Of a stretch of DNA of 64,000 nt, positions 1 to 64,000 are shown one piece after another. Position 1 is the first letter of the stretch. Every line of letters starts with the position of its first letter. Position numbers and translations under genes: made by a program. The notes beneath the pieces were generated by a model. It searched no databases. It was given only the letters and a program-made list of their open reading frames with translations, and was not told the origin of the DNA. Origin of the DNA: Diphasiastrum complanatum (taxonomy: Eukaryota > Streptophyta > Lycopodiopsida > Lycopodiales > Lycopodiaceae); the NCBI GenBank assembly GCA_029204225.1, contig CM055092.1, forward strand, positions 24,166,005 through 24,230,004. The letters are read 5' to 3'.

Positions 1-316
1 AAATTCATCGGAGTTTGTGATTTTATATCGCGGTTTGCATGTGCGAAAGAACGTCCTATCGCACGTGTGGAATTTGTACGACCAAATGCGAGAGCAACAC
101 ATGTTAGGTTGTCATTTTACACGTGTGGGATTTGTACGGGCAAATGCGAGAGCGGCACGTGTTGTCGAACCGACGAATGAACACGAGACACGTGTACTGG
201 TTTCATTTCACACGTGTCCAGGTGTCACCTCACACGTGCCAGTGCCTGCAGTCCAATCGGAAGTAAACATGTGTCCATTGACCGTTGAGCACACGTGTGA
301 AAATTTAGTATAAAAG
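1..316 (+). promoter_or_regulatory. G-box tandem array followed by a TATA box
   Basis: Seven CACGTG cores lie at 62, 120, 156, 189, 211, 233 and 292. Those at 189, 211 and 233 are exactly 22 bases apart, and the blocks starting at 62 and 120 are diverged copies of one 58-base unit. A TATA box (tataaaag) follows at 309-316. CACGTG is the plant G-box bound by bZIP and bHLH factors. I infer a plus-strand promoter, possibly the U3 part of an LTR or the promoter of a truncated gene; the transcript it would drive is not recognisable. Confidence 0.45.
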
Positions 317-339
317 ACATGAAACCCGATTAATTTTTT

Positions 340-599
340 ACTTTTTTCTTTCTCAAAGTTCACAGCACATCGCTCTTGTGCGCGTGCATTGTTGTCCATT
401 TCTTGCAACGATACCTACTTGTGCACAAGTGCGATATTCAGTAGCTACCTACCGTACATATCCCTCTTGTGCGCGATCTTTAGAGTTAGTTTTGTTTCGT
501 TTGTTCTCCCTCACGCACAAGTGCGATATCTACATTAGTTCCATGGCCTCTTCCTCAGGATCTACACGAGATTCAGGCATGAGTTCATTATTTTACTGA
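340..599 (+). other. Leader with paired repeats and a short ORF
   Basis: Downstream of the TATA box, cttgtgcgcg and its partner cgcacaagtgcgatat alternate twice with a period near 90 bases. A short reading frame starts at ATG 543 (MASSSGSTRDSG...) and stops at 599. It could be the truncated start of a transposon gene. No family is recognised. Confidence 0.25.
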
Positions 600-869
600 A
601 TTTGGGATTACTGAAAATCTAGACTACTTCCACAGCCTATTCATGCCATATTTACATGTTTTCAAGACTGCACAACCAAATTCTGACTTATTTTATGAAC
701 ATTATGTTATGTCATGTGCCAAATCCCAAGCAAATAGCAATAACAATGAAGTAAATCTAGAAGCAAGAAAAGTACAAGACAATCATGATAGCATATCAAT
801 AGAAAGCTAGAAACATGGAGATCTCAATGGAATCACATTATCAATGAAAGAAAGATTACAAGTCAATGT

Positions 870-2100
870 AAATGGAGCATTGATTCATGTGGATAGGGCA
901 CATGAGATGAATAATTCTTCTCCGGATTTATAAGCTGTCTGCTTGCAAATCGTATAGAATAATCCTTCTTATAGTCACCTGGCTGCGTCAAAACTGATCC
1001 AATGGCATATTTTGAGGCATCCGTATGAACATGAAATTCAATCGTCCAATCTGGAGAATGTAGTATTGGTGCTGAAGTTAATGCTTTTTTTAATTTTTTA
1101 AAGGCTTCTAACGCCTCTACTGTCCAAACATGAACAATAGTCAGTTTTTATATAGGTCGTGCTATATCCGCAAAGAAGATAATAAAAATTTGACAGTAGT
1201 TCGCATGACCCATAAACACATAAACTCCACAAATTGTTGTTGGCGGTGGCAATTCTACAATAATCTTGATTTAGAATAATCTGTGGCAGTACCATGTCTC
1301 GATATCACATGTCCAAGCACAACTCCGTGGGAAATCCATATCTGGCATTTTTCTGGATTTAGAGAAATCTGATAATTGCGGCATCTTTCAAATACTTTCT
1401 CCAATCGATCCAAGTGGTCTGCATCTGTACTATGGACTCCGAGGTCATCCAAGTAAATTTCAAGAAATTTCTGTAGATAATCTTTAAAAGCAAATTGCAT
1501 TACTCTTTGGAACGAACTTGGTGCATTATAGAGTCCAAACGACATTACTTTGTGAGCATAGGTGCCCCATTCTGTTGCAAAAGCTATTTTGTGACGATCT
1601 GCAGGTGCAATCTTAACCTGGTTGTAGCAACTAAATCCATCCAGGAAACTATAAGCTTCTGCTCCAGCAAGGCAATCCAAAATGCTTTCAGTAAAAGGTA
1701 ACGAAAAGTAATCCTTCCATGTCACTTTGTTCATCGTCTTGAGATTCACACAGATTCTCAATTTTTCATTCTTCTTAGGAACAATGACAATCGATGAGAT
1801 CCATTCGATATGCTCAATCTCATAAATGAAATCGGTGTCAAGCAGTCTCTGAAGTTCTTTCTTTATCAGGTCCGCAATATTAGGATTACAACGATAGAAC
1901 TTTGTAACCTTTGGAACTACATCAGGTACTAAAGGTATGGTATGTTCAATAACTGACGTCAGAATACCCTTCAGATCTTGATAAGTCCATGCAAAACAAT
2001 CTTGATATTTAATAAGTAACATGCGGAGTGCTTGATACTGTTCAAGATTAAGTTGTGATCTCAACTTGTATAATCTTTTCCGGTTCTCCTGGTTCAGCAA
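870..2100 (-). pseudogene. Ty3/gypsy reverse transcriptase and RNase H (broken)
   Basis: The frame 2100-1255 is a long uninterrupted gypsy reverse transcriptase. It reads an N-terminal LRICVNLKTMNKV block, the SFLDGFSCYNQVKIAP block with its aspartate, the FGLYNAPSSFQRVMQ block and the catalytic YLDD. Near 1260 the frame shifts; reading on gives a stop at about 1150 and then the RNase H start, DASKYAIGSVLTQ, near 1000-960. The enzyme would copy element RNA into DNA. The frameshift, the stop and the missing upstream gag-protease show it is not functional. Confidence 0.8.
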
Positions 2101-2834
2101 GATTCATTGGCTGTGTCGTAGCTGGGCCATCGTAAACATCTTTTGATTCTAGCACGTGTTGAAAAACGTACTTCAGTTGTTGCTTTAGTAGCTTCAAGTT
2201 CCTCGTCTTCTTGTAGATGTTTAATCCACTGCCTCATATCTTGATATCTTCGTTTTTCTACATGAAACCACCCATTGATGCCATTTTTAAATGTGAAAAA
2301 GCACTAGAAACTCTTATGGTTTCTCTAAGAGATCTGAACCTATTATAGACACAATCCTATCCCTTATGAACCAATCTAGAATGATGGAAATTTAGATTCT
2401 AGTCTCAAACTTGCAAAATCACTCCTTAATCTATGACTTTTAGCAATATCTCTCTTCAACTTCAACATGCACTCAAAAAATCAGAGAAAACCATTAATTC
2501 AAGCTTCAATTTTAATTTTTTGGCTGATCTAATCCAAGAATTAATCAAGGGATTAGAATCTTTATTGAAAATTCTTGATTTTGCACTAAAAATCTCTCAA
2601 ATTGGGTGTGTGAGTCAAATTGTACAATTTTTTGAATTTTCTCAGCCAAAACCGGAGCTGTCTCACACGTGTGAAAAGTGTTCCTACAGCCCACAACAAG
2701 TTCTGGTCCAAAAATTTTGAGAATACCTATCAAATCCAACTCGCTACACATAAATTAGCTAGTTTCCAAAAACTTGCTAATTTTGGCTTTGATTTGGATC
2801 AACCCTATCAATTTCAATAAAACCTCTTGTACTC

Positions 2835-2846
2835 GGCTCTGATACC
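2835..2846 (-). other. Primer-binding site, initiator Met-tRNA type
   Basis: The minus strand reads GGTATCAGAGCC, complementary to the 3' end of plant initiator methionine tRNA, which primes many plant LTR elements. The usual leading T is a C here. It points to a minus-strand element whose 5' LTR lay just above 2847. Confidence 0.55.
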
Positions 2847-2965
2847 GTGTGGAAAAAGTACAAAATGGACCAAGAGTGGATCCTAATCTGATTCTCAAGA
2901 GGGATTGGATATTAGATTTACTTGACATAAATAATTGGATTGCGAATATTAATGACATTGAAATT

Positions 2966-3328
2966 TTAGAGTCTCACTTGTTCGCAATGTCGTGGCAATA
3001 CTAATGTGTCATGAGAGTCCATCGATATACATTTTGTTGAGTCGATTTGAAAAAACATTGAGTTATCATTTCTAATTGTGGCGTTGCTTCCACGATAGAT
3101 GACCTTAAACCATTTTACGTCAAAAATAAAGTATTTGTCGTTAGTCTCATAATCGACTTCATAAATATGTTGTAATGTGCCGACATAGTCTAGGTCGCCC
3201 GAAATGACATTAGGGTCCCTCACACTAGAATGACTCTCTTGTTGAAAGTTGGCCATTATACCACAATCATATGTACGTTGCTTGTTGTCAACTCTCTCAA
3301 CACGGTAATGGTGTCCATATGCCCACAT
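2966..3328 (-). pseudogene. DUF4216-like domain of a CACTA transposase
   Basis: A 120-residue minus-strand frame shows the DUF4216 pattern: YDCGIMANFQQ, then the block DYVGTLQHIYEVDY and KYFIFDVKWFKV near the middle, ending with the LPRHCEQV block. In intact CACTA elements this domain follows the TNP2 core in the same gene. That fits here, because the TNP2 core lies just upstream on the same strand. The role of the domain is unknown. It is a separate exon or a fragment of a broken gene. Confidence 0.65.
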
Positions 3329-3669
3329 GGCAGTGTATGATGTATACTAAAACACAAAAAAAAAAAAAAACAAATGTGTGTAATTAGAAATACTATTCAT
3401 ACATTGAGTAGTACAAAAACAAAACTTCACATAAACAATATTACACTAACCTTCCATCCACATCCGCGAACAAATTCCCATTCTAATTCAGTCACTTCTT
3501 CTCCATTTTCAGATGCTTTTAGCATCGTATCAAAAATCCATTCACGAGAGCATTTTGAAGGTAAAGGCTCCAAAGGTTCATTATTCTCCAACGCCCTTCT
3601 TATTCTTCGATTAATATTTCTTCTTCGTTTCCCATGCGTGGGGGTGGTGGTGTAGTTAGAGGATTATCT

Positions 3670-5067
3670 CTTCGCCCTCGCCTATTCAACTTTCAAAAAG
3701 GATGATCAGGCGGCAAGTATTTGCGATGGTTTTCGTACACCACTTTTTTTAACATATTTGTGCTATGTCGACCCTCTAAAAGTGGTCCACAAATATAACA
3801 TGCCTTGTAACCCGATGTGGTTAAACCTGCATAGTTCATAGACCAAATTAAACATAATGTTAAACCCTAAAACGGATTAGATTCATTATATAGATACCTG
3901 AACATTAGCTTAAACCGAGGTAGTCATGCATCGTCCACATTAGAATTCCACGAACAGCGAAGTTTCGTTGTTGTAAAGGTCTCGAGATGTCGTAAGCGTG
4001 AATACCATTCCAAAGAATGCACAATTCATCGATCAAAGGTGCAAGATACACATCCATGTTTTTGGCCTTGTACTTTTCTGAAATCAATAAAGCCAATAAC
4101 AAGTGTCCCGTTTTAGTGCTCAACCATGGGGGTATGTTGTAATTAACGAGCAGAACTGGCCATGTGGACCAAGTTGATACTTGAACGCTAAAAGGATTTA
4201 CGCCATCCATAGCAAGGCCAAATCTCAAATTATGAGGTTCGTTTTTAAACTTGGTCCATTGGTCTTCAATATGTTTCCATGCAGGTGAATCACTTGGTAC
4301 TCACATCACATCATCCGTAGATCGATTTTTGACATGCCAATCCATTAGTTGTGTGTGCCAAAGATTTACATCGAAATAAACGTTGCAATCATGGGATAAT
4401 TGGAAAATGTCGTAACACTTTTCGTGGCACTTTATCCCCTTGTACGTCATCTCGAAAACGTGAAGCGTTACACATGGGACATTGAAGCTTTTCTGAATGC
4501 TCACCTCTATATAGAACATGGTCTTCTGGACATGCATGTATTGTGTCGTAATCCATTCCAAGCACGGTTACATCTCTCGTGCTTCTTTTCGTGTTTTAGG
4601 TATCACATTTTTTTTCGAAAGTATTCGATGCAACAACCTAAAAAAAGAGCATTGTGAGTTGTTAGAAAAGAAAAAAAATTAACCTAATGTACATATGCTA
4701 TAAAATATAATAGTTATGTTATGCGTTAAGTACCCGAATAAAGATGTCATGCTACGATCACTCCATTTGTATGTTGCTTGAAGGTTTAGAATAAGAATTG
4801 ACGTAGCTAGTCTCAAAATGGATGCTCCAGGATATAGAGGAGTGTCTACCTCCTTGCGCAATAGAATCTCGTCTTCATCCATCTCAAATTGTTCGTGATC
4901 TCCATTTCATTAGAAGATGCATGCATATCATCATTCTCATTTGTTTCAAAGTAAGATTCAAACATGTTGTGCATTGCTTCATCGTGTTGCACCTCATCAT
5001 CATAATCATTAGAATTAAGTTGATTATTCTCTTTTCCAATTGTGTTTGCCTCTTCAATTTGTTTCAT
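3670..5067 (-). pseudogene. TNP2-type CACTA transposase (broken)
   Basis: Reading down the minus strand, the acidic N-terminal region (5067-4846) is followed by TPLYPGASILRLA (near 4840), then a broken stretch to 4301. The core 4228-3905 contains RFGLAMDGVNPF, then YNIPPWLS and the DVYLAPLIDELCILW block, and WTMHDYLGLS. A probable GT-AG intron (about 3893-3832) joins this to GYKACYICGPLL and ENHRKYLPPDHPF near 3690. These blocks match the Transposase_21 (TNP2) family, which cuts CACTA elements at their ends. The frame breaks at about 4300, at a stop after YLGLS, and after HPF. It is not translatable as one protein. Confidence 0.7.
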
Positions 5068-5199
5068 TCTTTATTTTCTCATGTCTATCAAAACTTGACG
5101 TTGATTGTAACTAAACACAGATGGATCAACTCCGTGGAATGGCATTCGATGTATTGGCTACACACATGAAACAAATTCCATAAGTGACATATATAGATT

Positions 5200-5585
5200 G
5201 ACGAAAATTATAATAAAAGACAATCATATAAAATTAACAAACCTCAACATCTTCCAAATTCGATGGTTGACCTTCTTTTTTTCGTCCAAACTTCCATAAA
5301 TGATTTTCAATAATGCGTCTTTCACGCATCTTTTGTCCATCACACTTGAGGCATGTGCACCATATTTTATTTTGAAAATAGTTTCTCTACGAAAAACAAA
5401 AATCAAGTACATGTCACTTTAGCACAATATTTTAACTTATAATAACAAAGTTTTTTATGAACAAGAAAACATGCATGTTTATTACTTACCTTGTTAACTT
5501 GAGTAGTGTCTTCATCGCTAGACTGATCTGAATGTAATTCATCTCGTTGTAATAAACTGCATATATGCACAAGTACAAAACACAA
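5200..5585 (-). pseudogene. Unassigned minus-strand coding-like exons beside the TNP2 relic
   Basis: Two short minus-strand frames, around 5585-5490 (acidic, DELHSDQSSDEDTTQVNK) and 5390-5240 (KYGAHASSVMDKRCVKDALL), are separated by an interval starting gtaagtaata and ending in a T-rich tract plus tag. This looks like an intron. They lie upstream of the transposase on the same strand and may be its 5' exons. I do not recognise a domain in them. Confidence 0.3.
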
Positions 5586-5842
5586 AGAACATAAAATTAC
5601 TGTATGATTCTAATGTTTTAATTTTTAGATAGTACTATTCTTATACATTGTCGCTTATATGATTCTTTTGCATCTTGGTGCAGGCTCGAGTTCTACATGC
5701 ATATCTCTCTTCTTTTGTTAACACAGGTATGAAAGTTCTACTCCAATATGCATTAAAGTTCTGTAATCGATTTTCTTTTCTACTTCATTTCAATATATTA
5801 GTGTCTATTGTAATGTATTGTATGTTTATGAATGTCGTAATC

Positions 5843-6756
5843 ATGTCGGGGTCAGGCAGTGGTGAAGATGAGGGTGGTCCCTCACAAGCGGCCGCGGCTC
5901 CCGCCTCCACCGAAGAGTCATCCACAAATCCTTATTATGACGTGGATCCTCAAGGCAATATAATTGCCAATAGAAAAGGGAGGGTGGTTTTGGACCACCT
6001 CTATTCTTTATGTCAACGCCATGTTGACGATAGATTATTTAGTAAATGGTCCAAACAACCTGCCGTCGATAAACGACAGGTTATTGGTACCCTTCATGAC
6101 GAATTCCAACAATAAGAGGAATTCGAGGAGAAGGAAATTTATAAGCATATGAGCTTATGGATTAGGCATCATCGTGATATGGCACGACGAGCTTATAGGG
6201 ACGGGCAATCCAAGCCATCCTGGTATTCAAAAAATGATTGAAACCGTGTAAAAGCGGATGAACGAACACCACATAAATACAAGATTCAGAGAGATGTTGC
6301 GGCCGCTAGGATGCATGGGATAGGCAATTCTAGGTTGGGCTTGAGTGGAAAGGCGAGATTGCAAGCAAGCATGGTAAGTGAACTTACACTACTCTTATAG
6401 TTTATCTTTGATTTCATATGCTTTTATTTTTTAATATGCATTATGACTAGCTGCTTCAACGTAGCCCTAAATTAATTTCAACTTAAATTAAATGCATGGA
6501 TAGTTGGTGGACTATGGGCGTTTGCCAACTAAAGAGGAATACGAATATGCCTACAGGGAATTGTACGACGCATTAGTCAACAAACTAAAGAGCGAGGGTC
6601 ATCCTCCACATGTAAGTACTAGTTTTTGTATTCATACTAATGTGGTTTGTATCATGACGTCAATTTAATTTAACTTAATACGATCAAGTATTAAATATTC
6701 ATGTAGTTTGTTTGCTTGTGTTCATGCAGACTGGACGTCACGACGACGACGAGTAG
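5843..6756 (+). pseudogene. Accessory gene of the CACTA element, three exons, two stops
   Basis: The frame starts at ATG 5843 (MSGSGSGEDEGGPSQ) and runs through an alanine- and serine-rich region to a conserved-looking part (GRVVLDHLYSLCQRHVDDRL). Stops at 6113 and 6239 break it. Downstream, canonical introns 6374-6503 and 6612-6729 join the exons in phase; the last exon ends TGRHDDDE and stops at 6754-6756. The gene is divergent from TNP2, as second genes of CACTA elements often are. It may be a TNPA-like DNA-binding protein, but no Pfam family could be assigned by eye. It is a pseudogene because of the two stops. Confidence 0.5.
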
Positions 6757-7277
6757 ATTAGATTTATAAATTTTAGTTGATGTTAGATTTAGAAAGACTC
6801 GTGCGACATTAAAGCACCAATTTTGTAATACATTGATTCATATTATGAAAATATTATTATTGCAAATGATCGTGCTATATTGCCATTGCTTTTATATGTG
6901 CAATGGTCTTTTTTTTCAAAAATTGCAATGTCGAATTTAGGGATGTGGATTGACGTAATAACCAATAAGAAATTAAAACCATGTGCAATATTAGATTTCA
7001 AAACAACAATCAATATCATATATAAAAATCTAAATGAAATTTATGATGTGCACAAAGCAATGCAATAAAGTATTGTCATTCATAATGAACATAAAGTAAT
7101 GCAATAATATATAAAATGAAAAGTACCTCATGCTTAGTTTGTTGTTTGATCCAAATGTTGAATGCAACTCAAAAATGTTGTTTTAAAAACAATTTACGAA
7201 CATCGCTTCTCCAAGAACTCAACTCCAAGAACAGCCCGATAAAAATGCGCGTGCTATTTTTTATGCATTTTTTTTTT

Positions 7278-7520
7278 TTACCTAATTTGGGACGTGGGAA
7301 TCCGATGTCCTAATGCGTCGGATAGACGTCGGACACACATCGAGCATTTTTTTGATCATTTTGTTAATAGACATCGGATTCCGACAACTTTATGGGACGT
7401 CGGAATCCGACGTCCAAACATACGTCAGATGGGCGTCGGACATTCGTCGGCGAAATTTTGGCATCATTATGTGTTTACAGACGTCAGAATCTGACTGAAT
7501 TCTGAGACGTCGCAATGCAA
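7278..7520. repeat. Subterminal GACGTCGG motif array
   Basis: Variants of GACGTCGG and CCGACGTC recur in both orientations, with a nearly perfect 21-base palindrome at 7395-7415. Arrays of short inverted motifs next to the ends of CACTA elements are binding sites for the element's own protein. The position, between the transposase genes and foreign copia sequence, fits a CACTA end. The exact terminus is not visible. Confidence 0.55.
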
Positions 7521-7562
7521 CATCCATGTCAGAATGTTTGCGATATGCTTCTGACACTTTCT

Positions 7563-7994
7563 CTAATGAAAGTTGCAACTTAGAAGTGTAGTCATCAATG
7601 AATGTGATGAAATAGTAACAACCACTAATGGACCTAGTTTGTATTGGTACACATAGATCACTATGAACAAGATTAGGGATGCCTTTGGCTCTTCTTGCTC
7701 CACCTTTGGGAAATCTCTCTCTCTATGCCGTTTTCCCAGAATGCAACCCTCACAAATTTTTTCTATTAAAGAGATATCAGGCAATCCAACAACTAGATTA
7801 CCTCTTTTAAGGATTTGCAAGCTTTCAGCACTAATATGACCAAACCTTTGATGCCAAAGGTCTTTTTGCCTATCAACAGTGCTTACCATAGCTTGAGTAA
7901 AACACCTCGCATTCAATTTGTAGAGTCGATTCCCATTGACTCTAGCTCCTGTAGCAATCACTTGTAGTGATTCTTGATGTCCTTGACGAGACAT
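7563..7994 (-). pseudogene. copia GAG-pre-integrase fragment
   Basis: The frame carries the HHCC zinc-binding block that precedes copia integrase: LWHQRFGHISAESLQ and, 20-odd residues on, CEGCILGKRHRERDFPK. Before it lies RLYKLNARC, typical of the protease-to-integrase linker. The integrase core that should follow is degenerate and lost. No protease active site is seen upstream in this frame. Confidence 0.7.
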
Positions 7995-8348
7995 TTGTCA
8001 CTGTCAAATGTGGATTCTGGAGGAATCTGCCGAATAAGAATGTGTTTATGTATTGGATCATAGTGAGATTATTCACATATGTGCATAATTAATTTTGTAT
8101 GAATCTACTATGTATTCTTGGATGGTCTTGAGACCTTGGAAGTCCAATTTCTTCCTCGTGTCTTTTGGGATTTGCACGTAGGCAAAGGTTCTTCATAGAA
8201 GGCCTAGAACCTGTCCACACCTCAAGGGGTGTCTTGCCTGAGAGGGCCTTGGTTCTCCGGAATCCAGGAACCAAGAACTGTCACCGTATGCTCCTTGATG
8301 GCTGGTCATGAAGGCATCATGATCCGCATTTTGAATAGGTTGTGGAGC

Positions 8349-8760
8349 TTATGTAGCTGTATTTGCCACTTGATTCGACTGCCCCTTGCTATTCTTCTTT
8401 GCTTGCAGTATCCGGCAGTCTTGAATTTCGTGGTTGTTTCGCTTGCAGTATCTGCAGAACAGCTTCTTCTTTGTTTGCAGATTCGATTGTTCTTTGTGTT
8501 GTGCTGGTTTCTGGTTTGGCTTTGATTGCTTTGGACCTTTCTTCTTCTTCTGCTTAGTCGTGCTCTTGTTCGTGTTCAAAGGGTGAGAATCAGTTGAGGA
8601 ACTTGAGGCTTCATCACCCAACTGTCGTATGAGCTTGGCAAGCTTGTAAGCAGTTGCATCACTGCGTCTTGGTCGTCTATGACAGATCTGACAACAACCA
8701 TTTGCTTCAGCAGGTGATTCTGCAGGGAATCACCATTCACCATCTTACACCATCGATCAT
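8349..8760 (-). pseudogene. copia Gag C-terminus with zinc knuckle
   Basis: A lysine-rich stretch leads to the CCHC knuckle FCRYCKRNNHEIQDC, which binds element RNA in the capsid. Upstream, in a different frame, is the UBN2-type gag block LLTSLPSSYDSW near 8640. A frameshift near 8610 separates the two, so the protein is broken. Confidence 0.6.
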
Positions 8761-9351
8761 CAGATCTTTACAGTCCTAGAATCTCCTTTCCAAAATTACT
8801 AATATCTCATACCATCAGCTTTTCCTTCCAGAAAACCCTTAACCATCTCATCTGATATTCTAGAGATCCACTGACCATCTAGTTGTCCTATAATCCATAT
8901 AGGATATTGTCACTTGTTCCCAAAACCTGGAGAATTCATTTATTTAGATGACTGGCATGCCTATCAGATGGATACCACAAATCCACATCTAATCTAGTGA
9001 TTTAAATAGAAGAATTAATATGGTTCCACATTACATTCTTACCCAAAAATTGATTAATATAGCTTGACCACCGATACAACGATATCAAAGCTCTACAAAA
9101 TATGGGCTTACGTGTAACTGCCGATGTAAGAAAGAAAGGCCATGTAACTACTAAAAGTTACATCATTATAGGGCCTAAAAAATTGACAACTGGGCATCGA
9201 AAATTAAATTTCTATAACCGAGTGCTAGTAGCTTAAATTTATCTGGTTGATTTAAGGAATTAATATATTTCCAATATCAACCATTTCCACATCATGTAGA
9301 GCTTGACTCCATCCTATCCAAAACCACATCCTAGCTGGGGTCTGATACCAA

Positions 9352-9810
9352 TGTAATGACCCTAAGGAATATCCCCTAAGATGAGGATAGGAGAACACAA
9401 TAGGAGAGACTATGGAGCCAAACCACCCAACCAATCCTAGATCAAACCTGGATCTAGCCCCCAAGCCACGCCATGTGAAGCAAGAGGAGAAAAGAGAACC
9501 TAGTAACCTAAACCCAGTATGTCGACGGGAGAATCCCTACCTCATTATATAGAGAGTAGAGTCTTGTACATGAACCCATGCAATCCCCATGCAGGTCAAC
9601 TATAAATAGGCCAACTCTTCATGCAGTCCTCCTGCCTATATCCGTCACATGTACATGCAATACTCCATATGTCTCAATTAGATTGTTTGGGTCCTCTCAA
9701 GGTAATTAGTCACAAACAGGCCTTGACATGGAATTAAATTTCAGTGTGAGCAATAATCTTGAACACTGAAGGGCCAGTCTTTTATATTAGAACTATTCCA
9801 GTTCCTTAAC
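9352..9810 (-). repeat. copia LTR, left-arm copy
   Basis: The minus strand ends in ...GGGTCATTACA, one base before the primer-binding site TGGTATCAGACC (9350-9339). The matching plus-strand copy in the other arm is 23874-24329. The left terminus is judged from where similarity to that copy and a TGTTAAGG-like start fall. No second LTR of the same element is visible nearby. Confidence 0.6.
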
Positions 9811-9889
9811 CGAATATGGCCATAACAAGAGATATGGCATAAGAGGCTTGGACATGTCGATTACAAGTCTTTGAAAACCATGGCAAGGG

Positions 9890-11330
9890 ATGATTCATTG
9901 TGATGTATGTTTTTCTAGCTCAACTATCATAGGTGGAGCTACTCTGTTCTTATCTTTCATTGATGATCAAAGTAGATATGGTTGGGAGAAAGAAAAAGTT
10001 CTTGAATGCTTTGTATCTTTCAAATCATTAGTGGAAGATGTACATGCTTGATAATTATTCAAATGTTCAATCTAATGTGGAAAAATTTGCTGAGATCCAA
10101 GAGGAGTTGAGTATGGATGAGGAGGTGCAATTTTCCCATGCATGTATTCCAAGGAGATCTTCTAGAGCAAGGGCCGAGCATATAAGGATCACTTATGTTG
10201 AGAAAGAAAGAAAAAATCAGATGATATACCTCCTAACAAATCATTTCTTACTTTCTTTATATCTATTGAAGAACCATCTTGCATAGAAGACGTATTAGAC
10301 TCAAAAGAATGGTATGTGGTAGTGTTAAGTGAGTACAATGCTTTAATTGAGAACAAAACTTGGTTGCCTCGTGAGTTACTTTTGGACAAGAAGGCAATAG
10401 GTTATATATGGATTTTCAAGTTAAAATGCAATCAAGATGGCTTGGTTTTGAAGCATAAAGCAAGGTTGGTGGCCAAGGGATATATGCTCAAACCAAATGA
10501 ATGGACTATGATGAGACTTTTTCTCATGTATTTAAGATGGTAACCATTCAAATACTCATTGCTTTAGCATCACATTTTGATTGGTTTCTTTTCCGTAATT
10601 GAGAACAAAACTTGGTTGCTTTGTGAGTTACTTTTGGGCAAGAAGACAACAAGTTATATATGGCAACAAGTTATATATGGATTTTCAATTAAAAATGCAA
10701 TCAAGATGGCTTGGTTTTGAAGCATAAAGCAAGGTTGGTGGCCAAGGGATATATGCTCAAACCAAATGAATGGACTATGATGAGACTTTTGCTCCTGTAT
10801 TCAAGATGGTAACCATTCGAATACTCATTGCTTTAGCATCACATTTTGATTGGTTTCTTTTCCATATGGATGTATCTAATGCCTTCATAAATGGAGTTTT
10901 TGAAGAAGATATCTATATGGACCAACCCAAGGGGTTCATAGTCCAAGGATAATAGCACAAGGTTTGTCATTTGCAAAGAAGCTTGTATGGCCTAAAAGAA
11001 GCTTCAAGAGCTTCGTATGAAAGATTGTATTCTTTTCGTATTTCCATTGAGTTCATAGTAAAGTGAGCATGATCCATTAGTTTATCTAAAGTTTGATGAT
11101 AATGGACATAATTTGTTTTACTTATTTACATTGATGACATAAAATTGAGTAGAACTGGCAACAAACCAAGATTGCTTTATGCAATGAATTTAGGGTGGTT
11201 GATCTTGGTTGTATTGGGGATAGAAGTCACTAGATCCAAATATTATAGCTTCATTTGTCAATCTAAATATGCTCGTCATATTTTCAAAAGATTCAAAATA
11301 AAAATTGTAAAAGTGTAAAAACCTATGGAG
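9890..11330 (+). pseudogene. copia integrase-RT fragment, left-arm copy
   Basis: Plus-strand pieces in order are an integrase fragment with FIDDQSRYGW (near 9955), the acidic linker ending PRRSSRARAE (near 10170), and the reverse transcriptase start (YNALIENKTW, then KHKARLVAKGY). The RT is interrupted by a 252-base tandem duplication and several shifts, then continues as HMDVSNAFINGVFEEDIY (near 10870-10920) to a degenerate YVDD region near 11130. It lies head to head with the LTR and gag relic on the other strand, so two copia fragments are joined here. Confidence 0.65.
10345..10864 (+). repeat. 252-base tandem duplication inside the RT relic
   Basis: The sequence starting aattgagaacaaaacttgg at 10345 begins again at 10597, and the copies are collinear for about 250 bases. 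The second copy has a small internal duplication around tatatatggcaacaagtt. The other inverted-repeat arm has only one copy, so this duplication arose after the arms separated. Confidence 0.8.
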
Positions 11331-11474
11331 CTACTTGTAAATTATTGAAAAGATTAAGAACCATTGGGCCTTGCGTTATGCGAGTAATTATTTTGCGAGT
11401 GTCTTTTGTGCCACCTTTGCACCTTTGGAGGACGCAATTTTTTTTTCTTTTTATTTCACTTAGCACACCAGCGT

Positions 11475-12358
11475 TGAAGGCTACAAATTTTGTTTTCTAG
11501 TTTCTTCGCTTAGCATGTCGGCATGCTATGTTTGGACGCTGCAAAAAGTATTTTGATATAATATTTTATTCAAAATTTGGTTCTCAAATCTGTCAAAATA
11601 CCTTTTCTGTATCATTAAAAATTTCAACCTATAAAACTTATAACATATTCACAAAAAACTAGATTTATCATTTTGTGTTGCATTGCCTAGAAAGCTGAAA
11701 ATTGACTAGCTATTGCAAATCCGAGTCCGATAGGTTCTTGTGTTTATTCATTTACAACATCTGAATTTTTTATTTTCATCACTTTGAATTTCAAGCCCTT
11801 CTTCATCAACCCCTTTTTCCCTTCAAAATCACAAGGATGTGACTATCCCCCACATTTTCTTCTAGTTGAAAATCCATGAGATTCAAATCCCCTCTTCAAG
11901 CTTAATCATGGCCTCCTTACAAGCTATGCTCATCCTTGAAAAATTTTTGAGGGTGGTTTGTAATTGGGTATTTGCTATGACTTTGTCCTAAATATCATCA
12001 ACTTGTTGTACTTTCTTACAAAACATCGGTTATAACCATCATTTTACGTTTGATAAAGATCGATTTGAATTTTTATTTTAGCTGGCAACAAGCAAATTCA
12101 AATTCCGCTTTATTTGTACATTTTATAAGCATCAACGAAGAGTTTTTCTTGAAAAAGGTGGCAAGAAGTAAAATTTGGATTCCACCTCACAACAGGAACT
12201 ATGAACAACCTTGTAGAGTTGTTATTAAAGGTTTGCATAAAATGTGTTACAATGTAATAAGTAATCTTGTTCACTGGGAAACACTAGGGTACATGCATAG
12301 TGGCACTTCGAGCCCAACTTTAGAGTGGGAAAGCTAATTTGTAAACTGTAAGCACATG
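11475..12358. other. Left-arm segment without a partner in the right arm
   Basis: About 880 bases, A+T-rich, with no gene recognised. The right arm lacks this segment: there, a copia element occupies the site and its 3' LTR is missing too. I infer it was deleted from the right arm rather than inserted here. Confidence 0.5.
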
Positions 12359-13025
12359 ACATTTTAGTGCACTTACATTTTGGCCACACAAATTTTATGA
12401 AAATTTTCATTGTTCAATACTCCATTACTTGACTCTCCCCACTTGTGCTATTATTGGGCTATATAAACCAATGTAATTTAACAAAAGGGCTATATTGTCC
12501 TTAGTGCACAATCAATTTATGCGCTCTCAATCGTAAGCTCAAAGTCCAAGTTTTGCATGAGTGGGATGCTTGGAGCCTTACTCTCATTGTCCTTGGCCTT
12601 ACTATGTGGTATAAAGTGCCCATATTGTACATTATCAAGCTAGTTAAGTTGGCTATTAATGTTTACATCTTATAGAGCCACCCCCTTTACCTAATTTCCA
12701 AGCTCCCTCCATGTTCATCATCATCATTGGTCTCAACATTCCTCGCTTAGTTTTTATGGCCCACGTTTTTCAACTTCGTGTTTTTATGGCCCACATTTTT
12801 TATCTTCTGAAAGAATTTAGACTTACTTTGCACCCAAAATTCTAGATTAATACGACCTATAGGCTGCTAACACCACTGAAAAAAATGAATCGCACAACTT
12901 GGAACCAACATTTCTTTGTTGGATTTAAACTTGTACCATGAAGCACAGGTAAATTTTGTTTTTGAAAAGTCAAAATTTGTCATGTGGCTATCACAAATTA
13001 TAATCTAGAGTACATTTTATTTTTG
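12359..13025. repeat. Inverted repeat, left arm, inner part
   Basis: Reverse-complement partner of 17378-18275. The match runs from acattttagtgcacttac at 12359 to aatctagagtacatttta near 13010. The right copy has about 270 extra bases (roughly 17440-17708) relative to this one. No coding region is recognised in it. Confidence 0.8.
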
Positions 13026-13843
13026 GCGTAGAAGTTAAACTTGGAATAGTTATCTACCCCAATGCTCATTTGTAACATTGAATGGTGAGAAGGTACATTC
13101 AAATGATCTTTGAGGCCACCAACATGAGCTAGACATAGAGTGTGGCTGATGTTGGCAAGGGGATAAAATAACTGCTCAAATCCTAAGCTTGTTCAATTGA
13201 GAAACTAAGAATAATTTTCAGGGTTTAAGAAACCGACTAGGATATGGGCAACTAGTGCCAATGGCTCTTAGGCACCATGCTCAAGGAGCCATAATGACCT
13301 AGATTTGAGTTCCAAAGCTAGCTTGATTACGACAACTTAGTGACTACTAGTTCATCCACAAGTAGGAGTCTTAGCCACACCAAACAATTTTGCTAGCTCA
13401 TCCACACATTGAAAGGTCATCCATGTTTGTCTAGACTTGGTATGGGAATATTTTGTTTGGGCCACACCAAGGTCCCACACCAAGGTCCACAGTGAGTCTT
13501 TAGAGAGCACTTTTAGACTCCCGAGTCATCATAAAATGACACAACTCCCAACCATGCTACATTATCTCCACCAACAAGCCATTTTGAAATATTGACAACG
13601 TAAATAACAAATAGACCAAGGTGATAATAAATCAAGAGAAAGTTTGCCTTATGCAAGGCATTCAAGTAGCTGACAAAAAACATGCTCAAAATAAATATCA
13701 CATTTAAAAAAAAAATTAAAAGTAAATAAGAGAAATGCATTTTAATGCTCAAATTTACCTAGGATTGACACCTCAGCTTCAGCTAATCGTCACAATAGCT
13801 TATCTCTACTGCAACAAGGTTGAAAAAGGAATAAAATGTCCAT
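13026..13843. other. Inverted-repeat loop, 5' side: no gene seen
   Basis: A+T-rich DNA between the left arm and the first SINE. I see no gene, tRNA or clear transposon domain here. Confidence 0.4.
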
Positions 13844-13985
13844 CGGAGTGGGGTATATGGGTAGAATTGTTGACTGCCACCAGAAAGGCGCAGGCTTGAA
13901 CCCCGACCACTACGTAGCGACATATGAGAAGCTTAGCTCCGTAAATGGCATTGCCAAGTTTTAGATGTTGTTGTATATAACGACC
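13844..13985 (+). mobile_element. tRNA-derived SINE, copy 1
   Basis: This copy is collinear with 56548-56690. Both share an A-box-like start (tatgggtagaattgttgactg here), a B-box-like ggcttgaacc (13893-13902; consensus GGTTCGANNCC) and a tail with gagaagcttagctccgtaaatgg. A and B boxes are internal RNA polymerase III promoter elements inherited from a tRNA. Two dispersed copies with the same ends support a SINE rather than a tRNA gene. Confidence 0.65.
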
Positions 13986-13999
13986 ACTAGTTGCTTAAC

Positions 14000-15310
14000 A
14001 TGTATGCCAAGAAAAAAAAAAGAATAAAAGTGCGGGCCTTATATATACAAGGTCGGGCGACGCAAAAGCTCAGTGACTAGAAGGGTAACATTATCACGAT
14101 GGTTTCAAATAATTAACCTAGGACGTTAGGAGTAGGTGGGTGCATGTGTGTGTGCGCGCATATGTGTGTGTGAGTGTGAGTGTGAGTGGTTGGATGTGGA
14201 AAGAAGGTTGGGTGGGTGACACATATTTTGTGGCACGAGGAGGCCTTTTAGCCCGTAAAGTGGCATCGCCGCCATTACATCTTTGGAGGTTCTCTATTGA
14301 CGACGATCACACCATACTTTTTATATTATTGCTCCCTCCTCCTCCTCCCTCCTTCCAGCTAGGTTTTTTTCGCTCGATCCATGTTTTTTCGCCTGCCGCG
14401 TACAAACGTGCCTTGCCTGCGCTCTCCTTTGCCCATGTGCCCTGCAACTTTGACTCCTCGAGGTTTCTGTTTCAAGTAAAGGGGTTTTGAATGAATTGGC
14501 AGATGCATCTGCGAAAGTGAATATAATAATAATCTGATCAAGTACTTTGCTGATAAAGTTTTGAAGAGGGTTTAGGATATTGCGGCTGATCGAGTTGGCG
14601 GCTATGGTGTTGTTGCTGCAAACGGTGGGCATGGCTCTGGGATCAGATCTTTGTACGGAAGATTGAAAGCGGTTAGAGTTAGTTTGCCGAGTCTGAGTCT
14701 GTGTCTGTGTTTGCATCTATATGCAAAAGTTGTTCAAAATGGCGGGAGGGTTGGGGTTTGATGAGTTCATGGATTTGATGAGGCTTCTTCGATCTCGCTT
14801 CAGGCCATGTGTTTTAGAAGGCTCTGGTGGTAGAGACATGATACTTGTAAATTAGTCCGACCGGCGTTTTCTTCTGTAGAACGTTTTTTGCTACTTAGTT
14901 GTAGCTATTCTTGTGCATAATCATTCTAGGGTCTCAGGGGGGTATATATTTGAACCTCACACTTGTATAGCCTGGATCTTACATCTTGGATCTAGTTGTC
15001 AGGGAGTTTGTTTGCGTTTTCATAAAACTATTTAGCAGTCTTTGATTCGTTCTTTCTGTTTTTGAAGCACTTGTCTGGAATTTGTTCAAGTGCATCAAGC
15101 TTTGTGCAACTTTCAAGATCAAATTACTTTAGATTATTTAGAAAAGCGGACCGCAGCACCAACAGAGCGAAGTCAGAAAACTATGAGGAAGTAGTTTTAT
15201 TCCGCTTCCAATTTCTGTAAGCCTAGAAGAGTAGAAGTTGGTTGTTATCTGCAATTTGATAGCAAAGCTAGTTTTTTCTAAATCTACTTCTTGAGACGTT
15301 TCAAAAGGAG
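14000..15310 (+). promoter_or_regulatory. Upstream region and probable 5' UTR of the carrier gene
   Basis: Two TATA-like sites are seen, near 14041 (atatataca) and 14320 (tttttatatt). A CT-rich block follows at 14331-14356, typical of plant transcript starts. The long distance to the ATG at 15311 suggests a 5' UTR intron, but no splice pair could be chosen with confidence. A TG-rich run lies at 14143-14190. Confidence 0.35.
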
Positions 15311-16303
15311 ATGAGTCTGAGAGCCGCGTCTCACCATGACGCCGCTGAGATACAGCGGCCTGCAGATGTGGAGTGGCATATGTTGGACAAATCTAAATTT
15401 TTTGTGCTTGGTGCGGCTCTGTTCTCCGGAGTATCAGCAATGCTCTACCCTATTGTTCTTCTTAAGACTCGGCAACAAGTTGCAGCAGTGAAACGCTCTT
15501 CTATGAGCATGGGCGTAGGCATTCTTCAGCATGAAGGTATAGCGGGTTTATACAGAGGATTCACCACCTCTGTGATGGGGACAATCCCTGCGCGTATGCT
15601 ATACATGAGTGCATTAGAGATAACCAAAAGCAATGTTCTTTCCGTTTCTGGGAAGCTCGGATTTTCAGATCCAGCTTCGGCAGCCCTTGCTAATGGAGTT
15701 GCCGGGTTGAGTGCTGCAATAGCAGCGCAGCTTGTGTGGACACCTATTGATGTTGTCAGCCAGAGGCTTATGGTACAGGGCTCCGATGGGTCTGGCAAGC
15801 GCAAATATCATGGTGGCATCAATGCATTAGGGTCTATTTTACGAGCCGATGGTGTGAAAGGCCTTTACCGTGGATTTGGCATGTCTGTTCTCACCTATGC
15901 ACCCTCGAATGCTCTATGGTGGGCTTCCTATTGTGTGGCTCAACGTTCCTTATGGTCTAGCATAAATTACAAGGCTACTGTAGGCAACAATTACGAATGT
16001 GCTTCTCCTAGCTCAGGTCTTGTAGTTGGTGTGCAGGGAATGAGTGCTGCCTTTGCAGGAGGCGTGGCAGCTCTTGTGACAACTCCTTTGGACACAATCA
16101 AGACGCGACTTCAGGTTTTTGAAAGCGAGGTAAACAAGCAGCCCACCATCTCCAGCACTTTGAGGACTCTTTGTAGAGAGGGGGGTTGGAAGGCATGCTA
16201 TAAGGGCCTAGGACCCCGATGGGCCGGAATGTCCATGTCTGCAACGACGATGATCACGACTTATGAGTTTTTGAAAAGGATGTCTGCCAAGTCAAATGAG
16301 TAA
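15311..16303 (+). CDS. Mitochondrial carrier family protein, SLC25A44-like
   Basis: An intact single-exon gene of 330 residues, within the usual size for mitochondrial carriers. The fold is three repeats of two membrane helices, each starting with a P-x-[DE]-x-x-[KR] signature. Here the signatures are YPIVLLKTR (47-54; the acidic residue is replaced by V), TPIDVVSQR (144-152) and TPLDTIKTR (258-266). Each repeat has the following glycine-rich GLYRGF/CYKGL motif (79-84, 184-189, 297-300). The N-terminal LDKSKFFVLGAALFSG resembles plant proteins annotated as SLC25 member 44-like, whose human relative moves branched-chain amino acids; substrate in plants is not settled. It should sit in the inner mitochondrial membrane. 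It lies in the loop of the large inverted repeat and shows no damage. Confidence 0.93.
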   Translation: MSLRAASHHDAAEIQRPADVEWHMLDKSKFFVLGAALFSGVSAMLYPIVLLKTRQQVAAVKRSSMSMGVGILQHEGIAGLYRGFTTSVMGTIPARMLYMSALEITKSNVLSVSGKLGFSDPASAALANGVAGLSAAIAAQLVWTPIDVVSQRLMVQGSDGSGKRKYHGGINALGSILRADGVKGLYRGFGMSVLTYAPSNALWWASYCVAQRSLWSSINYKATVGNNYECASPSSGLVVGVQGMSAAFAGGVAALVTTPLDTIKTRLQVFESEVNKQPTISSTLRTLCREGGWKACYKGLGPRWAGMSMSATTMITTYEFLKRMSAKSNE

Positions 16304-17377
16304 GGGATAAACAGAAGCAAGCAGTTTTGTGATCTTAAATATGAAATAGTCTAAGCATGGTACATCAAGCTTGCCGTTATCTTGAAGTCATGAACCACAG
16401 AGTAGCTTTTTTATACAACAGGAAGGGAAATGTTGCCTTGAAGCAGAGTTTAAGGTTCACAATTTTGTAAATATGGGCACATTTCAGATGTTTGAAGGTT
16501 TAAGGTTTGTGACACCCCTTTAATAGTCTATTGGTTAATAGTCTATTGGGACTGTATAGTAAAAATGCAGAGACAAAGCAATCTGTGGTATGCCCTTTGT
16601 CTCAATAGTTAATATTCAAAGGGCGTTATGCAAAGTACAATTGCTATCTTCGCCTTGTTATGATTTTTTCTGGCTTACATAATTGCAGAAGCAAGACGGG
16701 TGTGGTTGAAGAGGTTCCATGTGCTTCAGCTCTAATATTTTGTATGTGCTGAACTAGATTGCATTTTCTGAAGGCTCCTGATTTCTACACGGCACTAAAC
16801 ACATGATTTTGTATAGTTTGATGGAACCCCGTCGTTCTCGTTCTGTCTCTCTGATTTTTGGGCTGGGCTCTTATGTCTCGTTTGTGTCAACTTCGAGTTT
16901 TCACAGCAGATTCAGTGGTCAATGCTCTAATACGGCTTTTTAAGAAAAGATATGTAATTACAGTCAAGCAGTTTTGTCTATTCAAGAATATAGTTATTTT
17001 TTCAATTTGTCATAATATTTAGGAACCCAATTGTCCTCATTCAAATGGTATACGACCTGGTGTACTTTTAAGTTTTCTCGTCTTGTATTGGAGCTAGGTC
17101 GGCAGAAAATAGCTATGCTCCTGTAGGCTGTAGACTTCGTTCCACTCAGGGGACACACAGAAAATTCATTTATAATGTTACTTCGCACGAGATATTTTCT
17201 TTAGAAACAATGTTGTACACTCTTGATTTCAAGAGGTGTGTTACAACATTACAATGAACGATTGTGTTGGCATTTTAATTCATATGTTTTAAGTGCATTA
17301 AATCATGCAAAGAACTTCATTCATTCAAAATTATGCTTTGAGCCTTGTGCATGACTTGTTTTATGAAAAAGGACCTT
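16304..17377 (+). other. 3' region of the carrier gene, no further gene
   Basis: A+T-rich sequence probably including the 3' UTR. A short repeat of tagtctattggttaatagtctattgg lies near 16525-16550. No other gene is recognised before the right arm starts at 17378. Confidence 0.4.
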
Positions 17378-18275
17378 AAAATAAAATGTACTCTAGATTA
17401 TCATTTGTGATAGCCACATGACACATTTTGACTTTTCAAAAAGCATTTTACAATGCTTAAATTGTTCATAAAGAATTTGGGGTAGCACATTACACATAAA
17501 AAGCCAAAATCATCTTTGGGCCGTGAAAATGTTATCAACCTTAGCTAAGACAATTCCTTAGGCTTGGAAAAAGTCTTTTTAGTGACCATTCAATGGTTGT
17601 TTGCTTATGATTTGGCATAATGGCCTTGCCATAAATTTATGGTTGCTTTATTAGGTGCATAGATCACTTAAAAGACAATTTTCCAATACAAAATACAAAA
17701 ATTACCAGTGCTTCATGGTACAAGTTTAAATCCAACAAAAAAATGTTGGTTCCTAAGTTGTGTGATTCATTTTTCAGTGGTGTTAGTAGCCTATAGGTCG
17801 TATTAATCTAGAATTTTCGGTGCAAATTAAGTCTAAATTCTTTGAGAAGATAAAAAATGTGGGCCATAAAAACACGAAGTTAAAAAATGTGGCCATAAAA
17901 ATTAAGCGAGGAATGTTGAGACCAATGATGATGATGAACATGGAGGGAGCTTGGAAATTAGGTAAAGGGGGTGGCTCTATAAGATGTGAACATTAATAGC
18001 CAACTTACCTAGCTTGATAATGTACAATATGTGTACTTTATACCACATAGTAAGGCCAAGGACAATGAGAGTAAGGCTCCAAGCATCCCAACTCATGCAA
18101 AACTTGGACTTTGAGCTTACGATTGAGTGCGCCAAATCATAAATTGATTGTGCACTAATACATTGGTTTATATAGCCCAATAATAGCACAAGTGGGGAGA
18201 GTCAAGTATTGGAGTATTGAACAATGAAAATTTTCATAAAATTTGTGTGGCCAAAATGTAAGTGCATTAAAATGT
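17378..18275. repeat. Inverted repeat, right arm, inner part
   Basis: Reverse complement of 12359-13025, with an extra segment of about 270 bases (17440-17708). That extra part resembles 56365-56540: both have aatttggggtagcaca-like and aaccttgccataa-like stretches. It is probably a small dispersed element inserted in this arm. The arm stops at 18275, where the copia LTR begins. Confidence 0.75.
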
Positions 18276-18957
18276 TGTTAAAAATTCACAATTCTTGCTT
18301 GACTAGTTTTGGTCATATGACTTGTAAATGGTAAGATGGTTATGATGTGGCTTGTCACACGTGCCAAATAGCATAGGATTCCATTCATAAGGATGTTCTC
18401 AAGTTGACCTAAGTGATAGAACCTTTGGAATGAGTCCAAATCACGCTTAGATACAAGAGAGAAAAAGTAGGAGCTATTTTTGGTAATTTTTACATTGTTG
18501 AAGGATCTCCAAGATTCCAATCCTAACTTGGTAGGGATGAAAGATCCACCAGAATTAGCATTAGGGATAGGTTTAGGGCTACTCATACCTGCCCAAAACC
18601 GTGATGGATCATGTATATATATGTGATGATCTCTGACCAAAATCAATCAAGCAATTCCATGATTTTTTTCTCATATTGGTGTAATTGCTCTCTATGTTTA
18701 TAATTCTTTGAGTTCTTGTGATTCCTAATGATTATAGGATTGAATGTAAGTCTGGTGTACAGTACTCAGACTGTGGGAGGCCGTACTTTCACACATGTGA
18801 AGGCTTCTTCAAGTATTTGGGCCATTTAGTGAGGTTCAAGCATAGATTCTTGATGGATTTTGATGGTTCAACTTGTGCTAACCTTATGAGATCATAATCT
18901 ATTGTTTCCCTCATCATTTCAAGTGTTTTAGGATTCTTATTTGTTGTAATTTTTACA
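18276..18957 (+). repeat. copia 5' LTR
   Basis: Begins TGTTAAAAATTCAC and ends GTAATTTTTACA, the imperfect inverted TG...CA ends expected of an LTR. The primer-binding site follows directly. The first 14 bases are repeated exactly at 22467-22480, marking where the 3' LTR began. Confidence 0.8.
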
Positions 18958-18970
18958 TGGTATCAGAGCC
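18958..18970 (+). other. Primer-binding site, initiator Met-tRNA
   Basis: TGGTATCAGAGCC matches the complement of the initiator methionine tRNA 3' end and sits immediately after the LTR, as in most plant copia elements. Confidence 0.85.
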
Positions 18971-19743
18971 TAAAGGTTGAAATGAGCTAAATTCTTGGTT
19001 TTCATTCAATTTGATCACAATTTTTTATCTAAATCTTGTGTAGATTGGATCTTAGCATCTAGCATTGATTCTGGAACTCAAAGTGAGTCAAATCCATTGG
19101 AGATTGGTGTTATGTGACTTCATTTGCAAGTGTTTAGGTGTCTAAAACCAGAGGCAAAGTTGAATTCAATTCACATTACCAATATAGCAAGTTTTGCATT
19201 TCTAAGCGAGTTTTGGAGGTGATTTCATAGAGGAGGCTTTCTAGCATTCAAGGAGAGGGAAGATTAGAGATTTGGAGACTCTTCAAGGCTGTTCTTAGAT
19301 GTAGAGGACACCTCCTAAAGTGATTTAGGTTCAGTCCAACCATTGCTTGACTTATGCATCAAATTAGATCAATTTTTCATTAATTTTGATCGATTTTTGC
19401 TTGTGATCGGATAGTAGATTGTGTTGCATCCTCATTAAGTTCCATTTAGATCTTTTGCAAGTGATTTTGGAAGGATATTAGGTTGTTGAAATTCACTCTT
19501 GATCAGAGCTTTTATGTTCTTTATAGAAAGAGAGACAATTCTACTAGTATTATCTACTTCAATCAAGCAAGTGCATTGTTTCTAGTATTCTATGATTTGA
19601 TTTTGTTAAAGATCATTCTTAGATCTTTATAGGAAGTCTATTACTGATCTTTTCAGGTCCCTAAGAAGTGGGATAAGGTATATCTTCAATCAAATCAATA
19701 GAAGTAACCTTCATTTGTGTCAAGTCCTTGATTAGGAGAATAG

Positions 19744-20485
19744 ATGGCATCTTTAAATGCATATCTTTTGGATACTAATGAGAGGCTTAACAAAATTAAC
19801 TATTCTATATGGAAAGTTAGAATGGAATCCATCATGATCATGCAAGATCTAATGGAGATTGTAAATGGTAAGGAGGGTGAACCTATTCATCTACAAGAAA
19901 AAGCCAAATACATCAAGAGGTGCAATATTGCACTACATTGTATAAAAATGAATGCTGCAAGTGAACTCTTAAGAGAGGTAGGAGATTGCACTTCAGCTCA
20001 AGATGCTTGGGAGACTTTGCAAAAGGTCTATGAATCCAAGAACCAAACTAGGATGTTAGCTTTGAAGAATCAAATATATAGAAGCTATCAAAAGAAAGGA
20101 GAGAGTGCACATACTTTTGTCTTAAGAGTGAAGGAATTGAACAAAGAGCTAGCCTTCATAGGTGACTATCAAGGATGAAGAGCTTGTTCAACTCATATTG
20201 AATGGACTAAGCTTTGAATTTGACAATTTGGTTCAGGGATATGCAATTATGGGTAAGCTACCCATACTTGAAGAGCAAGGCACACTCATGGTTGAGGAGT
20301 CAAGAAGGAGCCAAACACAAGAGAGGATGGATAGACTTTCCATCCAAGGTGGAGATGACCAAGCTCTCTTCAACCAAGGCAAAGGGAAGCCCAAAGGCAA
20401 AGGATCAAAATTCAAGAAGTCTTCAAAGCTTGAGAATCAAGTGTTAGATTTCTTATGCTCAGCCTTAAACAAATCGTTCAAGTAA
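19744..20485 (+). pseudogene. copia Gag (UBN2 type), frameshifted
   Basis: The first frame (19744-20178) starts MASLNAYLLDTNERLNKINY and holds NYSIWKVRMES, then TSAQDAWETLQKVYES and MLALKNQIYRS, the standard UBN2 gag blocks. A frameshift near 20165 moves reading to 20162-20485, with ELVQLILNGLSFEFDNLV and a basic tail. The zinc knuckle that should follow is missing because the element is deleted from about 20486. Gag would form the particle that packages element RNA. Confidence 0.75.
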
Positions 20486-20880
20486 TGAGCATCCTGAAAA
20501 ACTCGAAGGCCAACAACATATTTTTTGGCCTTCACATTTTTTCCCCTTTTGAGATTTCTTATGCCTTAGAAATCATTTTAAAGGCACCTTTGTCTTTTTT
20601 TCCTTTTTCACTCCTTAGCAAAAAATGCGACACACTGGCCAAGTGGCCAGAATACCTTGGAAATCATTTTAAAGGCATCTTCGCCTTTTTCGCGTTTTTG
20701 CTTTTTCGCTTTTTCTACATTGGCTGACCGACATTGCCAACTTATGAGTAACACTAAAAAGAGCTGGACAAACAAGTATCCCAAAGGCGGTTGGCGGTTA
20801 CCAACTTTGTACATATGGAAAGACTGGTGTAAATAGCATTAAAAGCTGGAAGATATTTTTTGACACTTGTAAATCTATAT
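20486..20880 (+). other. Scrambled segment replacing protease and integrase
   Basis: No protease or integrase motif is found. A block beginning cctt(a/g)gaaatcattttaaa occurs twice, at 20564 and 20655. T-rich runs dominate. The segment probably derives from a deletion filled with unrelated DNA. Confidence 0.45.
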
Positions 20881-20903
20881 ATTAGCTGATTCGAGCTATG
20901 TAA

Positions 20904-22452
20904 GTGTTAGTTTTTGTTGAAGAAGCATTGAACTCCAAAGAATGGTATAAAGCTATGTTGGATGAGTATAATGCCTTGATTGAGAATGAAACTTGGTTGC
21001 TTGTTGATAGACCTCAAAGGAATGTAATAGAATGCAAGTGGGTCTTCAAGCTTAAGTTGAATGCAAATGGGAGTGTTAACAAACATAAAGCAAGATTAGT
21101 TGCAAAAGGTTATGCTCAAGAGAGAGGGATAGACTATGAGGAAAATTTTGCACCCGTGGCCAAGATGGTCATAATAAGGCTAATCATTGCACTTGCATCA
21201 CATTTTGGATGGATCCTATATCAAATGGATGTCTCTAATGCCTTCTTGAATGGTTTTTTGGAAGATGATATCTATATGGAGCAGCCACAAGGGTTCATCA
21301 AGCATGGAATAGAGAACAAAGTATGTCATCTCCAAAGAAGCATCTATGGCTTGAAGCAAGCCTCGAGATCTTGGAATTCAAGATTACATTGCTATCTTAT
21401 ATCACTTTTTTTTTGGTTCAAAGTGAATATGATCCCATTCTTTACATTAAGTTTGATGATGGTGGTATTGTACTTTTACTCATTTATGTAGATGACATCA
21501 TCATTAGTGAAAATAGTGTTGATGATGGTATTGAAAAATCAAGATAGATCTATCCTTAGAGTTCAAGATGGTAGATCTAGGGTGTCTTCACTTCATCTTA
21601 GGCACAGAGGTACTTAGAGGATCTGATTTTATCTTTATAAGTCAAGTAAACTATGCTCAAAGTCTTTTGAAGAAGTTTAAGATGGAAGAGTGCAAAAGTG
21701 TTGACACACCAATGGAGCAAGATGTAAAAGTGCCAAATGATGATGATGAAAGATCCTTCATGGACATCACTTTGTTTAGGCAACTTATAGGCTCCTTAAT
21801 GTGGATCACTATAAATAGACCATATATGAGCTTTAGTATATGTAGGTTGAGCCAATCCATGCAAAAACCATTGAATATCCATTGGAAAAAGGCTAAGAGG
21901 ATTCTAAGATACATCTCGGGTACATTGGATTTTGGGATTCTATATAGAGGAGATGTGATTAACCTTCAGGCATTTAGTGATTTAGATTTTGCAGGGGACA
22001 AGAGGGATATGAAATCAACAAGTGCCTGTTCAACTTTCATAGGAGAAGGTGTGGTTTCATGGCTTTCCAAAAAGCAAGAAACTATATCTCTATCTTCAAC
22101 CGAGGCCGAGTACAAAGCTTTGACAACCACTACAAAGGAGGTACTTTGGATCAAGAGATTATTGGTGGAGCTAAAGATCATGGATTCAGAGGAGGCACCA
22201 ATCATCTACAATGACAATATATTAGCCCAACACCTTGCATCTAACCCAATCTTCCATTCAAGATCTAAGTACATTGAGATATGCCATCACTTTGTGAGAG
22301 AAATGGTGCAAGCCAAGGAGATTGCTTTGGAGCATGTTCCAAGCAATGAATGTGTAGCTGATCTACTTACTAAACAACTTCAAAAGACACCTTTTATGAA
22401 GTCCAAATCATCACTTGGAGTGATTAGTAAAGCAGTGATTGAACCAAGCTAG
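20904..22452 (+). pseudogene. copia reverse transcriptase and RNase H, frameshifted
   Basis: The RVT_2 start is clear: YNALIENETW, then KHKARLVAKGYAQERG, ENFAPVAKM, then QMDVSNAFLNGFLEDDIYM. Frameshifts occur near 21390 and 21545. The catalytic YVDD lies at about 21486 (LLLIYVDDIII). The frame 21568-22452 carries LGCLHFILGTEV and the RNase H domain with its acidic residues in FSDLDFAGDK, then SSTEAEYKA and NDNILA, and ends HVPSNECVADLLTK. Fewer breaks than in the surrounding relics suggest a younger insertion. Confidence 0.8.
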
Positions 22453-22629
22453 ATAGTGAGGAGGAGTGTTAAAAATTCACACGCTGGTGTCCTAAGTGAA
22501 ATAGAAAGAAAAAAAAATTGCATCCTCCAAAGGTGCAAAGGTGGCACGAAAGACACTCGCAAAAAAATTACTCGCATGACGCAAGGCCCAATGGTTCTTA
22601 ATCTTTTCAAGAATTTACAAGTAGCTCCA

Positions 22630-23870
22630 TAGGTTTTTACACTTTTACAATTTTTATTTTGAATCTTTTGAAAACATGATGAACATATTTAGATTGACAA
22701 ATGAAGCTATAATATTTGGATCTAGTGACTTCTATCCCCAATACAACCAAGATCAACCACCCTAAATTCATTGCATAAAGCAATCTTGGTTTGTTGCCAG
22801 TTCTACTCAATTTTATGTCATCGATGTAAATAAGTAAAACAAATTATTTCCATTATCATCAAACTTTAGATAAACTGATGGATCATGCTCACTTTACTAT
22901 GAACTCAATGGAAATACGAAAAGAATACAATCTTTCATACGAAGCTCTTGAAGCTTCTTTTAGGCCATACAAGCTTCTTTGCAAATGACAAACCTTGTGC
23001 TATTATCCTTGGACTATGAACCCCTTGGGTTGGTCCATATAGATATCTTCTTCAAAAACTCCATTTATGAAGGCATTAGATACATCCATATGGAAAAGAA
23101 ACCAATCAAAATGTGATGCTAAAGCAATGAGTATTTGAATGGTTACCATCTTGAATACATGAGCAAAAGTCTCATCATAGTCCATTCATTTGGTTTGAGC
23201 ATATATCCCTTGGCCACCAACCTTGCTTTATGCTTCAAAACCAAGCCATCTTGATTGCATATTAACTTGAAAATCCATATATAACATGTGCCTTCTTGTC
23301 CAAAAGCAACTCACGAAGCAACCAAGTTTTGTTCTCAATTAAAGCATTGTACTCACTTAACACTCCCACATACCATTCTTTTGAGTCTAATACGTCTTCT
23401 ATGCAAGATGGTTCTTCAATAGATATAAAGAAAGTAAGAAATGATGTGTTAGGAGGTATATCATCTGATTTTTTCTTTCTTTCTCAACACAAGTGATCCT
23501 TATATGCTCGGCCCTTGCTCTAGAAGATCTCCTTGGAATACATGCATGGGAAAATTGCTCCTCCTCATCCATACCCAACTCCTCTTGGATCTCAGCAACT
23601 TTTTTCACATTAGATTGAACATTTGAATTATTATCAGGCATGTACATCTTCCACTAATGATTTGAAAGATGCAAAGCATTCAAGAACTTTTGCTTTCTCC
23701 CAACCATATCTACTTTGATCATCAATGAAAGATAAGAACATAGTAGGTCCACCTATGATAGTTGTGCTAGAAAAACATACATCACAATGAATCATCCCTT
23801 GCCATGGTTTTCAAAGACTTGTAATTGACATGTCCAGGCTTCTTATGCCATATCTCTAGTTATGGCCATA
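22630..23870 (-). pseudogene. copia integrase-RT fragment, right-arm copy
   Basis: Minus-strand copy of the fragment at 9890-11330, with the linker PRRSSRARAE (near 23510) and the RT block HMDVSNAFINGVFEEDIY (near 23040-23090). It has a single copy of the unit that is duplicated in the other arm. It is broken and ends at the LTR that begins at 23874. Confidence 0.65.
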
Positions 23871-23873
23871 TTC

Positions 23874-24329
23874 TGTTAAGGACCTGGAATAGTTCTAATA
23901 TGGTAGGCCGGCCCTCCAGTGTTCGAGATTATTGGTCACACTGAGATTTGATTCCATGTCGAGGCCTGTTTGTGACTAATTACCTTGAGAGGACCCATAC
24001 ACTCTAATTGAGACATATGGAGTATTGCATGTACGTGGATATAGGCAAGAGGACTGCATGAGAGTTGACCTATTTATAGTTGACCTACATGGGGATTACT
24101 TGGGTTCATGTACAAGCCTCTACTCTCTATATAATGAGGTAGGGATTCTCCCGTTGACATATTGGGTTTAGGTTACTAGGTTCTCTTTTCTCCTTTTGCT
24201 TCACATGGCATGGCTTGGGGGCTAGATCCAGGTTTGATCTATAGGATTGGTTGGGCTGTTTGGCTCCGTAGTCTCTCCTACTGTGTTCGCCTATCCTCAT
24301 CTTAGGGGTTATCCCTTAGGGTCATTACA
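23874..24329 (+). repeat. copia LTR, right-arm copy
   Basis: A 456-base segment starting TGTTAAGGACC and ending GGTCATTACA. It is followed one base later by the primer-binding site TGGTATCAGAGC (24331-24342). A TATA-like ctctatataatg lies near 24125-24136, the expected place for an LTR promoter. No gag is confidently read downstream in this copy. Confidence 0.65.
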
Positions 24330-24395
24330 TTGGTATCAGAGCCCACCGGCTAAGATGCGGTTTTGGATAGGATGGAGTCAAGCTCTACATCGGTT

Positions 24396-25320
24396 TGGAA
24401 GTTCGGAGCACTTGGATTTACATCCCAGTTGGTTCTCAAGGAAATTATGGAGTTAGATTCACAAATTCTGGTTTAAGGTCCAATATGATGGTAGAGTGCT
24501 CCTCTACATGATCGGTTTTGGTAAAGATGCTAAGAATCAGTGTAAGTTCATTCTTAATTCTCTGTTTTTGTCGATGGCAAAAGTGATTGTAGGGCTAATT
24601 CATTTTAATGTGATCGAGTTTGAAACGTTGATTGATTGTGAAAAGCACAAACTATCACTCTGCAGACCACGCCCTGAAGCAAATCGTTGCTTCCCTGTTG
24701 CATGGTTGGAACATCTCCCTCCCATCTATGACTCAATTTTATAGTCCAATCTACAGTTCCTAGAAGAAGCATGCTTTCTAATGATGAAGCACAAAAACTA
24801 TCAAAGCTCCATGTTGCTCGAGGTGCATGCATTCTTGTTCTTATAAGAAGATCACCATCGTCCCTGCTCCATGGATTTCCATTGCCCTTGCTCCATGAAT
24901 CTCCAGTGCCTGCTCGATGTTGGGAAAGACGAAACGGCGAGGAAGTGCTTGATTGTAGAAAAGCTCCATATATGGAGAGAAAACGACGGGGAAAGGGTAT
25001 AGTTTTGGAAGCTTCTTAAAAAAAGGAAATTTTTTGGAGAGAGCTTTTGCTGGGGAAGGCCCGTGTGCGGGGGCAAGGCCCAATGGCTTTAAATCGGGGA
25101 AGGCCCTCAGACGGAGAGGGGCCTTCTCCTTAACATTTGTGTGAGGGAAGAAGGGGATATCCCTTATGGCAATAGAGGGAAGTCAATATCCGTTATGGGA
25201 TATCCCCATTCCCCACCAAGTATTTTAAGGCTGCCCCCGTTAAGATCAAGAGCATCATATGGTGCTCAACGAGAGTTCATCCCGCATGCTCGGATATGTG
25301 CCAAGTGCACGTTTTACAGA
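24396..25320. other. Sequence between the right arm and the CCCH gene
   Basis: Probably decayed element leader and gag at the start: a stretch near 24690-24740 (HLPPIYDSIL) resembles the gag LLTSLPSSYDS region. A near-perfect inverted repeat, ggggatatcccttat against ttatgggatatcccc, spans 25152-25207. A G-rich part lies around 25040-25130. No gene is supported. Confidence 0.35.
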
Positions 25321-25357
25321 CGTCAGCATCTCACCGGTCGATCCTGACAGCAGCTAT

Positions 25358-25366
25358 ACACGTGGC
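25358..25366 (+). promoter_or_regulatory. ABRE/G-box upstream of the CCCH gene
   Basis: The site ACACGTGGC matches the strong abscisic-acid-response element core bound by bZIP factors. It lies about 850 bases before the ATG and just before a CT tract that is probably in the 5' UTR. A role in stress regulation is an inference. Confidence 0.4.
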
Positions 25367-25440
25367 TAGGTCTGGACGTATGGTACGACATCGCACGGCC
25401 AGGAATCCAGTACGACATTGCTACGCAAGAGCCAAACCCT

Positions 25441-25442
25441 CG

Positions 25443-25497
<55 letters not shown>
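25441..25497 (+). repeat. (CT)n tract, probable 5' UTR
   Basis: CT dinucleotides run almost without break for 55 bases. CT tracts near transcript starts are common in plant genes. The reading frames that cross it are low-complexity artefacts. Confidence 0.7.
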
Positions 25498-25502
<5 letters not shown>

Positions 25503-26207
25503 CGTTCTACCTTCATATGTATGTCTCTGCTTTTTGCGATCGGAGATGCCTGGATTGTGCAAGCCCCGTGCTCTGATAAGGTGCCGACTTTTACTTTTTC
25601 TCCTAGAATATGCTGCTCGCTAATCTCCTTATTTTCTGTCACATAATTCCGCTTGAATCGAGGTTTATTAAGCATCTGCGAGGTTATTTGAAGGAAATTG
25701 AATGGGTTAAGCAAACTGGTTGACTCCTTCTTGATATTCACCAATCAGGAACCTTTCCATGCTGCGATAGGTCATGCATAGTAAATATATTTTTCATCAG
25801 ACGCGTCGGTTCTTCCTACCTGCATAGATCCAGCGGAGGATCTGAATAGGCGCCATCCTTTAGGGTTCCGTTTTTTCATATGACATGCTTTGATTTTGTT
25901 GCAACACATGCCTACTTTTCGGCTTACTTTACTGACTTTCTTGGAGTTTTGCAAACCTGTCTTAGATCTCTCTTGTGCAATTGTTAGTAGATCTGTGACT
26001 GATCCTCGTGTTTGGATTGTCTAGCCTTTTTTATGAAATCCAAATACTTGAGCACATTCAGCAGATGGTGGCCTCTGTTGTTAACCTACAGGGGTTTGTG
26101 AGTGCGGCCATTACTGCATAAATTGCTTATTCTCTTTGACCCCTTGGCTCTTTCCTCAAGGAGATAACTGGATACTTGGCCATTGATTTGTGTGACTGTC
26201 ACAAGAA

Positions 26208-29200
26208 ATGGACACAACTGCAGCAGCCGAGCTTGGAATGGGAGGGATAGATGATGTGGGAAACTGGAATGGTGAGGGATGGCAAGAGCAAGAGTATGAA
26301 TCTTTTCCCACTGGTAAGGCGGCTAAATTTTCAAGAGGTACAAGGACTGGGGAAGGGAATGAACCAGGCCTGTCAGCGAGCCGCGGACGCACAGGATCAG
26401 AACAAGACAGGCCCCCTCCATCAGGTCCAGAGCCTCCACAAAAGCGGATACGGACCACCCATGGACGACAAGGTACAGGATATGGGAATTTTCAGGAAAA
26501 TGGGGACTACAATGAAGAAGTAGACGATGGTGATGGACAGGGGCTAGATTACAATGCTGGCCAGAATTTTGATTCTGATGATTGGTATGGGGCTGAATCT
26601 GGTCCTGAATTGGGGTATCCTGGAGGTGCAGATGGAGGTTGGTACCCCAGCTATGGTCCGGGAGTTGGTCCTCAACATCAAATGGCTGATCCTTGTATGA
26701 TGCCTAACTTTTATCATGATGGCATGAACTATGGATCAGCAGGCCCAATGAACTTTTTTGGAGTGTCTGCACCACCATCAGGTGCAGGATTGGGGAATGG
26801 CAGAGGAAACACATCGCGAATATTCTATAAAACAAAGCTATGCAGCAAGTTCAGGGCTGGAACTTGTACTTTTGATGGCAATTGCAACTTTGCCCATGGA
26901 GCAGCAGAACTCAGAAAGCCACCACCAGGTTGGGATAGCATCCCGGTTGCACAGAATCAGAATGGCTGGGGTCGAGGTCAGCGCACATCTTCGGCTCCAA
27001 ATCAGTCTCATAGTCGAAGCCAGAGGGGGTCCTCAGATTTCCAGAAACTTCACAAGACCCGTCCTTGCAAGAATTATTTCACTGATGGGGTCTGTCCATA
27101 TGGTGACAAATGCAGTTTCTTACATGATGTTGACGGAATGCAGCCAAGATCAAACAGAGACAGCACCACTTGGTCGGGAAGAGTTCCAGGAGGTGGCAGA
27201 CGAGGAGGAAGAGGGGGCAGTGGATCATCGAGGCCTTTCAGCTGGAAGACAAAGATGTGCAGAAGATGGGAGACCACAGGAGAGTGCCATTTTGGAGATA
27301 ATTGTCACTTTGCTCATGGAGCAGCAGGTATGGCACTACTATGACCATCTGAATTTAACTGCATTGAACATTTCCTATCGTGTGGTTGAAATTTTCAATT
27401 TGGGCAGCCATGATGAGATGTTTTTTTTGGGGAAATCTTAAGATTTGTGGTTAAAATTTTCAATTTGGGCAGCCATGAGAGGCTCTAAGATTCAACTGTA
27501 AGATCCCTCTGGTCCCATAGATTAGAAAATATCTAAAGTCAAATGCTCCTTCCTCTTGACCTTGCCCAAAGTACACAAATAACAAATTTCATCTCTCGGG
27601 GGAATACCTTAGAAATAGCATCTCCACATGTAGCTGCTGTGAGGAAACCTGAAGCTATCCCAAAGTGAACCTGAAGCTATGTTACAGTCCTGAGCCTGAA
27701 TAATGAGACACAGATAGAGAGAGTGAGTTAGTCAAGTCGGACAATCTAGAAAGCTACTAATAACTATAAATAATGGAGCAATTATGAACATGAACAGTAA
27801 TGTGAGCATTAGAACAGGAGGAAAGGAAGAAATAGCAAACATGAGTTAGTGACAGGATCTAGGGCTAATGTGGGACACTGCAAAAAAAATATTTCTTTTA
27901 ACATAGAAGAGCAATATGTGTGTTTACACACACAGGGTCGTAGTTCTAGAAACAGTAAACTCTGGTAAATTTATCCCAGTTATAGGACCTTAGTATGATA
28001 GTATTTTTCAAAACCCAGATAGCAACTTATGTTGGGTATTGATGAGACATAAGCAATGCTGGCTAAATTTTTTGTTTGTTGAATTCTATACTATTGGTTT
28101 GATAAGATCCTTTGACTTTTTTGTTGCATATACATTTTGTCGATGCTTTACCTTATGATATCACTGACTGCTCAAATTAAATATGTGAAATTGGATATAT
28201 TACAATTTCACAAATAGTATCATCATAGGAGAATATGTGGACGTTTTTTTCTAAGATCTTTTCTTCAACCCAAATGACCCAAACAAAAGCAGAAGTACCA
28301 AAATAACTAAGCACTCCGTACCTTTCAGAATATGGAAACTTCAATTGAAGAGTTTGTAGTACATAATTCAATTCTACCAACTGTATGAAGGCAATAGTAC
28401 TTGACCTCTTTCCTTTTTATACAGCGCTTAGCAATGTGCCCTGGTTTTGGACTTTGGTATTGTAGATTATCTTTTCGAGCATTCAAATGAGACTCTTTTT
28501 TGGGCTTTTTATTGACATTGATCAATATGTGCTTGAAAGTGCCAAGAGTGGAGTTGAGTCTAACTTTCCCATTTTTCTTTCGGTATTATTGTGTTTGTGC
28601 ACTTTTTGGAAACAACTATGCTGGACTCAGAGTTTTGCAACACGAACCCTATCTCTCTATGCACACCAGAGTAGCCTAACTGGTTGGGTTCAGTAGGCTT
28701 CAGGATGAGTAGCTTAATCGGGTTTAGCCTGATCAAGGCTCTCCACCCCCTTCTTGACCCGAGTGGAAGGATTGTTTCTTCTAATATTGGTAGGAAGCTT
28801 GCTACCTGATTACCTGTCCATAGATTCACAACTGTGTTCTATAAATTCCATCGTTGTTCTTATGACATAGTTGTTGATATCTTGATTTCTTTATGCTTTT
28901 CAACTAGACACTGGCTGATGCTTGCTAGTTTGTATCCAATTCAATTACTAGCTTTTGCAGGCAACAAATCAACATATCCTCAAGAGAATCAAGACACCTT
29001 TGAGATCCCACCACGTTAGTTGACCCAATTGAAAGAGAAACACCCTGCAAGGATAATGCTTAGGAAGGAGAAAGTCGCTTGGCATTCTAGCAATGAAATA
29101 AGTTCTTTGTCATGAAATACTTATGCAACACCTAGGTCGTATTAGGTTCAATTAAAAATTTCAAAGAATTGGACGTGGGACTCACCCCCCAACCTAGAAT

Positions 29201-32200
29201 ATCAATCTCAATGTTTACCCGTCTCATGGGGCTAACCACTAGTTAGAGCCTAAGCTCATAGGGCTTTCCTTAACCGGAGATTAGACACTGACTAGCCACA
29301 CTTAGTAATGGACATAAGAAAGATTATGTATGTACCATAGGAGTATCATTTAGAGGTAAGACCTTATCGGTTTCAGACTCTGAAAGATGTTATTTGTTTC
29401 ACCAAAATATACATGGGGATTTTGAAGGAAGTAGAATTCATCAATTTCATGATTAAAATCCCAAAGCTTTGTTGGGATTTTTTGAAAGGAAATATTCAAA
29501 AGAAACAAAATTCTGTAATATTGAAATCAAGATGTTGAAGAAGTTTATATTGGAAGTTTCCAATTTGTGGATGCTTGAACTTTGAAGCAAAGGTTTGACC
29601 TTTGTGACAAAATTGAAGTGAAATATCTGAAGTTTTGAAGACAACCTTAAATATCTGAGATGTTTATAGGTAAGTCATGTGAAAGCTGTTGGTGTCTCAT
29701 GATTCAAGCCTTAAGGATGTGTTTAGTACATCGTAGTAAATTTTACATCCTATCTATGCCTAGTTAAGGAGTGGAGTTGATGTTGTGACTCTTCTAAGTG
29801 GGCCACATGAAATCAAAAGGGCTTTGTATCTTCTTTCAAATTTTGGGACTCAAATCTTTGAGATACATTGGCAGTCACAAGTCAGAAAGTTTAATCAGCT
29901 GAACCTATCTTATATAGCTGTTTCATGAATCGTTAGCGTTCAGAATGGGCACATACAGAACGTCATTGTGTATGTATTTTCAAAATTCCTACAAATTCAT
30001 TTGATACGGTTTTTTTGTTTTGTTTTGGTTTATTTCTAGAAATACCCCCAAAATGTTGCTTGTGGCTGGGAAGCCCTCAAAATGCACTTGTGGCTGCAAA
30101 TTTGTAGCTGGGAAACTCTAAAAATGGGCCTTCAGCTGAAAGTGGTAACTCTAATTTTTACGCCTATTGGATGTAAATCATGCTTTTCTGACCATCCTCA
30201 TAGTATACAAGACATTTTGTGCGCATTACGATTGGGGTATTTTATGGTAAAAATCCTTTCGAATATATGTCTGTTATTTTGTCATTGGCTAGGTGTTTGT
30301 TTGATTCCAGCTACGGCTTGAGCCCTTAATCCCATGTGCTATGAAAAATTCTTTGAACTTAGTTGAAGTGTATTCCCCTCCATTATATTGAATTGGTTTT
30401 CCATTTCATTTTTGAACTTGACAAATGCCGCAAACACTTCATGGGACTGACAATCATGTTTCACAAAACAATGGTAGTAGGCTAGGAAAATTTGTGGCTC
30501 ACGCTCAATCTCACATAATGATGGCAATAGGCAGGGAAAATATCAATATGCTTTGTCCTGCTGTGATAAACTGGATTTTTCGCCAATTTAATACAACTTT
30601 GATTGTCACATTGAAGTACCCTAGGTGAATCTTGTACCATATGTAGATCATGTAGAATCCTTTGCAACCATATTGCTTCACATGTTGCACTCGTAGTAGC
30701 TCGATATTCTGCCCTGTAGATGATAAAGCAATAGTATGTTGCTTCTTTGAACTCCAAGAGATAGCACCAGAACCAAGACTAAAACCATAACCTGTAGTAG
30801 ATCTTCGGTCTTCCGCATCTCCAGCCCAATCAACATCCACATATCCCTGTAACTTCAAAACATCCTGTCTACCATGCTCCAAACTACTTCTCTGAAAGCC
30901 AAGCTCCTCAAAGTATGTGTCAATCCTCGTGTACCACGCCCTAGGTGCTTGCTTAAGTCCATATAGTGCCTTGTCCAACCTGCAAACCTTGTCTTCAAGT
31001 CCTGCTACTATGTATCCCTCTGGCTGCTCCATGTAGACTTCTTCCTCTAGAAATCCATTCAGGAATGCACTCTTTACATCCATTTGTTGAATATCCCATC
31101 CAAACTGAGCTGCCAATGGTAAAACAGTTCTTATAGTAGTAGACTTAGCAACCGGTGCAAAAGTTTCCTCATAGTCAATCCCTTCCTGTTGAGCATAACC
31201 TTTTGCCACCAATCTTGCCTTATGTTTATCTATAGAACCATTTGATTTGTACTTAGTCCTATAGACCCGCTTGCATCCACTGGCCTTTTTACCTGCAGGT
31301 AGCTGAACAAGTCTCCAAGTCTTGTTCTTCATGATTGAGTCATACTCCTCATCCATAGCTTTCCTCCAAATATCCTCTTTTTCAGCCTCTCTGAAAGTAG
31401 ATGGATCTTTGGTCTCTAATACTGTGGCCATATATGCAAAATGTACATCCTCATCTTCATGATGATCCTCTTGTCGAACCTCCTGTCGATCTTGATCTTC
31501 ATGTCGCTTTTCAAGTCTAGTTGATCTCCTAGTTCCATGTGTACTGGACTCTCCCTGTTCCATAATAACACTATCCTTGATAGTTTCATAGTACCACCTA
31601 GGCAATCTTCTAGATTCTGATGTAGGATGCTTCCTGCTTGGTGAAGTAGGAGGTGAATAAGTATCCCATATACCTGACCTCTCCTTCCTCTTTCCTATCT
31701 CAACCAAAGACACTTTAGGTTCTTGAATTGGCGTAGGCGATACATGTGTCGATTCAAGTTCCTGTAATAACTCATCACATAATATAGGGATTCCACCATC
31801 TTGATCTTTATCAAAATATATCTCTATATCTTTATGAGTTGCCTCCTCATCAAAGATTACATCCCTACTTATGATTATTTTCTTACTCTCCAAGTCATAT
31901 AACCTGTATTCCTTCTCTTGATTATCATAACCAAGAAATAAACACTTGGTCGCCTTAGAATCCAATTTGCTCCTTGAATCCTTAGGTATGTGAGAATAAG
32001 CAATACTTCCAAACACTCTCAAATGACTTACATCTGGCTTCCGACCCATGTAAGCTTCCTCTGGAGTTCGATTCTCTACAACCTTTGTAGGACTTCGATT
32101 CAAAAGATAAACCGCCGTCTTAACTGCTTCACCCCAAAACATATTTTGCAAATTGTCTCTTTATGCCATGATCCTTGCAAAACACCTGAAATTCCGTAGA

Positions 32201-35200
32201 AAGATACTCTCCCCCTTTGTCTGAGCGAAGTATCTAAATTTGTCTATTTGTTTCTTTCTCCACCTGTGTCTTAAACCATGTGAAATATTTGAAAGCTTCA
32301 CCCTTATTCTTTAGAAGTTAGATTCATGTCTTCCTAGAATAGTCATCCACAAACACCATAAAGTAATTTGCTCCCCCATAAGATTGAGTCTTCATAGGAC
32401 CACACAAATCTGTATGAACAAGTTCTAGAACATTTTTTGCCCTGAATGTACTAGGCAAAAATTTCTTTATATGATGCTTGCCTAAGACACAGCCTTCACA
32501 AACCTTGTGATCAGAAACGACTTGAGGTAGACTTGTAACCATGTTAAATTTCCTCAAGTCTTGTAGACTTTTGTAATTCAGATGTCCATACCTCTCGTGC
32601 CATAACTTACTCAATGATTCAGTATCCGCAACACTTGCATGATGATCCACCACCTGAGCTTGAAGTTTATACAACCGCCTTGCAAGTATGCCTTTAGCTA
32701 CTACTTCGTCATTTTTCCTCTTGATGAGACACCGTTGTTCATCAAATTGCACCACCATGTGTTGCTTTGCAATAGCTGATACTGAGAGCAAGTTTTTCTT
32801 GATTCTTGGTACATAAAACACATCCTTTATGTTTCCAATCTTCCCTGAAGGTAGTTGTACTTGTACGTTTCCAACTCCCTTTATATCATATGTGTAGTTG
32901 TCTCCTAACTTCACATTTGATCCATCATCTAATTTTTGAAAATTAGATAGCCAGTCTCGCCTAGGTGTCATGTGTTTAGAAGCTCCTGAATCAATAAACT
33001 CTTCCTTTGAGAAGGCACTACCAGAAGATGTCGATGCCGAAAACAACTCATAGTCTTCAAGATCTAAAGCACTCAATTTTGCATTAGAAGTTTCTTCTTC
33101 TTCAACAAAATTTCCATCCTGCTTTTTCTTGAACTTGTTGTGCCAGCACTCCTTTGCATAATGTCCTAATTTTCCACAAATGAAGCAGTTTCCTTTTCGA
33201 ACCACTTTTTTTCCATCTTCTGACCGATTTGATTGATTCTCCTCCATATCTTGTTGCATTTTCTTCTTCTTCTTCCCTTTGCCACCCTTCTTGGAACTTT
33301 GCTCTTGCTTCTTTGCCAGGCATGCCTGTTCCTTGAAATCGTCCCTGTTAACAATATTTTGTCGTCTCATTTCTTCCTGTAGTAAGATGGCATTTAGCTC
33401 ATCAAAAGAAGGCCTCTTTTCTCTTAACGATAGCATCATTACAAAGTTTTGATAGGCCAAAGGTAGACTATTAAGTACAATAGATACCAATACTGAATCT
33501 TGAACACTTTCTCCAACTGCAATAAGTTGCCCTCTCAGATCTTTCACTCGAGTAAAGTAGTCCGTTACTGATTCACCTGTACCTATCTTCAACGTGTGAA
33601 GCTTATTAGTCAAGAACAAGATCCGTGACTGATTTACCGTTTCATGCAAGTTCTTTAGTATATCCCGAGACTCCTTGGGTCCAGCAACATCTCTGATATG
33701 AGGTATAATCATATCTCTAACTGATAAGTTGATGATATGATGAGCTTTTCTTCTACGTCTCTGATACTCCCGCAACTCTCTATCAGTGGTAGGAGGTATC
33801 TCGACACCTGTGACGATCTCCCAATATTTTCTATCTTGGAGAATATTCTGCATCTTGAACTTCCATATACTGTAGTTCGTTCCATCTAGCTTGCTAGATT
33901 CCGGCAACACAGCATCGTTCGATCCTGCCATTATACTGATCTTTATAGCCTGATTTTTTGGCGATCAATGTCTCTTCAAATTCAATTAAGATTCCCTTCA
34001 GAAATCAGTAACCAAAGCCTCTGCAAAAAGACTAGCAAACAGATCTGAATTTAATCTTTTAGCGACCTGCCTCAGTAGGTATCTGTCTTGCAGCAACCTG
34101 TCTGAGTAACGATCTGTCCAGCAGTGCTCTGACAGCAGTCTGACAGCGATCTGTAATCCGAAACAGCAGTTCTTCAACAATCCTGAAATCAGAAAACAAT
34201 CCCTGCAACCGGCGATTGACATGCAAAAACTTCTGATTCTGCCAGCAATCCAACAGGTAGCAGGTCTATAGGTATAGTGATCCAACCAGACCAGATCTGC
34301 AGCTCCACCAGCAGCGAACAGGTCTGAAACAAACTCTTTGATTTCAGCACAGTGATCCAATATGCAGTCAACGATCCAACACGCAGCTGCAGCCAGAGAT
34401 TCACTAGTCTAAAATCTTCTTGATTCCAGCGAACTACTTCCAATAGTAGTCCAGCGCAACAGCTCCTCCAATCTGATTGCACACCTGCAAATACAAACCC
34501 TCTCTCTCACCAAAGAGCCTGCTCTGATACCATGTCAGAATTTGTGATACAAATTCTAGATGGAGATACTAGTCCTACTAGCACTCACACAAAACCCAAG
34601 CATAGAGAGAATTCAGATCATAGGAGAATTGAGCAATTGCTCTAGCTCATTGAATTGGATGGAATGGTTGTGGTGGGGCGCCAGCCTATTTAAATAGTTT
34701 CTTTAATGATTGATAAAAGCTAATGAGCCTAAAGTAAATAGCAAAAGACAAAAAGCTAATTGCTATAATTACTACCTATATTGGGTAAACACCCAAGATG
34801 AGTTTCTAAGTGATAAAAGCAAATCCTATTCTAGTAGTAGTGCACCCACCTACATGCATGACTAAAGAACGAATTTACTATGAATAGTAATGGCCCTTAA
34901 AAATAGCACGCAGGCATGGCCAAACTATCATTAAGGGGTATCAAATAAACATTAATGCCTAACAGTTCCATTGATTTATTCATGGCAAGACTATGGCTCT
35001 GTATTGTCTTCTTTGTTTGTTTAGAGATTTCAACACCTTTGCTGATCTCTGTGAATGACGAAAAGAAAATTAGAAATCTAGTCTTGGAAATAATGTTGTT
35101 GGCAGTTGCTTTATGTAGTGGTTGAGATGCATGAATTAGAACCTATCATATTACTTTAGAGTGTCAAACAGATCTGGGTAACTCAGTGATGAAAACTCTT

Positions 35201-35856
35201 GAGTTACGTGCATTTTCTTCATCTTGTTTGTTACTCAGAGCTACACAAGTATGGTGGTGGTGCCACTGAGAGTTTGGGAAGAAGTGGGGCCTACACAGCA
35301 TCGTATAAAGACAATTTTGGTGTTTCTGGACCAAACTCTTCAATAGAAGCTCCATCTCATAGTTCAGAAGGTGATGAATAGGTCAACGATGGTGATGCAA
35401 GTTCAGGACTCTTTTGCCTTTTGTTTCTTTCTGGTAACTTGAGAATCTAACCCTCTGTCAGTTACAGGACCTAAAGCATCGCTAGATATGAAGGCTCCAT
35501 TTGATGGTCCCTCAAATACATATGAGGACTGGGATGAGGATAATGAGTGGGAGACACAAAACCCTGGAGGCATGGAAGGGCAACAAATTCAGTCGTTCAA
35601 TAACAACTATTCTGGGAATGAGTTTTACCCAGTGGAGTCGTATGGTGCTCAGTATTTCCAGCAACCCCAACAGAATGTGCCATACTATTATATGGACAAC
35701 AGTCATAATGTTTCAGGACAGTCAAATTCAGCTAAGAAAATAGGTGTCAGAGTGGCTGCAAAGAATGTGAATGCTGATTATTTGCATGATGAGCATGACT
35801 ACTATGAACTGGAGACGGGGGGCTACCAAGAAAACTTTGACCTATTGCAGGCATAG
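26208..35856 (+). CDS. Zinc finger CCCH domain protein with three C3H fingers
   Basis: Coding exons are 26208-27327, 35239-35370 and 35468-35856. They join in phase at GT-AG sites to give 1641 bases (546 residues). The N-terminus is acidic, G-rich and disordered. The fingers are C212-x7-C220-x5-C226-x3-H230, C287-x8-C296-x5-C302-x3-H306 and C351-x8-C360-x5-C366-x3-H370, each led by a [YHW]KT(K/R)xC start. An RGG-like stretch (330-340) lies between fingers 2 and 3. The exon 1-2 join restores HGAAELHKYGGG, a sequence typical of plant CCCH proteins of the AtC3H12/56 type, which strongly supports the splice. It should bind RNA or DNA in the nucleus. Intron 1 is 7.9 kb and holds an antisense copia element. 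Failure to splice it would end the protein five residues after the third finger. Confidence 0.85.
28325..28525 (-). pseudogene. Small copia gag zinc-knuckle relic
   Basis: A 66-residue minus-strand frame holds KPGHIAKRC, the second half of a CCHC knuckle, in a lysine-rich setting. The first cysteines are lost. It is a short, old fragment in the intron. Confidence 0.4.
30339..30480 (-). pseudogene. copia integrase core fragment
   Basis: A short minus-strand stretch reads EVFAAFVKFKNEMENQFN, matching the end of the copia integrase core. It lies beyond the RNase H end of the neighbouring element, in the wrong order, so it comes from a separate insertion or a rearrangement that removed the neighbour's 3' LTR. 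Confidence 0.5.
30511..32151 (-). pseudogene. copia integrase C-terminus, RT and RNase H with catalytic deletion
   Basis: The 546-residue frame begins in late integrase (LLNRSPTKVVENRTPEEAYM), then KATKCLFLGYD, a long acidic linker, and RT: KHKARLVAKGYAQQEGIDY, ETFAPVAKS, QMDVKSAFLNGFLEEEVYM and LYGLKQAPRAWY. After FEELGFQRSS it jumps to LKLQGYVDVDWAGDAEDRRS of RNase H, so the YVDD motif and the RT C-terminus are deleted in frame. RNase H then loses its frame after IALSST; its later blocks (AEYRATTSATCEAIWLQR, DNQSC) are found in the adjacent frame 30757-30482. Not an active enzyme. Confidence 0.8.
32324..33931 (-). pseudogene. copia Gag, protease and start of integrase
   Basis: An open 535-residue frame begins MAGSNDAVLPESSKLDGTNY. 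It contains UBN2 gag (KLDGTNYSIWKFKMQ to SLREKRPSFDELNAILLQEE), the CCHC knuckle CFICGKLGHYAKEC, the aspartic protease site FIDSGASKHMT, the GAG-pre-integrase HHCC motif (HERYGHLNYKSL ... CEGCVLGKHH) and the integrase start HTDLCGPM. It breaks at VFVDDYSRKT; the rest of integrase (32320-32160) has stops and lacks its middle. The first half of the polyprotein is preserved, but the element cannot integrate. Confidence 0.8.
34521..34532 (-). other. Primer-binding site, initiator Met-tRNA
   Basis: The minus strand reads TGGTATCAGAGC immediately next to the LTR end at 34533. Confidence 0.85.
34533..34964 (-). repeat. copia 5' LTR, 432 bases
   Basis: On the minus strand it starts TGTTAGGCATTAATG and ends TTCTGACA, adjacent to the primer-binding site. 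A TATA-like ctatttaaatag lies near 34688. In genomic terms its promoter points into the intron, against the host transcript. Confidence 0.75.
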
Positions 35857-38800
35857 GTGGTGACTATTTCGCTCAAGCTTTTGGTTTGTTCTATTCTCTG
35901 CAGCAGCTCTGCTTATGGATGTTTGCTTCTGGTGCGTACCTAGCTTATTCAGTTCAATCTAACCTCCCTCTTACCTATCTACGTACCCTTTCACTTAACT
36001 CATAAAAGTAGAATTTTGGTATTTGGATAGTTTATGCTTTATAGAGTCTTGCAGTTTCTTGAGCATTACTTATTTTTGACTGTCATACCTATTAGGATCT
36101 GTACCTGTTTACACTCTTTTACTCTGGACTCTCAAGGTTTCAACTTTATGATTTTTGACATACTATTAATCACCACTGCCAGTAAGCCTCCTCTCTCTTC
36201 TATATTACTACTATTAGAAAACACATGCTTTGCAGATAGTTGTTAAACGGATGACATTAGCAACTGGTGAATCACAGGATCAAAGATGCAGAATTTGGTC
36301 CTGGAATTGAAATTTTTTTTGGCTTCGTTGAATCATAGGACTCAGAATAACTGGATCAACGATAAAGACCAAATAGAGGCCTATAAATTGCTTGTCATAT
36401 CTTAAAATTCTCTGGCTACAATTAGCCTTAACAATAATATCAACATGAATTTAGGGGCCCTTGAATTTTTGAGTGCCCCTGCATCAGAGAGGTTTTATTA
36501 GTGAAAGACAGATTGATGATATGACATTATAAATCTCTTTTAAGCAATCACTTGTTCCTAAACTTAGCATGCATGTGAAAAATCAGAAGCACACAACTTT
36601 ACCACTACCTTTTTTCATGTTTAAGCAAGACTAAATAGTTATGTTAGCTTTTCTGTTTTGAAAACAGTATGCTACACTCAGTAACCCCATTTTGCAAGTG
36701 GCTGAAGCCCAAGGCCTGCTTGCGAATGCTTTTACCTTCCATGAAACTCAAAGTTTTCTTTTCTGTGAAGGCCAAATTTTAGGATAGCTTAGAATTCTAT
36801 TCAATACTGCTGTCCTTGAATAATGGTTTCTTATCTCTTCCATAAGAGAGCAAAGAACTTCAAAGTTGGACACTTGAGGTGCTGAAAGCCTTCATTCCTT
36901 CAATGCTAGGGGATATGGTACTGTAACTTCTCCAAATTTATCAAGTCCTTTCACTTCCCATTCCTCTGATGGAGGAAGATTCTTGGGAAGAAGTCAGTGG
37001 ATGATTTCTCCAAGTGACCAAGCAGGGCCGATTGCTGCTTGAATCCATCATCAAGTAGGAAGCATGAAGATTCTTGTCCACTTTGACTGGAGGAGTTTTT
37101 CAGACCGACATTAGTGTGGTTGTTCTATCACTAATAATAACGAGGCTGTTGAACTTCAAATTTCTCAAGATTTGACAAGCCAGTTCTTCTCTGCTTGGTG
37201 TGGATTTGAAAGTGGGCATCTTCCAGCCATTTGATCCAGATTTTGCCGTCAGCGTTATGCTGATTTTCTGGTTGCTGATCTGTGATGGCAGTAGCTTCTA
37301 ATAGCAACTTCTGTGTTATGATAAGTTTCTTCTCTGCTATTTCCACGAGAACCTCTCTTAGTCCACAGTTGCTCTCTTCAAGAAATCTCCTCCCTTCTCT
37401 CTTGCCATAATAATCATTTTCGTATCTCCAGCATTTTAAGAAGCAGAATATTTTTACTTCTCTAATTGGGTGGTTGCATGTGTCAGTCCACCTACCCGCC
37501 AAACTAGGGCTGCTTCTTGCACGACTTGCATGCATCCCCATGTGCCCTCAAATAATTTATCATATAATGCCTTCGCTTGCAATTTCCTTGCATGCAATGT
37601 TATTACCTGATTGCTGAGTCTGTTAGCCTGATGCCTTCCTCGGATAAAAATTTCTCCCCTGGAATCAGTACAACTGATTTCTTAAAATTTCCTGGCAACT
37701 ATTTCTATCATGTACCTACTAGGTAGTAGGTGCATGTCATATTCTAACCAATTGCCTGCTGGGACTTATTTCTGCAGTCTGAGAGTGCTTCAGTTCTTGA
37801 CAACATCTTTTCCCATTACCAGGCACTAGCACTGAATCATGGAGTCACTAGGTCACGATCTTACCCCTATTCTAGTGGCCCAACGGAACTTCACCAGCAA
37901 TCAGGATATTCTTTTCATCATCTACCCTGTCAGCTACGTGGCTAGATTATTACTGGTTGATCAAAACACTATTGTACCCATAATCTAGTCACTCAACGGG
38001 ATTCACTGCTAGAAATGAGTAGATGCACTATCTTCTACCAGTTGACTGGTGGGACTTATACCAAATAGATTTGACGACTCTTTACTTTTAAAATTAACCA
38101 TATCATTTAAAATAATTCACAATGATAAGCAAAATAAATAGCTAAATTTTCTGATATACAAAAGGATATAATGGGAAATTTTATCCGCTTGGAAATTTTT
38201 TTTTTTGATTGAGCTGGTACTTTATTCCTGTGACAGTTTCTACTGTCTGCATGACTTGGCCAATTGGATTATAATAAGCTTTTTTTGATGATATGCTACC
38301 TTGCACCTTTTGTTGCTTTCATTTAAGATTTTGGTGGTTTTTCATGTTTGTTTAGGACCAGTTTGTCGGAAGAATTTTATGTCTTTCTGCAGATGACTGA
38401 CATTGAACTGCCAAGCTTCATACATTTTACTGGTATCAACCTAGGGATGAAAATTCCTTTTTTAAGCAAAGAAACCACTTGTTAAGCAAGATGTTTAGGG
38501 CAGACCAACACCACAAATCAGCTTCAGGACTTTTTACTTCAGTTGTATTGTTCTCCTGTTGATGATGCTATATACAAAATATGATTGTTTTGTCAAATTA
38601 CACTCGCTTTGTCAATGTGTCTGTGTCTGTTGAAACTGATAGTATAGTAGCCCAGTACAACAACTGCTCATGATGTGGCACACCAACTTGCCATGAGAAT
38701 ATTGCGCCATCTTCGTTTCGTGAATCACTGCTGGTTTATTACTTGCTTTTTGAAGATTCCTCAAGTTGGTAAAAGATTCCTGAATGTTTGGAAGTTAAGA

Positions 38801-39109
38801 CAATATTCACTAGTTGCCACAAGAATCAAGTGTTTGTTTCTAGCTAATCCTTGCTGACTATGTATCATGTTTTACCGTGAAAACTTGATGTTGCGCATAT
38901 TTGGGAACTATTTTAATCCTAAATGCCTATTTTGACATCTATCTGTGGCCAATGTTCACTGAAACTCATTTCATTCAATGAAACTCTGTTTCGAGAAGTC
39001 TGTTCCAAACAGACCGTGCAAAACGGATTTTAAATTACGAGGGGAAAAAAAAAACCCTTATGTGTGTTTGTGTGTGTGTGTGTGTGTGTAAGTATGAAAC
39101 TTTAGTTAG
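35857..39109. other. Downstream of the CCCH gene: 3' UTR and unassigned DNA
   Basis: The first few hundred bases are probably 3' UTR. A coding-like stretch at 36898-37041 is treated as a finding. The rest, up to the TIR element, shows no gene or transposon domain I can support. Confidence 0.35.
39061..39089 (+). repeat. (TG)n microsatellite
   Basis: About 14 TG units with one interruption, just outside the left end of the TIR element. Confidence 0.8.
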
Positions 39110-40406
39110 AACCTTAGAAGCCCGTTCTGACCCATTCTGGTTGGAATGTACAGTACATTCCGGAAGGTACTGGGTCAGAACGACTTTTTTTTTAATAAGA
39201 AAAAAATGGATATATACACCTGCTGGCTGCGATCTTCCTTCTTTGTTCGTTTACTTAGTCCAAAATGTTGGCTATGCAATTAATCATAATCAAGTACGCA
39301 CAATCATCTAGGATCACGTCGTCATCTTACGAATATCATGAAAAGAGATCAAATAGAATATGAGGAACTCTTACAAATCATGATCTCTGCATCATCCGAG
39401 TAGGTGCGTGTAACTATGTCAATTGAAAAATTTGAAACAAAAACTGATGTTACACTCAATAACGCTTACTAAAATTTTAAGAGAACGATGGCTTGTGAAG
39501 ATTGCTGAAGGTGGTGACTACGAAATTCGAATTATTTGATGCCTCACAATCATAATTGATAATTACTTCATAATTCACTAGAATATTGAACGATAACCAT
39601 TCGTAATAGACGACATTACTAGAGTAATCAGAATATTTGATGTCTAAGTTAGCTAGCTTAATCTTAAAGAGAATCATGTATGGTGGACATGCTGAAAGTG
39701 TAAAGACATCACCAAAACTTCCTTGTCACATATACAAAACAAGAAGCTCATCAGTAAACCAGATTACCAGACTATTTACTTGTTTACCAGCTAAAGATGC
39801 TCCACCATAGCGTTGTCCTATTTAGATACAAAGATATCCTATTTTCTTATCAGCATCAAAATCTTTGCTAGAAAGCCTGAGCTTGGATCACAAATAAAGT
39901 GCGTACACTACAACTGAAGGCAGCAAACGTAATAGCAAATTGCAGTTTTTTACGTAACAGCAAATGTAATAGCAAATGGCAGGTTTTTACGTGATAGCAA
40001 ACGTAATAGTCACGTTTTTTGAAGGCAGTTTATTGATTCAAATTTGCGTCGTGGCGAAAGCCACTCAAGCTCAACGTTTTAAGTTTTTGGAATGTAGGCC
40101 AGTGGTTGGCAACCTCTTTCCTCTGATGACTGTATTCAATGTATCAAGATACAGCAATTCTAGCTCAGATATATGTCTTCTCTTGAACCGATGTCTTGAA
40201 CAATGATTTCAAATCGATTTCTGATCTGTAGTGTCCCTGTAGCGTCCCTCAGTGCAAAGAAGGAAGATCACGGCCAGCAGGTGGCACTTTGATGCCTTGT
40301 TTCTTTTTTACATGAACTCGTTCCGACCCAGTACGTTCTGGAACGTACGGAACGGACAGAACGGAACGTTCCGACCCATTTTGCTCGGAATGGGTTTCTA
40401 AGGTTT
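39110..40406. mobile_element. 1.3 kb non-autonomous terminal-inverted-repeat element
   Basis: The left end (39110-39183) starts aaccttagaagcccgttctg and runs to actgggtcagaacga. The right end (40319-40406), reverse-complemented, starts aaccttagaaacccattc and runs to actgggtcggaacga. The imperfect inverted repeats are about 75-88 bases, rich in gttcc and gaac motifs. The interior has no long reading frame and no transposase. No clear target-site duplication was seen, so the superfamily is open. Confidence 0.6.
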
Positions 40407-42638
40407 GAACTCAGTAGTGAATAGTAGAATTATGAGTACCTTGTGCATGTGCATTGTGTGATGTATCTCCATGTCTCATAAAGTCCTTGATCATCTAAGT
40501 GTGTCAATTACCAATCGTTTATATGCTATCATCATAGTCTAGACACTTAAACAACAGTTGGTTTTTCTTTAATAAAAGGCCAGGAATAAAACCAAGCAAA
40601 AAAGAACAATCTAAAAAATGTTTCGCTGTTTCTTTCGTGACAACATGGATTCTTTCCTTTTTCAAATGCGTTGCAAAAAGGCTTTTCAAAAAGGTCCATG
40701 AAACATTGTCTGCAGCTGTGCTTGACTGTAGACTGGGTTTTTGCTTTACCATCAGGAGACATCCACAGCATCGATACGCATTATAAAATCATTTTTCAAC
40801 ATAACAGCAGTCACTAGTTAACTTAGCAACAGCACATCATAGAAGCTACTTTAGGGCTGAGTTGGATATGTTCTTTTTATTTATTTATTGAACCTTTAAA
40901 TGTGCAACTCTTACTGTTAAGGGCTTGTTAAGCTTTATTTGAAACTTTAAGAGGAAGGTGTTGGAGATTTTTCTGTTTGTTCCAGGAGTTTTTTCTAGCA
41001 TCTTTAACCCACAGTGCATTCTATCGGATTTTCTACACAAATAGTACTGTTATATGAAAGCATATTTGGAAAAAATTCTACCTGGCATGCACCTTGAGGC
41101 CCTATAAATTCAGTCTGCATTGTGAATGGGGAATTTAGGCTTTTGTAAACCATCTCAGTGCAATTTAAGAACGACTGCAGTTTGACAAGCTGTATAATAT
41201 TGCAGTGAAATTGGTCTAATTTTGATATTTGAATTTTGAAAGTATTACCTTACTTTCTAGATAATATTATATATTGCTAGCCATATGGACATGGTAGTCT
41301 TACTCCAACAGAGCTTTCATGAGAGATCTCCCATCCTTTTGGAGCTGGATCATTTTCAACTTTCTACAACCTACAGTCTTGAAGGGTATTGTGGATAATG
41401 CCAGTGCAGTTGACACAAGCTTCCTGATTTGGATTGTGAGGTAATGCATAACTGCTGGTATTACGTGCTGTGGCTTTTTAGAAATGCAGCTGAAATTCTT
41501 GCATTATAACAATCTCTTTTATAGCACCATCAGCTGGGTTCTTACTGACATCATACTAGAACCATATACGTAATGTCAACGTCTGAGATGAAGCAATCCT
41601 GATTAATATATTATTGTACAATTATGAAGAGCTGGAAAACGATGAGTTCAACCTTATCTGCTCTTGAGAGCACATAATATGCAGTCAGAGACATCAAAAT
41701 CAGTACCCACAAGAGAACCTTGCAGTACAATTTACAATGTGCTCTTTGGTAACTTATTCAAAAGTTCCGTTCTGCATGATTATCCATAAACTTTTCATTC
41801 TTTACACACACACAAGGAGGCTTCTCTCCCTCTTTAAAGGTTTGCAGCTTTTGGGAAGTCCAATTTGCAGATGATTTTATGTCAAAAAAAATGGTTCTCT
41901 TTCGAGCCTGCTTAATTGGCTGATTGTGTCTTGGTGTTGTTTTCACTCCAAATACACCTGTCAGTATCAGTACTTCGACATACTGTTCTATCGATTTCCT
42001 TCAAAACTCATTCATGGCCTTACATGTCAAATACTTGTTCATCATTCTCAAGTTCGTTAGCTTCATAAGGGAGATTCTATTTACTCCCTCTGATTGTGGC
42101 TGATGCTTTTCCACTGCTCTTACTTTTTATAATCACCTCTCTTTTGACTTGTATGATCAACAAATTAGTTCTTGCGATCTTCATATGGCACAACGAGAGA
42201 AATCCAATCAGATTCTTTTTCCACATTCTAAATGGCAACCATTTTGGCCGAGTCTTAAAAGACCACATGAGACTCCTTTCATCATTAGATATTTTCGTGA
42301 TTTGAAGAAGCTGCCAAGCAGGGTTTGATTGGACACAACTCCAATCAAGCATGTGCATGTATTTTCACAAAAGCTTCTGATGCGCATATCGAATTTGGCC
42401 ATGGTTTAGGTGATGCATTCAAGTGTGCAGCTCTACAACATTGCATTTGAGTTTAACAAAAATTGAAAAGAGCTAATTAACTTCAAAGTATATTTTAGGA
42501 AAGCATTTGGTGGTGGATCTGTTAGCCTAAGGATGTTGAAAAATTTATCATGCCTTGATTTTTTTTTTTCAAAGTTTATTTCCCTTGACATAATGTGGGT
42601 TGTATGATGCCACATGATCATAATGGGCTCCTCTTATT
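40407..42638. other. Unassigned intergenic DNA
   Basis: A+T-rich sequence with short frames only and no domain I recognise. Confidence 0.3.
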
Positions 42639-43090
42639 TTTAGCACCTTGACGGGTGCTGGCACGTGTCAGGGTGGGCCAGGTAGGGAGTTTTTTTTTTT
42701 TTTTTTTTCTTTGAACTGGTTGCCCAAGTGCCACATGTCGGGCACCAGGGTTTATCCCATAAGCAAATCTCTGAGATAAACCAGTACCTATATATAACTG
42801 AACCCACCTACTTACTCACATGTGTGCAAGTGGGTGTGAACCTGCCAAGTGCCACCTGCCCGGTTCCCGGCGCCATTGGCGTTGCCCGGCGTCACCTGGG
42901 CGCTGCTTGCCCGGCACCACCCACCTGGGTGTTGCCCGGTGCCCTTTGGGCTCCCCGGCGCCATTGGCGCTGCCCGGCGCCACCCACCTGGCGTTGGTGC
43001 CCACCCTGGAGCGCCGCGGGCACCGTGGCGCCCGCCTGCGCCTTTTTGGCCAGCCCCTGGCTGGCGCACCTGGCGCGTCAGGGTGCTAAA
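42639..43090. mobile_element. GC-rich MITE-like element
   Basis: Starts tttagcaccttgacgggtgc and ends gcgcgtcagggtgctaaa, an imperfect inverted repeat of about 18-25 bases. A possible ATT flanks both sides. The interior is very rich in G and C and contains repeated cccggcgcca-type units, in contrast to the A+T-rich surroundings. The long frames through it on both strands are composition artefacts. Size and lack of coding fit a MITE. Confidence 0.55.
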
Positions 43091-45690
43091 ATTATGTGGA
43101 ACCATCAGAATGTGGTTCATATGATGCCATGTGATCAATTCCACTATCAGCTAGATGATAGACAGTGTTGAATTCAACACTTATGCAAGGAACATTGCCA
43201 TCTGAACTTTTCTATCATTCAAGTAATACATGAGTGATTGATACTAGATTTGATGTGCTAAGAGAAGAGGGAGAAAAAATTGGAACATTGATACAATGCG
43301 ATGTTCGATAAGTTATAGCACTCCAAGCCCTTGGTAACTGTTAGATGTTTGTAGAGATGTCTTTGAGATGCCATGCCCTTATACCCAATATGGAGCTTTG
43401 AGTGACTTGACATCACTATATGCAATCACATGTTGTTTTTCTTTTTTTCAATGTTTCTTCAATAGGCATTTGTGGAAAAGGATGGAAATGAGAAATCAAA
43501 GTATAAATGTAACAAATTGAGTTAACCTCATTGGCCTAGAGTGTGAACTGATTGTATGGATGAGCACTACCAAGTATACTTTTTTCACATGCAGATCACA
43601 TTTTTCAAGTAGTTAAATGAATATTTGTATCACAAAAAAGATAACAATTTAAAGGTAGAATGAGCTCTAGCATTCATCAAAAGTGTGGTAAAAATGATAT
43701 ATGAAAGAAGTGAAAAAATCATTCATTTCTCATCTTATACATGGCAAGTACTTTTGGTGGAAGTTGGTTATTAGACTTAATTTCGCTCCAATATAATCTG
43801 GAAATGTATTTTATACTTGATGTGGCCCTTTTGATGGTTATTGTCCCTAAGCGGAGCTTTAACTTGATGTTCTTGGAAAACAGATTATTAGGATCAATAT
43901 ATTTTATATCTTGTATGCCCATATGTGCCTCTCCACATAATTGAACTTGACCATAAGATAGAATCACTACTTTATGCTAACATAAAGTGAGGCAGTTGCT
44001 TTTCTTTGTTGCACACATGATAACATGATTGGTTTTCTAGAAATGTCAAAGTCAAATGATGTTCCAATATTTTTATAGAAATAGCCAATTTTGAAAATTT
44101 TCGGCCTTCTCAAAGCTCAATCAAAGGTATTTTTACTCCAACTTTTACAACACAATAACTAGACTTCAAAGTTGTTACATTCATTAATAATTGCATTGAA
44201 TGGGTTGGTACATCGCTAGAGACCATTTCTTAATACAAAATAAATTTGAGTTTTTTGTAAACATTTGAAATTTGAATTGTACTATACGATACTCAAGTTT
44301 AATAAGATGCTTAGAATTTTTACTTTAGCTGACTTTGGCCTCATCTATGAAGAAGCTAGTAGAAATTAAGAATGTTGGTTGTTGTATGAAAGCTATTGTG
44401 GACTTGTTTGTGCATTTGACCTTAACCTACTCTACCAATGATGTAAGTAGAGATGCAGCATATTGGCCTTCTAATGAGCGATAATTGTCTGGAATGCTTC
44501 TAAAAAAGTTTTTATAATTGATCGATAGCTTCCACGGATGTCATTATGTTGCACAATATTGATAGGATAAGATGCAAGATCAACACCAATTTGGATACAC
44601 CTATATAACCAGGCAGTAAACTTGCAAGAAAGTTCTAGTGTGCAGGGTACAAAGCACGAACAACACTACATTTATTTCAATATGTTGAATTGAACATGAA
44701 AGCTTGTAGTGGACTACTTGTAACAAAACCTAAACACAGTTTGAATAGTTCAAACATGCTCTCTCCATCATGTAAGAAAACTAAACACAATTTGTATAGT
44801 TTAGACATGCTATCTCCATCATGCATGGCTCATTCAATTTGAATCGTTTGAATTGTTGGAGTGCAAGACAAATCAAAATAATTTGAAAAGCTTTCAAATA
44901 TTCCAGTTTGTTTTAGGAAAAGCTCACGATTAGAAAAAATTGAGTAGTGAAACTTCTCAAATCGACTTAAATTGATGTAATGATTTCTTAAGAAAGCCAT
45001 GAAGCATGACTTGTTGAACCATGCCATGACGTAGAAGACTAAAATATTGGCAGCTTTTTTAACCACATCTCCATTTGTTCATGAGTAGCTATATGTGATG
45101 GTGGAAATGTGTGTTTCTATTGAACCAAAGTTATGTTTTATTCTATGTTATTGATTAGACATCATTGTCTCATTGATTAGCATTGAAAACATTTTGGATG
45201 CTCAATTTGAAAGCACTACAAGAGTTGCCAAACAATAGAAATAAAATCATAAATATACAAAAAGTTGATTGAAATGTTCCTTATATCTACCACTACTTGC
45301 CTTATAAAAATTTTGGTGATAACAATAGAGCCTATTTATCTACACAGATTTTCAAGATCGCAGCAAATCCACGGGTTGCAAAAGCAAGCTCTCTTAATGA
45401 AAAAATGAAACCACCACACACCAAAATAGACACATTTCGATTTTCAGATATTTGGTATTGAGTTTAAAGCTGTAAGCTTGAACGAAGATGAGCTATAAAC
45501 TTGAATGAAGATGAATTGGAAGTAGATAAAAAAAAGACACTGCTTACTAGATTAAAAAAAACATGTATTTTCCTTCATTTCTATGATATCTGTAGCTAAT
45601 TCTTTTGGTATTCGTAGTATGCCTTATAATACTGTTGCATGAAAATTCAAACCATATTTTAAATCATATTTTTAAGAGCATTGAGTATAG
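43091..45690. other. Unassigned intergenic DNA with one tandem duplication
   Basis: The unit containing taaacaca, ttgaatagtt and atgctctctccatcatg (44727-44773) is repeated at 44777-44823. No gene is recognised elsewhere in this stretch. Confidence 0.35.
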
Positions 45691-45765
45691 AAAAGTACAA
45701 GGAGGTCTTCAAGAGCAAGGGCCGAGAGCCATCAAGGCTCACATATGTTGACAAACTCCTTCACA
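45690..45765 (+). mobile_element. Tiny copia linker relic
   Basis: The sequence around ggtcttcaagagcaagggcc closely matches the integrase-RT linker at 10150-10200 (RRSSRARAE). It is an isolated fragment of the same copia family. Confidence 0.5.
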
Positions 45766-45915
45766 TCTTTTGTTTGTTATTGCCGGTTTTGCTGATTGAA
45801 GTCATCTCCATAGCAGTTGATTCTGTGTACATAGGCGAATGACCTAGTTATGAAATGAGAATGTCTCTTTAAGGATGTAATTACAAACAATTATTATGCG
45901 TATTTCAAAAGCTCA

Positions 45916-48540
45916 CTAATCTATCATGGTACCAAAAGTGTCTTCCTCCACATCATCCAATTTATCAACAACAAATGAAGGTATGTTTTTTCGTTTCTTG
46001 GAAGTAGAAGATATGGATGGAAGCACACACTTATTACTGATCACATCCATGTCAATGTCAATAGCCAAGCAGGTACGTCGAAAGGCAATGCATGCATGCA
46101 AAATTGGTGTTGATTCACAACACAGCTCAAGGACCGATACTCCAAAGGGACAAAGTAGTTCCAAAAAGAATGCCATAAAAGATGCAACTTTCTCTAGTGG
46201 CCCATGGCATGGCGATTTGTCTTGTTGCATGCATCTCTCGGATGATGGCATGTAATGGCAATATGTTTGAATTTCAAAAGACATCAATCATCTTGCCATA
46301 GTCATTTACTTTGTCACTCACAGGACGCCTTTATCCCCAAGCTTTCTCAAGACATATGCCATTTGACAATCGATTTACAAATAATAAATTTATTATTGCA
46401 TGTTTATTCTGTACAACAAATATCACTTGCTAAAAAATTGAAAAAGACAATGCTGGAAGAGATTTTTTCATTGATAAATTACAAACTTACTAGTATGTTT
46501 CAGTGGGGCGAGTATCAAAATTTTTGATACCATCCAAGTTAGGGTATTGCAAGTTTTTAAAAAATTTAATACCAGTAGCTGGTATCAACATAAGGAGGTA
46601 TAGGAGTTGTAGACTGGTATAGATCGGGTTGATCACACGGGTGATACCAGCCGGTTATCAACCCGAGTATAAACATGTATGAATTATATTATAATTTAAA
46701 ATATCAAAAAATCTGAAATATAAAAACAAAGTACAAAAAATAGTACTATTATTGATAACATGCCAAAAATCCACAAAATCTTCCCAGTATGGATATCAAC
46801 ATGAATAGTAAAATAGTTAATACTGGGTGCCCAGTTCTAGACCCTGATATTAGAAATTCATATACCAGTCAGGTTGGTTTCCATGTTGATACCCGTTATT
46901 GATACCAGCCGTGACCCTATATACCCGCCCAAACATTGGTATGCTCGTCTGACCAACGTGCTCAAGGCCTACTGTGTGATGGATCTCAAAACAATCTCAA
47001 AACCGATTCCCTTGCATAGTCACTCCATGTCTCTAATGACATTCATGGGACACATGACGAGCACCCATCCATGATCATCCATCATTCCGAATGATACACC
47101 CAACGAATAACGTAACAAGTCGGCATGCAAAACATTCCAGGGTTATTTGATTCATGGGAATCCAATATCATACATATAGGAATGTCCACCATCACACAAA
47201 TCCATACACCATGAGGCAACAACACCTCCTTGTGCTTTGTTACCCTTTGTATTTTTTTTGAAAAAATCTCTTATCCTCAACAGGTTATCGAATGATGTGT
47301 TTCTTGTTTTTACTGCATGGCCAAGAGCACAAAGATCACAAGCAAATGCATCAACTTTACAAGAGATGTCAGCAACAAGATGTGATGGGTATTGCAATTT
47401 CGACGATGATATAAATGTTGTCTCAACGGTACGCTTCTTTGTTGGCACATACATGGGACGAGGGTTAACTTGAGAATCTGTAGAATAAAAGACAAGCGAT
47501 TTTATGTTTTGCATGCAGAAAATCACAAGCCAATCTTTTTCTTTTGCAACCAAAAATAAATACCTTGGGATTGATGTGGTTGGGATTTCATGGGTCTCCT
47601 TAATGTTGGCACATCTGAAACAACATGACCCTTATCTTTTAATGTTTTGAGCATTTGTACTGCTCAACAACATTGTTGCTATTATTTTCAGAATCCGATT
47701 TTTCCACAAATAGCTCTCCCTTTTTGTTTTTGTGGTAAAAGTCCTTCTCTTCCTCTATGCAACTCTCAAGCTACATCTCCAACCACCATGGACAATTCTT
47801 TCGCTCCCATTTTGTGAATGATGCCCTACCACCATGCAAGTGTAGTAAAGTTTTTGAGTACATGCAAGCATTAGTGTCCATGGTTGTCCAAGCTCTTAGA
47901 ACAGGAGGCATGGAGTCTCCTTTGCCTTCAGAATGTAAATGTGTCAGATATCTGTTCAATATACGAGTTACGCAATTAGTGACACATCGTGCAAAAATAA
48001 AATCATACTTGACATCGCACAAACTAAAATGTTGACATAATCAAATATATCAATCCATATCAAAAAACCACACGTCGAAAAGCACAATACATATCAACCT
48101 GATGTGATATATCATACTGATTTACCTTCAACATCTTTTGTAAAGGTGAATATAACTCTTTTCTATAGACTGACATCAGATTGTGCATGTATTCAAATCA
48201 ACGTGGGATGAGATAGTAGAATAATTGGGGTTTTGACATGCATAGAACAAAGACTAGAGAGAATGGACTCTGACTCTATTCGCAGTTGTTTAGCCCAGAT
48301 CACTTTGGCAAGCCAGAGTACAAAAAGCTTATCCCCCTTGGCATTCCATATATCAATCGTACGCTCTCCTCTCTCCTCAACAAAGATAGCCAATTCACTC
48401 TCATGGAATCAGAAACAGCTGCGATAGACAATTGGTATAACTTCTCGAGAGTTATAGCACCCTTTTTGGAATCAAATGGCAATAACCACAGAACGTCGAA
48501 CCAGTCCTGCTTTAGTTTTGGGATAAAAATGGAATGCACC
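45916..48540 (-). pseudogene. Decayed gene resembling an N4/N6 DNA methyltransferase
   Basis: Reading down the minus strand there are several coding-like blocks: 48540-48300 (DVLWLLPFDSKKGAITLEKL), 48022-47771 (ending FTKWERKNCPWWLEM), 47553-47152 (cysteine-rich, CKVDAFACDLCALGHAV), about 47110-46880 (HADLLRYSLG, then DDHGWVLVMCPMN) and 46287-45916. The last reads EKVASFMAFFLELLCPFGVS, then VLELCCESTPILHACIAFRR and TCLAIDIDMD. This order (a DPPY-like site, then a Gly/Phe-rich SAM-binding block near the C-terminus) resembles beta-class amino-methyltransferases. Both motifs are degenerate: neither DPPY nor FxGxG is intact. Stops, shifts and an inserted repeat (46506-46920) break it. The assignment is tentative. 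Confidence 0.35.
46506..46920. repeat. Palindrome-rich insertion with gatacc/ggtatc motifs
   Basis: A perfect palindrome gtatcaaaatttttgatac (46512-46530) opens a block in which gataccag and ggtatcaac recur in both orientations. A hairpin pairs cgggttgat (46625) with atcaacccg (46665). It separates two coding-like parts of the methyltransferase-like relic, so it may be a small inserted element; its ends are not sharply defined. Confidence 0.45.
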
Positions 48541-55650
<7,110 letters not shown>

Positions 55651-56547
55651 GGGTCCAAGGTTGAGGACATGTAAAATTGGAATGAATACATCTGTAAAGG
55701 AGGGAAAGGGAGAATCTAAAATTTTGCTTATAGTTAGAGATTGATTTAGTAACTTTATATTGTTAAGAAGGGCAAAAATTCTTATAATGTCTGGACTGTT
55801 GAACATATTTTGGACAAGCAATGATGTCAGTGTAGATTCTCAACAAGGTTATTATTAGTGTTTGGGTTATTGTTTTATAACACCCACCAGGTCTAGTGAA
55901 TAAAAATCTTTAAGCTAAACATAACCGTCAATTTCTAGTATATGAAACATCTTATGATGATTTACCCGTAGTTTAGGAATATTAAATACATTCTTATTAC
56001 TCTATGGTTATCTATTGATGATAAGGCACAGAGCATCGACACAGATGATAGCCAATCCTATATATATGATTCTCAATTATAATCGGTTGTTTAGGAAAAG
56101 TATACCCGTTGGATCCGGGTTGTGATACTGGCCAACAATAATCGAACTTGTCTTGTAGCCACCCAATACTCAATGCTCAAAACCAACACCCAACACCTAA
56201 AACATGTGAGTATTAGAATAAGGCCCCACCTTATATCAAGAACAAGTGAGTATGAGTGAATAAGATCCCACTTGATATATGGAAATTGAGAGTATGGGAT
56301 TCAATATATCTTATTTTATGATCTCTAATTACTAGTTTATCGTCATAAAATGTTTATGCAGAATTTGGGGAGCACACTACAAATAAAAAGTTAGAACCTA
56401 TTTGCCATAACAACTATTTTTAAATGCCATGTAAAATGCCAAAACAATCCTAAGAATGGTCGTTTTAGTGACTTACGTACTATTTAAACAATAACCTTGC
56501 CATAATGAGAGGGCAAAGGTCATCATTAAGAACATTTCCCAATACAT
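55651..56547. other. Unassigned DNA with a dispersed repeat
   Basis: The part 56365-56540 resembles the extra segment 17470-17700 of the inverted-repeat right arm, sharing aatttgggg-agcaca, then cttttagtgac and aaccttgccataa. It is likely a second copy of a small element. Nothing else is recognised. Confidence 0.4.
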
Positions 56548-56690
56548 CCCCGTGAGGTGTATGGTTAGAGCTGTTGACTGCCACTCGAAAGGTGCAGGCT
56601 CGAACCTCGACCAGTGTGTAGTGACATCTAAGGAGCTTAGCTTCGTAAATGGCGTTGCCAGGTTGTATATGTGTTATACATAACAAAAAA
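56548..56690 (+). mobile_element. tRNA-derived SINE, copy 2
   Basis: Collinear with copy 1 at 13844-13985. It has an A-box-like atggttagagctgttgactg and the B-box-like ggctcgaacc (56597-56606), closer to the RNA polymerase III consensus than copy 1. The shared tail continues through gagcttagcttcgtaaatgg. It does not fold to a full tRNA and has no anticodon arm in the right place. Confidence 0.65.
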
Positions 56691-58359
56691 ATGCGTTTGA
56701 AAAACATTCAAGGTGATCTAAAAATTTCCAACATTTTTTGAAAGATGTAAAAAAAAATTAAATGATTAAAAAGCCCCGGAAAAGACACATCAACTTTGAG
56801 AGAATCGTAAGGCATCGAAGCTTAAAAAAAAGTTATACCGAAAGCCAAAGACAAAAATACTCCAACAAAAAGGCTTGAAGCAGTGCTCGGGAAAACCGGC
56901 ATAGTCTAGAAAAGGAACTGGCAAATTTTGTAAAAAATTGACATCAGATATATATTGCAGGATGTTGACTTCTAAAAAATGGATAAAATTTTGATTTTGT
57001 AGGAAATTGTATGTTTACTCAAATATATGTAGGATTCTAAACTGTTGGCTTATAAATATATATAATACTTCAGGAACTGTTGCGAAGTTCTACCTTGCAA
57101 GTGCTCGACCTTTTGCACTATTTTTTTATATAAGTTATATTTGTAAACCTATTGATACGTGGCTAATTTCCAACCTTATAACACATTGTACCATGAAAAT
57201 TATTGTTGGAGCGAGCTAGGTTGATGCCGAAGAAAATTAGTTGGATGCCAACGATGTTTGAAATTTTTGATGTTTTTTTTTATGTTTGAAAGCCGACATC
57301 CATTGAAAGATGCAGGATATCAAAGGGAAACTTGAGGGAGGTTTCCTGAGCACTGGCTTGCCTGTGTTCGGGAAAGCCGACATCTCTTGAGAATGGAACC
57401 GACGCTTTTCGTTTAAAATCGATTTCATACAGGAAGTTGACTTTAAAAAACCGACAACTTTTTTTTAATGCAGGAAATTTTACGTTTGTCATTTTCATAT
57501 GGAGGAAATTTTTGTTTAGTAAACTAGGTAGATCCTTATAAAAGTTGGGTTACATAGGTTTATTGAGTCAACAAAATCAAATTTAATGTACATATTTAAT
57601 GCTACGTCGGCGAAAAATCTAAGATGCAGGATCTCGAAGGCCAAAAATTTTAAAAACTGATAACTTCAAAAAAAATGCAGAAAATAGGAGGTTTTTGGAA
57701 CACTAGCAGTATGACAAGGAGAGAATCATTTATTTGGGGTCCAAAGCCCAAAGGAAGGCTAGAATCATTTATTTTGGGGGGTCCAAAGTCCAAAGGCTCA
57801 AAGCAAGGCTTGAAGCCTTTGGAGTCTGGACCCCAATAATAAGAACGATCATTGGGGGGTGGGGGGGGGGGGTTGGGGTTTGGTCCCCACGCGACCCTGA
57901 CGGGTGGCTAAGTGGATGAGTTTTCACATGGTCCGCGACACTCGTCGCCACTCCTCCGCATCCACATGCCCGCTCCTTAATGCGATTTAAAATCGGAATT
58001 CGCGACAAATCTGCCTCCCATGACGGGCTGCCCACTGGCTGACGGGCACGTCACCAGTGCCCATCGCCCCGCCCTCTCACGGTCAACCCGTCTTCCGTAC
58101 CCTTCTTAACCGGAAGCACCTGACTGGTGTGGTTAAGATTTAACCCGGGTTAAGCCTCTTGGGGTTAACTAGATAAGCCTCCTGCCTCGTGGATCAGTCG
58201 CAAATTGGAAAATCGAGCCCGTCTGCCAGGCGCCGCCTCTGGTGGTTCTTAAAGGCACGGAGTGGGTTACAGCTGGGCACCGTTGGATTTAAATGTAACG
58301 CAGGCCGGTTTTGCCACCTGTCAAGGGTTGTGTAGAGAAGGGTTTAAGCGATCGTTTTT
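56691..58359. other. Intergenic DNA upstream of the RR-TZF gene
   Basis: A+T-rich to 57.7 kb, then G+C-rich near the promoter. A ggggtccaaag(c/t)ccaaagg unit occurs twice near 57735-57800, and a G run lies at 57854-57872. No gene is supported. Confidence 0.35.
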
Positions 58360-58416
58360 GCCACGTGGCTTTGATCTGATTTCGCGGGTGGAGAGCGGGT
58401 GGTGCTACTATATAAG
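58360..58416 (+). promoter_or_regulatory. Promoter of the RR-TZF gene: G-box and TATA
   Basis: A perfect palindromic G-box GCCACGTGGC at 58360-58369 lies 39 bases before a TATA box (tatataag, 58409-58416). Transcription should start near 58440-58450. A CT-rich leader follows (58500-58550). The G-box is a classic abscisic-acid and light response element, which fits the stress roles of RR-TZF genes. Confidence 0.65.
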
Positions 58417-58439
58417 GGCGGAGGGGATTAGTGGTAATT

Positions 58440-59169
58440 GAGAGGGATTAGGTTACTAATCAGGATTAGGGACACGCGTTCTTGTTAAATCTCTCCAGCG
58501 CTCTCGCTTTCTTGCTCTCTTCTTCTTCTTCTTCTCCTTCTCTTGCGGTTTCTAGCGATTTCTGGGGTGATGGATTGTGGCGACTGGCATTTTTGCGCTG
58601 GTTATTGATTGTGGGTTGGATCGGTGCTGTTGTTTGATGGCGGATGCTAGCATACTAGCTCAGTTGGTGGTGTTTGGATGATCCTGGTGCTGAATTTTCG
58701 AGTTTCTTTGATGCAGTTTGATGCGATTGCTTTAAAAGTATGTTCTGGTCTTTGGATTTTGTTAGTTCTGCTTCCTGAGTTAGTGTGAGCGTCTTGGTTG
58801 ATGAGGCTTTCGGTTTGGTGTGATGGGTCGTCGTCGCTGTTTATTTTGATCGGAAGGAAGTTCATGAGTTTTAGTCTTTTAATACTGGAATGTTATGAAG
58901 CTGATCAGTCTGCTGATGTACATTTCTGAGCTGAAGTTTAATGTTGAGCTTTAATGTAAGACTTCTGGAAGGTTATTATTGTTTGGTTGATCGTTGCACT
59001 TGCTTTCTGAAAAAGGCCGGTAATGAATGGTGGCTTGGTGTTTGAGTAATTGAATATTTTGGATTTAATGCACGTTTTAGAGCTGAATGTTGGTTGTGTT
59101 GGTTGTTTTGTAGGCATAATCTTGGGATTTTAGACAAGCGCAAGAATACCTCAGCAGATTTTCTTCAGT
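58440..59169 (+). other. 5' UTR with a probable intron
   Basis: The acceptor ttgttttgtag ends at 59113, and 56 bases of leader follow to the ATG at 59170. The T-rich sequence before it is intron-like. The donor is probably near 58560-58600 but was not fixed. Introns in the 5' UTR of plant regulatory genes often raise expression. Confidence 0.5.
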
Positions 59170-61155
59170 TTGGGCAGTATGCAAGGCGTTTCAGTAGATG
59201 ACGCAGGCTTGGGGGTGGATGGAGTCTCCAAAGCAGACCGCTTTGAATCCCTGGCACTTGCTATCAGGAGTCTTAAGGCACCAGCTTTTACGCTTAACAA
59301 CATTTCGGAAGGTAGTCTTGAAGTCGACTGGAGACCCTCACAAACAGAATCTGTTATCTACAACAGTAGCAGTAGTGTCGGGGGGGCCTCAACATCTCAC
59401 AGCTCCTCCACTCCACGTTCAAGTCCCTTTGTGATAAGGGACCTGACCCTACAGAATGCAGCTGACCGTGAAAGTGCTAGAGGAAAAATGCTGCCTTCAT
59501 TTCAAGATATTGTAGTTAACTCTGATCTCTCAGAGATGGGTAGTGCTGGTGATGGTGCAGACTTTTTAGGATCAAATTCTGGAATAATGATGGGAGGCTT
59601 TTTCTGCGATCTCAAGAACTTGTCGGGGGGTGCTCCTTTTCAAATGGACGGATCGTGTCGGAGCCCTGGCGTGCTTTTAGGATCTCCCTCTTCTTCAGAA
59701 GCTTTATCTGTTTATGAAACGTTTTTGGCTTCAACTAGAGAAAATTCTTGTTCAGCAGAAGATTTATATGCCAGCGATGAGTTCCGAATGTTTGAGTTTA
59801 AGGTGAGGAGATGTATGAGAGGAAGAAGCCATGACTGGACCGAATGTCCTTTTGCTCATCCTGGGGAGAAGGCAAGCAGACGAGATCCTTGTCGATTTCG
59901 TTACTCAGGTGCTGCTTGTCCAGATTTCAAGAAAGGAAATTGCAAAAAAGGAGAAGCTTGCGAATTTTCACATGGCGTTTTTGAGACCTGGCTTCATCCT
60001 GCTCGTTACCGAACACAGCCGTGTAAAGATGGAAGAAACTGCACTCGCAAAACATGTTTCTTTGCTCATAACATAGACGAGCTCCGCCTCCTGCCGGCAG
60101 CTGCACAAGCAGCCAGTGCTGCCCTCAGGAGCGTGGAGTCTTACCAAGCACAATTGCGTACTTTAAAGGCATGTGCTGCTCAAAATGGCTCTTGTTATGG
60201 CAGCTTTGATGGAAGCTCTTTAATGCACAACTCCTTTGGCGATACTTTTGATGGAAGCAACATTTATGACAGGTTTGGTTGTCTTGCTCATGGACTATTT
60301 GATGGATCGTGCTCTCGGCATGGTGGCTGTCATGGCGGATCTCCGCGCTTCAAAGTAGGTGCTCAACGTTCCTCAATCAACTGTGCCAGTCACGGAGGCA
60401 TCTGCTCTGTGTCTTCTCAAATTTCATCTCCAACATCCACATTGGTTGGGATATCACGGTCGCCACCCACGCTTTCACCTCCGCTTTCTCCAACAGAGTC
60501 TCCGCCAGCTTCTCCTGAGGATGGCCAGGTTACTGTCTCGCGCACTCTTCCGATTGCTGCTACACGGGGTGGTTTTTCTTACAATTTGTCATCTCCTTCT
60601 CAGACGACCGTTTCCCAAGTGCAAGGCCTTGTCTCACGAACTCAAAGCAACAACTCCAAGGCCACAGCAGCAGGGACCAACATTTCTCACACATCTTCTC
60701 ACCTTATGACCTCTGTTCAGAGGCAGCACATGGATCGTCTCAAGTCCGTACCTACTTTAGGCATTCCTAATCTAGGACAAAGGAGGCTGCTTGAAGCATT
60801 TGCTTCCGCACCCTCATCTCCCCACAGTGCTATTCCAACATCATCTAAAGCTAGTGATCTGGTCTACAATTTGCAGCCGGCGGAGCTGCCGAACGGTGCA
60901 AATTCAATCTGGCTTCAAATTCCTTCCGCCCAGGCTCCGCAGATGTGCCCTCTCTATTCATCAATTTCATCTAGACCAAAAATGGGAGAATTGTGGGAGG
61001 CAAATGCTATTGAAGAGGATGAAGTCAGCATGACTAGGGTAGAATCTGGCAGAGTTCTTCGTGCAAAAATTTATGGTAAGCTGGGGAAAGCTAACCGGCT
61101 GGATGCGGTAGACAGCCCTGATTTTGGGTGGGTGAACGAACTAGTCGAGGAGTAA
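59170..61155 (+). CDS. Arginine-rich tandem CCCH zinc finger (RR-TZF) protein
   Basis: An intact single coding exon of 661 residues. The plant-specific arginine-rich motif C215-x5-H221-x4-C226-x3-H230 precedes the tandem fingers C250-x7-C258-x5-C264-x3-H268 and, after exactly 16 residues, C285-x5-C291-x4-C296-x3-H300. This spacing defines the RR-TZF family. These proteins bind and destabilise mRNAs, move between nucleus and cytoplasmic granules, and act in hormone and stress responses. No ankyrin repeats are seen in the N-terminal 200 residues, which are serine-rich. A long serine-proline-rich tail ends with DSPDFGWVNELVEE (648-661), like the conserved end of longer family members. The start codon is the first ATG after the UTR intron acceptor. 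Confidence 0.93.
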   Translation: MGSMQGVSVDDAGLGVDGVSKADRFESLALAIRSLKAPAFTLNNISEGSLEVDWRPSQTESVIYNSSSSVGGASTSHSSSTPRSSPFVIRDLTLQNAADRESARGKMLPSFQDIVVNSDLSEMGSAGDGADFLGSNSGIMMGGFFCDLKNLSGGAPFQMDGSCRSPGVLLGSPSSSEALSVYETFLASTRENSCSAEDLYASDEFRMFEFKVRRCMRGRSHDWTECPFAHPGEKASRRDPCRFRYSGAACPDFKKGNCKKGEACEFSHGVFETWLHPARYRTQPCKDGRNCTRKTCFFAHNIDELRLLPAAAQAASAALRSVESYQAQLRTLKACAAQNGSCYGSFDGSSLMHNSFGDTFDGSNIYDRFGCLAHGLFDGSCSRHGGCHGGSPRFKVGAQRSSINCASHGGICSVSSQISSPTSTLVGISRSPPTLSPPLSPTESPPASPEDGQVTVSRTLPIAATRGGFSYNLSSPSQTTVSQVQGLVSRTQSNNSKATAAGTNISHTSSHLMTSVQRQHMDRLKSVPTLGIPNLGQRRLLEAFASAPSSPHSAIPTSSKASDLVYNLQPAELPNGANSIWLQIPSAQAPQMCPLYSSISSRPKMGELWEANAIEEDEVSMTRVESGRVLRAKIYGKLGKANRLDAVDSPDFGWVNELVEE

Positions 61156-64000
61156 TTTTTCAAAGGAAGAACAATATTTTTTAGGATGAGAATTTTTTAT
61201 TTGTTTATCATTCTAGGAATAATAAGGCAGAAGCCATGGGACAGGATTACAGGATGCGAGTAAGGTTTCTATCATTCTAGGAATACGAAGGAAATTTGTT
61301 TGTAGGATTCAAGTTAGGTTGATTTTAAAAAAGATACGGGAATTCATTAGGTAACAGGCTTGATCTTGGATATGTGATGGTGCGGCTTCTTTGTGGTATT
61401 ATCGCTATCAAGGTCGGAACTGCATTTTGTTGTTTTGAGTGAATAGTCATGACAGGTAGTTGAACGGACTTATAGAGCTAATGCTATTTTGTTAAAAGCA
61501 ATTGCCTGATCAATGTGAATTTTGTCCTGCTTTGTGGGTTTATCTTGATTGGAAGAGATGTGAGGAGGCTCAGGATCTAAGAACTTGGGAGGTGGTAATG
61601 GTTCAAGCATTTGTAAACTTTTGTAAATAAGTGATGGGACGACTTTGGTAGGAGTTGCGGAGACTGATCGTTTTGTTGATGCTGTGTTGTGAAACGACAC
61701 ATTTCTCAAGGAGAAACTGATCATTTCCAGCTGCAAGATGGGTTTGTTGATTCTGTGTTGTGAAACGGCATTTGTCAAAGTAGGAACTGATCATTTCCAG
61801 CTTCATTTCCAGTGGATATTATTTTCTGAAGTCAAATTGAATCAAAGTGGGTGGGAGGAATAACTTCTCTAACCATTGTACATTCTCAAGTCAGCAAGCC
61901 TTCTTTTCGTGTCTATATTCTCATATGAGATGGTCAATTCTCAATGCGATGCAAACGAGCCCAGCCTAATTTTGCAGTGTGTTTACGATTCTGCATTTTA
62001 TGATCAGATTTAACTGTGGTGGTACATAGTGTGGACGTACATGTTATATACATACTGGAACGTCTGCAGCAGATTGCTGCAATTACTCTTTTAAGACGGA
62101 GAAACTATTTTTGTTCAACATGTGACAAGGATCGAACCTTTTCCCCAAGCAGGAAACTCTGAAATTTCAGACATTGTGCATATTTTTATTAATTGTTATT
62201 AGCCTATTTGATTCTACCTTACAGGCATCCTGGTCCAACCTCAGAGTAGGCCAAGATGATTGATTCCTTGTTTTTTGTTACTACAATGCAGCCTTTAATG
62301 CAATTTCTGATGAGCATTTTCTCTTAACCTGTTGGCTCAGGTTGGCAGTTGTACACACTTTTCTGCACATTTACCCATTTTGTTTGTTTGAAAAGTTGAG
62401 TAATTACTACTATTACTTGTCCATAGTGCATGGCGTGTTGATTATTGATCTGATGTGGATATATCTGCCATCATGCTTGCAATGATAATCTTAATTTTAA
62501 GTCAAAGATGTTCTTCCCACTAGTAAGTCGTATCATAGGGCAAACAATCACAGTTGACCTTGGCTAAATGTGACCTGTACATGAAGCGTGCTGTGCCAAT
62601 CTTAACAATCATATGATGTTCTTTGCACAATCAAGCCATATCGCAGGGCAAATAATCACAGTAGACCTTGGCTACGACTTACCTGCCAAGATTAATCTTG
62701 CAAACATGTTATTTGAAAGAGTTCTAGTTGTGTAAATGTTGATGGCACCTGTTCATTAGGTGCACCATTTTACCTAGTAAAATCTACAAAGTAAAAATTT
62801 GGATGCACGTCATATTTTGTATTTCCATTGTGCTTGTATAGGCAATCGTTCCATCCTCTCCATTGATGGATAAGAGTAACAAAGTGGTGACATTAAGCAG
62901 CCTGTATTTTATGGTTTAGTTTTTAGCTCCGTCTGTCTGATGCCACTTAAATTGGATTGACACTAAATTGTGTAGTTCCAATTGTGCTTGTTTTAAGCAG
63001 TTGGTCCATCCTCTCCATTGATGTTAGAGTAACAAAATGGTGGCCACTGGCATCAAGCAACCTGTTTTTTGTGGTTTCGGTATTTAGCTCAGGCTGTCCG
63101 ATGTCACATGTTTTAGGACAGTTAAAAATTAGGAGTACCGTAACCCGTTGCTGCTCAGTTCATCGCAATGATAATTGTCCCAACCGCCTGACTGTCATCC
63201 TCAGCCTGTCAGGGCATGTCAGGCTGTCAGATTCAGGATAGTCGTCACACATCCATGTCAGCTGATATTCAGTTTATGCAATGTTTGAATACAGTTTAAA
63301 CAAACTGTTTTTGTGGAAGACCCATCATACTTGTTTACATTCCTATATGATTCCTTAGATGCATGTCATTTTGTGCTGTGATCCCCCCCTCATTTGACAT
63401 CCTGTTCCCTTGACAATATCAATATAATATTATATTTATATGTTGAACTCCTAGGGCTTTGCAACATTTGTCTGTTTTGCAGATATCACCAGCATTTAAT
63501 ATACTGTAAACTCTTTGTAATAGCTAGTTTTCAACCCCATAGCTATGACATTTATCCACAGTTGACTGTTATACTTACAATAGATTTAACGTATGAAGAG
63601 ATTAATGGGTATGTTCTTTACAGGTATATAATGATGTATTTGTATTTTTCCTCTTTTAAAGGCATATACTAATCAAACTGTACACAATGATGACAACAGT
63701 ACACAATGTATGGGTCCGTTTTTTCTTTTTGGTGTGTGTCCCTGTCTTGTATGGCGTATGCTAAGTAGATAAGTAGATATGATGTCGACTTGTATATAAT
63801 GTATTGTTCCAGGTGGTGTTTTGGGTTCAACGATCCATGGAAATGTAGTCAATATTTCCACTAGGCAAAGGTGGGTTTTGTGGAAAATCTAATTTCATTG
63901 CGTGTTGATGGTGACACTCACTTTTTTGGGATTTTGACCACGTTTTTCCCATTATACAAAGGATCACTCACCCACCTTTTTACCGTGGAAAACTTCAAAG
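61156..64000. other. 3' region and intergenic DNA with three local duplications
   Basis: The first few hundred bases are probably 3' UTR. Three tandem or near-tandem duplications follow: 61670-61732 with 61742-61802 (tgtgttgtgaaacg-), 62504-62568 with 62612-62678 (gttctt...cacagt-gaccttggct), and 62822-62945 with 62976-63105 (attgtgcttgt...ccatcctctccattgatg). No gene is recognised to the window end. Confidence 0.5.

Follow-up and report, generated by a model that had tools for sequence, protein, structure and literature searches.

Long inverted arms that flank an intact gene raise the question of whether the pair works as a hairpin locus acting on that gene, or whether it is debris that happened to be copied around it. 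Here we consider a large, interrupted inverted repeat with a mitochondrial carrier gene in its loop, and argue that a dead mosaic was, with good probability, duplicated once in inverted orientation across the carrier gene, that one arm (B) later underwent an insertion and a loss and the other (A) a loss, and that the outcome is probably neutral debris rather than a functional hairpin locus.

Structure of the inverted repeat

The window, that is, the whole stretch of DNA that was analysed, comprises 64,000 nt (C1:24166005-24230004) of a 1.745-Gb genome assembled in 5,176 contigs. Inverted pairs were found by comparison of the window with itself (self-BLAST), followed by cleaned alignments. No tRNA genes were found in the window (ARAGORN, bacterial code), nor any Rfam families at the gathering score; its gene content and its Copia and Gypsy elements are plant-like.

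A preliminary description had placed an interrupted inverted repeat here, and the self-comparison shows it to be real, with coordinates good to about 5 nt. Its arms, each made up of two homologous segments (X and Y), and the sequences between them are as follows.

A 9294-11474 / B 22481-24390, inverted: X arm pair (cleaned alignment)
A 12359-13023 / B 17378-18275, inverted: Y arm pair (cleaned alignment)
9294..9828, - strand: outer part of X in arm A; from a Copia family of very high copy number, comprising its LTR, its primer-binding site and about 40 nt of its leader
9829..11474, + strand: inner part of X in arm A; fragment of a decayed Copia pol, followed by the beginning of a short repeat (Pfam, protein match, genome search)
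10344-10866: tandem duplication of 269 nt in X of arm A, absent from B (alignment to B)
11475..12358, no strand: Z, between X and Y, only in arm A; 884 nt, its start lying inside a short, high-copy repeat that spans the X/Z border
12359..13023, + strand: Y of arm A, without about 245 nt present in B
13024..17377, no strand: loop between the Y arms, 4,354 nt
15311..16303, + strand: mitochondrial carrier gene (SLC25-type), a single open reading frame of 330 aa (ORF list, Pfam)
17378..18275, - strand: Y of arm B, with the B-only part at about 17443-17690
18276..22481, + strand: Copia piece at the exact Y/Z border of arm B; LTR, primer-binding site, gag, reverse transcriptase (RT) and RNase H region
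22481..23856, - strand: inner part of X in arm B; Copia pol fragment, its first base being the last base of the nested 3' LTR remnant
23857..24390, + strand: outer part of X in arm B; LTR and primer-binding site, the family leader continuing to about 24569

Aligned for identity and age, each pair proved to be about 96% identical (K2P 0.037-0.039). X differs at 72 of 1,904 columns (96.2% identity), and since its pieces reach E = 0 in self-BLAST, chance is excluded for this match. In Y, 21 of 582 columns differ between A 12359-12968 and B 17684-18275 (96.4%), and a piece at the inner end, which overlaps this main alignment by 3 nt of A, has two differences in 57 columns. Beyond the arms and the tandem duplication in A, self-BLAST at E <=1e-10 found no other pairs in the window of at least 100 nt at 90% identity or more. 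Junction contexts show the inner ends of the arms to be flush. The interruption between X and Y differs, consisting of the 884 nt of Z in A versus a 4.2-kb Copia piece in B, and two indels are specific to one arm: the 269-nt tandem duplication is found only in A, and about 245 nt of Y only in B.

The loop of about 4.35 kb had been described as holding an intact mitochondrial carrier gene, and this is borne out. The 330-aa reading frame is uninterrupted, Pfam detects Mito_carr in it in three stretches (E 1.2e-53, with the first Met left out of the scan), and the protein matches the ADP/ATP carrier 6gci (E 1.4e-17).

Composition of the arms

The outer part of X belongs to an abundant retrotransposon family. 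Its primer-binding site lies at 9350 on the - strand in A and at 24331 on the + strand in B, and both LTR/primer-binding-site remnants face outward from the loop. When the genome was searched with X, three of the 41 matches from the best 40 of 9,041 candidates were A and B themselves, and all 38 others covered only positions 1-546 of the query (window 9285-9830), at 89-90% identity. The LTRs of A and B differ at 38 of 527 positions (7.2%), five other LTR copies differ from one another by 5.6-8.0%, and A and B each differ by 8.3-10.2% from these five, which were chosen as the best matches to A. Ten states are common to A and B against all five compared copies, and the private states number 14 and 11. 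The LTR part would thus appear to be only marginally closer between A and B than to other copies; because 7.2% falls inside the range of 5.6-8.0%, it is by itself weak evidence for common descent.

The outer ends of the arms are not sharply defined, probably through loss in A. The flank of B matches the family leader to about 24569 in all five compared copies (62-70%), and because the family copies are mutually alike over about 160-470 nt there, the outer end of B need not be a breakpoint. In A, positions 9043-9255 resemble two of the five family copies about 800-1,225 nt further into the element (66-73%); A has probably lost a stretch between its outer end and this inner-element remnant, and the duplication may at first have extended further than the present arms do. 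A direct search comparing the outer flanks beyond 9294 and 24391 found nothing, and at the protein level the only significant match lies in the first 20-30 codons, which are the shared leader. The run of B into the family leader had suggested that A was copied from B; this polarity was dropped, as the outer flank of A also resembles the family further in.

The inner part of X consists of a fragment of Copia pol that has decayed and runs opposite to the LTR. Its RVT_2 piece (E 3.8e-07) scores 30.4 bits, just below the curated cut-off of 31.6, and at the protein level the fragment matches the RT of the Copia piece in arm B over 104 aa at 62.5%, in frames interrupted by stops. The stops and frame breaks are common to A and B, and the alignment places the LTR/pol junction at the identical position in both. 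Among the best 40 of 3,728 candidates in a genome search with pol, the top three of 77 matches are A and B (95-100%, with A and B 95-97% identical to each other); the other matches longer than 100 nt are all at or below 85%, with 88-90% attained by a few short ones (42-65 nt). Furthermore, copies on C7, C12 and C2 contain, between their matched pieces, one stretch of 126-127 nt and another of about 476-503 nt, and both stretches are missing from A and B. Because both arms lack the same stretches that three other copies have kept, pol was dead before the duplication. The tandem duplication within this part of A, which appears in the self-comparison as 205 nt at 96%, has 13 differences in 254 positions between its two copies, and 8 and 10 in 253 between each copy and B; by this measure it would be about as old as the arms.

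The genome search for Z and Y used the version in A, and hence a query without the B-only part. Among the best 40 of 727 candidates, 39 of 42 matches lie within the first 200 nt of Z, and the remaining three are A and B themselves, so that Y had no match beyond these two places. The 39 matches reflect the short repeat at the X/Z border, of which we fetched six copies: four cross the border of A by 26-52 nt and the other two begin at 11474. Because the repeat spans this border in four of six copies, A seems to keep the older order. Three copies were also compared with B, and one (L020) matches for 9 nt beyond the X border of B, probably by chance. The B-only 245 nt of Y are flanked in B by TTTTTG, as expected if their absence from A reflects a small repair deletion, which is how we would read it. 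A 61-bp stretch of this B-only part recurs at 56346-56404 (79%).

The counterpart of Z in arm B is a nested Copia piece in which LTR, primer-binding site, gag and RT follow one another in the order of a Copia element. Its 5' LTR starts at 18276 and its primer-binding site lies at 18958; Retrotran_gag_2 (E 3e-15) and RVT_2 (E 2.2e-47 and 1.2e-08) were detected, and integrase had no match in the three nested Copia pieces scanned. Of the 3' LTR, no more than the first 15 nt remain (22467-22481); the rest was found nowhere else in the window. Homology between B and A stops at 18275, directly before the first base of the LTR, and resumes at 22481, a base that is both the last of the 15 nt and the first of X in B.

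Origin of the two arms

Taken together, these features suggest that the arms are most likely, for the greater part, transposon debris copied as a block. The sequence of events would begin with a block of about 3.7 kb (Copia LTR and leader, decayed Copia pol, Z and Y) that was already dead when copied, and a single inverted copy would have been placed about 4.35 kb from the original, leaving the carrier gene flanked by the two. DNA repair is the probable mechanism, through either break repair with an ectopic template or template switching during replication. B would then have taken a Copia insertion at its Y/Z border and, to judge from the junctions, would afterwards have lost most of the nested 3' LTR together with Z; A would have lost its 245 nt of Y. 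The interruptions between X and Y would accordingly stem from later insertion and deletion.

How else might a mirrored pair arise around a gene? An element carrying the whole block, either Helitron-like or with terminal inverted repeats, was rejected, as the four ends, inspected by eye only, have no terminus in common; the same inspection saw no transposon terminus or target duplication bounding the block. Two independent insertions of same-family transposons, in opposite orientation, could also happen to flank a gene, and plants often carry inverted neighbours from such families. In X, the outer 535 nt are just such a very high-copy LTR sequence, and the two LTRs resemble each other no more closely than some unrelated copies do. 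Beyond the LTR, however, the arms have in common both Y and the dead pol, with the same LTR/pol junction, the same pol deletions and a Y matched only here among the best 40 candidates. Because the pol part and Y are closest between A and B among the best 40 candidates of each search, and because the junction and the lesions are shared, we favour one duplication over two insertions, and we reject the independent pair as very unlikely. The least probable explanation, which we hardly credit, is an assembly artefact in which two haplotypes or a chimeric join produced the mirror copy: the repeat has four separate breakpoints, its flanks differ on every side, the 4.35-kb loop occurs once in the window, and the arms are 96% identical, differ by many indels and carry events specific to one arm, a combination that a join error would hardly produce.

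Divergence, age and exchange between the arms

Overall divergence is equal in X and Y (K2P 0.039 versus 0.037). Grasses accumulate 1.3 × 10^-8 substitutions per site and year, and at this rate, which is uncalibrated here, the single duplication that we favour would be about 1.5 million years old; conversion between the arms would make it look younger. A single age nevertheless fails for the whole arm, because the LTR differs by 7.2% and the sequence to its right by about 2.4%, unless the LTR changes faster or conversion has occurred.

This step is visible along X, where 40 of 560 positions differ to the left of about 9859 versus 32 of 1,344 to the right (scan p 0.0015), and the longest mismatch-free run extends over 258 aligned columns (shuffle p 0.0014). 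CpG transitions (nine on the left, five on the right) do not explain the step, because it persists without them (31 of 560 versus 27 of 1,344). The uneven divergence may reflect gene conversion between the arms, or a faster-changing LTR.

The step and the long identical run would fit arms that recombine, with conversion between them and a loop that flips its orientation, carrier gene included, within the population. Several observations weigh against this: the step (about 9859) is close to the LTR border (9828), so that a faster-changing LTR could account for it, Y has no comparable pattern, and conversion is in any case distinct from flipping. We therefore regard recombining arms as unlikely. 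Further-reaching, and in our estimation less likely again, is a scenario in which the arms still convert each other and flip the loop, such that the orientation of the carrier gene, and its nearness to the outward LTR promoters, would vary among individuals, together with local silencing by small RNAs from the arms.

Hairpin RNA and the carrier gene

The preliminary description had also envisaged long hairpin RNA, small RNAs and inversion of the loop, all of which are plausible for a structure of this form; a foldback RNA from these arms is possible, but it is not the reading that we favour. A functional foldback locus would require that a read-through hairpin be diced, with the resulting small RNAs maintaining methylation of the arms and perhaps also of the carrier gene. 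The arms would pair well: in addition to the 258-column run in X, perfectly pairing 24-mers make up 884 of 2,158 in the X arm (41%) and 201 of 642 in the Y arm (31%). TATA-like 7-mers in both Y arms point inward (12460 on the + strand, 18174 on the - strand), although these are motif matches only and would argue weakly for transcription into the loop. In Arabidopsis, such RNAs do arise from long endogenous inverted repeats, and both precursor RNA and small RNAs are documented for IR71 and IR2039 (PMC4687873).

Against such a locus, the LTR remnants of both X arms point away from the loop, and a spanning transcript must cross the carrier gene, with a length of 5.9 kb for all of Y and 15.1 kb for X. 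In the Arabidopsis VIM4-VIM2 pair, read-through across the inverted genes became possible when a deletion reduced the length of the spacer (PMC13213937). The loop and the arms, moreover, have no 16-mer in common; small RNAs from the arms would therefore not target the carrier by sequence, and an effect on the gene would be possible only by spreading in cis. We consider a functional foldback locus improbable, and infer that the carrier gene is a bystander. The LTR of the nested Copia piece is directed into X of B.

Comparison with known inverted repeats

Like IR71 and IR2039, the locus lies in the nuclear genome of a plant and has long inverted arms that match almost perfectly; unlike them, it is known from sequence alone, a gene sits in its spacer, and the LTR remnants of X face outward. 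With VIM4-VIM2, and with PAI in Arabidopsis accessions, it shares an intrachromosomal inverted duplication and structural variation between the copies, yet in those systems the genes are the arms (PMC13213937), whereas in the present locus most of the arm sequence is transposon debris and the gene occupies the loop.

Transposon-rich DNA is known to undergo local inverted segmental duplication. As in other such cases, unrelated pieces were copied once, with a common junction and common lesions, and the nearest relatives are neighbours; we see no essential difference, except that this example has been aged by a later insertion and deletion. The locus is thus most likely an ordinary local inverted duplication with the usual wear of a genome, with no sign yet of an effect on the gene. 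If flipping of the loop or small RNAs from the arms proved true, debris would be linked to the control of a mitochondrial transporter, a link that nothing here shows. As it stands, the locus serves as an example of how debris from plant transposons can end up in mirror orientation on both sides of a gene without two transpositions having taken place, and its order of events can still be read.

Divergence and repeats around the inverted arms

Differences between the arms of the outer inverted repeat (9294-11474 in the left copy) are unevenly spread, with 40 in 560 positions left of 9859 vs 32 in 1,344 to the right. Outside the left arm, a stretch of about 293 nt (8747-9039) is very highly repeated; when the best 40 of 6,401 candidates were scored, all 39 of the other matches listed showed 88-90% identity.

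Two short repeats recur in the distal part of the window. A SINE-like pair (13841-13981 and 56545-56684; 80%), the first copy of which lies within the loop, upstream of the mitochondrial carrier gene, contains what by eye resembles a tRNA B-box, and the part of the inner repeat present only in its right-hand arm includes a 61-bp match (17458-17518 vs 56346-56404; 79%).

Other features of the window

1255-2103, minus strand: RVT_1 piece, which we read as Gypsy-type
3905-4300, minus strand: Transposase_21 piece
26208-27341: CCCH zinc-finger gene
30511-33964, minus strand: Copia element whose gag and pol reading frames are long and open; primer-binding site at 34532
50311-50443: long perfect dinucleotide array, TC/CA
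54755-54881: long perfect dinucleotide array, AG
59182-61152: CCCH zinc-finger gene, AtC3H23-like
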